NCBI GenBank assembly: GCA_032622095.1
Contig: CP136069.1
Location: forward strand, 4,822,976 to 4,886,975
DNA length: 64,000 nt
Direction: 5' to 3'
Source: Siphonodentalium dalli
Taxonomy: Eukaryota > Mollusca > Scaphopoda > Gadilida > Siphonodentaliidae
Shown here: positions 1 to 64,000 of the stretch, one piece after another
Layout of the letters: each line of letters begins with the position of its first letter
How positions within the stretch are numbered: position 1 is the first letter of the stretch
Notes under the pieces: generated by a model
Told to the model about the DNA's origin: nothing
What the model saw: only the letters and a program-made list of their open reading frames with translations
Databases searched by the model: none
Position numbers and translations under genes: made by a program

Positions 1-660
1 TGAGATATATCTGGCCAGAAGTCTGATCATAACTTGTATTTAAGGGTAGCAACGGTTGCTAAGCAAAAACCCCAAATGATCGAATGACACCATTGCCCTG
101 TGAATCCAATTGTATTATGCCCCAATTTAAACATTCTTGGCATGCACATGCTGATGGTTATGTTCAAATGGTGCTACAGGTCTGAAATTTTACAGGTATG
201 TTCAGTTCCCATGGGCCACTGTGTATTTGTTTTAGAACGGTATACTTTGCCACACTATCACTCCCTTATAACGGTTTCTAAGCAACTACCCGGAACTGAA
301 AGTATAATGCAATTATAGCTTATAGCGTCGTATAATTCCGCGCTAAGAAACGGCATTTTCTATGCAGCCAATACCCTATTGTGAAACTGGAGATACATCA
401 TGTCAGAAGATTGAACCTACATGTAGTTTGTATTTAACGGTATCAATGGTTGGTAAGCATATAGCCCAAGTGACCGAATGACACCACTTCCCTGTCCATT
501 CAATGGCATTACGTCCCATTTTAGACACCGCCTATAGGGCGCGGTGATGGTCATGTCATGTTTAAATGGTGCCACGAGTCTTAAACTTTACATAATTGCT
601 CAATAATGCACGATTTGACCACGTGTTTGTAATGTGCACGCGCAAGTAGATCTGACTAGA
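1..660. repeat. Diverged tandem duplication, about 380-bp unit
   Basis: Two diverged copies begin near 15 and 395. Each runs through a stretch resembling 'gcaacggttgctaagca', then a 'gaatgacacca' block, then 'catgtttaaatggtgc'-like sequence near 160-180 and 555-575. No coding exon is visible. The sequence lies in the aminotransferase gene, upstream of the first visible exon. The unit matches no element I recognise. Confidence 0.5.
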
Positions 661-2270
661 TGGTATTGTGACCATGCAACCCATTTCCACAGTACTACTC
701 TGGTGCAATGTCAAAACGTGCAGCTGTATAACGCAAATTTATGTACTATGGAGATCCTTGATGTGATTGTATCATTTCACAAAAATCCATACATTTATCA
801 TTTTATCCTATGCGCATGCGCGAAACAAATCGACTCAAATAAGAAACTGCGTGCGCCTTCCTCACATATGACAGAACACTGATTATGTATGCAATACTAA
901 TTTAAACCAAAAAAGAGTGATCGAAATGGTGTCTTTCTACAATCGTGCGAACCGCGCAACAATGTAGAGCTTTACCCTAATCGCTTCAAATAATGTACAT
1001 TTGTTGAATTCTGCGCTGTGCGCATGCGCATGTTTTTCTACCCCAACTAGTCGGCAACAAACTCATACACACGCACCTATGGCACTGCTGAAGTTCCTTG
1101 GGATCACTTACATAGATATAAGTGGATATACCAATGGTTATAACATGTATACACATGCTACATATGTTTATGATGTCACTGAATGCTGCTGGCCGCTTTT
1201 GCGGCCAGTCGGGTGTATGAACGTTTTCTGGCTGGCCGCTTTTGCGGCGAGTCGGGTTCAAAGGGTTAATATAGCATGGTCATGCTCGATGTCAGGGATT
1301 TATACTCATTATTATTATTATACGCACCGTGTCAAATAATAGAGTTATACCTCTTTCGTTGTAAATTATATCGACCTCAAGTCACCTCAGTCTGTTGCGA
1401 TCTGTATTCTGTAAGGCAATGTTGTGGACGGATCGTGGGTTTTGCATGCAAACATCATGTATCGCAATTCGCGAGAAGCAGGCTGATATTGCGTTGTCAA
1501 ACCGGGTATATTGTATTGCAAATAGCGATGCGATACCGCTTAAATCATGCCCTACACAGGATACAGGCATAACTGTTAACCTGATCATCATGAAATTTGT
1601 ATGGATGTATATATTGACATGTAGATGGGAACGAGTCATTAGGCCATAAAAAATGTCCGCTGGCAGCCATCTTGGATTTTACTCTTTGCATGACTAAATC
1701 CTTTGGCATACCCTACAGTCCGCTTCCTTCTTTCGATCAACACCAAACTTCATAATATTAAATGTTTTTCAATTTTATTGGAAAACATAGCCACCAGCAG
1801 ACATCATGGATCTTACTTTATAAATATATCTTCATGTTGATAATCTGGTATTACTTGGACATTTCAACTTTCCGCATTGCTAATCGCTCCATTGGCTGTA
1901 ACACATGCAATTATTTCCTTTTCAAGTTGAGCTACAGTGTCATTGACACTTACATTTTTATTGTCAATCGGCTTATGGTTTGACGAAAGACAGTTTGTTG
2001 GCGGGCGGCCTTAATCCTTTTAAAAGATATCCATTTATTGACAAATTATTGCTGAATTAATTTATGTTTATTGCGACAGCTGCACATGGTATATGGATGA
2101 TTCCATGAGGCACATGCAAATTCTAAAGTTCTTAATTTCTACCATCTTATATGTATATGTACTTCCTATGCCAATGAAATTCTGCACTTGAAAGAAGTAC
2201 AGATTTTTATACGTATTTTCCAACTTTTTTTTTCCGCGATTGTTGAACAAATATCACTGTTATTTTTCAG
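661..2270. other. Intronic sequence without a recognised gene
   Basis: No exon of the aminotransferase preceding 'VIIIEP' can be recognised here, so the upstream exons lie outside the window. The stretch contains the TTAA-type element end at 1187-1270 and otherwise AT-rich unique-looking sequence. Confidence 0.5.
1187..1270. mobile_element. Right end of a TTAA-flanked (piggyBac-like) element
   Basis: A subterminal palindrome-like block ('ctggccgcttttgcgg', then 'agtcggg') occurs twice, about 28 bp apart, and is followed by 'ttcaaaggg' and TTAA. The same architecture (a doubled subterminal palindrome, then ttcaaaggg-TTAA) recurs at 19,230-19,326 with a different palindrome. The left end is not seen and may lie outside the window. 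Confidence 0.45.
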
Positions 2271-2306
2271 GTTATAATTATTGAGTCGTTTCTCTGTTAT
2301 TTTCAG
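2271..2306 (+). promoter_or_regulatory. Duplicated in-frame tandem 3' splice acceptor
   Basis: The block 'ctgttatttttcag|gttataattat' is repeated 36 bp later as 'ctgttattttcag|gttataattat'. Both AGs (2269-2270 and 2305-2306) follow a good pyrimidine tract. Use of the upstream one would insert 12 codons without a stop or frame change. Confidence 0.7.
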
Positions 2307-2393
2307 GTTATAATTATAGAACCGTTTTTTGACTGTTATGAGCCGATGGTTAGAGTTGCAGGAGGAACACCAGTTTTCATTCCACTTAAACCA
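2307..2393 (+). CDS. KYAT3: KYAT3 exon a ([13 protein letters not shown]...)
   Basis: Encodes residues 1-29 of the visible protein, ending in PVFIPLKP. The exon is 87 nt in phase 0/0. The acceptor is ttattttcag at 2297-2306 and the donor is GTAAGT from 2394. A second, near-identical acceptor lies exactly 36 nt upstream (AG at 2269-2270) and would add 12 in-frame residues. I chose the downstream acceptor because VII(I)EP matches the family right after the expected NPGDE junction. Confidence 0.9.
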
Positions 2394-5300
2394 GTAAGTT
2401 TTAGCTCAATGCCGACGTAAGGTGTGTTGTAAGCTTTTGCGATGAGTATAGATATCGCGGTGTGTAGAGATTCTCTCAGGAATTTGCTAAGTGAAATTAA
2501 GCAATTTCATGGCAAATTTCGGACCTGAGTTTTTTTGTTTCTTGATGAGCTCTGTATTATGCCGTCAGTGCATTAAAATCTTTCATAATGTGGCCAATAA
2601 ATGCTTTCAAAGTAAGAAATCTCAGTCGATTGTGTTCATATCGATCACTTATGTTCTGGGTTTAACTTACAGGTGTCATGTTTCTAGAATGATGATTGAA
2701 CTTCAATCAGATCCTGGGTCTCCTATAGCTATTGAGGCCTAAGCAGAATGAGGTTCCCAGAGGGTGAATTTGTTTATGCTAGCCCGCCGTGTGGGTAAGT
2801 GTCACTAAATTCAACCTCTGGGGACCTCATTCTGCAAATATCAGACACAGTATTGGTGCACTTGTTTATTGTATCCCGACATTCCTTCGGAGGAATATAT
2901 TAATGATCCTCGTCCGTGGAGCCGTGCATGCGTCCGTCTGGAGCTTTGTCTGAGCTGGTATTCTGTCATTTTCTTTTTTTAAACTTATATATCAACCAGC
3001 ATGGGGAAACTGCTCACCTGCGATTTTCATTTCGGTTGGACTCATATTGGCGAGGATATTGCCCTTTTTCGATATAGAATCATACATCCTGGGACGCATC
3101 TTTTGTCCGAGCTTGTATTCCGTCATTTTTTTTAAACTTGGCCCAGTCAGAGTCATTTTGAAGGAGTTACAGCACTGATCAGAGTAAGTGACCTGTTTTA
3201 ATGAGATGTACATGCATTAGTACCGCGGTGTAATACCGCGTGATATCGCCGATTCGCGGTTGCTCTACCATGTGGTACCGCGCCATGTGGTACCGCGGTA
3301 CCACCGGAACGTTCGCAGTACTACCGCATTACCAATGGTAACGAATGCTAGTGCCGTGGTGACATGCGGTAATGCACTGCATAAAAGGCGGTGACATTAC
3401 CACAATGCGGTAGCGTTTTTTTTAACGAGGTTAATGACGGGAGGCGATGTGTGACTGCCAATCTGCAAACAAATGGCGTTCGTTGACAGTCTCCGTGAAC
3501 TGTATTGCCAATACACAATAGTTTGAGCCAAATGCCAAAATGTGCGGCTGATTGTCTTACCGAGTGTATCAAACATACAAACAAAACAATTTAAATCATC
3601 TTGGAATTCAGTATGCTTTTTTGCAACCAACACTTACAATTTAGTTGATGTTATTGTCGTTACTCATCAGATTTGTGTGTACTTATCTTGCGCGAACCAA
3701 ACAGACTTGTATAGAGGCATACTTTTCCGCCTTTCCAATGCAATCAATCAGTTTATTTCTCATGAACCTATACATACATAGGTATGGAGATGCCATACAT
3801 GCGTTTCATCCGAATCTTGATTACATAAGAATATGTGAACATAATTTTTACTCTGAACTGCCGAGTACAGCAATTCATGCGACAACTAAACGTTGCAAGA
3901 GAACAAACAATGCCGCCCGACACGTGCTCAGTGACTGTTGACGTTGCAAAATCAAAGACTGATTTGACAACGTTGTCTCTTTCAATGATTGGTGTTTTGA
4001 ATGTGTCATTTCTCGCGCATGCCACCTTATAATTAACCCAACCCTGGCTACATTGCATTTAGCTGTGCCTGCCCCTTTTCATCGGTGGATGTATACCCGA
4101 ATGTGCCTCCAATGTATTCTTACAAGTAACCATGGAATTGATCATTTTCACCCACCGAGAGCCCCAAAGCTATTTGGCACTGCATACAACACAGAACATA
4201 TAATTACATATATTTTAGTTTTCATCCCTTTTATATATGTACCTCCAATTTATTCGTACACGAGAGTTAAATGGAGACGTTTCACCCATCATGAACCCTG
4301 TGGTATCTACAGACGTGCACATGCTCCATTGTTTGATGTATACCGGTAATTTACTGTGTGTCAATCACATGCCGGCCATGACGTTGTGTGTTTCGAATCT
4401 CTGCATTGCATTTGGCTGTTGCCGAGTTATTTGTATCGAGGCTTATTACATTATTAATAGACTAACTGGTAACTAAAACAAAATTCTACCGAAATACGAT
4501 TTATTAGTTGCATTTTCATGTGATGACTTATTTGTTATTCTGTGCGTAATCGTACGAGGACATGTGTGAAATATGCCGACCACACAGTCGTGAGTAGTCA
4601 AAAACTACCGTTGTGATAAAATAAAAGAATTATATCATGCATGATCTATGTGATTATATATCTTGAATACTCTTGCGACCAAAATAAAAGAAGAGGTCGG
4701 AATAATAGTATAAAGGGAGGTTTGTCATTCCCAAACATGTTCTATTTAGAAATGCACTCCAGTGGAACATGCTAGTATCAGTAGTTATACAATATTACTA
4801 AGGCCAAAAAAAAAAAATGTTTTGGTTTTCAGGCCCCGCCGCATTGAATAAAAAGGGCTGCATTAGGCCTTTTTATTGCAATGCCTGATGTTATGACAAA
4901 AAAACTTACGAAAAAAAAAATTTGAACAAATTTGTTTTTTTTATCAACATGTCTATAACAGGGATTTTATCAACATGTCTATAACAGATATGTGTTGAAT
5001 ATTAGTGTGCATTGAGCTCTAACATGTAATGTGTTAAAAAGTGACTTGCAGGCTTACAACATGAAGTAGATGACTACAATTAAGAAAATGATTAGCTGAT
5101 CCTCATGCTCTTCTTACAATTAGTCATTGTGAACAACTTACACTAATTGTAACTTTATACAATTGAAAGGCACAGAACTAAATTCAGGATCACATATTAG
5201 AATGGGGAGGTATCAGTTTTTAGACAACAATAACAGTAGTTAATGTCAGGGGCATTATATATTGTTAGGTAATCCCAGTCATACACTGGTAGTACAATGT

Positions 5301-8300
5301 CATTTTTATATAAGACTAAATGAGTTTATATGCATAACAGTTCCCTCTACCTTTCTGGTTATTACTAGACAGAGGAAGATATCTTTGTCCATGCTTACTA
5401 TGCGCAGAAAAAAATAAAAAATAAAAATAAAACCCTCCCTCTCTCATTGATTTGAAGAAAAAAATTGCCCGAGAACCAAAACACTTTTTTTTTTTGGCCT
5501 AATAGTATTACTACATAACATATTGTTTTATTACTTTTGAAGGAACTTGATCCAGTGACCATTTTATTTGAAATTGAATTGATGTGGGTTAAAAGTGCAA
5601 GACGAAACATTTCGTTCCTTGCGGAAATAAAGTCGGCACTTTGAACTGGAATTACTGTAACTTCATTCTCCCTACTAATTGGTTAATAAAATTGAACTTT
5701 CAGCTATAACTTTCAACGAAATATTACGATTTTGAGCCGGCCTTTCGCCATGTACGTGCACTTATTTTTGTGTCATGCTGATCACGGTATTGATATCTCT
5801 CACCCACAAACTTCGCGGTAACATCAAATAAGATTACGTCAGCATTGTCCAGAAATTGGTCACCTGCTACATCGTAACTGGTTGAGTGAACATGATTTAT
5901 GATTACTCAGTGTCACTTTGCCTGCGAGATTCCCTTTCATCCTCGATCAAAGAAAGGATCATTATGCGTCGGTTTCGTCTTTAACTTTTCAAAAGTCGTA
6001 ATTCAGTATTAATTGTAAATTATATGGTATTACTGTAAGTGACACAGGACTTCTCCTTGTTTATACGAAACGTCGCTGTATTTGTGTTTCACTTTTATGT
6101 TTTGATTTTGGTACCAGGAAAATATATGTAGTCAGAAAAAAGTTTAGGGTCGGCATCCAGAAACCGAAATACCGGAAACACACCTATTTTTATGTTTTTG
6201 GCATAAAATATAGACGTTATATGTGTATCCAACCGCGTGCCACTATCATGTATAGACATAGCCCGAGAGATAATAAAGGCGGTACGGTCGTTAAAATAAT
6301 GTATTTTTAACTTCCCGAGATCACGAATTGGATTCCTGCAGGCCGCCTAGTTTGTATCACGCATGTTTTCACTTCGCGATGGAGGGCGGTTCGCGGTAAA
6401 TTGAACGCGGTTATATGCGGTCATGAAAAAAATAACTTGGTGTACGGCGGTAACAAGCACCAATAACGCGGTGACCAGCGGTAAGAATACTTCTCAGTAC
6501 CGCGGGTTAACCGCCCTCCATTGCGGTACAAAATGATAATCGCGGTATTCTGGTGGTATCACCGCGGTAAGTACCGGCCCTTAACCTCGTTAAACAGGTT
6601 GCTTAATTAGAGCTGTATTGCCATTTTTCGACATAGAACTGTTTTATTTTTTTTGTTTTAGAGTTATTGACCCTTTCTCGGCACATTAGAGAACTGCAAT
6701 TCCTCCTACTTATTATAATCAAGCCTGCAAATAGCGTGTCTGTCATTTGCAGAATGAGGTCCCCAGAGGGTGAATTTAGTGACGCTATCCCACATAGCAA
6801 GCGAGCATCACTAAATTCACCCTCTGGGGACCTCATTCTGCTAAGGCCCTCAACTGCTATGGCAGACCTAGGATCAGATTGAAGTTCCCCAGTTGAAGTT
6901 GGTGATGTACACCCATTGGGCACCTCAATTATGAATTTTATCTTCTGCAAATTAGGGGATATAGAAACTTCCCAGAAGGGAAATGTAACTAAAAACAATG
7001 TTAATTTGATACTATCGATACTTCCCAGAAGATGAGGCCTAAGCAGAATGAGGTCTCCAGAGGGTGAATTTGGTGATGCTAGCCCACTGTGAGGGATAGC
7101 ATCACTAATTTCACCCTCTAGGGACCTCATTCTGCAAATGACAGACACACTATTTCAAGGCTTGATTGTAATTATCATCATCTCTCAGACTCGGAGAATG
7201 TATTCTTTTCTTTTCTTTTTTAGACTAAGTCGGGAATGATAAGCAGTGATGATTGGAAGTTAGACCCAGATGAACTTGCCAGTAAATTTAATGCCAAAAC
7301 AAAGGCAATCATGCTCAACACCCCTAATAACCCACTTGGAAAGGTTAGTAGCCATACAAAGATTAAAAGGGTTAATACTGAATATCAATCGCTATAATAT
7401 TTTGATGAAATTATTGAGTTGTACTATAAAAGAAATGAATAGATGGTACACTGGTGTGCATGTAAAATTTGACAACATCAACTGATTGCTTTACAACAAT
7501 TTACTTTACTTTATTTTGGTCACATTTGATGTCATGCAATGTAATAATTATAACAATTTACTTTACTTTATTTTGATGACATCTGATGTCATGCAATGTA
7601 ATAATTATAACAATTTACTTTACTTTATTTTGATGACATCTGATGTCATGAAATGTAATAATTATAACAATTTACTTTACTTTATTTTGATGACATCTGA
7701 TGACATGCAATGTAATAATTATAACAATTTACTTTACTTTATTTTGATGACATCTGATGTCATGCAATGTAATAATTATACCTCCTTTTTTGGGGGAAAA
7801 AAAGAAGGGGGCTATTCTGTTTTGCACCTGTCCGTATGTCTGTGCGTCTGTCCATGCGTCCATACATCCGTGTGACGTCTGTTCATGTCGTATCTTGAAT
7901 AGTAGTGCTCAGATCTCAATTTAATTTGGTATGGATATTCAATCGTTTTGCTCAGGTTTTCCATTCTAGAGTTATTCTTTGTTTATCTGGAAATGTTGTT
8001 TTTTTGGTCCGTCTGATGTCTGTTCAGGCCATAACTTGAACAGCAATGCTTGGATCTCAATGAGATTTGGTGTGGATGTTCACCACTATGAGGATATTCA
8101 ATGGTGTGTACAATCATTTTGTTTAGGTATTTCGTTCTATAGTTATTCATCTTTGTTTATATGAAAATTCAGATTTTTGGGTCCATCTTTGTGAGTATAT
8201 CGGTCATAGGTTGTAGATATTCCAACACTAGGCGGTATGCCACAAGGGGGTATGCCCCGGACGACAGTCCATCTTTTTGTTTTTTAAGTGTGTACTGTAT

Positions 8301-11300
8301 TTCTTTCAATGTTTCAGGTTTTCTCGCTAGAAGAGTTGGAAATGGTAGCAGATTTATGCAAGAAACATGACGTTCTGTGTATAGCTGATGAAGTCTATGA
8401 ATGGCTGGTCTATGAAGGGAAGGAGCATATTAAAATAGGTAATAATATGATCGCACGTGACACGTAGTGGAGCAACCACACAAATACATCAAACTATCAC
8501 AACAATTTCAACCTACATGTAGTTTGTAATTTCCATGTCATGCATGGAATTTCCAAATGTTGAATATTTTCACCAAAGTTGGATGGGGCGGATTCCACAG
8601 AAAACTACAGCCCAACCACCCTGCGACTACGTCTCTCGTTAAAGCAACTCACACACTTCAATGCCAAACTAAACCCAGCAATTTCCCACGTTTATCTGTG
8701 ACAAATATAAATGTCTACATGAGCGCTATATACCAAAATATCACTGGGAAAATCCTTCGCGCGAAAAGTTTCTTGGGGTCTTGCCAATAGAAAATATCTG
8801 TCGTTTGAAACCAGTCTGTATTTTTCTAAAAGATGGCCTTTAGAGAAGTCTCTTAATTACAACTAGGATTTAAATTTCTGAAATACCAGAAATTTTATAC
8901 TTCCATGGAATATTCAATTTTTAATGAACACAATCTTTATGTTATATTGAAATTATGTATTAAATAATTAAAAGAAATGAATAAGAAAAAGATCATAGAC
9001 AAGGATTGTAAGTTCAGAATTTCGACTTGTGGGTATGTTATTAATGATATACAGCACTGCTCAAATTAAGCGACCTGTTTTAACGAGGTGTACATGCGTT
9101 AATACCGCGGTGCAATACCGCGACATACCGCCGATTCGCGGTTGCACTACCACGCACGTACCGCGGTACCACCGCGACGTTCACGGTACCACCGCACTAC
9201 CAGCGGTAAGGAATGTTGGTAGCGCGGTGGCATGCGGTAATGCACCACACAAACGCGGTGACATTACCGCTACGCGGTAGCATTTTTGTAACGAGGTTAA
9301 TGACGGGATTCGATGGCTTACAGTCAATCTTCCAAAATAGGACGGCCGTTCTCACGATCTCCGTCCATGATTGTGTACCGTGAAGTGTATTATTAAAATA
9401 TTGAAATAGATGAAAGCCGAGTATCGGGAAATATGCCCATTATAACGGGCTTCCAGATTAAGTAAATGTAAGTATAAGTTACTTTGAGAAAGTCATTTTT
9501 CAATTAATGTGAATATTAAAATATTACAATAGCATTTCTAGTAGATCGTTTTATTGCCAAAAATTCTCATAAATGACACTATTTGTAATCAGTGTTGGTT
9601 ATCGGGAAGGGAACACATGATTTCGGCCATTTTAGACAGCTCGATAAATCCCGTATCTACAGTTTATATCAAATATTCAGATGTACGTGATCCCTAAATT
9701 GAATGATAACGACACCATTTAAATAGTCCCCAGAATAAATATCGTTATTAACTTTATTGACATTCATTAATTGCAAATCACAAACACCATTTGTTCGTAT
9801 AACCAGTATAACGGGAATTATTGTCTTAGCAATAAAAGACACAAAGTGGAACTCCCGTATATCCAGGAAAAAAACACATTCTGCGCAAAAGCACGTGTCA
9901 CTGATTACGTCATACTGCAGATGGCAGACTTTGTTAATATAGGGCACGGGGCACTTAAATTAAGATGTCGTCATGTCTTTTTATAACTGGCCTCAATGGG
10001 TGAAATAAATATTTGTGTTTTGTTGATGGTGCTGTTAGTAAAACTACACACGTGACGCGCGAATGGCTGTTCAGTGTTTTGGACACTTGTATTTCCATTA
10101 CTTCAATGCGTCCGTTTGGCTTACATAATGCTCGCAGAAGGTAGTTCAGAGATTATCGATCTATTTTGGTATTGCGAATAATATTATGTGCGAACCGCCA
10201 CGTGGCTTTAAACAGACAAGTCTCATTCGATCTTTAAAATGTTGTGCACGTAATAGCTATTTATCGCACAAAAGTGAGACAAACGCTCTTTATTGCTACC
10301 GTATCGGGAATAAACTAACAAGGACTAAAACACACCGAATTCGATCACTTGAAATAATTATGTTACAATGTTAAACTCTGTATATAACCAAACAAACATA
10401 TTTAGAGGTCAACTTTCCAACACCATGCATGTTTTCTTCCGAATAACGATTAGATAGGCATACCGGTATGTGATATAATTTATACTGCGACCCACCGAGA
10501 ACTACAAGTGCACACCCTCGCTAAAAGTTGCAATTTCACATCAAACGATGCCGCATGACACGCACGGCTCGTGAGCTCAATGAATGTTCACGTAACAAAA
10601 TCAAAGACTGATTTGACAACGTTGTGTCTTTCAATGTTTGGTGTTTTGCGTGTGTCTTTTGTCGCGCACATTGGTGATGATAACAACTTTACTTTGCTGC
10701 ATGACACGTGCCACGCTTTCTTAGTTATACATTTTATTCCCACCGACAAGAAATCTTCAGGCGCAAATGTTTGTAAATTGCTTTACTATTTCACGCATGC
10801 GTACAATCATACGTCTTGGCGACAATATACTATTTACGCGCCGATTATGTTTGGCATATGAACAAAACTATAGATTTGAACGAATATGAATATTTCTGCA
10901 ATGATCGCGGCCCTGGCCTCTAAGACTAAAATCGGACTCAGTGTTACTAATGCACCGTCCCCGCTGGTTTCGACCAAATTCAGATAAATGGAGGATTTAC
11001 TTTTCCCATTTTATAAGAAATTTAGATTTCGGAAACACAAACAAAACAAAAAATTCCGTATGAGTGGAAACCGATATAGGAATCGGGTGCGTAAATCATT
11101 TGACGATATGTAAGATAGATGCTAACAACAAAACTATTACTCCACGGTGTTTTGCGTAATCCAGTCGCCGTAAGCATGCAACTATAGCTGAGTTCAAAAA
11201 CCGCCGACGTGATTAAACGTGATGTACATTTACATTTGTAATATGTTACATGTAAATCCGACATGTTCATATGTAATCCGATTGCATTATTATTCATTTA

Positions 11301-14300
11301 TATTCATTACGTATACATAATTACGTGCAGCTTACAGGTATTCATTCAATACAAAAGTTATTCATAATCATTTACCTACCGTGTGACGCCTTGTTTCAGT
11401 CGTGTTCTCTCTGCGGTGGAGGGCCGTTAGCGGTATTTTGAACGCGGTTACGAAAAAAATAACGCGGTGTATGGCGGTAACGAACACCAATAACGCGGTG
11501 ACCTGCGGTAACCAACGGTAAAAATACCGTACCAGTACCGCGGGTCAACCGCACTCCGTCGCGGTATAGAATGATAACCGCGGTAGTTTGGTGGTATCAC
11601 CGCGGTAAGTACCGGCCCATAACCTCGTTAAACAGGTCGCTTACTGAGAGCATAGCTGTATGAGGATTTATTTGTTAAAACTGTCATGGCGATTTCTGCC
11701 CTTAGACCCTTGTTATGATTGTTGTAATGATACTAATATTATGCAATACGCCACGACCCTGGTTGTTAATTTATAAGAAGCACTCACAGTACAAAGCAAA
11801 ATACTACATACCATTGTACGCCATGAAAGTCTTAAGATATATCATTAATATTAATGATACGGCCGTGCAACATTCTATACTCGTTGGCTCAAAAACTTAG
11901 AAAATCGCACTAAAGTTGCACATAGATACTACCGCAATTTTGTTTTATTTGGATTCACGATTTTCACCGAATTTGCGCGTGGATAGTACCCACCACATCC
12001 ACTCGTCAAATTTGTTCCATCTCGATTCATGATTTCTCTATTTTTTGTTTTCCTTTGTGAGATTTACTCGAATTTTCCAAAAGCCTCGACCCACACCAAT
12101 GCAAGCTCTCTGTTAGACGGATTGCTTTTAAACCACGACAGTCAAACTTCCAGGATGTATCTATTGTATACCGATGTACCTGCTAGCGCATTTCACTCGC
12201 CCCTTCATTAGCCTGTTTGAGTTTGACGTGAATATTGGAGAATTTCGAGTTTTGCCATAAATCGATGGCAGGCTGTGTTCATCTGCATGTAGTACGTATT
12301 ACGCTATATAGCGTCGCCACTAGTAAACCCTTTGCTCTGAAACTTAAGAAATCGCACCAGAGTCGGGCGTTGATACCCCATATCACACCCGCTAATCAGC
12401 AAAATTGTATCTCAGTGTTTGATATTTTGAAGTATTTTTCAACTTTTGGTTTTATATCACTAACTTCTCTCACAGGGGACCTCATTCAAGGCCCGTCAAG
12501 GTCTATGAATTCAGCCTTTTCTCAGTGAACTGCCTGATGTCGATTATGTCTTACTTTCATATGTATAATAAGGTATTGCAGAGTTATCGTTCATGGAATC
12601 AAGATTTCGTGAGGTGACCTTCACCTCTTTTGCACTGATTTCGTACTTTCATAAGTTTTTGGTTTTCGAAGAATTAGCAATTATTCAAAACTTTCAGAGC
12701 TGATCTGTCAACTAGTCGACTAAATCCATACGAAACAGGAGGTGGAGGGCGTCCTCAATTTTCCAAGTATTCCTGATATTAGTGTATATATTGGCTAATT
12801 ACAGATGATTTATACAGATTTTACTGCAGTTCTTTAATTTATATTTCAGCTACACTGCCCGATATGTGGGAGAGGACCATTACTATCGGTAGTGCCGGTA
12901 AAACATTCCAAGCAACTGGTCTCAAGATGGGATGGGCGGTCGCTCCCCACCATCTCATGTTCGGTCCACACGTCTTACATCAGAACTCTCTCTATACACT
13001 CCCCACATCCTCACAGGTTAGTAGCTCTTCCAAATTGATGCCACCCATATAGAGCCCCATACTGATACAGGCAGACGACATTCAGCTGTGGATGCTTCTC
13101 TTTGTATGAGGCTCCCTGTGGGAGGTTCTAGCTCCACACTCTAATATCAGGTCCACATGTATTAAAACAGGGTACCCGCGACTCCTTGAATATCCTTGAA
13201 AACCCTGGAATTAGAAAATGAGTTTGCAAGGACCCTTGAAAACCCTGGAATTCTCAACCCCTCCTTGAAAACCCTGGAAAAATCCAATTCTCGCCGATCA
13301 TGTAATGAAGTTAAATAAATATAACTCGCAGTGCTCCGTAATACGGAACCAAGAAGAGTAACACTTTGGTAATTTCCGCTGGGTTCCGTCTGTTTACGTC
13401 GGTTCATTTAGACTTGTGCATGCTGATGTAAGCGGCTCTCTGATTGGTTGTCACTACTTCGGTTCTCTATTTTCCACTAATCATGTCGCGCATACCATTG
13501 AAGATGTGTTAGTGTAGGAATACGTGATGCGGCCGGGGAAAACCCTGCGCTATTTTTCGCTTTCGTCTGCAGACAATAAAACAAAATAATCATATTGCCC
13601 AGCGGAAAGTGCAAATATAATCCAAACTGGAAAACAAACACAAATTATAGTAATTGGCTTGAAGCCGTAGAAGGCAATATATTTTTGGCGAGATGTCGTA
13701 TGTGCAGAAAAGATATCGATGTAAGCAACATGGGCGAGTCTGTGTTAAAATCTCACACACCGTCCGCCAAACATAATAAAGCTTGCCAAGAAAGACAATC
13801 AAATACTAATCTTCAGAATCTCTTTCGTTCACAAGAACCAAGTTCTACCAGTAGTACTAGCCCTATAATTTCAACAGCAAGTCAAGCAACATCAGCATTA
13901 GCCTGTCTAGGTGTGACTTCAAGTGATGTTTTGAAAGCAGAACTAATGTGGAGTGTTAAAACAGTTACCAGCCACTTTGGGTGGAACAGTTGTGTATCTA
14001 TTGGAGAAACTTTCCGATTAATGTTTCCCGATAGCGACATTGCCAAGCAATTCTCAATTGGAGAGAACATAGTGATGTATTTCAGTGTGTTCTGACTGGG
14101 TATGTACCTCGAACATAAGATCTTAGATAAGAAACAAGGTTCAATACTATTTACATATTGATTATTGACACATGACTGTCCTTGAAAACCCTTGAAATTT
14201 GAGTATATGCCTCCTTGAATTTTGGCCCCCTTACACTCACTTTAAAACCCTTGAATTTCATATGAAAATAGGTGCAGGAACCCTGTAAAATTTTTGCATG

Positions 14301-17300
14301 CATGTTCTCCATCATGACTGCTTTCAAAAGTGGAAAATGATGTACAGTAATGCCCTAAATAATCGACTCCTTAACCACAGCAGAATTATGGGTAACTTTT
14401 CAGGATTTAGTCGGAAATATGGCTTGTTGCCATTCATCGGAAACGTCTCACAGAGCTTTCCGGTGAATGGCAACAAGCCATATTTCCGACTAAATGCTGA
14501 AAAATTGCTCTTGATTCTGCTGTGGTTAAGGAGTCGATTATTTAGGGCATAACTGTATTTCATTGAATTATCCTTATTGATATGGAAATGTGGGGGTTTT
14601 TTTTGTCCATCTCAACCATGGGTTATCGGATCTGAATGAAATTTGCTATGGATGTTCGCCATCATGACATGCTTTCGAAGAGGGGCAAATGACATTGTTC
14701 GCTTTCTCCGTTCTACATTTATCCTTTCCTTTATAAGGAATTGTTGGTTTTTTGTCCATTCGCAGCTGCATCCACGCAGATATCTCAGCCATGGGTTATC
14801 GGATCTGAATGAGATTTGATATGGATGTTCACTATCATGCTTTCAGAGGGGCAAATGACGTTCACGTTTTCCATTCTAGAGTTCTCTTTCTTTGTTGATC
14901 TGGAAATTATATTGTTTTTTTGTCCGTCGACATAGATATTTATTTCAGCCATGGGTTATTGATCTGAATGTAATTTGATCTGAATGTAATTCGGTATGGA
15001 CGTTCGCCATCACAACCGCTTTCAAAAGAGTACCCAATGACCTTGTTTGAATTTTTTTGCCTGAGTTATGGCCCTTCGTTCATCAATTTTCTCTTGATAT
15101 TTTCTGTCCGGCTTGATAACTCAAATAAATATCCCGATTTTTTTTGCCTGAGTTATTGTTCTTAGTTTGGCAATTTTTCACGCGTTTTGTCCAAAATTAT
15201 GTTTTTAGCCATTTTTTTAATGACTTATTTTACGAAGGACAGAATTGCAGAGGTCCTCAGAATTTGGGTTCTTACCTACCCATAATTGAATTTTCCACTG
15301 TGGGGGTATGCCAGCACTGTGGGGCCAGTACTGTGGGGGGTATGCCAGCACCATGGGGTGTGCCAGCACCGTGGGGGTATGCCAGCACTGTGGGGTATGC
15401 CAGCACCGTGGGGTATGCCACCTCTTTGGGGCCAGCACTGTGGGTGTGCCAGCACCGTGGGGTATGCCAGCACCATGGGGTATGCCAGCACCGTGGGTGT
15501 GCCAGCACTGGGGTATGTCAGCATCGTGGGGTGTGCCAGCACTGTGGGGTATGTCAGCACTGTGGGGTGTGTCAGCACTGTGGGGTGTGTCAGCACCGTG
15601 GGGGTATGCCAACCCCTCCAGTGCAACCTCTTGTTTTGATTACCCTCAGGAAGCGATAGCATCATGTTTTGAGAGAGAACAGCCTAACCTTGGTAGTGTA
15701 GAGAAATGTTACTTCCATCAAATGCCACCCTTACTGCTTCCAAAACGAGATCGACTGGCTATTCTTTATCTCGAGGATTCGTCATCGGGAATATTTTTAA
15801 CTGATGATGATATCGGTGAAATTTTGATTTTAACATATTACACATCTCCTTATGACTACATATGCATACACTATCTATTTTTCTCCTTCTACAACATACA
15901 TGTATACTATTTAAATATCTAATTTAACCCTTTGGCTATAAACTTCATTCGGCCTATTGCATACGCTCCTAATTACTTTCTAAAATGTTAATGGCCCAAC
16001 ATCAGGTTACGGTCTTTGTACTCCCATTTGTTAACTGTGATGGCAGTGTTTTTGCTGTGATTTATAACTATATATACTAATTAGACCCCTTGCAAAACTC
16101 TTCATCGTAGTTATCACATGGCATACACAGCCTTTATGTGAGCAGCATTTCTAATTTTATACTCCGCCGCTAAGCTACCAATTATCTTCTGTACATTTAA
16201 TTGACATACTATTAGGGTACTTGTAGCCTACTGCACGGTATGTATCCAGGAAATATCATTGCTTGTATGCATACCAGTGGTTTAGAGCCTACCTATGGTC
16301 TAGCGACATTCCTAGCAACCAAGCATTGAAATAGCATGTCTGTCATTTGCAGAATGAGGTCCCCAGAGGGTGAATTTAGTGATGCTACCCGCATAGCGGG
16401 CTAACATCACCAAATTCACCCTCTGGTACCTCATTCTGCTTACACCTCAGCAGAATGAGGTTCCCAGAGGGTGAATTTGGTGATGCTAGCCCGCTATGCG
16501 GGGTAGCATCACTAAATTCTCCCTCTGGGGACCTCATTCTGCAAATGACAGACACGCTATTTCAAGGCTTGCTAGCAACCCTTGAATAATTTCACAACAG
16601 GAAGCGATAGCATCATGTTTTGAGAGAGAGCAGCCTAACCTTGGTAGTGTGGAGAAATGTTACTTCCATCAAATGCCACCCTTACTGCTTCCAAAACGAG
16701 ATCGACTGGCAAAAGCACTGAACGACATGGGTATCGTACCGACAGTGCCGGAAGGTGGTTACTTCATGCTGGCTGATATATCCAAATTCAAAAGTAAGTT
16801 TTATAGCGAGGAGATAGACAGTTCATTTCTAATTTAAAGATTAATTATGTACTTATTCGGGTTATTATTATTTTATTTATAAAATGATAAAATTGTTAAA
16901 GAATGTAAGAAACAATTATAAAAATGATAAAATTGTTAAAGAATATAAGAAAAAATTATAAAATTGTTATAGAATGTAAGAAAAAATAATATTAAATGAT
17001 AAACATTGTTAAAGAATGTAAGAAAAACAAAAAATGATGAAAATTGTTAAAGAATATAAGAAAAATTGATAAAAAACAATAAACAATTGTTAGGCCAATG
17101 CATTCTCTAATATATGCGAGGCAACCTATGGTCGACTCGCAATTATAAGAGAATGTATTGGCACAGGGTCTTTAACCCTTTCAGTGCCAAGTCCGATTTT
17201 TGTATCAACCCATATTTCCTTGATCATTTTTCACATTTATTGATTATAATAATGTGATACATTGATGGAAAGAGCTCTAACTCTAAGAGCTCTTTCCATC

Positions 17301-20300
17301 AATGTATCACATTATTATAATCAATAAATGTGAAAAATGATCAAGGAAATATGGGTTGATACAAAAATCGGACTTGAGGATACATGTGTCATGGCCGCGA
17401 CGAGGAAGGATTGTCACTGGAATGATTGCTCGTTTATTTAATGTTTTGCGCGATTTGTAAATAGCTGCTAGGCGATGGACAATTTCATAATGTGCCGAGT
17501 GGTTTTGCCGTGAGCATGGAACTTCATTCTAGTGTTGTCTTGAACTCTGCCGACAGTAATTCGTGACATTTCAGCCGGCTTCATTTGCCGCCAATGCACG
17601 GAGTTAGGGAAGGCCGCAGCCATGTTGGATTTTTAAAATAATTTTTGTGTGTTTATTTTTAAATATTTTATTTCGGACTAGTTTTAGTCAATGTCAATTT
17701 TATTGTGCTGGTGCAGTTGAAGAGTGTGAAATGTGTTATATTCATCATTCTGCCACTGTGGACTTTTAATGGGAGCCTGGATCTTCGTTGTGTACATGCG
17801 TTACACCAACTCTATCATGGTGGATTTTATGTATACAGAGTTTCGCAGTGTACCGATCTGAATATGCGCTACACCTTGCTTTGGATACAGAGTTTCGCAG
17901 TGCTCCGGTCTGAATATGTGTTTATGCATTGGCCTCAAAAAAGCATGGACTTTTATGTATAACAGAGTTTCGCGGTTCACTGAACTGAATATGAGTTTAT
18001 CTCATTGCCTGGTGTACAGAGTTTCGCGGTTCACTGATCTGAATATGCGTCGATACATTCACTTTACCATGGAAGAGCTTGCCCAGGTGTACAGAGTTTC
18101 GCTGGTGAATTGTTCTCTGAAAGACTCGGTGCCTTGTGTGATGACAGTTCACGTTTCATACCCTCCATAAACAATTCTTTCGGAACTTTCGGACTCACAT
18201 TCTGCGCTATTGTACCAGCTCTGTAAAAAATTGTGCAGGACTACATGTTTTAAGGAACTATCTTTGTTTTATATTGATATTTATAGTCTTTTTACATGTA
18301 TTACCCCATATGGGGGTGCGTCGTAAAATCATCGGCGGAATCTAAATAAACCATACCATACCATACTTGGCACTGAAAGGGTTAAAGAATTCACCTCTTG
18401 TAATCCAATGAGTATTATGCAATGAAAGAAAACATTTAAACCCCAATACCATCAGTAAACACATATTCAATTTCATAAATGCTCAATCACACCACCATGC
18501 CACAACCATATCTATAACACCACCATGCCACAAGCATATCTATCATAGTATGGTACACATAGTGTCGACGTCCAGATTGGCCACTCATCGCTCAACTATA
18601 CAGCAATCCAATATTCTAACTGAACTAGTGTGTGACATATACAGTAATGCCCCAATTAATCGACTCCATAACCACAGCAGAATTATGGGTAATTTTTCAG
18701 GATTTAGTCGGAAATATGGCAACACTCTGACTAAATCCTGAAAAATTACCCATAATTCTGCTGTGGTTATGGAGTCGATTAATTGGGGCATTACTGTATA
18801 TGTCACACGGTATTTCAGCGAGACATTCTATTCCATGTTAATATACATGTAGATTATATTGCGGGTCCCTTTGGTCACGCTATATATTTATAATGAAATT
18901 CTTATCCTTTGCCTACAATAGAAAGCGTTTCTCAAAATGGACCTCTGTGCATGTGCGAAGAAACAAACCCCCTGTCACCAACTTGGCTGCTAAAGTCAGA
19001 GGTATGAACATGTGACTCATTCGTAGATGCACAATTCTAGTTATTTTTTGCTTTGATCGCCAAATTTCGAACAAAATTTACTTCCCATTTTCTACGCATG
19101 CGCGAAGAAACAGACCCTCTCATCAGTTTGTCTGTCAAAGTCACATGGGTAAACATGTGAGGCGTGTGTTCAAAGTAGAAGTGCAACTCTAGTTGATATG
19201 TGCGTTTATTGAGCTGTAATTTCGTGTCAAATATCGTATGATTTCCAGACCGGTATTCCGGTCTCCCGGGATATAGGAATATAAGGATTGGACCGATATT
19301 CCGGTCTCTCGGGTTCAAAGGGTTAATAATAATTAACATTTGTTATTTACAGGCATGAATTTACCACTAGATGATACAGATGATGCCTTTGACGTGAGAT
19401 TCATTCGATGGATGACTAAAGAAAAGGTTTGTGTCTGCATAAGAGGAAAATGCTCAAGTCTCCGTTATGTTAGCTTATTACTCCGTTATGTTAGCTTATT
19501 ACTCCATTATGTTAGCTTATTACTCCGTTATGTTTTACTTATTACTCCATTATGTTAGCTTATTACTCCATTATGTTAGCGTATTACTCTGTTATGTTTT
19601 ACTTATTACTTCGTTATGTTAGCTTATTACTCCGTTATGTTAACTTATTACTCCGTTATGTTAGCTTATTACTCCGTTATGTTAACTTATTACTCAGTTA
19701 TGTTAACTTATTACTCCGTTATGTTAACTTATTACTCCGTTATGTTAGCTTATTACTCCGTTATGTTAGCTTATTACTCTGTTATGTTAGCTTTACTCCG
19801 TTATGTTAGCTTATTACTCCGTTATGTTAGCTTATTACTCCGTTATGTTAGCTTATTACTCTGTTATGTTAACTTATTACTCCGTTATGTTAACTTATTA
19901 CTCCGTTATGTTAAAATATTACTCCGTTATGTTAGCTTAATACTCCATTATGTTAGCTTATTACTCCGTTATGTTAGCTTATTCCAAATCATCCCCAAAT
20001 CAAATTGAATACAATCTCTCATAAAAAGAAAATTTAAAGATGCATAATCCGAATTTCCGCTCCCAAATTACTATTTCCTTGGCTTCGGGGGTAAAAAATA
20101 TTTGATTCGAGTCGAGGAACCCACCCATCAAAGCTCAGTGTTATCTGATATCGATGTTTTAAATCTATTATTTTTCACCACTGATAATTTTAAGTGGCCC
20201 AGTAAAAGTCGACAAGAAGACTTTCTCTGACCAAATTGCGGATGAAGATGGATAACTCTGAAATCAAGTGGCTTTTTTGTGTCGGATATTTAACAAACTG

Positions 20301-23300
20301 GCAAAATTTCGTTGAACCAAATGTTCATAAATAACAGGTTTTGGGCAATTTTATGCAATAGTTGACTGTGGTTAGCACTATTTTTGGGCAATTACTCGAT
20401 TCTGATAACTAAAGCGGCATTTCAAAATTTTTTGTTGTTGTTGGAATCTGATGATTTGGGGACCATCGAATCAGATTGTGTACCTTTAATCAAAATTATA
20501 TTCTAACCTTTTGAACTGGCATCCAGCTTGTATAACAGCAGATATGATTTTAATTTTACATATTTAATAGAGAGTTGACAGCAGATATGATTTGTATTTA
20601 CACATTTAATACAGAGTTGACAGCAGATATGATTTTACATATTTAATAGAGAGTTGACAGCAGATATGATTTGTATTTACACATTTAATACAGAGTTGAC
20701 AGCAGATATGATTTTAATTTTACATATTTAATAGAGAGTTGACAGCAGATATGATTTGTATTTACACATTTAATACAGAGTTGACAGCAGATATGATTTT
20801 AATTTTACATATTTAATACAGAGTTGACAGCAGATATGATTTTAATTTTTACAGAAACTGTCGGGAATCCCGCCATCAGTATTCTATTGCAGAGAACATA
20901 GAAGTCTTGGAGAGAACTTCATACGATTCTGCTTCATCAAGGTACGCTATATATTATAACAATGGATAAGGTATGCTATATATATTATAACAATGGATAA
21001 GGTATGCTATATATTATAACAATGGATAAGGTATGCTATATATTATAACAATGGATAAGGTATGCTATATATTATAACAATGGATAAGGTATGCTATATA
21101 TTATAACAATGGATAAGGTATGCTATATATTATAACAATGGATAAGGTATGCTATATATTATAACAATGGATAAGGCCAAACAAATTTATATATTGTTTC
21201 AATGGCCTCAGCACATTAGATTTCAACCCACGTGTTTAAAGGGTGACTGTACACTAAATCCTGTCATTTAAGGACCATCTCCTTTTATACAAATTTTTGC
21301 AACAAATGAATGAATTTGAGCCATGGATTAGTGCAAAATACACTCATTTGCTCAGATGCAAACAAAATGGTAATTATAATGAAAACTAGGGGATTTCCCG
21401 TCAATATGACAGGTATATAAATGTTCTTCATTACTTTCTGGTCTCCACGGCCACACATCATTTCTATATTAGCAATGGATTGGTCATACTTCTCTTTCAC
21501 CGGAGGCGCGTGGGAACACTTTATTGAACTAAAACTGTATTTTTTACCCCCACCCTACCCCACATATATGCATGCACATTTGGAATGCAACAAAATCAAC
21601 TTGTTATTTTATTACTGTAATTACTAACTGATATAGACTCCATTTGGGAGCGTTTATTCAGTGGCGGAGAGGCCTACGGCCCCCTTTGTGTGCTATATAT
21701 ATGAGCCTATGGCTCGGGAACACTTTTTCACAGAAAAACTGTAGTTTCTACTACCACCCACATATATGCATGCGCATATGGAATGCAACAAAATCAACTT
21801 ATAGTTCTGTATTACTATTATATATAGTCCAGTATAACTGAAACAGAGCCTTTATTCAGCAACCGAGTGGACTGGAGCCCCTTTGTGCGCTTTGCGCACA
21901 TACATTATGATATTTTGAAACAGGCTCCCTTCGGGAGCTTTTATTCAGCAGTGTATATAGGCCTAAGGTCACAGGCCCTTGCACTGCGGCCCATTTGCCC
22001 ACTTCGCGCCCATTTTTAGATTCTATAAAACGTTATTTATCCCACAGGGTTAAAATAAAGACAAACAATGGAATGCGGTTTTAGCTACCTGTTTAGCAAA
22101 ACATAATTACAGGAAGCCGATACATGAATAATAATAAAAACAATTAACAATTTTTGAGGCGCAATAACCGCCGCCATCAAAAACAAACCCCGAAAGGTGG
22201 GGGGGGGGGGGGGGGGGGGGGGCAAAGACATCAACCCTGTGTGCTCTCCAACAACCACGAAAAATGGGAGGGAGGGAGGGTTTTCAAAAATTGGTGACCG
22301 TCTTCTTCGATCGATAAGTTGGAAAGAAAGTTGACACCGACCGCGCCGCTCACCCCTACGTGTAAAAATATAGTTCTCCCCATTCCTGCTCAAGAGTTAT
22401 CCCAATCGCTTCGTGGCCTAATTAACATTTTTCCCAAACTCTCGCGATTCATGATTATGTTGTCAATTTGTCCAAATACTTTATTTTATTTTGCTTACTT
22501 CTTTGGAATTCCATGCGGTATGGCGTATTGGTAGCATAGTGATCTATCGGTGAAATATTTCGCTACCGAACATGTTTGCGTTTCTAAAAGTTTCTGGTTT
22601 AAATCTCCGCATCTGTTTAACCCTTTGGGATAAAATACGTCGCTCTTATACGACTATGTTTTATCAATTTGCCGTCTTCCGTATATGTACTCCTTCGATT
22701 CCACACACAATGAACAACTTTCATAACAAAGACACAATCCATTACTTATATTAACACTGAAGTGGCATATTATAAGACCATTTAGCACCAATTTTCAACG
22801 ACGGTATAGAACGTTCTAGTATCGACTCTACACCCCATGCACTTCCACGGCAAAAGCAACATGCATTAATTATATTCACACTCAAACTGATCTGACAATT
22901 AATTTATAGCGCCCATTTTCAACAACTCTTTGGTAGAGCGCATCGAAATTTTGTCAATACAATAGCAACGCAAGTGTGGGTTTGTGTACGACGTCACATG
23001 ACGTCATTTCGACAAACATCATAAGAAATAGTGTCTACTTGGGTGCAAATACTGCATTTGGGGACTATGTTAGATCTCAGGTTTGCTTTGACCAATCGGC
23101 GTGAAATTTTGTGAGTCACCTTTTACGACACAATATAGACCGTGGTCCAAATTTGAGCTACATTGCACGCATGGTTGAAAAGTTATAAGCGTGCCAAAAG
23201 CGTGACCGAGTTACCCCGCTGGACAAAACAAGTGTCCACTTAACCGCGGTGTGGTTTGCGTTGCCACCGCGGCCGAACTCCAACTACACCGCGGCTCCAC

Positions 23301-26300
23301 CGGCTGACTGCAGTTTGGCCGCGGTGTACTTGCCGTTCGGCCACGGTGTACTTGCTGTTCGGCTGCGGTGTAGTTGCCGTTCGGCAGCGGTGTACTTGCC
23401 GTTCGACCGCGGTGTACTTGCCGTTCGACTGCGGTGTACTTGCCGTTCGGCCGCGGTGCTCAACCGTGGTTACACAAAGTGACACCACGGCCGAACGGCA
23501 AGTACACCGCGGTGGCAGTGGACACTTGTTTTGTCCAGCGGGGTATACCATGCATGGCTGTACTATTTGCGGAACAAAATCAAATGCAGAAGACTTAGCT
23601 CATCATAAACTTCGTCGCAAAGAGCCGAGCCTGCAAATAGTGTGTCTGTCATTTGCAGAATGAGTTCCCCAGAGGGTGAATATAGTGATACTATCCCGCA
23701 CAGCGGGCAATTCACCCTCTGGAAACCTCATTCTGCTTAGACCTCATCTTCTGGGAAGTATCTATAGTATCAAATTAACATTGTTTTAGTTACATTTCCC
23801 TTCTAGGAGGTTTCTATATCCCCTAATTTGCAGAAGATCAAATTCATAATGGAGGTGCCCAATGGGTGAATATCACCAACTTCAACTGGGGAACTTCAAT
23901 CTGATCCTAGGTCTGCCATAGCATTTGAGGGCCTTAGCAGAATGAGGTCCCCAGAGGGTGAATTTAGTGATGCTAGCCCGCTGTGTGGGATAGCATCAAT
24001 AAATTCACCCTCTAGGGACCTCATTCTGCAAATGACAGACACGCTATTTGCAGGCTTGCAAAGAGCCATTTACCATTTCCAAAAGCGCTCAATATGATTA
24101 GAATATGATGATACAGTGCAAATGTCAATTTAAAAATACCTTTTTAGAACAGTTTTAAGCATTTATAAAAATCTCACTATTTTTCCCGGAATCTAATATT
24201 TCCGTCAAAGATACGTTACACACTGAACTACATGGTATATTCATCTTTATTCACAAGAAAGGATTCTATGAGATCCGTTTAAAATTTATTATTTTGGTAC
24301 GAAATAGCTTAAGTACCTTTTGAATCATTATTATTATGACGTAGCAGGTCAAGGTCATTTGTCCACTCGTTATGTATATAAGCAAGTGGACCCACAGTAA
24401 ACGGCCTCTTTTTCTCTTGTGACAAGATTCGAAGGGAAGTAAAAAACTAACGCTATGAGAAATGAAACCACATATTATTGTCGGCTTCATTTAACAATTC
24501 CGTTCCACATTTTTTAACTTGTTGTGACATCGGTTCAATTTTGGAAACGACACAATAATTATTAAATTAATATCAGAGTGACAATTTCATTCAATTTCCC
24601 TGTTTTATTTGTTTTAACGCAAATAAAATACACAAACTATATTGTTCTGTTGAAAATTGTGGGTAATTTCCCAACTTCCGGTTTCGGAGCACGTGGTTTA
24701 GAATTCGGAATTAATTTCGGAATTGCACTTCGTCTGTTTATATGCAGCGGTTCACGTGTTGAACTTTCTGGGACAATGCCTATACAGCACAGTTGTTATG
24801 TTATCTCTGTTTCTTGTGGTTTTAGAATGTAAGTACTAGAACATTCAACCAGTGAGACAACATTGGTTTATAACTTTGTTTATGTTGAAATTGGCACGTG
24901 ACAACATTCGTTTTGTTTACGTCGAAATTCTGAAATTGTCACTCACAAATCTGTTTCATGTTGACATATGTAGCAAAATTAGGGATCAGGTTTGGGTCCC
25001 TTTTCGTTTATCTATGAATTAACTCACTTGTGTGGTTTTGCTTGGCTCATAGTTCACTATGAAATAATTTACAATACATTGAGATTGTTTGCCAACAAAA
25101 TAACTTTTTTGTCAGATCAATATGACACAATTTCACAAATAATAATGTGACGCATCAGTCACCTAATTTCATGGTAAATTTTTGGGTCCCTTTCCTGATC
25201 CTTATACATGTAACTGGTCATACCACAGGCTATTTTCTTCCTCGTGTGGCCTCGGTTTCAGTAACCCCATTGTCAAGCAGGTTCAGGCTAATCCAATTCC
25301 TCGTTCCATGCGGACCTTGAGGTGGCCCAGCCGCATACTTCACCATTGAATTCACTGTAGCCAGACGCCATACTGTTCCGAGGGTGGGTTCCAGTGTTCA
25401 CGGATCCGACCATGCTCGCCCGCTCCTGCTGGATCCTACCTCAGATTTCGTCCTCCCACATCCCTTTCACAAGCATGTGCGATGTACAAAATCTGTCAGC
25501 CCCCTAGGGAGCAACTTAACTGGTATCGCATCACAATTTGCCATCCAAACTTGGATAATAGCCATGCAATTTGGTATGAATTTTATGTCAACTTTGAGAT
25601 TGAGAACAAAATACTATCTCATTATGTCCATGTGAGGCTATTTATTTGATAATCAAAATTTCCAAGTAAGTTGCTCCCTGGCATCTACCCTCGGGTGGAA
25701 TTGCTGTTAAGACCATTTCCCGGGACTCTGCATGACCTTCAAATGCTTGCTATTTGGCGGGAGGCAAGTTGTACCGGTGTAGCCACTGGGGCGGTAGCGT
25801 TTCATAGTCACAATCTTGGGCTCGTGTCATCTAAAAGTTTCGGTTCATTCTATGTATATATGACTGCTCTGCCCATTCAACATGTAGTTCAATGCAGATT
25901 GTGTGCATTTAGAAACACTAGTGGGGTGTCATCCTGTTGGTCAGGTTTCTGGATTCGTGTCGTGACCTAGTAGGTCGCCGCTGCCCTACTGGCTACACTT
26001 CTGCTTCCTGTCAGGGTTTAAGCTGGCTCCGGTTAGGGGGGTAATCAGTCTGCTCATTAATCACTCCTCGATGTCTCTTCCAAGGCTTACACAGTCCTGT
26101 TTATTCAGTTTTTTACTCTAAAGATAACAAAATCCATTGCTTGGATCTGACGATTCCACATTTAGATTACATTTCTAATTAACAGGGCTACTTGCCATCC
26201 AACGCGAATCCTGATTCTCACTTGGATTTCGAAGAGCTCTTGCTGCTTTTTCTTGTCTGTAACAAAGAACTAAGTTAATTGCAAGGCATCGAGGGGTTGC

Positions 26301-29300
26301 AGACGCAGTTTCTCTCCTCGGATATGGGTCCTGGGGGGTTCGAGGGGGGGACCGAGCACTGGGCCACCAGACAGCGCGCCGTCTAATGCCGAGTAATCTC
26401 GGGTGCTGTCTATAACAGTGAACATAGCGCAGTCTTCCGCCGGGGCAGAGACTTTTAACAGACACTCAATTTGTTTTTCATGCAGTTTTACCTGGGCTAA
26501 AACTTATTACCTTTCCACCTGTCACTGATTAGCATTGTCCTTTGTTTATGGGTGACCGTTCGATTCTTCTAGTGGTAAATTTACACAGATCATCTTTCAC
26601 CCTTACTACGGTTCCATGGGGCATAACACCAAGCCTTGGATTCCTTGTAAGATTTTGCGAGCATCACTCGGGCCTTCTGCGGTGTTGGGCTGGGTTTTTT
26701 CTGCGAACCAAGTTGGGAATCATATTTCTCTTTGCGTAGAACATTCATCATCTGCGTAGAACATTCATCATCTTTTGACTCTACAGCCTTAGGACAATCC
26801 CAATGAGCTTTCCCTGTAGTACCAGGATTAGATCTCTTCGCGCTCAATATTATGGCTTTATAGTTTGGGTTCGCTTATCGGGTTACGATATAGACAATTG
26901 AACTCGCGCAATCTTCTGGGGTGGCGGGTACGGTGGGTAATAACCTGTTCCATGGGAACAGGTGCATTTCAGAACTTTGAGCCCTGCGTCATGCCAACAA
27001 AACTCATTGATGCCCTGCTTGATGGAGTTGGGCGTTACTGTACTCAGTGCTCCTTTTTTGACAGGCTGTCTTGAATTACTACACAACAGACGAGCTATTC
27101 GTCTAACGGCGCACATGAGGCAATCTTTGTTGGCGACAGAGTCTCTGCCCGCGGGGAGGAACTAGGGTCCGGGTCCTCGCTGTATGAGCGGCAGACAACC
27201 GTCCGACCATACACACATGTGATTGGTCTTCAGTAAAATGTGCCCTTCTGTTCACATTACTGGCGTACCTCCTTGACCATGTCGAATGGGTGTACAGTGG
27301 TGCTCGGGGTGTTTGGCCGCTTGGCTGCGGCGGAGTTGTGGGTGGTTTTTCGGGATTTGGTCGGTGGTGTGGCTTGTTGCTGTTCATCGGGGGGCTCTCG
27401 ACGAGAGCTTTCCGATGGGTGGCCGCGGGCCGTGTTTCCGGTTGGGTCCTGGAGGGTTGCCCGTGGTTCTGCTGTGGTTGGGTGGTCGGTTGCTTTGGGC
27501 ATTGCTGTGTACTTTCGCCTTGGTGGATGAGGTGAGCTACACACAGCTCATGGACCCGGGCCCTTCGTCTTTTAAGAACAATCAGTGCATAACAAGAAGA
27601 TACAATCTTCTTGTTATCAACATTCTGGTTGTTTTTAGACCTTAATCATCCATGGCCTGTTCTTTCTTTCTGATTGTTTGGAGTTGTTCCATCACGATGG
27701 GTCTCCTCCTTCTACACATTTTCTAATAAGTTACATGCAGACTGCAAAGTATTCCTTTCAATCAGGTGTACATGTAACTGCATACACTATTGGATTGACA
27801 GGCTGTGGAAGTAGTTTACAACTCAGGACTCTCCGAACTTTTTCTTCTCGATTGTTTCGATACCAGAAAACATTTTGGGACTTTCCAAGTCATTTAACGC
27901 TCTTGATCGACTTAGTTACCTGGGGTTTTTGTTACCAGTTTCCAGCCTTAATGTAAATTCCGATCAGGGGCATTGACCGACGGAATATGGCCTCTGTCTG
28001 GTGTATTTATTAACTGAAGTAAAATACTGTCATTTGACGGTCAGTCAGAAAATACTTATTTTGCGCCTTGATCAGTTTGTCCATTTGGGGTTGCACATTT
28101 ACTGACAGTCGGTCGCAGACCTTACAAGCATGATGCATGATACATGAGTTGGTGGTATGTTTCTAATCGTCTTTACAGTTGCTACTTCCTCGTGTTACAT
28201 CCAGATTGACCATTCAGGTAACAATAGATTTCCTTCCTCTGGTGTCGAAACGTCGGGATAGCTTGGTTCGTTCAGTCACATACCATGGAGCTGGGTGACC
28301 TATGCTTTCTGCATATAACCCGCTTACTCCAGGGAGGAGGTGGCACATGCATGTACCTGCATATGAGATTTCACAATTACAGGTTTGTCTGACTTCAGAA
28401 CCAAAGGGGGGAGGTGCAGAGTTTCAGCCATTGGGCTTATTCTCCCACTTTCTCCACTCTACCTGGTAGCATCAATCAAATCTGCAAATCAGTACCTTTT
28501 GATCCATTTGTTGCTAAAAAAACTCAGCAGGTTCAAAAGAATTATTCTCAACTAAAATACAATAGTATCTCATTCCTCGCAGCCTCCTCCTATGAGTTGA
28601 TTCTACCATGTAGTTCAGTGTGTAACGTATCTTTGACGGGAATATAACATTTTCAATAGAAAATACATATTCCCTAATAAGATACTTACACACTGAACTT
28701 ACATGTCCCTCCCAAATTGGGATTTTCCCTCCCCGCTGCTCGGTCACACCCCTCGAATCTTGTAAGAGGATAAAAAGAGGCCGTTTACTGTGGGTCCACT
28801 TGCTTATATACATAACGAGTGGACAAATGACCTTGACCTGCTACGTCATAATAATAATGATTCAAAAGGTACTTAAGCTATTTCGTACCAAAATAATAAA
28901 TTTTAAACGGATCTCATAGAATCCTTTCTTGTGAATAAAGATGAATATACCATGTAGTTCAGTGTGTAAGTATCTTATTAGGGAATATGTATTTTCTATT
29001 GAAAATGTTATTTTTAGCTCACTTGAGACGAAGTCTCCGGTGGAACTATAGTCATTACTCCTCGTCCGTCGTCCGTCCATCTGTCCATCCGTCAACAATT
29101 CTTTGAACATTTCTCCTCTGGAACCGTAAGACCGAATTGGTTCATATTTGGTGTGGATGTTCCCTAGGTGACTCTCATTCAGATTTGTTCAAATGAGGTT
29201 ACTGGGTCAAATAGTAGCGAAACCAGGACCATATAACTATTCCTCCATAGTAATTCTTACAACGACTTCTTGTTCAGAACCATTGGGCCGATTTAGCTAA

Positions 29301-32300
29301 TATTTGGTATGGAGGGTCCTTGGGTGACTGGTGTTCAGATTTGTTCAAATGAGGTCACCCGGTCAATTAGTTGAGAAACCAGGGCCATAACTCATAGTAA
29401 TTCTTAGAATGACTTTTTCTCAAAAAACATTGGGCCGATTTAGCTTATATTTGGTATGGGGGCACCTTGGGTGCTCAAATTCTGGACAGAAAATCCTTAA
29501 TAAGAAGCATTTACTTTGGCTCTAACTGTATGCGTGGTATGCATACACATGTCAAGTGAAATCTGACATTTTTATAAACATTCCCTGGAGATCTGCTAGA
29601 AGTAATTAATTCCTAATTACAACAATCTATCATGTATTGTTCAAATCTTTCAACAGGGCAAATAGCATGCCTGTCATTTGCAGAATGAGGTCCCCAGAGG
29701 GTGAATTTAGTGATGCTATCCCACACAGCGTGCTAGCATCACCAAATTCACCCTCTGGAGACCTCATTCTGCTTAGGCCTCATCTTCTGGGAAGTATCTA
29801 TAGTATCAAATTAACATTGTTGTTCGTTACATTTCGCTTCTAGGAATTTCTATATCCCCTAATTTGCAGAAAATAAAATTCATAATTGAAGTGACCAATG
29901 GGTGAACATCAACTTCAACTGGGGAACTTCAATCTTATCCTAGATCTGCCATAGCAGTTGAGGGCCTTAGCAGAATGAGGTCTCCATGGGGTGAATTTAG
30001 TGATGCTAGCCCACTGTGCAGGATAGCGTCACTAAATTCACTCTCTGGGGACCTCGTTCTGCAAATGACAGACACACTATCACACTATTTCAAGGCTTGA
30101 TTGTATAATACATTGTGTTGCTTGAGGCCAGGCACATACAATGTAGGAATATGCACACTATTTGCAGGCTTGCTCCTTTGGTGATTGTGATTCAGATTTG
30201 TTCAATCAGGGTCACCAGGTCAAGTAGGTGCAAGGCCAGCTACATTACTCTTTCTCTCCATAGTAATTCATGATGTGTCTTCTATGCAAGAATCAAATGG
30301 CCTATTTTGCTTATATTTGGTATGAAATTACCTTGGATGACAGATTTGTGAAAATAGGATCACAAAGTCAAATAAGGGCAGAGCCAGAGACTTAACTATT
30401 TTACTACACAGTAATTCTTAAAATATGTTTTCAAGAACTAGTTGGCTTATTTAGCATGGAATGTTCTTCCTTGACTGCAATTCAGATTTTTTTTAATGGG
30501 GTCACCTGGTCAAATAGGGGCCAAACGAAGGACAGTTTCCCTCTTAATATGCTTCCTTCACAAGGGCCATCAGGTCTATTTTACTGATATTTATGATATG
30601 TAGGAAGGGTACTTTGGTGTCTGGGATTCAAATTTATTCAGATGGGGTCACCAGGTTAAATAGGGTGGGACCAGGGACATAACTATATGTCTCTATAGTA
30701 ATTCTTAAAATGTCTTCTCAAGAGAGGTTGGACTATTTAGCTTACATATAGTATGGAGCAATCAGGAGGATCCTTTAGTGACTGATATTCAGATTTGTTA
30801 AAATGAGGTCAACCTGTCAAGAAATGGCGGGGCTATGGGGAGTTAACACTTTTGTGTCTATTAAAATCATTGAAATACCAAATTCATTAAAACATCTACC
30901 TTGGAACCACCTGACTGATTAATCTGACATACGTGTATTGTGTTTTGGGTCCATGGATAATTGAGCTTCAAACATGTCTAAATGGTTTTAGAAAAAGGCG
31001 CTTGTGAGATTGGAAATTTCCAACAATTGAGAAAGTTTGAGGTGTCAGTTGTGAAATTCCAACCTAAGACTTGGGAGTCTGGAGCCCGGTCCGGAGGGGA
31101 TATGTTGAGCTGGAGGAGGAGGGGGGTGATCAGTAGTGTACAGTTGGTAATTTCAAGGTTGATTTTCACCAATCTACATACGTGAAGTCTCTCTAGCCAC
31201 ATATCCTGTTTAGAGGTACTTCTTTTAAAGTGATTATGAAAAGTTCTGACTGTTGTGGTCTCCAGAGTCCCAGTCTTATCAGTCTTTGCAGTCTGGTGAG
31301 CGACCCCACAGTCTTTACAGTCTGGTGAGCGACCCCACAGTCTTTACAGTCTGGTGAGCGACCCCACAGTCTTTGCAGTCTTGTGAGCGACCCCACAGTC
31401 ATTGACTGTCTTGTTTAAAGGGAATCTCACAATTTCTGACATTATGTAGACTGTGCACACTATGTACTCTAGCTTTAATAATGAAATCGCACAAACAATA
31501 AAACCTATTTGTGATAGTGTGTGGAAGCATAATAAAATTCTTATTAAGATAACAGAAACATGCATAACCAATGAACTCAGTATAAAGAGCGTTTATATTC
31601 AACTCGCGTGGAACCCAATAGCTGTTAGTGCTTTATATATCATGCATCAGTATATATATCTTATTTGCGCAAATTTAACTACTTATAACTGTTATGGATG
31701 GGATAATACCAGTAAAATATATGGTAAACTCGGTACCCATTATACAGAAGGACGTGGGACTTTCTTGCTTATTTTATTTCAACTTTCTGACTGATTCTGA
31801 AACTGCCTATACAGCAGGGTGCTCTGCCTATCATTAGCTTATGTCAGCTTCCGGTGGGTAAGACATGATACCTCTTGTCATGGACACAAGTGTCATTGGC
31901 CATCCCCCTTACTCACATATGTGGGTCATAAAAAGCATAATATCAGATGGAAGCATGCACTACAGAGTGTCGTCTGCTCAGTCTGTGTGGGGCTCTCTAT
32001 GGGATAATTAAAAAAAAAAATTAAAAAAATGTAAGAAAAAGTAAAAATTAATATAGAATAAAAAACAATTGATAAAAAATGATAAAAAATTGTTAGGCCA
32101 ATGCATTCTCTTATATATGCGAGGCGACCTATGGTCGACTCGCATGTATAAGAGAATTTATTATATGATCTTATATGCTTCCCTATCAAATTCTATTGAT
32201 TTCTTGTTCAAGTAAAAAGCTATATTTCGCTAGTCGAGCGCCCAACTGTGCGCCAACGTTATATTCCACTGCAGATTCCTTATATTACACGGTAGCTTCC

Positions 32301-34972
32301 TTATATTAAATGCTAGCTTCCTTATATTAAACGCTAGCTCCAATCGGGGCGAATCACTTGTAATGCCGTTAAATTTAGAATTGATATTCATGCGCCTGAA
32401 GCGATACGGACTATTTGCACTTTTGCGCGTGAGATTAGAGTATTTCCCCCTTAACTGCATTACAGACGCCTGTTTACATTAGTAACGTCATTCGTCAAGT
32501 AAAATATGGAAGACGGATTTGAAATAGACGTAGAAGGCGATGTGTTTTGGGACTCTTTACTGGAAAAATTAGCTAAATATAATGATAAAGACCCACAAGT
32601 TTGTGTTCAGAATAGTGACTCTATATTTGACCAGAAGGTTCACATAAGATAATCCAAGTGTCAGGACACAAGAATGTAAACAGTTTGTTGAACTACTCCA
32701 AAATGAATGCTGTCCAAACAAAACATATTTCTTCAATTTTATCAAATACTGCTGGAAATAACAGTCACAGAGTCAGAGACAGTACTCCCAGCTGCACAGC
32801 CTGTAGTCGAGCTTTCACCAGTATTGGAAACTGCACCTGCTCCTGTACCAAGTTCTGACACTATTTCAACATCATCACCGACAAATGTAACTGTTTCCAA
32901 ATCGACAGTTAGTGTATCGAATAGTGACCTTATTGGTACACCTGGAGTTGAGAGTTCATCAAGTGCGATGCAAAGTTTGAAATCCATTTTCTCAAACGCA
33001 ACTTTCAGTGGATCGGTGTACATACACTTTCACAGCTGCTCACCGAAGTCTCACACCACAGAAGACACCGAGTCTATAGTCCTATCGTGAAATACCGGCG
33101 AATCAGGAGAATAGTTGACAGTGACAGTGAAATTGAAGAGAAATTGTGTTGATTTTAACATTCCAAACTGCGAAGCGGAAGTATTATCAGTAATTAGGAT
33201 TTTGGTATTTCTAAATGGAACGAACCTTTTGTGTTGTTATTTGTTCATTATGCTTGATAAAAATCAAATCATTTATTGAAGATAGGCAATTCTATTGCTT
33301 TGTTCGAGGTAATTGTTCATAAATTGATGAATATTTCGAATGGTTTCTATTCATTCTGGCGGGGTCATCGGGGACTATTTTTTGTGTGTGCACGCTTATT
33401 TTTACAGAATATCGTAGTGAACTGGTCACAGAACAGCTGATTGATCAAAACAAGTCATTCGATTTCTAATTTGTTGTGGTGATTAAGCGCAGCTAATTTG
33501 TTTAGCATATAATAAACAGAATACCTGCGGTTCTCGAGTGAATACCAGAATTACCTCATTCGTGGCTACATTGGAATATAACTATTCCCACTAGCGGCCA
33601 AGGCTGCTCGTGGGAATAGTTATATTCCACTGTAGCCACTCATGAGGTAATTTTGGTATTCACTCGAGAACCGCAGGTATCCTCTATGCATTGGCACAGG
33701 GTATTCCACCCCCTTTACTCACATATGTGGGGCATACAAAGCTATGAACTGACCTCTTCTGTAAATGTCTGGGATTCACATAGTTCTTAATACTTTGTTA
33801 TACCCTCTGCAAATAAGTTGTGGGGGGTATACTGGAATCAGCTTGTCCGTCCGTCGTCTGTGGACACCAATTTGTCCGGAGTTTTTCTCAGTCGTTTTTT
33901 AACTATCTTCCATGAAATTCGGCACAGACATTAACCACCATTAAAAACCTGTGCACCTGCAATTATGACATCTGTCGGACTTTTTTTGGTAGAGTTATCC
34001 ACCTTTTTCGAATCAGAAAAGTTTCGCAACATGTATAATTTTGTCCGAGCTTTTATTCCTACATTTTTAGGTCAATTTTTTTAAAACTTGGCACAGATAT
34101 TGAATATCATGGGAACCTGTGCACCTGCGATTATGATGTCTGTCCGACTTTTTTTGGTGGAGTTATTCCCCTTTTTCGACATAGAACATTTTTGCAACAT
34201 GCATAATTTTGTCCGAGCTTTATTCCTACATTTTTAGGTCAATGATTTTTAAACTTGGCACCGATATGTAGTACCGTAGGAACCTGTGCACCTGCGACTA
34301 TGACGTCTGTCCGACTTCTGTGTGTGGAGCTATTCCCTTTTTTCGACATAGAAATTTTTTGCATCATACATAATTTTGTCAGAGCTTTTTAATTCCTACA
34401 TTTTTCAGTCAATAGGTTTAGGATTAGGGTTTGGGGATAGGATTGTGCACCTGCAATGGGAATCTGTTGATTTTATTATTTTAACTTAATGTTTACTGAG
34501 ATGTGAAACATCTTGGTGTTTTAAAAACACGGAGGGGTATTCTTAGTCCCATTGGAACAGTCACACCTCTAGTTACTCCAGGCCTATAGATTTCCTTAAT
34601 TTGGGCTCACTGTGGCAGACAACAGTTCCTCTGGGCCAACCATGGTTGTGTAAAAATTTGGAAATTCAACAATTCTTCGATTCTGCAGGCTCTGTTCCCT
34701 GTTAATTTTCTTCACCTTAAATAAGAAATTTCTGAAGTTTTATATTTATATTTATATTTATAAACATAAAGGCATTTCTTCATCCGTTCTCATTCATTAT
34801 TTTGGACACCATTTTTCAGCTTGAGTTTGGGAGAATTTAAAGGTCTGTACTCTGTATTGATTTGGCAGATAATATCTTAATTTGTTGTTAATTCTCTTTG
34901 GAAATCTTTTTTCAGGAGGATAAAACATTAGACAACGCAATAAAGATATTAAATGAATGGAAAGACTCTTAG
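2307..34972 (+). CDS. KYAT3: Kynurenine--oxoglutarate transaminase / cysteine-S-conjugate beta-lyase, KYAT3-type (3' eight exons, 5' partial)
   Basis: This is a fold-type I PLP aminotransferase. The family transaminates kynurenine to kynurenic acid, uses glutamine and 2-oxo acids, and also cleaves cysteine S-conjugates; it acts in the cytosol and/or mitochondria. Eight exons (2307-2393, 7224-7343, 8318-8438, 12850-13016, 16601-16793, 19353-19426, 20855-20941, 34916-34972) join in phase through GT-AG introns to 906 nt, i.e. 301 residues plus TAG. Visible signatures, numbered in this fragment, are NTPNNPLGK with Asn65, DEVYEW with Asp93 and Tyr96, SAGKTF with the Schiff-base Lys127, and FIRFCF with the carboxylate-binding Arg278. 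Vertebrate KYAT3 is about 450 aa, so roughly the first 150 residues lie upstream. KYAT3 fits better than KYAT1 ([21 protein letters not shown]-like region). One oddity: the usual TGWKxGW reads TGLKMGW (Leu134). The fragment looks functional. Confidence 0.93.
2693..2870. mobile_element. Degenerate copy of the hAT-like foldback MITE
   Basis: Shares 'cttcaatcagatcctgg', 'gcagaatgagg', 'agagggtgaattt' and 'cctcattctgcaaat' with the complete copies at 6720 and 23,636. Only one terminal hairpin remains, and its arms are diverged. Confidence 0.7.
2870..3169. repeat. Diverged 'gtccg' tandem repeat (about 150-bp unit)
   Basis: Starts with 'ccgacattccttcggaggaatat' type sequence, then clusters of cgtccgt, 'gagcttg(t)attc' and 'tttaaacttggc' phrases. 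The same phrases recur at 33,790-34,400, indicating a dispersed family of short tandem units. No ORF. Confidence 0.5.
3168..6617. mobile_element. TA-flanked non-autonomous element with GC-rich palindromic ends, copy 1
   Basis: Bounded by TA-CAGCACTG... (3168) and ...AGCTG-TA (6617). Terminal inverted repeats carry 'gacctgtttaacgaggt'-like blocks followed by 200-250 bp rich in taccgcggta palindromes. A second copy at 9050-11,660 shares the ends and an internal block ('aaatcaaagactgatttg' near 3948 and 10,599). The 3.4-kb interior has no transposase ORF and is AT-rich, with several poly-T/A tracts around 4800-5500. It sits in intron 1. Confidence 0.75.
6712..7172. mobile_element. hAT-like double-hairpin MITE (445 bp)
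   Basis: The element is 6720-7164, flanked by attataat / attgtaat (8 bp, one mismatch). The ends CAAGCCTG / ..GGCTTG are followed by 'tgtctgtcatttgcag'. Each end is itself a foldback hairpin ('agagggtgaatttagtga' arms), joined by a central unique segment with 'gaagttccccagttgaag'. Confidence 0.85.
7224..7343 (+). CDS. KYAT3: KYAT3 exon b (NTPNNPLGK)
   Basis: 120 nt, 40 residues, phase 0/0. The acceptor is a long T-rich tract ending tttttag and the donor is AAG|GTTAGT. It contains [19 protein letters not shown], close to the vertebrate KYAT3 sequence, and the NPLG motif whose Asn contacts the PLP ring oxygen in this family. Confidence 0.93.
7484..7780. repeat. 57-bp tandem repeat, five units
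   Basis: The unit contains 'tttactttactttattttg', 'gatgacatctgatgtcatg' and 'caatgtaataattata'. The period is 57 bp (3 x 19), so a long apparent ORF runs through it with a 19-residue repeat. I regard that as an artefact of a stop-free period divisible by three. Located in intron 2. Confidence 0.85.
7785..8275. repeat. Diverged tandem units with 'gtccgt' and 'atctcaat(g/t)' phrases
   Basis: Two to three units of about 150 bp share 'ctgttca(g/t)g', 'gaa(c/t)agcaatgct', 'ggatctcaatgagatttgg' and 'gtgtggatgttc'. Related sequence occurs at 14,580-15,190 and 29,030-30,840. Confidence 0.55.
8318..8438 (+). CDS. KYAT3: KYAT3 exon c ([10 protein letters not shown])
   Basis: 121 nt, phase 0 in and 1 out; the final G completes an Ala codon with the next exon. 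The acceptor is gtttcag and the donor is ATAG|GTAATA. It holds the PLP-pyridine-binding Asp (Asp93) and Tyr96 of DEVYEW. Confidence 0.93.
9050..11660. mobile_element. TA-flanked non-autonomous element with GC-rich palindromic ends, copy 2
   Basis: The element runs 9052-11,658 between TA dinucleotides (2,607 bp). The ends match copy 1 (CAGCACTGCTC..., gacctgtttaacgaggt, taccgcggta palindromes). The interior is shorter than in copy 1, and no transposase ORF is visible. It occupies most of intron 3. Confidence 0.75.
11661..12849. other. Intron 3 remainder, nothing recognised
   Basis: AT-rich sequence without a supported ORF, RNA gene or repeat family. Open frames here are short and lack recognisable motifs. 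Confidence 0.4.
12850..13016 (+). CDS. KYAT3: KYAT3 exon d (PLP lysine, SAGKTF)
   Basis: 167 nt, phase 1 in and 0 out; acceptor atatttcag, donor CAG|GTTAGT. It encodes [17 protein letters not shown] with the Schiff-base lysine codon at 12,900-12,902. The following TGLKMGW has Leu where the family normally has Trp. The codon is CTC, so this is not a single-base change from TGG. Confidence 0.93.
13168..14285 (+). mobile_element. hAT-type element fragment, 1.1 kb
   Basis: Ends CAGGGTACCCGC and, reversed, CAGGGTTCCTGC form hAT-like terminal inverted repeats. Subterminal 'ccttgaaaaccctggaa' phrases are repeated at both ends (13,185-13,280 and 14,180-14,260). The interior carries a transposase N-terminal fragment. 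I could not find an exact 8-bp target duplication, so the boundaries are approximate. Confidence 0.65.
13595..14095 (+). pseudogene. Truncated BED-finger transposase-like ORF
   Basis: An open frame of about 166 codons without a convincing ATG. Residues 20-65 look like a zinc finger ([16 protein letters not shown]...[11 protein letters not shown]), as in BED-finger/hAT-associated proteins. Residues 110-160 ([20 protein letters not shown]...[11 protein letters not shown]) resemble the segment that follows it in such proteins. The frame stops at TGA and no catalytic domain follows, so this is a broken internal-deletion copy. It lies between the hAT-like ends described above. Confidence 0.65.
14343..14557. 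mobile_element. TA-flanked foldback MITE (CAGTAATGCCC family), copy 1
   Basis: The element is 14,345-14,555 with TA on both sides. Nearly the whole 211 bp is one palindrome. Arms contain 'gactccttaaccacagcag', 'aattatgggtaa', 'tcaggatttagtcgg' and 'tggcttgttgccattcatcgg'. There is no coding capacity. The ends CAGT..ACTG with TA duplication are Tc1/mariner-pogo-like. Confidence 0.88.
14580..15190. repeat. Diverged tandem units ('ccatgggttat(c)ggatctgaatg')
   Basis: Three to four units of about 150 bp repeat 'cagccatgggttatcggat', 'ctgaatgagatttg', 'tatggatgttc(g)cc' and 'tttcaaagagg'. Related to the arrays at 7785 and 29,030. Non-coding, intronic. Confidence 0.6.
15297..15612. repeat. GC-rich 16-20-bp minisatellite
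   Basis: About 17 irregular copies of 'tatgccagcaccgtgggg'. The unit has no stops, so apparent ORFs cover it in several frames on both strands. It ends about 35 bp before the acceptor of the truncated exon duplicate. Confidence 0.9.
15650..15921 (+). pseudogene. Truncated duplicate of KYAT3 exon e
   Basis: Bases 15,650-15,759 repeat the first 110 nt of the functional exon at 16,601 with only two differences, both synonymous (GAA/GAG and GTA/GTG). Homology starts at the 3' splice junction (a shared cag), with unrelated intron sequence before it, and stops abruptly after CTGGC. The copy has its own pyrimidine-containing acceptor (ttaccctcag) but no donor where homology ends. The frame stays open to a stop at 15,920-15,922, so splicing into it would give a truncated C-terminus. 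Most likely a broken recent duplicate; an alternative terminal exon is possible. Confidence 0.75.
16312..16579. mobile_element. hAT-like double-hairpin MITE with perfect 8-bp TSD
   Basis: The element is 16,320-16,571 (252 bp), flanked on both sides by ctagcaac, an exact 8-bp duplication. It has two head-to-head hairpins ('agagggtgaattt...' arms) without the longer central spacer of other copies. It lies between the duplicated exon copies. The 8-bp duplication assigns the family to the hAT-like group. Confidence 0.9.
16601..16793 (+). CDS. KYAT3: KYAT3 exon e (small-domain start)
   Basis: 193 nt, phase 0 in and 1 out; acceptor ttcacaacag, donor AAAA|GTAAGT. It encodes [11 protein letters not shown] through [33 protein letters not shown], the family's C-terminal small-domain region. 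A hAT-like MITE ends 29 bp upstream, so the intron just before this acceptor is transposon-derived. Confidence 0.92.
16838..17171. repeat. AT-rich repeats and degenerate 69-bp hairpin core
   Basis: Bases 16,860-17,085 repeat 'aaattgttaaagaatgtaag' units. They are followed at about 17,094-17,167 by a degenerate copy of the 69-bp hairpin core and 'cacaggg'. The same order (gttaaagaatgtaag, core, cacaggg) occurs inside the TTAA elements at 35.8 and 60.2 kb. Confidence 0.65.
17172..18385. mobile_element. TTAA-flanked (piggyBac-like) element with a 187-bp perfect hairpin
   Basis: The element is 17,176-18,381, between TTAA duplications, with ends CCCTTTCAGTGCC / GGCACTGAAAGGG. Bases 17,189-17,375 form a perfect inverted repeat: two 90-nt arms and a 7-nt loop, containing the family's 'tccgatttttgtatcaac' phrase. 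The interior (17,830-18,110) has five diverged copies of 'tacagagtttcgc' followed by 'ctgaatatg'. No transposase is recognised. Confidence 0.8.
18640..18798. mobile_element. TA-flanked foldback MITE (CAGTAATGCCC family), copy 2
   Basis: The element is 18,642-18,796, shorter than other copies because the loop is reduced to 'ggaaatatggcaacactc'-like sequence. The flanks 'gtgtgacata' and 'tatgtcacac' are also inverted, so the palindrome extends about 10 bp into host DNA on each side. Confidence 0.85.
19230..19326. mobile_element. Right end of a TTAA-flanked element
   Basis: A doubled subterminal palindrome ('gaccggtattccggtctc' and 'gaccgatattccggtctc') is followed by tcgggttcaaaggg-TTAA. The layout is the same as at 1187-1270. 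Left end not identified. Confidence 0.5.
19353..19426 (+). CDS. KYAT3: KYAT3 exon f ([15 protein letters not shown])
   Basis: 74 nt, phase 1 in and 0 out; the first two bases complete a Ser codon. Acceptor ttatttacag, donor AAG|GTTTGT. It matches the DEPYDYKFVKWMTK region of vertebrate KYAT3. A 21-bp minisatellite starts 15 bp after the donor. Confidence 0.9.
19441..19985. repeat. 21-bp minisatellite, about 26 units
   Basis: The unit is 'ttagcttattactccgttat' plus g, with ttaac and atta variants. The 21-bp, stop-free period gives artefactual ORFs with a 7-residue repeat. It begins 15 bp after the exon f donor. Confidence 0.95.
20535..20850. repeat. 41-43-bp minisatellite reaching the exon g acceptor
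   Basis: Seven to eight units alternate two forms: 'gagttgacagcagatatgat' plus 'tttaattttacatatttaat', or plus 'ttgtatttacacatttaata'. The last unit turns into the polypyrimidine tract and AG used by exon g. Confidence 0.9.
20855..20941 (+). CDS. KYAT3: KYAT3 exon g (FIRFCFIK)
   Basis: 87 nt, 29 residues, phase 0/0. It encodes [11 protein letters not shown] and [10 protein letters not shown], whose Arg278 is the family's carboxylate-binding arginine. Both splice sites lie inside minisatellites. The acceptor tttttacag ends the last unit of the upstream 41-43-bp array. The donor AAG|GTACGC is the first unit of a downstream 29-bp array that repeats AAGGTATGC. Confidence 0.9.
20942..21175. repeat. 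29-bp minisatellite beginning at the exon g donor
   Basis: Eight units start at 20,942, 20,971, 21,002, 21,031, 21,060, 21,089, 21,118 and 21,147. Each is gtatgctatata... ending ggataag, so every junction reads ATAAG|GTATGC, a good 5' splice-site match. The first unit is the real donor (GTACGC). Confidence 0.93.
21176..22195. other. Intron 7, first part: diverged direct duplication
   Basis: Bases about 21,505-21,665 and 21,715-21,860 are diverged direct copies ('ggaacactttt', 'cacatatatgcatgc', 'atggaatgcaacaaaatcaa', 'cctttattcag'). A small hairpin 'ctcccttcgggag' lies near 21,926. No gene seen. Confidence 0.5.
22199..22222. repeat. Poly-G tract of 24 bp
   Basis: An uninterrupted run of G. 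It could form G-quadruplex structure, and its length is probably unreliable in the assembly. Confidence 0.9.
22223..23205. other. Intron 7, no recognised feature
   Basis: Unique-looking AT-rich sequence. A TTTAACCCTTT phrase at 22,617 resembles a TTAA-element end, but no partner end was found. No ORF with recognisable motifs. Confidence 0.4.
23211..23551. mobile_element. Foldback element with CCGCGGTG repeats
   Basis: The terminal inverted repeats 'ccccgctggacaaaacaag' and 'cttgttttgtccagcgggg' are flanked by TA. The interior repeats 'ggtgtacttgccgttcg' about six times on one arm, with its complement on the other ('cgaacggcaagtacacc'). Very GC-rich compared with its surroundings. Non-coding. 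Confidence 0.7.
23628..24066. mobile_element. hAT-like double-hairpin MITE with perfect 8-bp TSD
   Basis: The element is 23,636-24,058 (423 bp), flanked by caaagagc on both sides. It is the full-length form with both terminal hairpins and the central spacer. Confidence 0.9.
24202..24415 (+). repeat. Left inverted terminal repeat of the DIRS-like element
   Basis: Reads 'acacactgaactacatggta', 'ttattcacaagaaaggattc', 'gacgtagcaggtcaaggtca', then a TATA-like block and 'cccacagtaaacggcc'. It is almost identical, reversed, to 28,769-28,968, implying recent integration or homogenisation. Confidence 0.85.
27293..27509 (+). mobile_element. A-to-G hypermutated foldback MITE (CAGTAATGCCC family)
   Basis: The 213-bp copy (27,295-27,507) aligns without gaps to the sister element at 35,160-35,372. 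By eye about 51 positions are A in the sisters and G here, against about 1 G-to-A, 3 T-to-C and 5 C-to-T. The changes fall on the + strand in both hairpin arms, so former A:T pairs become G:T across the stem. Even the right-hand target TA reads TG. Flanking DNA keeps ordinary A content. Confidence 0.85.
28605..28699 (+). repeat. DIRS internal complementary region
   Basis: 35 nt complementary to the extreme left end, a 4-nt join (gaat), then 56 nt complementary to the extreme right end with one inserted base near its edge. In known DIRS elements a region of this size templates closure of the circular cDNA. Confidence 0.8.
28769..29011 (-). repeat. Right inverted terminal repeat of the DIRS-like element
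   Basis: Reverse complement of the left repeat through 28,968, then a right-specific terminus ('tatcttattagggaatatg', 'tattttctattgaaaatg'). Confidence 0.85.
29014..29650. repeat. Diverged tandem array ('cagatttgttcaaatgaggt' units)
   Basis: Begins 'agctcacttgagacgaagtc' with clustered gtccgtc, then units of about 170 bp repeating 'cagatttgttcaaatgagg', 'gaaaccagg(a/g)cca' and 'gggccgatttagct'. It continues at 30,160-30,840 after a MITE insertion. Non-coding. Confidence 0.7.
29651..30099. mobile_element. hAT-like double-hairpin MITE
   Basis: Contains both terminal hairpins and the central spacer; the right end is ..caaggcttg. The left end is diverged and I find no matching 8-bp target duplication. 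Inserted into the tandem array. Confidence 0.75.
30160..30840. repeat. Continuation of the 170-bp tandem array
   Basis: Repeats 'attcagatttgttcaa', 'ggtcacc(a/t)ggtcaaata', 'tagtaattctta(a/g)aatg' and 'tttagctta(t/c)at' phrases. Four or more diverged units. Confidence 0.65.
31279..31402. repeat. 29-bp tandem repeat, four units
   Basis: The unit is 'cagtctttacagtctggtga' plus 'gcgacccca'. Preceded by a gap-free unique stretch. Non-coding. Confidence 0.9.
32506..33152 (+). pseudogene. Crypton-like tyrosine recombinase remnant (internally deleted, frameshifted)
   Basis: It opens with [20 protein letters not shown], a plausible N-terminus. The frame then ends at 32,652 while a second frame from about 32,641 reads [19 protein letters not shown]. 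The GHKN..S...Y pattern is the C-terminal catalytic His/Tyr region of tyrosine recombinases, as in Crypton/KIAA1958-like invertebrate proteins. A frameshift near 32,765 leads to a Ser/Thr-rich stretch and [15 protein letters not shown]; another near 33,080 leads to [19 protein letters not shown] and a stop at 33,150-33,152. The whole catalytic middle is missing, so this is a dead, internally deleted copy. Confidence 0.6.
33521..33680. repeat. 160-bp foldback palindrome
   Basis: Arms begin 'atacctgcggttctcgagtg' and end with its complement. They contain 'ggaatataactattcccac' and its complement around a short GC-rich loop. It is probably the terminal structure of the Crypton-like insertion or a nested MITE. 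Confidence 0.8.
33790..34430. repeat. Diverged 'gtccgag' tandem repeat
   Basis: Four units of about 160 bp share 'aacctgtgcacctgc(a/g)a', 'gacttttttggt', 'cttttttcgacatagaa' and 'cataattttgtc(c)gagctt'. Related to 2870-3169. Non-coding. Confidence 0.75.
34916..34972 (+). CDS. KYAT3: KYAT3 terminal exon h
   Basis: 57 nt encoding [18 protein letters not shown] and TAG. The acceptor is gaaatcttttttcag. It matches the C-terminal helix of the family (vertebrate DSTLDAAEEIFRAW). The preceding intron is 13,974 bp and houses most of the mobile elements. I see no clear AATAAA before the MITE at 35,160. Confidence 0.85.
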   Translation, partial: EDKTLDNAIKILNEWKDS

Positions 34973-35157
34973 TGAGTGGGCTGGATAGGTCCATAGAGGA
35001 TGATTTATGGTGAAAGCAATCGACTTTTCAATGACCGAAATAGTGCTATGTATTTGATTATGCGATGCGTCTTATAAATTTGATATATCTGTCGTGACTA
35101 TCATGTGATAATGGAGAATAATTATAGTGCCAGCAGTATTTCTTCGATGTTGACATA

Positions 35158-35374
35158 TACAGTAATGCCCTAAATAATCGAATCCTTAACCACAGCAGAA
35201 TTATGGGTAATTTTTCAGGATTTAGTCGGAAATATGGCTTGTTGCCATTCATCGGAAAGCTCTCAGTGAGAGCTTTCCGATGAATGGCAACAATCCAATT
35301 TTCTGACTACATCCTGAAAAATTACCCATAATTCTGCTGTGGTTAAGGAGTTGATTATTTAGGGCATTACTGTA
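35158..35374. mobile_element. TA-flanked foldback MITE (CAGTAATGCCC family), copy 3
   Basis: The element is 35,160-35,372 (213 bp) with TA on both sides and long palindromic arms around 'agctctcagtgagagct'. I used this copy as the ungapped reference for the hypermutated element at 27,295. Confidence 0.9.
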
Positions 35375-35817
35375 CATCGTGTCAAACACGAACCGTCTCA
35401 AAGATGATTATATCTACCCTATTCCTACACTATCTACCCTATTCCTACACTATTCCTGTGTTATATCTCTATATCAGACATGTTTATTTCTGTCAATAGG
35501 ACCAACTTACTACAAATCTGACGGCTGGTTCATTTGAGACAAAGACCAGTCAAAATGCACAAAATTCAGCAACAACTTTCTTAGTTTGCAACAACTTTCT
35601 TAGTTTGTAGTTCAATGAAATGAAAGTTAAATTTTTATATAAATATACATTTATCTCCAATTGGATACAAAATGGTGAATGCAATCCATTGTTCACATAC
35701 CGAAGTAGTGATATGTATTTGATGATGTCTTTTAAAATTGATGTTTATAAGTCGGTGACAATAATGTGCACTGAAACTTGTTATAACGCTAAAAATATTT
35801 CTTTAACTTTGAGTTTA

Positions 35818-36217
35818 TTAATCCTTTACCCAACAGAAGGGCCCTGTGCCAATGCATTCTCTTATATATGCGAGTCGACCATAGGTCGCCTCGCATATAT
35901 AAGGGAATGCATTGGCTTAACACATTAAAAATTATAAAATTGTTAAAGAATGTAAGAAAAAATGGTAAAAAGTGTTAAAAAAGGATTTTTTTTAGGCCAA
36001 TGCATTCTCTTATATATGCGAGGCGACCTATGGTCGACTCGCATATATAAGAGAATGCATTGGCACAGGGCATAACTGTAACTATCACAATGTGGTCAAG
36101 GAGCCGGTTCCAATGATATCCATATTTGTATGGTTCTATTGAGACAGACCGAAGATATTTTAGGCTGTTGAAGCTTTATATGGCCGGTTTTGGCCGGTTT
36201 GTTGGGTAAAGGGTTAA
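35818..36217. mobile_element. TTAA-flanked element (ACCCAACA family), copy 1
   Basis: The element is 35,822-36,213 (392 bp) between TTAA sites; ends TCCTTTACCCAACA / TGTTGGGTAAAGGG. Two 69-bp hairpin cores lie at 35,848-35,916 and 35,996-36,064 in opposite orientation. A 'tggccggttttggccggttt' block precedes the right end. A same-length sister lies at 60,203-60,594. Confidence 0.9.
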
Positions 36218-36632
36218 AAGTGATACACCATTCCTCCGTTATACCCTGATGTTTCCAGATTAGACGTGTTAAACATGAACCGTCCCATGGTATTGATAAT
36301 GAATATATCTACAACCCCACCCCCCCATATATAGTGCTAAGAGTATTGCTTCATATTTTACTTATATTTTCACACCATTCCTGTGTTATACCCTGAAATA
36401 CAGACCTAATGGAGTCTTATGGTACTCCCAATGGCTGCCAGGGTCACGTTATAAAGGTCACGTATCTTCTTCAACTAGAACTGGACACGCAAAATCAATT
36501 TCCCGTTTCTCAGGTCAAAACATTTTGAAAATCATGTGCGCACATATTTATATTTTATACGAACAAAGTATTCCACCTCCGCATCGGGTCTTAGTTCAGG
36601 TTACATGTGGCCAGATGCAGGCCTGATTACAC

Positions 36633-36972
36633 AGCAGGCTAGCATCACTAAATTCACCCTCTTGGGACCTCATTCTGCTTAGGCCTCATCTTCTCTGGAG
36701 AGTTTCTTTATTATAAAATTACTATAGAAACTTCCTCACATAGATTCTATTTATTTTCTAGTTCAGTTTCTCTATATCCCCAAATTAGCCGACGACACAA
36801 ATATTAACCATTTGGGAACTTCAATCTGAGTCTATGTCTCCCATAGCAGATGAGGCCATGCAGGCTATGGGGAAGTTTCTATAGTAATTTTATAATAAAG
36901 AAACTCTCCAGAGAAGATGAGGCCTAAGCAGAATGAGGTCCCCAGAGAGTGAATTTAGTGACGCTATCCTGC
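36633..36972. mobile_element. Partial hAT-like double-hairpin MITE
   Basis: Both half-hairpins and the central spacer are present ('cctcattctgcttaggcctc' and 'gaggcctaagcagaatgagg'), but the outer arms are missing. Confidence 0.75.
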
Positions 36973-37070
36973 AATCAAATATGACCGATGCAATCAAGTA
37001 TGACCGATTTAATCAAGTATGACCGATGCAATCAAGTATGACCGATTTAATCAAATATGACCGATGCCTT
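36973..37070. repeat. 18-bp tandem repeat
   Basis: Five units of 'caatcaagtatgaccgat', alternating with 'ttaatcaagtatgaccga'. Confidence 0.9.
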
Positions 37071-37073
37071 TTT

Positions 37074-38144
37074 TACTGAGATTGCAGTAGAAATGCATCA
37101 CGTATGTTACAAATATTTAACCCTTTGAGTGCCAGGAGCCGATCTCATCGGCCCTAAACCTGCAAAATAAGTCTGTTAAAGAATATAAGAATAAATTATT
37201 AAAATTGTAAAAAAAAAATAAAAAAATTGTTAGGCCAATGCATTCTCTTATATATGCGAGGCGACCTATGGTCGACTCGCATATATAAGAGAATGCATTG
37301 GCACAGGGTATATGGGTTGAACTTCAATCATTTTTTTTTTATTTTCTTATTAGGCCACGCAATGTAAATTTTATTATTAGGCCACGCAATGTAAATTTTA
37401 TTATTAGGCCACGCAATGTAAATTATTAAAATTGTAAAAAAAAATTGTTAGGCCAATGCATAGGTCGCCTCGCATATATAAGAGAATGCATTGGCACAGG
37501 GTATATGGGTTGATACAAAAATCGACCTGGCACTCAAAGGGTTAAACATAGGTACTACCTACAGTTATGAAACGGAAATCGGAAGTAGTAAACCAGTCTG
37601 TTTCATATCAATTCTAAAAACGTACCAAAACTATTTCATCACTGATTAAAACTTTCTCTGATAGATTAAACGAGAATAGAAAGGTTGCATGTGCAGAGTT
37701 CCAGTACCATGCATGCGGGGTTTCTGAACCATACGCAGGGTTTCCAAACCATACGCAGGGTTTCCGAACCATACGCGGGGTTTCCGGACAATGTGCAGGG
37801 TTCCATTACCATGCATGCGGACCTAATAAATGGGAAATTTACATTGCGTGGCCTAATAATAAAATTTACATTGCGTGGCCTAATAATAAAATTTACATTG
37901 CGTGGCCTAATAAGAAAATAAAAAAAAAATAAAATGCATTCTCTTATATATATGTCGCCTCGCATATATAAGAGAATGCATTGGCCTAACATTTTTTTTT
38001 TTTTTTACAATTTTAATAATTTATATTTATATTCTTTAACAGACTTATTTTGCAGGTTTAGGGCCGATGAGATCGGCCCCTGGCACTCAAAGGGTTAAAT
38101 ATTTGTTACATACGTGATGCATTTCTACTGCAATCTCAGTTCCT
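37074..38144. repeat. Large inverted duplication including a TTAA element and its flank
   Basis: Left arm about 37,074-37,440, right arm about 37,830-38,144. The symmetry continues outside the TTAA site for more than 40 bp ('ctgagattgcagtagaaatg' and its complement), so it is not just two oppositely oriented insertions. Each arm includes three copies of 'ggccacgcaatgtaaatttt'. The spacer holds an 18-bp repeat ('accatacgcagggtttcc', 37,720-37,800). Confidence 0.85.
37117..37545. mobile_element. TTAA-flanked element (GAGTGCCAGG family)
   Basis: The element is 37,121-37,541, ends CCCTTTGAGTGCCAGG / CCTGGCACTCAAAGGG. A complete hairpin core lies at 37,234-37,302 and a truncated one near 37,449-37,495. 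A subterminal 'gccgatctcatcggc' palindrome is present. Confidence 0.85.
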
Positions 38145-40304
38145 GCTACAAAATTATTCATCAGCATATATACTCTTATAAGCCAGAATATACCTGAAAT
38201 TTAGTCATATATTGATATTTTCATTCAGCTATTATTACTTCCGCTTCTTCCCATAGCGTTTTGATAGTCACGTCTTCTAAGTCAATTTGTTCAGTGACAA
38301 TCCTGAAGATTCTGTCATATTAACAATGTTTAGTCTAATGAATAACCACACTCAACAGAGTGCCACAGATAATCTGTCTCGCGGCTAAATTGTGAATTTG
38401 AATAACTAAATTAAGATATGGCTTACTTGGCAGATTTCGTCTAAGATTCAGCACACTTTGAATTAATCAATATGAATGATGTTATTCTTGGAATTGCTTT
38501 CGATTTGAATAAATAAAAGATGGCCACCAAGGTCTCGTTACCACAATAGGGTGCCCAACTGTTAGGTCTGAGAAGTTACATTTGAAGTACATACACAGAA
38601 CGAAACAAGTTTGTTGATACGGGTCAAGTGTTTAGCTTGGAAGGAAAGAACGAGAGACGCAGCCTCAAGTTCTTTCCTTCTGCAATGGCACAAGTGCTGT
38701 ATCAACAAACCTACACACATGTTGTTCTGTGTTTATTACACATCACCACCTGTCCTAGAATCCATGAATTAAAAAATATAGGCTTACCTGGGCTTACAGC
38801 GTTTATTTAGTCAAATACAGGACCTGTTTTGTCATGTGTGGTTTTTTCATGGTTGAAGTGAACGTCGTGTATGTCATTACAGATATTTGTGAGTCTGTTT
38901 GCGATGCTGGCAGTATATTTGTTAGGAACTTATGTTTCACTTGCTAACCTGCAGAAATGCACAATATAATCTAATGAGCTATTAATATGTTATGAACCAT
39001 TGATTCTTAAGTATACCATACTACTATTTCATGTTAATGTTGATTTTTGAGTCATGTTAAGAATTTATAAATCCTGATCCGGTGACATTTCCTATAATAA
39101 TCATAACCAAAATATTATATTTTCTTGCAATTAAAAGATGCCACCAGGGTTCTGAAAATCCCCTGAAAATTGTGGAGACTTTGATCTTGATGCTTTCTGT
39201 TGCCAGGAAACTGAGTTTGGCAACTAGCAGTGTTTCCTTGTTTTTATCGCTGACATTCTCTTCCTAGAATCTGTAAATAAAAATACAACCAGACTCCCCT
39301 GGTTTATTTAGGCACACACAGGGCTTGTTTTGTCGTGTGTGATGATGCTTTTATTTTATAGTTCTGGTTTGATGGTTGAGGGGAACACGTGTTCCATAGA
39401 GATTTGTCTATATGGAACAGCGAGAACACTGTAATTCTTGGAACAAGCTTGTAATAAACAGAACACAACACACATCTTAAACTCAAATCTTTTATCGATT
39501 TAGCTGCGGACAGTGCAGGGATATATTTCTCCATAGCTGACAAGTTAAATGTGACTGCGCAACGAGTTCAATAAAAGATTTGAGATTCTGATAGAAGTTG
39601 TGTTCTGTATTTATTCAACACCCTTGAATCAAGTAAGGTCAATCCTTGACTATCACTTTCATTGATACTATAATTGTATAACAATAACGTTAATGCTACA
39701 TCATGCTGAAGTTGTTTCACATGAAAGTGTGTGAAATAAGTCTCTCTTATAAAAACATTGTTCTTGTAATCCTGAAGGCTTAATTTGTCTTCTACTTAAA
39801 TCTATATAGTTTCTATCATGGTTTTATTGGTTGTAAATTGTTGAGATTTCAGATATATTTACTGCAGATGCACATTGACAATAAAATATAATTTCAAAAG
39901 TTTACCTTTCCCTGTTTTCTCTTCTGGGCAGCAACATATTTTTTATAAATCCCGATCTCAGGACTTCAAATAGCTAATTTGTGTATAAAATACAGATAAA
40001 ACTGAAGAATATGTATAATATTTGTCTATAAGGCGTGACCAATTTAATTACTTGTTTTACGAACACCGCCGATAGCTTTTTCCGCCAAAACCGAATAAAA
40101 ATAATACACTTTTCTTCCCAGAGAAAAAATTACGTTTTCCGTATTTTAGTGATTTCGTTCCGCCTACTAGTTGTGTATTCCGGATTATAACGCTCCGTAT
40201 TCCGGCCTTCCGAGTTATGCGTTACGGTTCCGGTTCCGTGACCTTTTGTTTACATCTGTCAGCGTGCATAACTTCCGTTGTTAGTGAAACATGTCCGAAA
40301 TAGA
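38145..40304. other. Intergenic region upstream of the transposase-like gene
   Basis: No supported gene. Loosely repeated phrases occur around 38,620-39,560 ('gttttgtc(a/g)tgtgtg', 'tggttga(a/g)g(t/g)gaac'). The last 150 bp before the ATG are less AT-rich and may hold the promoter; no clear TATA box can be assigned. Confidence 0.4.
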
Positions 40305-40332
40305 ATGGCGACTGCAGATTACTTCAGCTTAA
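40291..40332 (+). promoter_or_regulatory. Overlapping upstream ORF
   Basis: A 13-codon ORF (MSEIEWRLQITSA) starts 14 bp before and overlaps, in another frame, the presumed ATG at 40,305. If transcription begins upstream it would be expected to dampen translation of the main ORF. Confidence 0.4.
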
Positions 40333-40913
40333 AAATACTAACAGACACGCAACGGACGCTGAAGCAAAAGCTAGTTCAATTGAGTCTTTCTGATGTAGTA
40401 TCCGTGACATTTAGTGAGGTGGGCGATGACTTTAAAGTGGATAAAATCACGGTTAAAAACGGTAGTGACTCAACTGATGGCCACGAAGTTCAGCCAAACA
40501 CCCCCCTCAATATTGTTTCCCGATTTGGCGCATCATGCATCATTCTCCACGTCTCAAAGCTGTCAGTTGGTGATGGTGTGTCAGTTTCTAAGAAGACTTT
40601 GGATGCATTCGATGTAATGATGTCGGCACGAAGTGACTCTTGTTACCCAGATAAAGTCGAATTCAAAATAAACAGAAGAGATTTTGATCTACACAACGAT
40701 GTCATCGAACTGTTCAAACAAAAACACTATTCATTTATACCTGAAAACGTCCACACCATAGGAAAACTTGTGATAAAAACTCTGGTGGATGTATTGTGGT
40801 GGATGACCCCACACCATGACAAACTCTTGTCCAGAAACATCAAAATCCCTGAGATGTTCCAACAGTTCACAGGTTATTACGACCATAGGAAGGCGCACAA
40901 AGCTGCACCAAAG
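40305..40913 (+). CDS. Transposase-like gene exon 1
   Basis: 203 codons from ATG (MATADYFSLKILTDTQ...) to donor AAG|GTGAGA. It encodes an N-terminal region with no motif I recognise, rich in beta-type segments (LNIVSRFGASCIILHVSKL). The ATG is preferred because the open frame upstream has only non-ATG codons. Confidence 0.7.
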
Positions 40914-43900
40914 GTGAGAAATCATATCAGCTTGATAACTGTTGAAGAAATCCCGAATGTCCTGAATAAATACACGTATACATGCAGTCGAAACAAACTC
41001 TACATATATCGTGACGCTATGTACTATATACAGCGTAGAGTTCGTTTCGAACTCGTATACATGTATTTGTCGCAGAAAAATGGCATCACTGATTCAGTAA
41101 AATAAAATATAGGAAATTGGGGTGGGGCAAGCGCCTAGGAAAGGAAGTGTTGTCCAATTTTTTAAAGGGGGAGGGGGTCCATATTAAAATAAAATATGGG
41201 GAATTGGGGTGGGGCAAGATTCCTGGCAAGCGCCTAGGAAAGGAAGTTTTGTCCAATGTTTTAAAGGGGGAGGGGTCCATATTAAAATAAAATATGGGAA
41301 ACGGGTGGGGCAAGATTGCCTTTTGGACATATTCTTAAAATATACTTCTTTGTTTTTGATTTTATTGATGTTAGAGCATCTGAATGGAGGTACATGTATT
41401 TGTGGTCTGTATACTTAGTACCGGTACTTCTGTCTTCAAGTAATTTAATATGATGAACTATTTAGATACTTCTATAAATTCAGAGAAAGAATATTAAATA
41501 CAGCATCTAAAGTAACATACAGTTACGCTCTATGTAAGTGGCAATTTCAAGGCGGTAAACTGCATTGATCAATGCATCGCCAACGCGGTGCTCATTCGTT
41601 GACGATGAATTGGCACTGTGTTGGCGATGCATTGTAACTGCTGCCGACAATGCATTGACGATGTTGATTGCTGCAGTGCCAACACATGGTCAATGCATTG
41701 ACGTTGCCACTTACATTGAGTTGTACTGTACATGTAAAATACAATTCTTGTGAAACATCAAATGGGTCAATTCTACATACAAAAAGAAAACATCTGTCAG
41801 GCTGCATGTAAAAATATTAATATTTTCATTCATTATAATATTTCAGATAGAGTCTTCTGTCCTGAAGAGCCACATTGATCACATGACTGAACTGTTGATG
41901 ATGCCGTGGATGCACAAGTATGATGATCTCCGTGTTGCTATTGGTGAGATGACATCAGGTCTCCAGAAGTATTATGACTTCCTGACTAAGCAGAAAGAAA
42001 GATCGACAACTACACACGATTCGGAAGCTCCCTTGAGAGCGCCAGATAAAAACTTTTCACTGGAGAATATCGAGACTGTTCCAGTTGTGGAACAACAGTA
42101 TAAGGATCTGGATGAGTTTGTGGCTGAATCGGAACCATATACTCCTATTCCACTTTTTGAATATGAACCTGATGACAAGGCTGCTAGAAGGAAGTATATT
42201 GATCATCTCAAACTGACTCACAAAGTTCGAAAGTATTCATACTATACTGGAAACTACTTGGGGACAGTTCGCTTTATATGGAAGCTTCCAGAGAACAGTG
42301 ATGACTGCACGGATGAGAAAACTCTTGGCGCAATCAGTCGCATTCATAAATCTCTACCAATGTACACCACGCGAGCCATGAAAAAAGAGTTCTATGAAAA
42401 ATATCAGCACTCTGCGAAAATACAGCCTGGACTTCTAAGAAGTATGTACAAGTTCTTAACAAATGATTCAAGTGCGGCAGAATCAACTCATCAGCGGGAA
42501 ATTGATGAACGACTTGATAAATTCTTATCGCTCGATGATCCAGAGGCTATATGGGATTTGCGAAAATTAAATGGCGACTTCAACAGCACAAAATTTGATA
42601 AATTTGGGATGAAATGGACACTTATTTCAACGAGTTGACTCTCCCTGTTCAAGAGCGACGACACGGAGAACACCTGTACCTGCCATTTGCTATCAGCGTT
42701 GAACAATTAGTAGAGACGATAACTGAGCGCCTACCAAATGGGACCCCGACTCCGTGCGCAGAATGGGTCCGATTACAGTTTTGGCCTACAGATCCAACAT
42801 CAAAAAGGGCGTTTCATCACACTGGAAGATTCAACGTAAAATTCAAGCTGCAAACGCGACAGATTAGGGGCAATCATATTGATGCCCATTATTGTGGGTG
42901 TCAGTTATTATATTTGAAACATTTCGCTGTGATGTATTCCGAGTTCAGTGATTTCTTGTGGATGGATGATAAAGCTATTGTCCCTATTGGAGAGCCTGAA
43001 AGACCAGTCAGTACTAATGTTCGAGTCCACAATCCCTCTCTGGTTCCTGTTTCAAATGTCAGTACACTTAGTGCATTGGACCACGATTATAATGTGTGTG
43101 GTGCGATTCCATCTGTCGCACTCAAATGTGACATTCCGAAGGTTGCTTCAGATTCATTCTTCAGTGGAGTTGTTCATCTGACTGTGAAGGACAAAGTATT
43201 CAGTGCATCTAATGCCATGAGGCATGGCTGTGAATTAAGGCACACACTGCGAGAATGCTATTCTGAAAATGACTCAAACAAGCCCATCTTAATCTGCTAC
43301 ACCGACGGGGGTCCTGACCATAGGACCACATATGGTTCAGTGCAAATGGCTTCCATCGCAGTTTTCCTCCACCTGGATCTGGACATGTTGGTTACAGCTA
43401 GAACAGCGCCAATGGCCAGCTGGGCCAACCTTGCTGAGCGAGCTAACTCTATTTTAAACTTGGCCCTGCAAAATGTTGCTCTGGAACGAAGTAAAATGGC
43501 CGAAGATCTGGAACTAAAAATGAAAAGGATCGGTTCTTTAGATGATGCACGAAAGTTGTCAAAACGTTATCCAGAATTTAAAGATGGTTTAATAAATTCT
43601 GTTCAGCCGGTCCTAAAACTGTTAGAGAGTCGATTCTCTAAGCTCAAACTAAAAGGTGAAAGCTTCAAAATAAATGAATCTGCTACTGATGCTGAGGTTG
43701 AAGAGTTCTTCCAAAAGGTGAAGGACGTTATTGACGACAAATTGGACTCTAGTCATCTCACTGCTAATGTGTTGAGTAAATCAAAGAGACTTGCTGATTT
43801 CATGCAGAAACATTGTAGAAAGCGTAATTACATATTCCAGGTGAAAAAATGCCCTAAGGATGCCATCAAAGACTGTGTGTATTGTAGTCTCAACCCACCA

Positions 43901-44512
43901 AGATTACCTGATGATGTCTTCAATGAGTTGGAATTTGTGCCTGACCCAACTTTCGCAGCACCTGGTGATGATAAGTACTTACCATTCCCTGAAATATACA
44001 GGACGGCAACTACAGATGCAAATCGTCCGTCTGCGTTATCCGTGACTGACTCGACCAAAAACGATATTGCCAACAGGAAACTGTTAACTGCTTGCAGGGT
44101 ACGTGATGCAGTGCCCTGTGTGGAGTGCGATAAACCAAGATGTGTTTATTCAGAAACTAAACTGAAAAAGTCTGAACTGAATGCTCTGAAGGAGCTAAAG
44201 GAGAAGGAGACATACACATGTGGTGCGACACTGTTTGAAGGTGCACTGCATTCAACAGTGGTTGCGAAAGAAAACATAAATTGTAGTTCACAGATGGAGA
44301 CATCATACTATGGCGGGAAGACTTGTAAGCTTGAGCCTGTCTGCTTCCATTGCGGAATTTCAAAATCCGATGACTTTGCCATGGATGATGACATTCAGAA
44401 ACTCCAGTCGGAATATTCAATTGTGCGGCCCATTTGTGTGAGATGCAAGGACTCTGGTAAAGAAGTAGCTGTGAGAGGAAAGCGAAATGTTAAGAAATTG
44501 CGCACAAAATGA
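40305..44512 (+). CDS. DDE-transposase-like protein of an uncharacterised metazoan family, two exons, one frameshift
   Basis: Exon 1 (40,305-40,913) joins exon 2 (41,847-44,512) in phase 0. About 1,090 residues would result, but one base is missing near 42,603-42,608: a TTTGGG run where the surrounding frames require one more T. The C-terminal frame (from 42,605) shows a DDE-like triad: Asp in FLWMDDKA (codon 42,965), Asp in CYTDGGPDHR (43,304) and Glu in WANLAER (43,436), the latter two 44 residues apart. Cysteine pairs at CVYC, PCVEC, VCFHC and PICVRC suggest C-terminal zinc binding. I recall homologues with DGGPDHR in cnidarians, sponges and molluscs, usually unnamed. It could be a transposon or a domesticated gene. 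No terminal repeats were found. Confidence 0.7.
41098..41325. repeat. About 85-100-bp tandem repeat in the intron
   Basis: Two and a half units of 'aaataaaatatggg(g)aa', 'ggtggggcaag' and 'gcctaggaaaggaagt(t)t'. It lies just after the open frame that reads past the exon 1 donor. Confidence 0.85.
41518..41730. mobile_element. TA-flanked foldback MITE (CAGT..ATGTAAGTGGCAA)
   Basis: The element is 41,520-41,728 (209 bp) between TA dinucleotides. The ends share 'aatgtaagtggcaa'-type inverted repeats. The interior is made of short inverted 'caatgcat' and 'cgttgacg' motifs. It sits in the intron of the transposase-like gene and differs from the CAGTAATGCCC family. Confidence 0.75.
41847..44512 (+). 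CDS. Transposase-like gene exon 2 (catalytic region)
   Basis: Acceptor atatttcag at 41,838-41,846. The first frame runs IESSVLKSHIDHM... to a premature stop at 42,636-42,638. The second begins WDEMDTYFNEL at 42,605 and runs to TGA at 44,510-44,512. The switch occurs within KFDKF|WDE, so a single-base indel is enough. The rest of the exon has no further stop, which argues for a young or selected gene, or a sequencing error. Confidence 0.72.
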
Positions 44513-46400
44513 ATTTAGTTTCATCCAAACCGTGTGCTATTTCTTGACATTTAAGTTCCATATCATAGCTACAATGTCTCTTTGACTCCAAGTAAAATGC
44601 ATGGTAGAGGTGCCCACAAAATGTAACCAAAGCAAATTAGTAATGCGTGGTGGAATTTAATAAAATTTCAATCAGTAACTTTATATGATCTCTCATGGGT
44701 CATCACACTTGCAGGCCAAAGTGGAAATTTGGGCCAAAATCAAACCATACACTCACTATTTTGGAATCTCTTGAGTCAAAGAGTATGTATGCATGGATGT
44801 GTTTCTAGTCAAACTTCTAGTCACAAAATTGTTTTCTTCATCTTTAATTTTCAAAGCACCTGTGTGATTTTTCGAAGCACGATATCAGACTGTTTTAATA
44901 TATATTTTATGTGTGGGCGCTGAGTTTAGCCAAATTGTTTAATTTTACAAGATACATGCATTGCAAAGGTATTGCATTTTATTCAGGCCGGTTTATCGTT
45001 AATCATGATAGCATTACGAATTTCATATTCATTTTCTTTTTCTATGCGAGTAGCGAAGGTTTAATAGTAAAACTTGGCAGAATGCTTTCATATTTTTTAC
45101 ATCCCATAAATTTGAGCAGATTTGTGTCTTAAAATAGAACTTCCAGAGTGTGAACTGTTGCTTCAACTGATTTAATACATGTAGTAAAAACTGTAGAAAC
45201 TGATATATCAGCGGTAGGCAAGACCTCACGTCTATTTTTCTATGTCAGACATTGGTTCTTGGTATTGCCAAGTTCTTGTTTAATATTTGTGTTTATGATT
45301 AGTATTAAAGGCTATCATGATTAATGATCTTGGCATCCAATAAACTGGCTATTGTCTTCCCCTGGTTTGTGACTTAGAAAATGCTTGGGTTCATTGGTAA
45401 ATTTTAATAACATGTCGTAGCCTCTTTCTCGACTCCGTATTTGGAACAAAAGACAACATGCATGTATTGTACAATATGGTAAACATCTTTCAGTAGCAAG
45501 TTACTAGCAACTTTCAGAACACCCACAGAACAAAACATATTAATTACCAATTAACTCAGGTCTTCCCAAGTCACAGTACCACAAGCTAGAAGACATGGAT
45601 AATTACATGTATATCTGTTTTGTTTTGAGTTATTTCTTATTGAATAAAGTTTGTTTACCTTATTCACTACTTATTACATTATTTAGAAGCTATGGGATGT
45701 ATATCGGTCATTTATGAATTTTTTTTAGGAATATTAATTTTTTTTTATTCCCTCCTGCATCTACATATTTTTTCCCCAGTCGTTCGTAAAACAAGTAATT
45801 AAATTGGTCTGGCCTAAAGGCATAATAAAGTGGTTGATTTTGATCATAAAACAAAAATGAGGTCTGCAGAGGGTGAATTTGGAGATACAAGCCTACTGTG
45901 AAGGGTAACATCACTAAATTCACCCTCTGTGGACCTTGTTTTAAAGTCTACCTGCGCTTGTTATGTATATTTAAAGTCTACCTGTGTTTGGCACTTGTTA
46001 TGTATATTCGCCTGTTTTAATTAGAGAGGATGGAATAAAGATATGCATAGGTGCGACTTCTCACGATTCTATCATGGGCACGAGGGAAAACAAGAATGGT
46101 ATTATTCCCAGCTGTGACTCCCATAATATTGTGTTACATAGATTACCTTACACGACACCCCATGAATCACCGGGTCCAATTTCGGAATCTTGCTGACATG
46201 GGTTGGCACTCTGTTGTATAAATTTACCTGCTCCAGTAACTGGCCAGGGGTAGGCTGATGATATTCGGTGTTTGTACGAAGGGATGTCCCACAAATCAAC
46301 TGCCATTTAACCAAACGTGTCATCATACGTTTATTCTCTTATCAAATAGATATTGAGATACAATTAGAAGATATATATACAAAAGATTGAGAATGTTGCA
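44513..46400. other. Intergenic, AT-rich
   Basis: No gene recognised. Contains a degenerate hAT-like hairpin (45,857-45,947) and an AATAAA at 45,643 that is too far away to assign. Confidence 0.4.
45857..45947. mobile_element. Degenerate single hairpin of the hAT-like MITE
   Basis: 'gaggtctgcagagggtgaat' and 'aaattcaccctctgtggacc' arms around a diverged loop. No 8-bp duplication. Confidence 0.6.
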
Positions 46401-46589
46401 GCATATGCACAATATATACACGAACTTCCCTCATCGTCATCATTATCAACATCATGGCAGTCGTCATCAGTATCACCGTCTTCGTTGTCATCACGTTAAC
46501 GTCTTCGTCTACCCGTCGTCACAATCGCCAGTACCATTTTCATCGTTATATTCAACAACAACCACAACAACAAACTGCATATTAGTCAA

Positions 46590-47549
46590 TATCATTTAAC
46601 TTAAGATTTATCAGTCGGATGAATGAACATAGTCTGCGCAGACAAGCCACATCTTCCAAATTCAGAATGTCATCTAAAATATCAATAGTTGCATGTTCTA
46701 TGCTGGTATATTTGCTAGGCAATAGGCGATGTCTGGCCTCATAAACATTCACATTCTAATAAGTAGTGCAGTTCGTCTCCAATATGTATTTTAGTGCACA
46801 GCGGACATAGTCTATGGAATATGTTGGTGTCATTCCATCGACCTTTCTCTATTGGCAAGCGATGATTACTAGTACGGAATTGACAAAGAGTTATTACGTT
46901 CCTAGTGTCCAAATGGTCAAAATATTTTTCGAAATGTATATCATGTTTGAATATTTTATAAGTACTTGCGGTGACTGGAGTTTTCAAGGTTAGATAACCA
47001 GATGCCACGGGAATTGACTATTCAGACTACATTTAAAATAAAGTGCCATTTGTTCTGGGCATGTAATATATGCCACACTTAACAAATGAATCTGCCCAGA
47101 ATTTGTTAGAATATCTTTAACTTTCTCTATCCATTTGAACTTTACGGGCATAGCTTCACAAACCTTGAGGGCCAATTGATACAAAATCTTACAAAATCGA
47201 CCTTGTTTCATATTCATAACTTTCATCCAGTATTTCACAATACGCAGGTTGACTGTGTACTCTATTGGCAATCTGCCGCTCTCACCATATAACATATAAT
47301 TTGGGGTAGATGATTTAAGGTGGAGAACATGTTTCAGAAATTTTCTATGGATATTTTCAAAAATCTCATTATTTCCTGACCCCCATACTTCACAACAGTA
47401 CAGCATCATCGGTAAAACTTGTGCATCAAACAACTCGAACATGTTTTTAACTGATAAACAGTGGATTCTCGACTTAGAAATGATAGAATACATTGATTTA
47501 GTTGCTTTACTTGCCAGAGTCTTTGCACTACTGTATGAACCTGATTTAG
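46590..47549 (-). pseudogene. LINE ORF2 C-terminal part, frameshifted
   Basis: After the insertion the frame resumes with KSGSYSSAKTLASKATKSMYS and continues through LPMMLYCCEVWG, HRKFLKHVLHLKSSTPNYMLYGESGR and RYW-like segments. A one-base shift at 46,990-47,008 moves to YLTLKTPVTASTYKIF and CPLCTKIHIGDELHYLLEC, a zinc-knuckle-like C..C...H...C pattern typical of LINE C-termini. A second shift near 46,741 leads to a further 50 residues ending about 46,590. Confidence 0.8.
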
Positions 47550-49798
47550 TATGTATATGTTAATTGCATATCGTTTAAATGCATATTTCGGCTATTTGCA
47601 TAAAATATGCATGCACCAAACCATTTTCTCATAAAAAAGACTATTTTTTAATCGTTTATTTGCATAAGGGTCGGACTCTATTCCGTTTTTATGCATACGA
47701 AAATCGCCAAAAATGTTGATGAGAAGGGGTAAAAAGTCACCTCATGGTGCCAAAATTATAGCAATTTGTAAAACTATTTACCTTGAAAAACGTATTTTAT
47801 GGGAAAACTTAATACAAAGTTGATGAAGATGACCATCGCGAGCGAAGACGGCAATTTTCGATTTCATAACACACGTGGTTTTCTATCTCTTCTCATTAAC
47901 AAGCTTCTGTTGACACACATTTCCTGTATGTTTCCATATTTATTTTTGAATTGCATGATTTATTTAAATTTGTATATTTATTTGGTTGTTTGTTGAGTTC
48001 GTAAACGTTTGTAAAAAAAATTTAATTTAAACCTGAAGTTCCAGTTGCAATTTTGAGGATTCAAAGTGAAAGGAAGATTTTCCCGGGAATTCCACCAACA
48101 AGGAAGCCAATTACTAAACCGAAACTAACGTGCTTTTCTATTTCTTCTAACATGCTTCTGTTCAAACATTTCCTGTTTCGAAACATTTCAATCTTAAAAT
48201 CTCATTTAGAACCCAATCTCTAACGGCGTATAGCTGAAAACGCGGTAAATAAAGGTTATCGACATTAATATTTTTAAACAACATTTTGTTCACGTTTTAC
48301 AGTATAAACACGTGCTTTTCCATACCAGCAGAAATACAACTGTCTTTTGTCAGTACATTTTGTACTGTTAATTAATTACACTTACTGGCTTTTGTTAAAC
48401 ATGCAATTAGTCGCCATTGTAACATCCTCTATGTGGACAACGGATCACGAATAAAACACCGGGTTTAATATTTTCCTAATCTGATTAAGTCTGAACATTG
48501 ATATAAACTATAGACTACTATAGACTATATATACGGGAATTACCGTATATAGAAATAACGGGATGGCTTATCATTAACTGAACAACTGGTTGACATCACT
48601 GTGTCCCCAAGTTAGACACAAAGGCTAAAACAACACTGTCTTTGTTTCTCATCCCAACACCATGTGTGTCGTGTTTATTCAATGATTTCAACTCATTAGT
48701 GTAACAATGGTTCACTATGATTTATTAGTTGAAACCGAAAGTGAAACTACATCGGTAGCTCTAATTACGCAAGGTTACGGAAAATAGTTCAAAAATAAAT
48801 CACTGTTTAATTGTCAATTCTTGACAAATAGAAATTGTTCTTAGAAAGTTAATTATTGTCTTAGCTTAAAAACGCAAGTGGAACTGAATCAAGTCGCCGA
48901 AAATATGCATGCATTCAGCTGTGCATTGAGGTGTGATTTTAGCCTAATTCCATTCGCAGCATAAAATGAAATCATAGCAATGTCAATGAGGTCACAAAAG
49001 AAAGACCCCAGACATGAGCACGTGCTATGAAAACAGTAACTGTTGCTTGGGGTCATTTGTGAGCGTACCAATTAAAGAAGGTGTCATACACAGTGATACA
49101 CTGCAGGGCTTCAATGTTTAATTAAAACTATATTGCGGCTCAATTCAGCAAACATTTACGTTTGGCACTGGCTACTCAATTGTTTTGGTGTGAATGTGCA
49201 CAGATTAATTATCAAATCATGATTTTATTAACACTTGTTTCCCCAAAATTAATGTTGCATTTAATGAATAGAGTTATGCCTCTTCCCATAGTACAATACA
49301 AAATAGTATTTTTATCGGGAAACATTGGAGTTTTCAAGTTTCTTACCAGTTCTTGTTGGCTATTACCTGATATTTGGTGGGTAGATAATGATTATTTGTT
49401 TAATATTACATGTGTGTAATGCATTTCTAACTGATGGAATGGATATATTCTAAATATAAACATGTATATAGTGAGTTTATTATCAATGGGGGTTGCCGTT
49501 TCCGACAAGAACATCGTTTTATTCTTGAACATTTTACAATCGTAGATGATAATATAATATGGAATAACATTAAATTAATATAGATGAAGCTCTTTAGATA
49601 TTATTATTTTAAACAAACTAAATTGATGATGAAATTGAATGAATGAAACAAACAATTCACTATATTTCTAGACTGATGCTGGTGATAGAAAAACGGCTTG
49701 TTCTTCTTTTTTTCGTGATTTCGGCTTTATGCATATTCGGTTAACTGCATAAGAAAAGCCATGCACCGACGCTATGCAATAAAGCGAAATTGACTGTA
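47550..49798. mobile_element. pogo/Tigger-like non-autonomous element nested in the LINE
   Basis: The element is 47,552-49,796 with TA on both sides. The right end reads, inverted, CAGTCAATTTCGC. Both ends carry arrays of ttgcata/atgcata motifs with 'ttcgg', as in pogo/Tigger termini; the left end is diverged. Removing it with one TA restores the LINE frame (YLGI|TKSGSYSS). No transposase ORF. The interior contains two diverged copies of a segment with 'cttctgtt(g/c)a' and 'catttcctgt' (47,884 and 48,140). Confidence 0.65.
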
Positions 49799-51930
49799 AT
49801 ACCAAGATAGTTAAAATTCGTTACTACTTCAATTTCTTTACCGTTATATAAAAATGTTCTATTCTTTGGCAAGCTTTTTTTTGGATATCAACAGTATTTT
49901 CGTTTTCTCAATATTGACATGCAATTTCCATTTCTTACAATACTTGTGAAAAACTGTTCAGTGCCTTCTGCAATTTTAATGGCGTTTCAGCCATGAGAAC
50001 GGTGTCATCTGCGTATAAGATAATGAATAATTTGACGTACATCTTCAAGTGAGTATCAATATCTCTTGACATTTTAATTAGTCCTTCACCACCTTCTGAC
50101 TTAAGAAAATCTTCCAGATCGTTCAGATAAAGCGAGAATAATAGGGGTGATAGGTTTCCACCTTGTCTTACCCCAGATAAGCAAGGGAAACAATCGGATA
50201 TTTGATCGCCCAATCTAACTTTCGACTTAATGTTAGTGTACATATTTTTTATTATTGTGAGCAATTTACCATTTATGTTAATATTCGAAAGTTTGTACCA
50301 AAGTGCTTGTCTCCATACCTTGTCAAATGCTTTCTCGAAGTCTATAAAAGCGCAATACAAATTCCTATTGAATGCCTTTGTGATTTCCGATAGTAAGTGT
50401 AAAACAAATATGTTTTCAGTTGTGGAGTAGCCTTTTCTGAAACCTGCCTGGTTCTCGCGCATAACTTCATTTTCTTCAATATAAGTATATAATCTATTTG
50501 ATAAAATCTTTGTAAATAGTTTCCCTAAGCAGCTCAAAAGGGTAATGGGTCTATAATTCTTGGGATTTCCCTTATCACCTTTATTCTTATAAAGAGGGAT
50601 GATAGTTCCGATACCCCATATCTCTGGGACACAACCTGATTCAAAAACTAAATTAAATGTATTACAATAAATGTCTATGAGGGTGTCGGAGGATGCCTTG
50701 ATATATTCATTGAGAATTCCATCCTCGCCTGGGGATTTCTTATATTTTAAACTCTTAATAGCGGTCGTTACTTCTTCTCTAGTTATTGGTCTATTTAAGT
50801 GGTCGTTCGTAGTGATTACCTCATTGTTCATATGTAAGTCTCCAGTAATTGTCTCAGAATTTAGTACTCGAAAATGTTCTTCCAGTAAGTCTATTTTTAT
50901 TACGTTATGCGTATTTTTATCTCGTTTATTAAGTAAGGACCAAAATTTCCTTGAGTTTTCTTTTTTAAGTTTCGAAATTTCATACGTGATATTTTCTCTG
51001 TGCAATGTTATTGCATTATCCATTGTGTGTTTATATTTAATAGACATTTCGCGTACAATTCGTCGTGTACTTTCGTTTTTCTGTTGCTTGTGACATCGCA
51101 CGGCTTTACGATATTCCTTGCGCACTTTGTGGCATATGGAGTTAAACCAAGGTTTATTTTTATTTCTTCGTTTTTTTGGTTTTCTAATGTTATGTCCAAA
51201 AGTGTCATACGACGACTTAAGAAGTATATGAGATATCCTGCCAACTATTTCATTTACTTGTATATTACCAGCGGTAGAGGGCGAACAATTATTTAACAAA
51301 CATCGGAGTTCAGAAATTTCCATAGGGTCCATGTTCCATATATACTCAGTTGATTTGGAGGAATCACATTTAGGGGTAAAAATATTATAAAATTTGTCCT
51401 CTCGTTTATCAGTAGGAGTATTTATGTGCACTGATAATTTGGTTGAGATACGTTTGTGTACATCTGAGAATAATTTATTTGTCTCACCAACTGCGAAATC
51501 TAAGGTCAGAGGCAATGCATTTAAAGAACAAATCATGTAGTCTACAACGGAGGCGTCGCGGCAAGTATAATTTCCTATTTCTCGGTCAGTTCCTAATCGT
51601 CCGTTTAAAATTACTAATTTATTGTTATGACACACACTCAGTAATTGGCGACCACAATTATTAGTCACTCTATCCATACTATGTCTCTTTAGAGGTAAAC
51701 CACACTCCTCAAGCACTGCTTCGGTAGTCATATCATTATAGTCTGTATCAATATCATTTTCTTCATCGGGAGTGTAGTCTAAATGCTGAGACGTACGAGC
51801 ATTAAAATCACCAGTTATAAAAATGTTATCATATCGTTCCCCCATCTGCAATATATCCCCATCAAGATCACTAATTGCTGAATTTGATGCGCAGACTGCA
51901 CTTACACGACAATCTTTTGCTTCATGGTTC
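49799..51930 (-). pseudogene. LINE ORF2: endonuclease C-terminus and reverse transcriptase
   Basis: An open frame covers 49,935-51,905. An endonuclease part includes NIFITGDFNARTS and SVVDYMICS near its start. The RT shows SPGEDGI, PKNYRPITLLS, NQAGFRKGYST, CAFIDFEKAFD (first catalytic Asp), SGVRQGGNLSPLLF and YADDTVLM (catalytic Asp pair). It ends at a TAA at 49,935-49,937 caused by one extra base; the shifted frame continues YCKKWKLHVNIEKTKILLIS, shifts again near 49,860-49,868, and reads VVTNFNYLGI up to the insertion. Codons before the ATG-like start are open, but the endonuclease N-terminus is absent. Confidence 0.92.
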
Positions 51931-51935
51931 TATCC

Positions 51936-54900
51936 AGTGATTCAGTCAGACCATCTTTAATCATTCTCATCGGGGCTGTTAATTAACACTCGGGGTACTA
52001 CACTGATAAAATGAACAGAGCTTCTCATTATGAGCGTGTTATTTATAACATTACGCTATTTGGAATGCCCACCAAAAAAGATTATTAGACCTATAAAGGC
52101 ATAATAAAATGGTTTATAACCGATGTTGCAGAGCAAAATATCGGCCATGAATCTTGAGGCGATCTCAGATATATATAGAGTTCTCCTGCTTGCAATGCTA
52201 CGGAGAATAGTACGCGGGAGAACTCTATCTGTGATCTCCGTAATTTTCTTCGCCAATCTGTTCTAAAAGTAACCAGTAAAACTGTCCCGAATGGTTATGT
52301 GAATTATACGAGAAAAATCTAACTAAATCAATATTTGTAATTGATTGTCCTCAATTTATATCTATTATTTTATACCCTGGAATCTGTATAAAACGTGCTG
52401 GGAATAGATAGACCATCTTTAATTGGGAGAAGTACATATGGGAAAACAAGACAACAAATATTCACCTCTTCATGGATTTATTGACTAAAACTATGACTGA
52501 AGATCGAGAACTAAAAATAATCCCAAACTTATCGTCGATAATGGAATACCACCTCCATCATAAAACTAAATCCAATGTCGTACATTATAAATTAATCCAA
52601 ACGTCACAGAATATTATTACATTTTATCCTCAATTAAGTCTTTTGATGATTTAATGATGGATATTCCATGAACTCACTAGTTCGCGCACTCGTTTAGAAA
52701 AATATCATTCATGCAAAAATTGGGAGCCTTATTAATACTTCTGGTAAAATTTGGTTTATCACCAAATGACATTTGGATTATCACCAAATGACATTTGGAT
52801 TATCACCAACTAACATTAGGATTATCACCAAATAACATTTGGATTATCACCAAATGACATTTGGATTATCACGCATAATCTCATCTGATCTTGGAACGAA
52901 ATTAAAATAGTTTTATGATGGAAACGATAAAAGAAAACCAAATAAAATAGAAAAGAATGTTCTGTAGAATGTACTGTAGAACGTACTATGAATAAATTGT
53001 TGATTTTCATAGATTATTTCTGCAAAAAGCAGGTTTAGTTAAAAAATAAACTTTAAACTTCTGGCAGCTACTGTCAGCAAGCAGGCTTATTCGTGTTATC
53101 ACCTTTCTCATACATGTACAAAGATAGACAATCTGCATCTATACGAAACTGACGAAGATATAAATGAGCTGAACACCAGCAGCTAAATGCAACTGAAGTT
53201 TAATAGAATGTCTTATTTATTCTAAATTTGCTAAATTTCACAAATTCGAGATTGAAAAATTAAGCTGCTTTATAAAAAAAATATTCTAATTTCACAGTGG
53301 ATTTCAATTATGCACAGATCTGTCGACAAACATTAAACGGCACCAACTGCAGAGAGTTTACTTCAAAAATCACTTGGCATTTTTAGCTCCAAAATTTGCT
53401 AAATGTGTTATTCGTAAATATAATGACTTGCAATGTATTTTGTTTTCAGAGAATATTATCACTTGTATTTCAAAATTATTACCCATAAGAGCAAAACAAA
53501 CAAATAACTGGATAGAATTATAATGAACAACTGATTATTTTTTTGGATTCTCAGTGTAGACGGTGCTGGATTGTCAGTGTAGATGGTGCCATTTAGTTAT
53601 AAAGTATGAATATTGGGCCATAAAAAAGTCTGTTTTCAGCAGCTGCCTGTATCCAAATAAAAAAAATATCAATACAGATTTTTAGATCAACTTCGCAACA
53701 CACCAACTGTATTCCAAATAGTTCTTCCCTGACCAAGAACATATTTTTAGAACAGTATTTTCAGCATGCCGAACATAGATACATGTAGCTACACGTCCTA
53801 ATTTATGGCAATATTTCCTGAGAAAACAGACTTTTTAAATGGATTAATGCTCGTGTAAGAGCGTGATAATCATTAGTTTATGCTCATGAGTATTTTTCGT
53901 AAATTTAAAGTTTTCGTCCTAAATAGTCGCGCATTGAAGAATATGTGACTACCGGGAATCACAACTATTTAATTTCTGTTTGCAGTGTAAAATAAACAAG
54001 AGTAATACGAAAAATAAATGAGCAAATAAGAAAGACAACTGAGATAAGAAAGAAAATAAATAAAAAATTGAGCCAGAAAAAGCAAAACCATAAAATATTA
54101 AAATGTGGCGATACGATATCAAGTCACCAAACCACCCGATCGAATCTTTAATTTATAAGTCAGTGGCAATACAATATGTAATCGCCAAACCACCCGAATT
54201 AATATTTAATTCATAAGTCGAAGCATCCGAAATCAACCCAGCGAGAAGGATGGCGACTTAACGTCATGGCAAGAAAGGAACTTGTTGCAATAATTGATGA
54301 ATTATTTCTCAACATTTTGTACATCATTTTTGGTTTCAGAATTATAAAGTGACATCTAAAAGAGGTGGAAGAAACGGCAGAATTATTATAACATAAGAGA
54401 CTATTAAGAGTCATCGTCATCAGAATTGTGGTATTATATCACTCTCACACACCAGCGTCTTTAAAAAATCTGCAGCCAATGTTCTACGACTCTCTAATCT
54501 TATTTCTATATGTCTCTCTTTCTTTCTCAATGTTGCAACAAGAACCCTTATATGATACACACACTAACGTTTAATTGATTACACTGAATAATCGATGTAT
54601 TACCGTAACCAATTTTATACAAATTTTTCATTATTTTTTTCAACATTTCCACAATTACAACAACAATCCAAATTGATGCCTAAAAACTTTTCCACCACCA
54701 AAATTACAATTCACATAAGTTGAGTCTTCAAAGTGAATATGATATGATATGATTTATTCCTATAAGTGTGGTGTATAGTCAGGGGTTACATAAATATTAT
54801 GAGCATAAAACTGGCTTAAATTTAAGTTCCCATTATGCCTCGATGACTAATGATAGTAAAGATAATTAAGTCACCTGTGCACGATCAAGTACTGTATTTA

Positions 54901-54948
54901 AGGAGTGGAATGATTGGGTGAAACATGATGATCAATGAAATTAGTGTA
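51936..54948. other. AT-rich region without genes
   Basis: Contains a small foldback (52,150-52,240, 'gatagagttctcc' arms), the 22-bp repeat at 52,750-52,872 and a two-unit repeat near 54,114-54,220 ('cgccaaaccacccga'). No ORF with recognisable motifs. Confidence 0.4.
52750..52872. repeat. 22-bp palindromic tandem repeat
   Basis: About five and a half units of 'caccaaatgacatttggatt' plus at. Each contains the palindrome ccaaatgacatttgg, so the array can fold in many registers. Confidence 0.9.
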
Positions 54949-55431
54949 TTAACCCTTTCAGTGCCAGGTCCAATTTTTGTATCAACCCATATACCCTGTG
55001 CCAATGCATTCTCTTATATATGCGAGTCGACCATAGGTCGCCTCGCATATATAAGAGAATGCATTGGCCTAACAATTTTTCATCATTTGTTATTATTTTT
55101 TACAATTCTTTACAATTTTAACAATTTTTTCTTATATTCTTTAACAGACTTATTATGTAGGTTTAGTGCCAGGGAATCTTACGTTTTTCATGGGCATCAA
55201 AATTATTACTATGAATACTTGGTGATAGTTTTAAACTGATTTAAAACATGCCCCTAAGGTTTTATCCAGTCTGTTTTTAAATTCGCTATAGCATGCTTAA
55301 GGATACCCAAAACAAATTCAACCCAAAAAAATCTAAAAAAAATTATTCTAATTTTTAATTTTTTTTAGGGCCGATTTTACAGACCGTAAATTAGGGCCGA
55401 TGAGATCGGCCCCTGGCACTGAAAGGGTTAA
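54949..55431. mobile_element. TTAA-flanked element (CAGTGCCAGG family)
   Basis: The element is 54,953-55,427, ends CCCTTTCAGTGCCAGG / CCTGGCACTGAAAGGG. Hairpin core at 55,000-55,068 in form A. Subterminal 'gggccgatgagatcggccc' palindrome. Contains an unrelated interior segment (55,180-55,310). Confidence 0.88.
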
Positions 55432-55888
55432 GGAATGTCGTGGCAATTATGTCGATCAGCGTCAGATAAAATAGACATGTTTTTATCACATAATCAGCCT
55501 AATGAGACATCCAGACTCATAACAATAGCCTATTGAGACATCCAAGCTCATAACCATAGCCTAGTGAGACATCCAGGCTCATATAATCATAAATGTATAT
55601 ATATGGGGGTCAAATTTGAGAAAATAGTGGAAATTATCAACTCCGAGCATAAAATTCAATAATTTTCTGTTTGTTGAAATATATATACGCATTTTAATAC
55701 GTGTATGTAGGATATTTAGCAGCGAACCAGTTAGAGAACAAATCATGTAGTCTAGGGCCGATTTTACAGACCGTAAATTAGGGCCGATGAGATCGGCCCA
55801 TGGCACTGAAAGGGTTAAGGAATGTCGTGGCAATTATGTCGATCAGCGTCAGATAAAATAGACATGTTTTTATCACATAATCAGCCCC
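55368..55888. repeat. Direct duplication of a TTAA-element end plus flank
   Basis: Bases 55,368-55,500 recur at 55,754-55,888 almost unchanged. The unit comprises the last 60 bp of the TTAA element, its TTAA and about 70 bp of flank ('atgtcgatcagcgtcagat'). Between the copies are three repeats of 'gagacatccaggctcat'-like sequence (55,500-55,580). Confidence 0.85.
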
Positions 55889-55891
55889 AAA

Positions 55892-56012
55892 TACAGTAAT
55901 GCGCTAAATAATCGACTCATTAACCACAGCAGAATTATGGGTAACTTTTCAGGATTTAGTCGGAAATATGGCTTGTTGCAATTCATCGGAAAGCTCTCAG
56001 TGTGTCTTTCTG
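55892..56012. mobile_element. Half copy of the CAGTAATGCCC foldback MITE
   Basis: Left arm only, from TA-CAGTAATGCGC to 'atcggaaagctctcagtg'; the second arm is lost. Confidence 0.85.
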
Positions 56013-56204
56013 ACATACGTTACCTGCTATGAAAGCAAATTAATAATACATGAATAGGTACAGATACCTTCATGAGCACTTATTATATGAGTTTATAAAG
56101 GCCAGACCAAATTAAATTGTTGGTTACGAGCACTATGGACACATGACTACAATAAAGTTAATTTCTGAGGATTGTTCACATCTGAATCGCATCAAAATCT
56201 AGTA

Positions 56205-56421
56205 TACAGTAATGCTCTAAGTAAGCGACTTCTTAACCACAGCAGAATTATGGGTAACTTTTCAGGATTTAGTCGGAAATATGGCTTGTTGCCATTCATC
56301 GGAAAGCTCTCGGGGAGAGCTTTACGATAAATGGCAACAAGCCATATTTCCGACTAAATCCTGAAAAGTTACCCATAATTCTCATGAGGTTAAAGTGTCA
56401 ATTACTTAGGGCATTACTATA
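56205..56421. mobile_element. TA-flanked foldback MITE (CAGTAATGCCC family), copy 4
   Basis: The element is 56,207-56,419, a full palindrome around 'aagctctcggggagagctt'. TA flanks. Few differences between arms. Confidence 0.88.
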
Positions 56422-56552
56422 CACATGTACATTTGAAAATAAAATATGATTTAATTTTTTGAATGTGGCAGGAAGGATCGTAAACCAAATAAATAAATTG
56501 GACTGGCCAAGAGGACTACCTAGTGGAGTACCGGTTAAAGGTTTGTTTTATC

Positions 56553-57002
56553 TCCGACAACAAGCCTCAATTTAATGTGTCTGACGTTTGCAGAATGAGG
56601 TCCCCAAAGGGTGAATTTAGTGATGCTATCCCACATAACAGGCTAGCATCACCAATTTCACCCTCTGGGGATCTCATTCTGCATGGCCTCATCTGCTACG
56701 GGAGACATAGACTCAGACTGAAGTTCCCAAATGGTGACTAGTGTGATGTACACCCATTGGGAACCCTGATTATGCAATATGTCGTCTGCCAATTTGGGGA
56801 TATAGAAACTGACAAGGGAAACAGTAATTAAAAACAATGTTAATTTGAGACTATAGTTATTTACTACAAGATGTGGATGCGCAGCCTTAGAGGGTGAATA
56901 TGGTGATGCTAGCCCGCTGTGCGGGGTAGCATCACTAAATTCACCCTCTGGAGACCTCATTCTGCAAATATCAGACACATTAAATTCAGGCTTGTCTGAC
57001 AA
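56553..57002. mobile_element. hAT-like double-hairpin MITE (434 bp)
   Basis: The element is 56,561-56,994, flanked by tccgacaa / tctgacaa (8 bp, one mismatch). Ends CAAGCCT / AGGCTTG with 'gtgtctgacgtttgcag'. Full-length form. Confidence 0.87.
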
Positions 57003-57174
57003 GTAAAATAATCAATACATATTATTTGTAACTTTGGCAGAGATTTCTCTTAAAATATATTATGTTTTTTATATATATGTACAATTGGAATCACAATAAG
57101 GAACCTTTATACAGGTTCTCATCTGGAATGTTTATAATAATCAGAACAAAATATATAATTATACTTATAATTAG

Positions 57175-57335
57175 GCCATGCAAAGTCAACCCCCCCCCCC
57201 CCCCCCCCCCCCCCCGGCCGTTTCTCAATGGAAGGGGAATAACTCTATCTCTCATTTCCCAGGCCATGCAAAGTCAATTTTCCCCCCGTTGCTCAATGGA
57301 AGGGGAATAACTCTATCTCTCATTTCTCAGTCTGA
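57175..57335. repeat. Tandem duplication containing a 26-bp poly-C tract
   Basis: Two units ('aggccatgcaaagtcaa', then C-rich, then 'ctcaatggaaggggaataac'). The first carries 26 consecutive C (57,190-57,215), the second only ttttcccccc. Confidence 0.88.
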
Positions 57336-57519
57336 AATCTTTGAAAATCATGCGCACACTATTTTATAATTGATTTCTGTGGCACACATATGGGAAGCAT
57401 TCCACATTCATATCGGAACGCTCCGGGTCTAATTTATGAAGCAGTCCACATTCATATTGGAATTCTCCGGGTCTAACTTCAGTGGCCAATATTTCCTGCA
57501 TATATGTCCGTAAAGATTT

Positions 57520-57766
57520 TTTGATAGATCACTGAGTTGCGGCCATATTGGATTCATCCAGCCCTCCGTTCCCCGGTTTAAGTGCTACATGAATATGGAA
57601 CTTTTTAATATTCAGGAGCTTTTGAATATTTATTAATTCCATATATGGAATCATGAATATTCAAAAGTTCTGTATATGGAATGCATCTCCAGAACTTTGA
57701 CCTAAAGCGCTTAAACTGCGGAACAGGGGGCTGGATATTTCCAATATGGCCGCAACTCAGTGACCT
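57520..57766. mobile_element. Foldback element with about 60-bp terminal inverted repeats
   Basis: Left 'actgagttgcggccatattg' and right 'caatatggccgcaactcagt', continuing through 'ccggtttaagtgct'/'agcgcttaaactgcgg'. The interior also has short inverted 'gaatattcaaaag' motifs. Non-coding. Confidence 0.75.
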
Positions 57767-58573
57767 CGCTTATTACAGTAATGTATCTGAAACTGGAACC
57801 AGGTTTATTTTATCTCACTTTCGTGCATCTTTATATGAAATCATTTCGTACCGATTAAAAATTTGTCCTGACATATTAAACATGAAGGTTGCATGTGGGC
57901 GGGGCCTGAGAAATTGAATTGACTTTGCGTGACCTTAGAAGAGATTTTATTAAGATACGTCATTTGGAATGCTTATAATAATCAGAAGGAAAAAATATAT
58001 AAAGATTTATGAGAGTGCTGACGAACATATTACATAATAATTTAAAGCGTTATAAAAAGAGTTATTTTAAGCTTAAACCGTGCTAATTAGGGAAGGGATC
58101 AAATTTCTTAAAGGGGAAGACCTGGTTTTAATGTATAGAATTGGTCAAATTAAGTTTTTCACCCCTAGAATCCTCTGGGATATTTCAAGTTAAAAGTATG
58201 TTACGCACCGTTACCAAATACTCATTGGAAATGAGTACCAAATACTCATAGGAAATGTTTAGATAATAAGTTCAACAAACGACCATGAACTTATTTTCTG
58301 AACATTTCCCACCCATAGAATATGAATCCCTCAGCACTTATGTTATCTTTTTGTCATTTGCTAATTTTTCCTGAAAACCCCTCCAAATTAGTAATAGATC
58401 ATTCCAGTGTATAATCTTAAGAGAATCCATTTAGTATGAAAGGGTTACATCATACTAATTTTAACCAATGTTTCTCTTTCAAACCAGGACCACCCCTTTA
58501 AGACCAGGCTGTCATAGCATATAGAGAAGCAGCAATCCTGTTAATTAGCAGCAGCCCTGTTAATTACTGTCAT

Positions 58574-58760
58574 TAACCCTTTGATTGCCAGGTCCGATTT
58601 TTGTATCGACCCATATACCCTGTGCCAATGCATTGGCCTAACCCAAAACAAAAAAAATTAAAAAACAAAAAAAAAAACATTTTTTTTACAGACCATAAAT
58701 TAGGGCCGATGAGATCGGCCCCTGGCCGATGAGATCGGCCCCTGGCACTAAAAGTGCTAA
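58574..58760. mobile_element. Degenerate TTAA-flanked element with deleted core
   Basis: Left end TTAA-CCCTTTGATTGCCAGG, then 'tccgatttttgtatcgac', 'ccctgtgccaatgcattggc' (the hairpin core collapsed to its base) and a duplicated 'ggccgatgagatcggcccct'. The right end is degenerate (aaaagtgctaa). Confidence 0.8.
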
Positions 58761-59155
58761 ACAGCCCGGATAATTAGCGTCCGCTATTAGATGAGCAGAG
58801 GCAAAAAGAAATTTTGTCGCCTATTTTTCAGAACCTGCCATTGTATTGTTCAAAATAGAAACAAATTCATGCAGCCGCTGTCATAGAATCACACTTGGAA
58901 GTCTGCAGACAGCAAACATTAATTGATAAATGCCAAGCACTACTGAGATTACAATGACAATCCTGATAATTGGCTATTTTAATCCAGAATCTGCCATGAT
59001 AAATGATCAAGTTCCTATTTTATACTGAAGATATATGTGTAGAGAATGGTATAATGCCGATCCAGGGCTTTTTAGCCAAAGAAATATTTATAACCCGGCC
59101 AAATTTTTGGTAATAAACAGGGCTGGACAAGCAGTGATATAAATAAATTACAGCA

Positions 59156-59545
59156 GACGGGAAGCGTGCGAAGCTTGATACAAGGTCCCGCTGGACTCAG
59201 GAAGCGTGCGAAGCTTGATACAAGGTCCCGCTGGACAAATGAAGGGTGCGAAGCTTGATACAAGGTCCCGCTGGACACATGAAGGGTGCGAAGCTTGATA
59301 CAAGGTCCCGCTGGACACAGGAATCGTGCGAAGCTTGATACGAGGTCCCGCTGGACACAGGAATCGTGCGAAGCTTGATACGAGGTCCCGCTGGACACAG
59401 GAATCGTGCGAAGCTTGATACGAGGTCCCGCTGGACACAGGAAGCGTGCGAAGCTTGATACGAGGTCCCGCTGGACACAGGAATCGTGCGAAGCTTGATA
59501 CGAGGTCCCGCTGGACACAGGAATCGTGCGAAGCTTGATACGAGA
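59156..59545. repeat. 40-bp tandem repeat, about 9.7 units
   Basis: The unit is 'gaatcgtgcgaagcttgata' plus 'cgaggtcccgctggacacag', with gaagg/gaagc and caagg variants toward the left. 40 is not a multiple of three and no minus frame has a stop, so three overlapping 118-148-codon minus ORFs appear. I treat them as artefacts. Confidence 0.95.
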
Positions 59546-59739
59546 TCTGACAAGAGTCTCTTATTCTCAAAATAAAATTCATTCAGAAATATTTTCCAAT
59601 TCCCATCAGATGTCCGTCCTTCACAAACTTCTACATAACAAATGGTGGAAACAAACTTTCTATCTTACCATATTAAAGCACATCACAGCATCGGAAATAC
59701 TCAATGAGAGATACTATCTTACAAATATTAAAGTCAATT

Positions 59740-59999
59740 TTAACCCTTTCATGACTGAAGATCATGTGCCAGTGCATTCTCTTATATATGCGAGTGTCCC
59801 ATATGGAGCCTCGCATATATAAGAGAATGCACTGGCTTACAATGTCAATATTATACAAATTCTACAAAGTAAATATTCTCAGGCCAATGTATTCTATTAT
59901 ATATGCGAGGCTCCCTATGGGACACTTGCATATATAAGAGAATGCATTGGCACAGGGTTTTCGCAAATTTTCTGGAAGCTCCAGTCATGGAAGGGTTAA
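59740..59999. mobile_element. TTAA-flanked element (CATGACTG family)
   Basis: The element is 59,744-59,995 (252 bp), ends CCCTTTCATGACTG / CCAGTCATGGAAGGG. It has two 69-bp hairpin cores, 59,768-59,836 and 59,883-59,951, in opposite orientation and with a different loop-proximal sequence (gtccc/ctccc types). Confidence 0.9.
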
Positions 60000-60198
60000 A
60001 GACATTAAAATAATGACCTGGTAATTATATCAAGAAAACTAGATGAAGGGGGAGAATTTGTTTTCTTTTAGTTCTATAAATTAAGAGATGTAAAGATACT
60101 TTTACGAAATAAAGTCCTACAGTTTTCCAAACTACATAATCCATGTTTCAATGACTTTAAGTCAAATAAAAATACATCTAAACTTAATATATTGTGCA

Positions 60199-60598
60199 TT
60201 AACCCTTTACCCAACAGAAGGGCCCTGTGCCAATGCATTCTCTTATATATGCGAGTCGACCATAGGTCGCCTCGCATATATAAGAGAATGCATTGGCTTA
60301 ACACATTAAAAATTATAAAATTGTTAAAGAATGTAAGAAAAAATGGTAAAAAGTGTTAAAAAAAGATTTTTTTTAGGCCAATGCATTCTCTTATATATGC
60401 GAGGCGACCTATGGTCGACTCGCATATATAAGAGAATGCATTGGCACAGGGCATAAATGTAACTATCACAATGTGGTCAAGGAGCCGGTTCCAATGATAT
60501 CCATATTTGTATGGTATTATTGAGACAGACCGAAGATATTTTAGGCTGTTGAAGCTTTATTTGGCCGGTTGTGGCCGGTTTGTTGGGTAAAGGGTTAA
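60199..60598. mobile_element. TTAA-flanked element (ACCCAACA family), copy 2
   Basis: The element is 60,203-60,594 (392 bp), same length and nearly identical to 35,822-36,213. Cores at 60,229-60,297 and 60,377-60,445. Confidence 0.92.
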
Positions 60599-60984
60599 TG
60601 GGGATTGAGTTTTGAACTGATGGGCAATTCTTGATGAGGGCTTGTGTGAGGGCTTGCTTCTTCAGTAATTACGAATGCTAAGATGTGCTTTAAATGGAAT
60701 ATTTTACTACCAACTCACTTTCCAGTAGTGTTACCACAACTTTAACAACAAATATCAACTTTTTTTATTCAGTCTCGTCAAATCGTCTAGTTTCGCAAAA
60801 TCAACAAAAATATACAAGGATTGGAATAAATATAACAAGAAATCACTGGTAATCAAAAGCAAGAAGTAAGCTAGGTAACAGAAGGCTATACAGCTGCTGG
60901 GAATAACAGCCAAGTTCATTACCCCTTTATGGTGCCCCAGACAGAGAAAACAATGCACTGTCGTCTGCTTATAGGTCCTTGTGC

Positions 60985-61052
60985 GCTAACATGGGTGAAT
61001 TTGGTGATGCTAGCATCAATCTGCAAATTACAGACACACTATTTCAAACTTT
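60985..61052. mobile_element. Relic of a hAT-like MITE
   Basis: 'gtgaatttggtgatgctagc' followed by 'ctgcaaattacagacacact'. The rest is lost. Confidence 0.6.
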
Positions 61053-61062
61053 GTGAGAAAAA

Positions 61063-61945
61063 TAATTATATCGCATATATAAACGGGGAACCTTCAGACT
61101 TGTAGCCCGTTTATAATTTATACGTCATTATATCGCATATATAAAGGGGGAACCTTCAGACTTGTAGCCCGTTTATAATTTATACGTCATTATATCGCAT
61201 ATATAAATGGGGAACCTTCAGACTTGTAGCCCGTTTATAATTTATACGCCATTATATCGCATATATAAACGGGGAACCTTCAGACTTGTAGCCCGTTTAT
61301 AATTTATACATCATTATATCGCATATATAAACGGGGAACCTTCAGACTTGTAGCCCGTTTATAAGTTATACGCAATTATATCGCATATATAAACGGGGAA
61401 CCTTCAGACTTGTAGCCCGTTTATAATTTATACGTCATTATATCGCATATATAAACGGGGAACCTTCAGACTTGTAGCCCGTTTATAATTTATACGTCAT
61501 TATATCGCATATATAAACGGGGAACCTTCAGACTTGTAGCCCGTTTATAATTTATACGCCATTATATCGCATATATAAACGGGGAACCTTCAGACTTGTA
61601 GCCCGTTTATAATTTATACGCCATTATATCGCATATATAAACGGGGAACCTTCAGACTTGTAGCCCGTTTATAATTTATACGTCATTATATCGCATATAT
61701 AAACGGGGAACCTTCAGACTTGTAGCCCGTTTATAATTTATACGTCATTATATCGCATATATAAACGGGGAACCTTCAGACTTGTAGCCCGTTTATAATT
61801 TATACGCCATTATATCGCTGTTAAACGGGGAACCTTCAGACTTGTAGCCCGTTTATAATTTATATGCCATTATATCGCTGTTAAACGGGGAACCTTCAGC
61901 TGTGTAGCCTGTAAAATGTTTATGATTTATACGTCATTATATCGC
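61063..61945. repeat. 62-bp satellite array, about 14 units
   Basis: The unit contains 'attatatcgcatatataaac', 'ggggaaccttcagacttgta' and 'gcccgtttataatttatacg'. 'tataaacggg' and 'cccgtttata' are complementary, so every monomer can form a stem-loop. The last two units replace the first arm's 5' part with 'tcgctgttaaacgggg'. Units are nearly identical, suggesting recent amplification. Confidence 0.95.
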
Positions 61946-62389
61946 TTATGAACAAAAGCAAGTAGCGGAAAAAATAATTATGTCATAAAGCGACTAGATT
62001 GTAGAGACAAAGATTACTAACGCCACAGACAGGGGTGAAACCAGTGTATGAATTTGGGAACCTATTATAGGTTATATATATTCTATATTAACCAATATTA
62101 AGTGTAAATTTTTTCAACTATTTATTTAAAGCAATATGTAAGTTGATGTGGAAGAATGTGGCATATTTTCCAAGAGAAGCTGTCGTTCTTCCCATTTGAG
62201 CAACAAGTTAGCGGAACTGATATATTACTAAGTAAAATCACCCCTGGTTAAATGGTGCTGCTAATTTGCTATGATGTTGGTGGGTCCTGCTGAATTGATA
62301 TAAGGCAAACTGATGCTGTTAAGTAAAAGTACTTTTATGTTTTCTAATGTTGTCATTTTTTAGGTTTTATTCTCAAGGAGACGCCTTTA

Positions 62390-62500
62390 TACATTAATGC
62401 CCTAAATAATCGACTCCTTAACCACAGTGGAATTATGGGTAATTTTTCAGGATTAAGTCGGAAATCTGGCTTGTTGGCATTCATCGGAAAGCTCTCACTC
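62390..62500. mobile_element. Half copy of the CAGTAATGCCC foldback MITE
   Basis: Left arm only (from 62,392, CATTAATGCCC), ending in 'ggaaagctctcact'. The second arm is absent. Confidence 0.8.
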
Positions 62501-63204
62501 TTATATCCGAACATAACGAGTTGGAGATCCTCTATATCGAGTGCAGCCATTATGAAAATATTTTAAAATAGACATGTTCTTGAATGTTTCATACAGACAC
62601 TGGATTTTTATCAAATCGATTGGATTATCCAAACGCCGTAAAATTTCCAACTTTAGAAAACATAACGGTACTTTTTCATGATAGCATCAGTTTGACCTAC
62701 AAGCATCATAGCCATTCAGCGTGACACTTAACAACCAGGGGTGAAAAATTAAAAATGTTGAACTGCATGCAACAAAACAAAGCTTTATGAGTCATTTTAC
62801 GGCACAAACATGTTATCAATAACACTATGCCTCATTACGGCACAAACATGTTATCAATAACACTAGGCCTCATTTTGAAAACTCAAATTCATTATGCGTG
62901 AAAATAACACCTGAAAGATCGGATAAAAGCAGAAATTTATGGTGATATATAGCATAGTTGTCATGGAAATCATGTAAAAATAGACTGACAAAACTGTTAG
63001 AATCTTGAGATCTCTCAGAGTAATAAAAATATATGTCCTCAATGGGGTGTGGTTATATATATCTTCATTAGCATGTGGATTGTGGATAGATATATCTTCA
63101 TTAGCATGTGGATTGTGGATAAAACTGAGATGTCGAGTTATATTTGGTAATATATTGATTCGAGAAAATGTTAAATCTTTGCGTGCCACAGCCAACCAAA
63201 TGGG

Positions 63205-63418
63205 CACGTAACCCTTTAGAGTGCCCCACATAGACTGCAACAGACGACACACAGTAGTGCATGCTTCCATCTGTGTGAGGCTCCCTGTGGGTTAAACTTT
63301 AAACTTTATATATCACCTCAGTTATTAACCCTTTAGAGAGCCCCACATAGACTGTAGCAGACCACACTCCATAGTGTATGCTTCCATCTGTGTGAGGCTC
63401 CCTGTGGGTTAAACAATA
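63205..63418. repeat. Tandem duplication of a TTAA-type repeat end
   Basis: Two units (about 63,210-63,295 and 63,329-63,415) read AACCCTTTAGAG, 'gccccacatagactg', 'tgcttccatctgtgtgaggc', 'tccctgtgggttaaac'. Related phrases occur at 13,050-13,120, 31,928-31,998 and 60,925-60,985. Confidence 0.75.
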
Positions 63419-63446
63419 AAATGTATATATTGCCTCGGTTATTATC

Positions 63447-63665
63447 CCTTTCAATACGGAAGCTGCGCTGGTGCAGCTTTAAAGATCCTGTGCCAGTGCA
63501 TACTCATATATGCGAGTCTCCCATAGGGAGCCTCACATATATAACAGAATGCACTGGCTTACAAGGTCAAGCTAAATATTGTTAGTCCAATGTATTCTCT
63601 TATATATGGGAGGCTCCCTATGGGAGACTCGCATATATAAGAGAATGCATTGCCACAGGGTTTTC
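63447..63665. mobile_element. TTAA-type element (CAATACGGAAG family), right end unclear
   Basis: CCCTTTCAATACGG with subterminal 'gctgcgctggtgcagc', then two hairpin cores (63,492-63,558 and 63,586-63,654) of the ctccc/gggag loop type in opposite orientation, then 'cacagggttttcgcaaa' as in the element at 59,740. The flanking TTAA has decayed to TTAT. Confidence 0.7.
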
Positions 63666-64000
63666 GCAAAAATTCAGGAACCCTGAACAGTTTCAACCAA
63701 GACGACTGTTTGAAAGTTAAAAATTTCTCGTTTTAGCTGCTATTATTAAGGAAAAATATCTTTACCCGACACTCAACCGATTCAGTAGCGAGCGGCTAAC
63801 ATTAATAAAGCAACCAGAAACATTTTTATGCAATGTAAAAGAGCGAAGTCTGCCAATAGTTGAGGTGAAACAAGTAGTTTTTTGTCATTAACTTTCGTGC
63901 CTCAACTGTAGTGTAACAAAGTAAGGCTTGATTTGTGTTTTGAAATTAAGTGTCATGTGCACAGGGGCTTGTCGTAAATTAAATGAGTAAAATATATTAA
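63666..64000. other. Window end, nothing recognised
   Basis: AT-rich sequence without supported ORF or repeat family. Confidence 0.4.

What the first reader, a model, noticed from the sequence alone, without database searches (positions are those of the whole stretch)
27293..27509. Genomic 'fossil' of ADAR-like hyper-editing in a hairpin MITE carried by a DIRS-like retrotransposon
Seen: an ungapped alignment to sister MITEs (35,160-35,372; 14,345-14,555) gives about 51 A-to-G differences, roughly 80% of its adenines, against a handful of other changes. All lie on the + strand, equally in both hairpin arms; T stays T. Changes stop at the element edges and include the adjacent target TA (now TG). 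Sister copies in KYAT3 introns are normal. Known: ADARs deaminate A to I (read as G) in long dsRNA hairpins, on one RNA strand across both arms. Ordinary DNA mutation or GC-biased conversion would also turn T into C. Inference: the hairpin was edited in the RNA of the surrounding DIRS-like element, whose inferred sense is +, then reverse transcribed and integrated. Near-identical terminal repeats argue against slow decay.
Basis: partly seen in the sequence, partly recalled or inferred. Interest (0 to 1): 0.92.

Follow-up and report, generated by a model that had tools for sequence, protein, structure and literature searches.

The report
Heritable RNA-editing scars in retroelements
A short hairpin-forming DNA element inside copied retroelements carries dense one-strand A-to-G changes, best explained by an RNA-editing enzyme rewriting the element's RNA before it was copied back into the genome, more than once in this genome.

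Summary
In the 217-bp hairpin MITE at 27293-27509, 53 of 66 A became G against 3 of 66 T to C; the surrounding element shows A-to-G at 13 of 517 A. That element has the inverted ends and internal complementary region of DIRS retrotransposons. The scar is not private to this locus: 20 of 20 fetched copies carry it at the same site, so one event was inherited and amplified. MITE-less relatives exist. New: a second, older insertion in the same DIRS lineage was edited separately (45 of 66); a third edited copy lies in a LINE 5' region, and 9 of 10 fetched relatives lack the MITE there; a fourth is a poly(A)-ended copy whose paralogue keeps the unedited MITE at the same place; a fifth candidate has 21 of 66. 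A's after G were more often spared (pooled p 1e-4), as with ADAR. The genome has ADAR deaminase domains. Best reading: ADAR editing of RNA, then reverse transcription.

The parts
27293..27509 (+). Site A: hairpin MITE, A-to-G changed on + strand in both arms; TA target, right copy now TG
   Evidence: folds as one long hairpin, -130 kcal/mol against -197 for the unedited consensus
27287..27292 (+). Left flank with two further A-to-G changes against empty-site relatives
   Evidence: also in L047
24197..29013 (+). DIRS-like retrotransposon without recognisable protein domains (non-autonomous); sense taken as + because the internal complementary region lies near the right end (DIRS rule recalled)
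   Evidence: homology around the MITE in 20 of 20 fetched loci, some of them lacking the left end or internal parts; left end found in 17 of 20; no Pfam match in + frames or in ten ORF pieces
24208..24436 (+). Left inverted terminal repeat
28749..28976 (-). Right inverted terminal repeat
28595..28699 (-). Internal complementary region: its reverse complement reads right end joined to left end
27003..27046 (+). Site B remnant: tips left from an older insertion of the same MITE, largely deleted here; near full length and edited in other copies (L029, L030, L045-L064)
35158..35376 (.). Unedited sister MITE
14343..14559 (.). Unedited sister MITE
56203..56423 (.). Unedited sister MITE
18635..18802 (.). 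Shorter sister MITE
55886..56012 (+). Partial sister MITE
62386..62510 (+). Partial sister MITE

Best explanation
A TA-target, hairpin-forming MITE jumped as DNA into a DIRS-like retrotransposon. In the sense RNA of that element the MITE folded into a roughly 107-bp dsRNA hairpin, and a host ADAR turned most of its A to inosine on the one RNA strand, in both arms. Reverse transcription read inosine as G, and the edited cDNA was integrated. That edited copy founded a young subfamily, so the scar is now inherited at many loci, including this window. The same happened independently to an older insertion of the MITE in the same lineage (site B), to a copy in a LINE 5' region (L065), and in a transcript whose poly(A)-ended copy is L066. 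Shown: the one-strand, hairpin-confined A-to-G pattern, a single founder for site A, empty sites, recurrence, an unedited paralogue, ADAR domains. Inferred: that ADAR did it, that it acted on RNA, and when.
For: A>G 53/66 against T>C 3/66; flank A>G 13/517, Fisher 4e-50. Arms alike. 20 of 20 fetched copies (of 39 others listed) share site and state; five more with an 8-bp loss inside (L039-L043). Empty-site relatives: 40 scored hits (of 286 candidates) at 86-90% across the join, ten read. Site B: 22 of 22 read copies (of 23 listed) A>G 37-45 of 61-66, T>C 2-9 of 62-66; apart from A>G, the window copy and L030 share one derived change, a C>T. L047 carries both sites edited. Flank tree of 32 rows: site-A copies with L047 on one side of a branch, 100/99. 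L065: 33/65 against 1/66; LINE flank A>G 1/57; RT domain on the same strand; 9 of 10 fetched relatives continuous across the insertion point. L066: 20/29 in the arm; one A>G among 7 differences in 179 nt of flank against unedited L079; shared stretch ends in about 22 A on the edited strand. 5'-G: L065 1/13 against 32/51, p 4e-4; site A p 0.018. ADAR domain: 13 matches in four regions.
Against: The 5'-G effect is not significant at site B (consensus p 0.43; L029 and L030 p 0.12 and 0.10) nor visible in L066 (3/5 against 20/29). ADAR does not make the other changes seen: at site A 3 A>T, 4 C>T, 3 T>C among 14 non-A>G changes; site B copies carry 11 to 22 changes other than transitions and one (L062) has T>C 9/65. 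The L065 flank has T>C 6/79. No RNA was examined. DIRS sense is inferred. The poly(A) evidence is for L066, not for site A; its TTCTTA duplication is only 6 nt and its 406-bp loss lacks a clean donor site. The host of L082 was not looked at.
Confidence: 0.92

Rival explanations
1. The changes were made in DNA: a deaminase (ADAR on the DNA strand of an RNA:DNA hybrid, or an unknown adenine deaminase) acted on the MITE in place, on an extruded hairpin or R-loop.
For: One strand, confined to the hairpin; ADAR can act on DNA in hybrids (recalled).
Against: The edited member of the L066/L079 pair is the one that ends in poly(A); the unedited one does not. Ordinary MITE copies abound: the 40 scored match the unedited form at 94-98%; L083 and L084 have A>G 3/66 and 2/50. 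In the contexts identified (two DIRS sites, one LINE, one poly(A)-ended copy) the edited strand is the presumed sense strand.
Confidence: 0.05
2. An older GC-rich MITE subfamily, or slow mutation with GC-biased repair, produced the sequence.
For: The sequence is present at 40 or more loci.
Against: The 20 copies fetched all sit at one site of one retroelement family. GC bias would change T to C equally; it is 3/66 against 53/66. Later changes in the MITE run mostly the other way, C>T 13 and G>A 14 of 45.
Confidence: 0.01
3. Reverse transcriptase itself misread A in the hairpin (error-prone copying, as in diversity-generating retroelements).
For: Confined to structured template; L065 shows a jump-like rearrangement inside the hairpin.
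Against: A-to-G far outnumbers A-to-T and A-to-C (53 to 3 to 0 at site A; 45 to 2 to 5 at site B; 33 to 1 to 0 in L065); different copying routes (DIRS, LINE, poly(A)-ended copy) give the same pattern; A after G is more often spared (pooled).
Confidence: 0.02

Closest known systems
ADAR hyper-editing of exogenous retroviruses, read out as A-to-G changes (RAV-1, avian leukosis virus; named in PMC8586724, passages read)
   Same: A-to-G clusters in a virus that passes through reverse transcription
   Different: Here in endogenous DIRS and LINE copies, inherited through the germ line and amplified; the substrate is a foreign hairpin MITE
APOBEC 'DNA editing' of retrotransposons (PMC2873906, abstract and passages read)
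   Same: Deaminase scars in genomic retroelement copies
   Different: That is G-to-A, from minus-strand cDNA; here A-to-G, confined to a dsRNA hairpin. In the passages I saw, ADAR is discussed for RNA-derived traces, and A-to-G clusters in genomic traces serve as comparison counts
ADAR editing of inverted Alu pairs in transcripts (PMC4982230, passages read)
   Same: dsRNA from inverted repeats is the substrate
   Different: Edits are described in RNA; [quoted passage not shown]
DIRS-1-like retrotransposons (recalled)
   Same: Inverted ends and a complementary region that spells the joined ends
   Different: No RT, RNase H or recombinase recognised in this element

Membership tests
ADAR hyper-editing | Dense A-to-G on one strand, T left as T | tested here: met
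   53/66 against 3/66; 45/66 against 5/66; 33/65 against 1/66; 21/66 against 2/66
ADAR hyper-editing | Confined to long dsRNA | tested here: met
   flank 13/517, 1/57; full hairpin; two A>G just outside the hairpin at site A
ADAR hyper-editing | A after G disfavoured | tested here: met
   pooled p 1e-4; significant for site A and L065, not for site B or L066; L082 not tested
ADAR hyper-editing | Host has ADAR | tested here: met
   PF02137, 13 matches in four regions
ADAR hyper-editing | Inosine or A-to-G in RNA of intact copies | not testable with these tools
   no RNA reads
DIRS order | Inverted terminal repeats and internal region complementary to the joined ends | tested here: met
DIRS order | No target-site duplication | tested here: inconclusive
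   none seen by eye in the 17 of 20 copies with a left end found; not scored
DIRS order | RT/RNase H and tyrosine recombinase | tested here: not met
   no Pfam match in three + frames and ten pieces on both strands; so at most a non-autonomous member
Retrocopy (L066) | Poly(A) at the end of homology | tested here: met
   about 22 A, absent from the paralogue
Retrocopy (L066) | Target duplication and loss of an intron | tested here: inconclusive
   TTCTTA on both sides, 6 nt only; 406-bp loss ends at TTTTGCAG but its other side is no clean donor site

The most novel reading that the evidence does not exclude
Editing is not just a scar but a licence: a long hairpin MITE blocks a retroelement's reverse transcription, and only RNAs whose hairpin ADAR has loosened (G-U pairs; predicted -197 to -130 kcal/mol) are copied on. 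That would explain why no unedited MITE showed up at site A or site B among the 40 scored of 800 and the 40 scored of 1134 candidates (judged from identity and extent of match, not by reading each), and would make ADAR a helper and a heritable mutator of retroelements.
Probability: 0.25. Interest if true: 0.93.

Novelty: new variant of a known kind. Interest (0 to 1): 0.88.

Why it matters
It shows RNA editing entering a genome as heritable mutation and then spreading with a retroelement family. It gives a testable system for whether ADAR restrains or helps retrotransposition, and a search signature (long hairpins rich in G-U pairs on one strand) that can find such scars in other animal genomes. 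Eight answered paper searches listed no paper whose title or abstract start reports ADAR-edited retroelement copies fixed in a genome; three more failed. I opened four papers for passages only, and the library is open-licence literature, so this is weak evidence of novelty.

Tried and rejected
GC-rich subfamily, GC-biased conversion and slow decay were rejected on the strand asymmetry and flank control. Sequencing or assembly error was rejected because the same state recurs at 20 of 20 fetched loci with private later changes. Coding function of the element: no Pfam match. Moderately G-U-rich hairpins elsewhere in the element (22-26% G-U) looked like imperfect folds and were not pursued. Search for an unedited intermediate in the DIRS gave none for either site. 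Hairpins of other MITE families were scanned only in the 295 kb, not genome-wide.

Full report
What was claimed. A hairpin MITE at 27293-27509 inside a DIRS-like retrotransposon was said to have about 51 A-to-G changes on the + strand and to be a fossil of ADAR editing.

Check of the observation. The window holds six further copies or part copies of the MITE. Against them the copy at 27293 has A>G at 53 of 68 A and T>C at 3 of 68 (52 of 66 and 3 of 66 in the alignment). With the majority of 21 copies of its own family in place of the single window copy, the count is 53 of 66 A and 3 of 66 T, with 11 other changes. The arms are alike, 25 of 32 and 26 of 33. Unedited sister rows show 0 to 3 A>G. 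The unedited consensus folds into one continuous hairpin of -197 kcal/mol, the edited copy into much the same hairpin at -130.

The host element. Inverted ends at 24208-24436 and 28749-28976 bound a unit of about 4.8 kb. Its sequence surrounds the MITE at 20 of 20 fetched loci, though some copies lack the left end or internal parts. A stretch near its right end (28595-28699) is, reverse-complemented, the right end joined to the left end. That is the internal complementary region of DIRS retrotransposons (recalled). I saw no target duplication by eye in the 17 of 20 copies in which a left end was found. No protein domain was recognised, so it is non-autonomous at best. The sense strand is taken as + from the position of the complementary region; this is an inference.

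One founder, amplified. The edited MITE occurs at 40 listed places at 97-100% identity (40 scored of 1812 candidates). In 20 of 20 fetched it lies at the same site with the same changes and about 1% private differences. Five further copies share an 8-bp loss inside it. Relatives of the element without the MITE exist: the joined flanks match 40 scored places (of 286 candidates) at 86-90% across the join. In the ten best of these the flanks differ from the window family without A>G excess, apart from two A>G beside the MITE. Over 2.1 kb of flank the A>G count is 13 of 517 A. A tree of the flanks of 32 rows puts the site-A copies with L047 on one side of a branch, support 100/99 (bootstrap not fully settled). 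So the editing happened once, in an ancestor.

A second event in the same lineage. Scanning 295 kb (the window and L009-L038) in overlapping pieces for long hairpins gave 173 hits; 24 had over 40% G-U pairs. Of these, 22 are the site-A hairpin, in 21 of 21 site-A copies scanned, and two lie at another place in L029 and L030. There the same MITE family sits at site B, edited on the same strand. A genome search listed 23 such places (40 scored of 415 candidates). Of 22 read (20 fetched, plus L029 and L030), 22 have A>G at 37-45 of 61-66 A with T>C at 2-9; the consensus has 45 of 66 and 5 of 66. Apart from A>G, the window copy and L030 share one derived change. Sites A and B are therefore separate insertions, edited separately. 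L047 carries both. In the window family site B has shrunk to its tips. In six of L031-L038, the ones where the stretch could be read, it is interrupted by another, hAT-looking insert.

Events outside the DIRS. A pattern for edited left arms that neither site A nor B fits gave two places and none for the reversed control. L065 has A>G 33 of 65 and T>C 1 of 66; 1 of 13 A after G is changed against 32 of 51 others, p 4e-4. It lies upstream of a broken LINE frame with a reverse transcriptase domain on the same strand. Of ten relatives fetched (of 39 others listed), nine run continuously across the insertion point; the tenth starts downstream of it. The LINE flank has A>G 1 of 57, with T>C 6 of 79. 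Its MITE loop holds a 26-bp repeat of itself and a piece resembling upstream LINE sequence, as a template jump in reverse transcription would leave (inference).

The before-and-after pair. L066 holds an edited left arm (20 of 29 A where aligned with its paralogue; 23 of 34 in a longer alignment). A paralogue 2.3 Mb away, L079, has the unedited MITE at the same site; 179 nt of flank differ at 7 places, one of them A>G. The shared stretch in L066 begins sharply, lacks 406 bp ending at an acceptor-like TTTTGCAG, and ends in about 22 A with TTCTTA on both sides; the unedited copy has no such tail. L066 is thus most likely a retrocopy, and the editing lies in the copy that went through RNA. The lost part does not begin with a clean donor site, and L079 itself lacks the MITE loop, so L079 is a paralogue of the source, not the source.

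A further candidate. A second pattern gave nine places. Two are L065 and L066; of three more fetched, L082 has A>G 21 of 66 and T>C 2 of 66, in both arms, and L083 and L084 are ordinary, 3 of 66 and 2 of 50. Four places were not fetched. The host of L082 was not examined.

Enzyme. The genome has 13 matches to the ADAR deaminase domain in four regions. The review PMC8586724 (passages) states that A after G is a weak ADAR target. Pooled over sites A, B, L065 and L066 the avoidance has p 1e-4. It is carried by site A (p 0.018) and L065; it is not significant at site B and not visible in L066.

Known background. The same review names A-to-G hyper-editing in RAV-1 and avian leukosis virus. PMC2873906 (abstract and passages) shows APOBEC scars in retrotransposons and discusses ADAR for RNA traces. 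PMC4982230 (passages) calls a role of ADAR in Alu subfamily evolution undetermined. Eight answered searches listed no germ-line ADAR scar by title or abstract start; most listed papers were not opened.

Verdict. Whether editing merely marks such elements or lets them be copied is open; no unedited MITE turned up at site A or B in the scored candidates.

Noticed in passing
L065 (C5:87837800-87840200), reverse strand 1245-1517: Insert in the edited MITE loop made of a 26-bp repeat of the loop and a piece like upstream LINE sequence; looks like reverse-transcription template jumping
   Followed up: partly
L031-L035 and L038, site B: About 1-kb hAT-looking insert (TAGGGGTGCCACGATTAGTC...; name recalled) inside the old MITE; the stretch could not be read in L036 and L037
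   Followed up: no
site-B copies L029, L030, L045-L047, L050, L053, L061 against the others: A/G differences at positions 42 and 212 of the MITE split the site-B copies; could be a second round of editing
   Followed up: no
window 23709-24047 and 29745-30080: Two related repeat stretches (91-97% alike) flank the DIRS element about 6 kb apart
   Followed up: no
window 49938-51851 (-): ORF of 638 aa with reverse transcriptase domain (PF00078)
   Followed up: no
window 40278-44509 (+): Three ORFs of 275, 251 and 632 aa without Pfam match
   Followed up: no
window 23287-23462: GC-rich tandem repeat of 22 bp
   Followed up: no
C5:215049300-215049640 (L082): Fifth MITE copy with A>G excess (21 of 66) whose host was not examined
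   Followed up: partly
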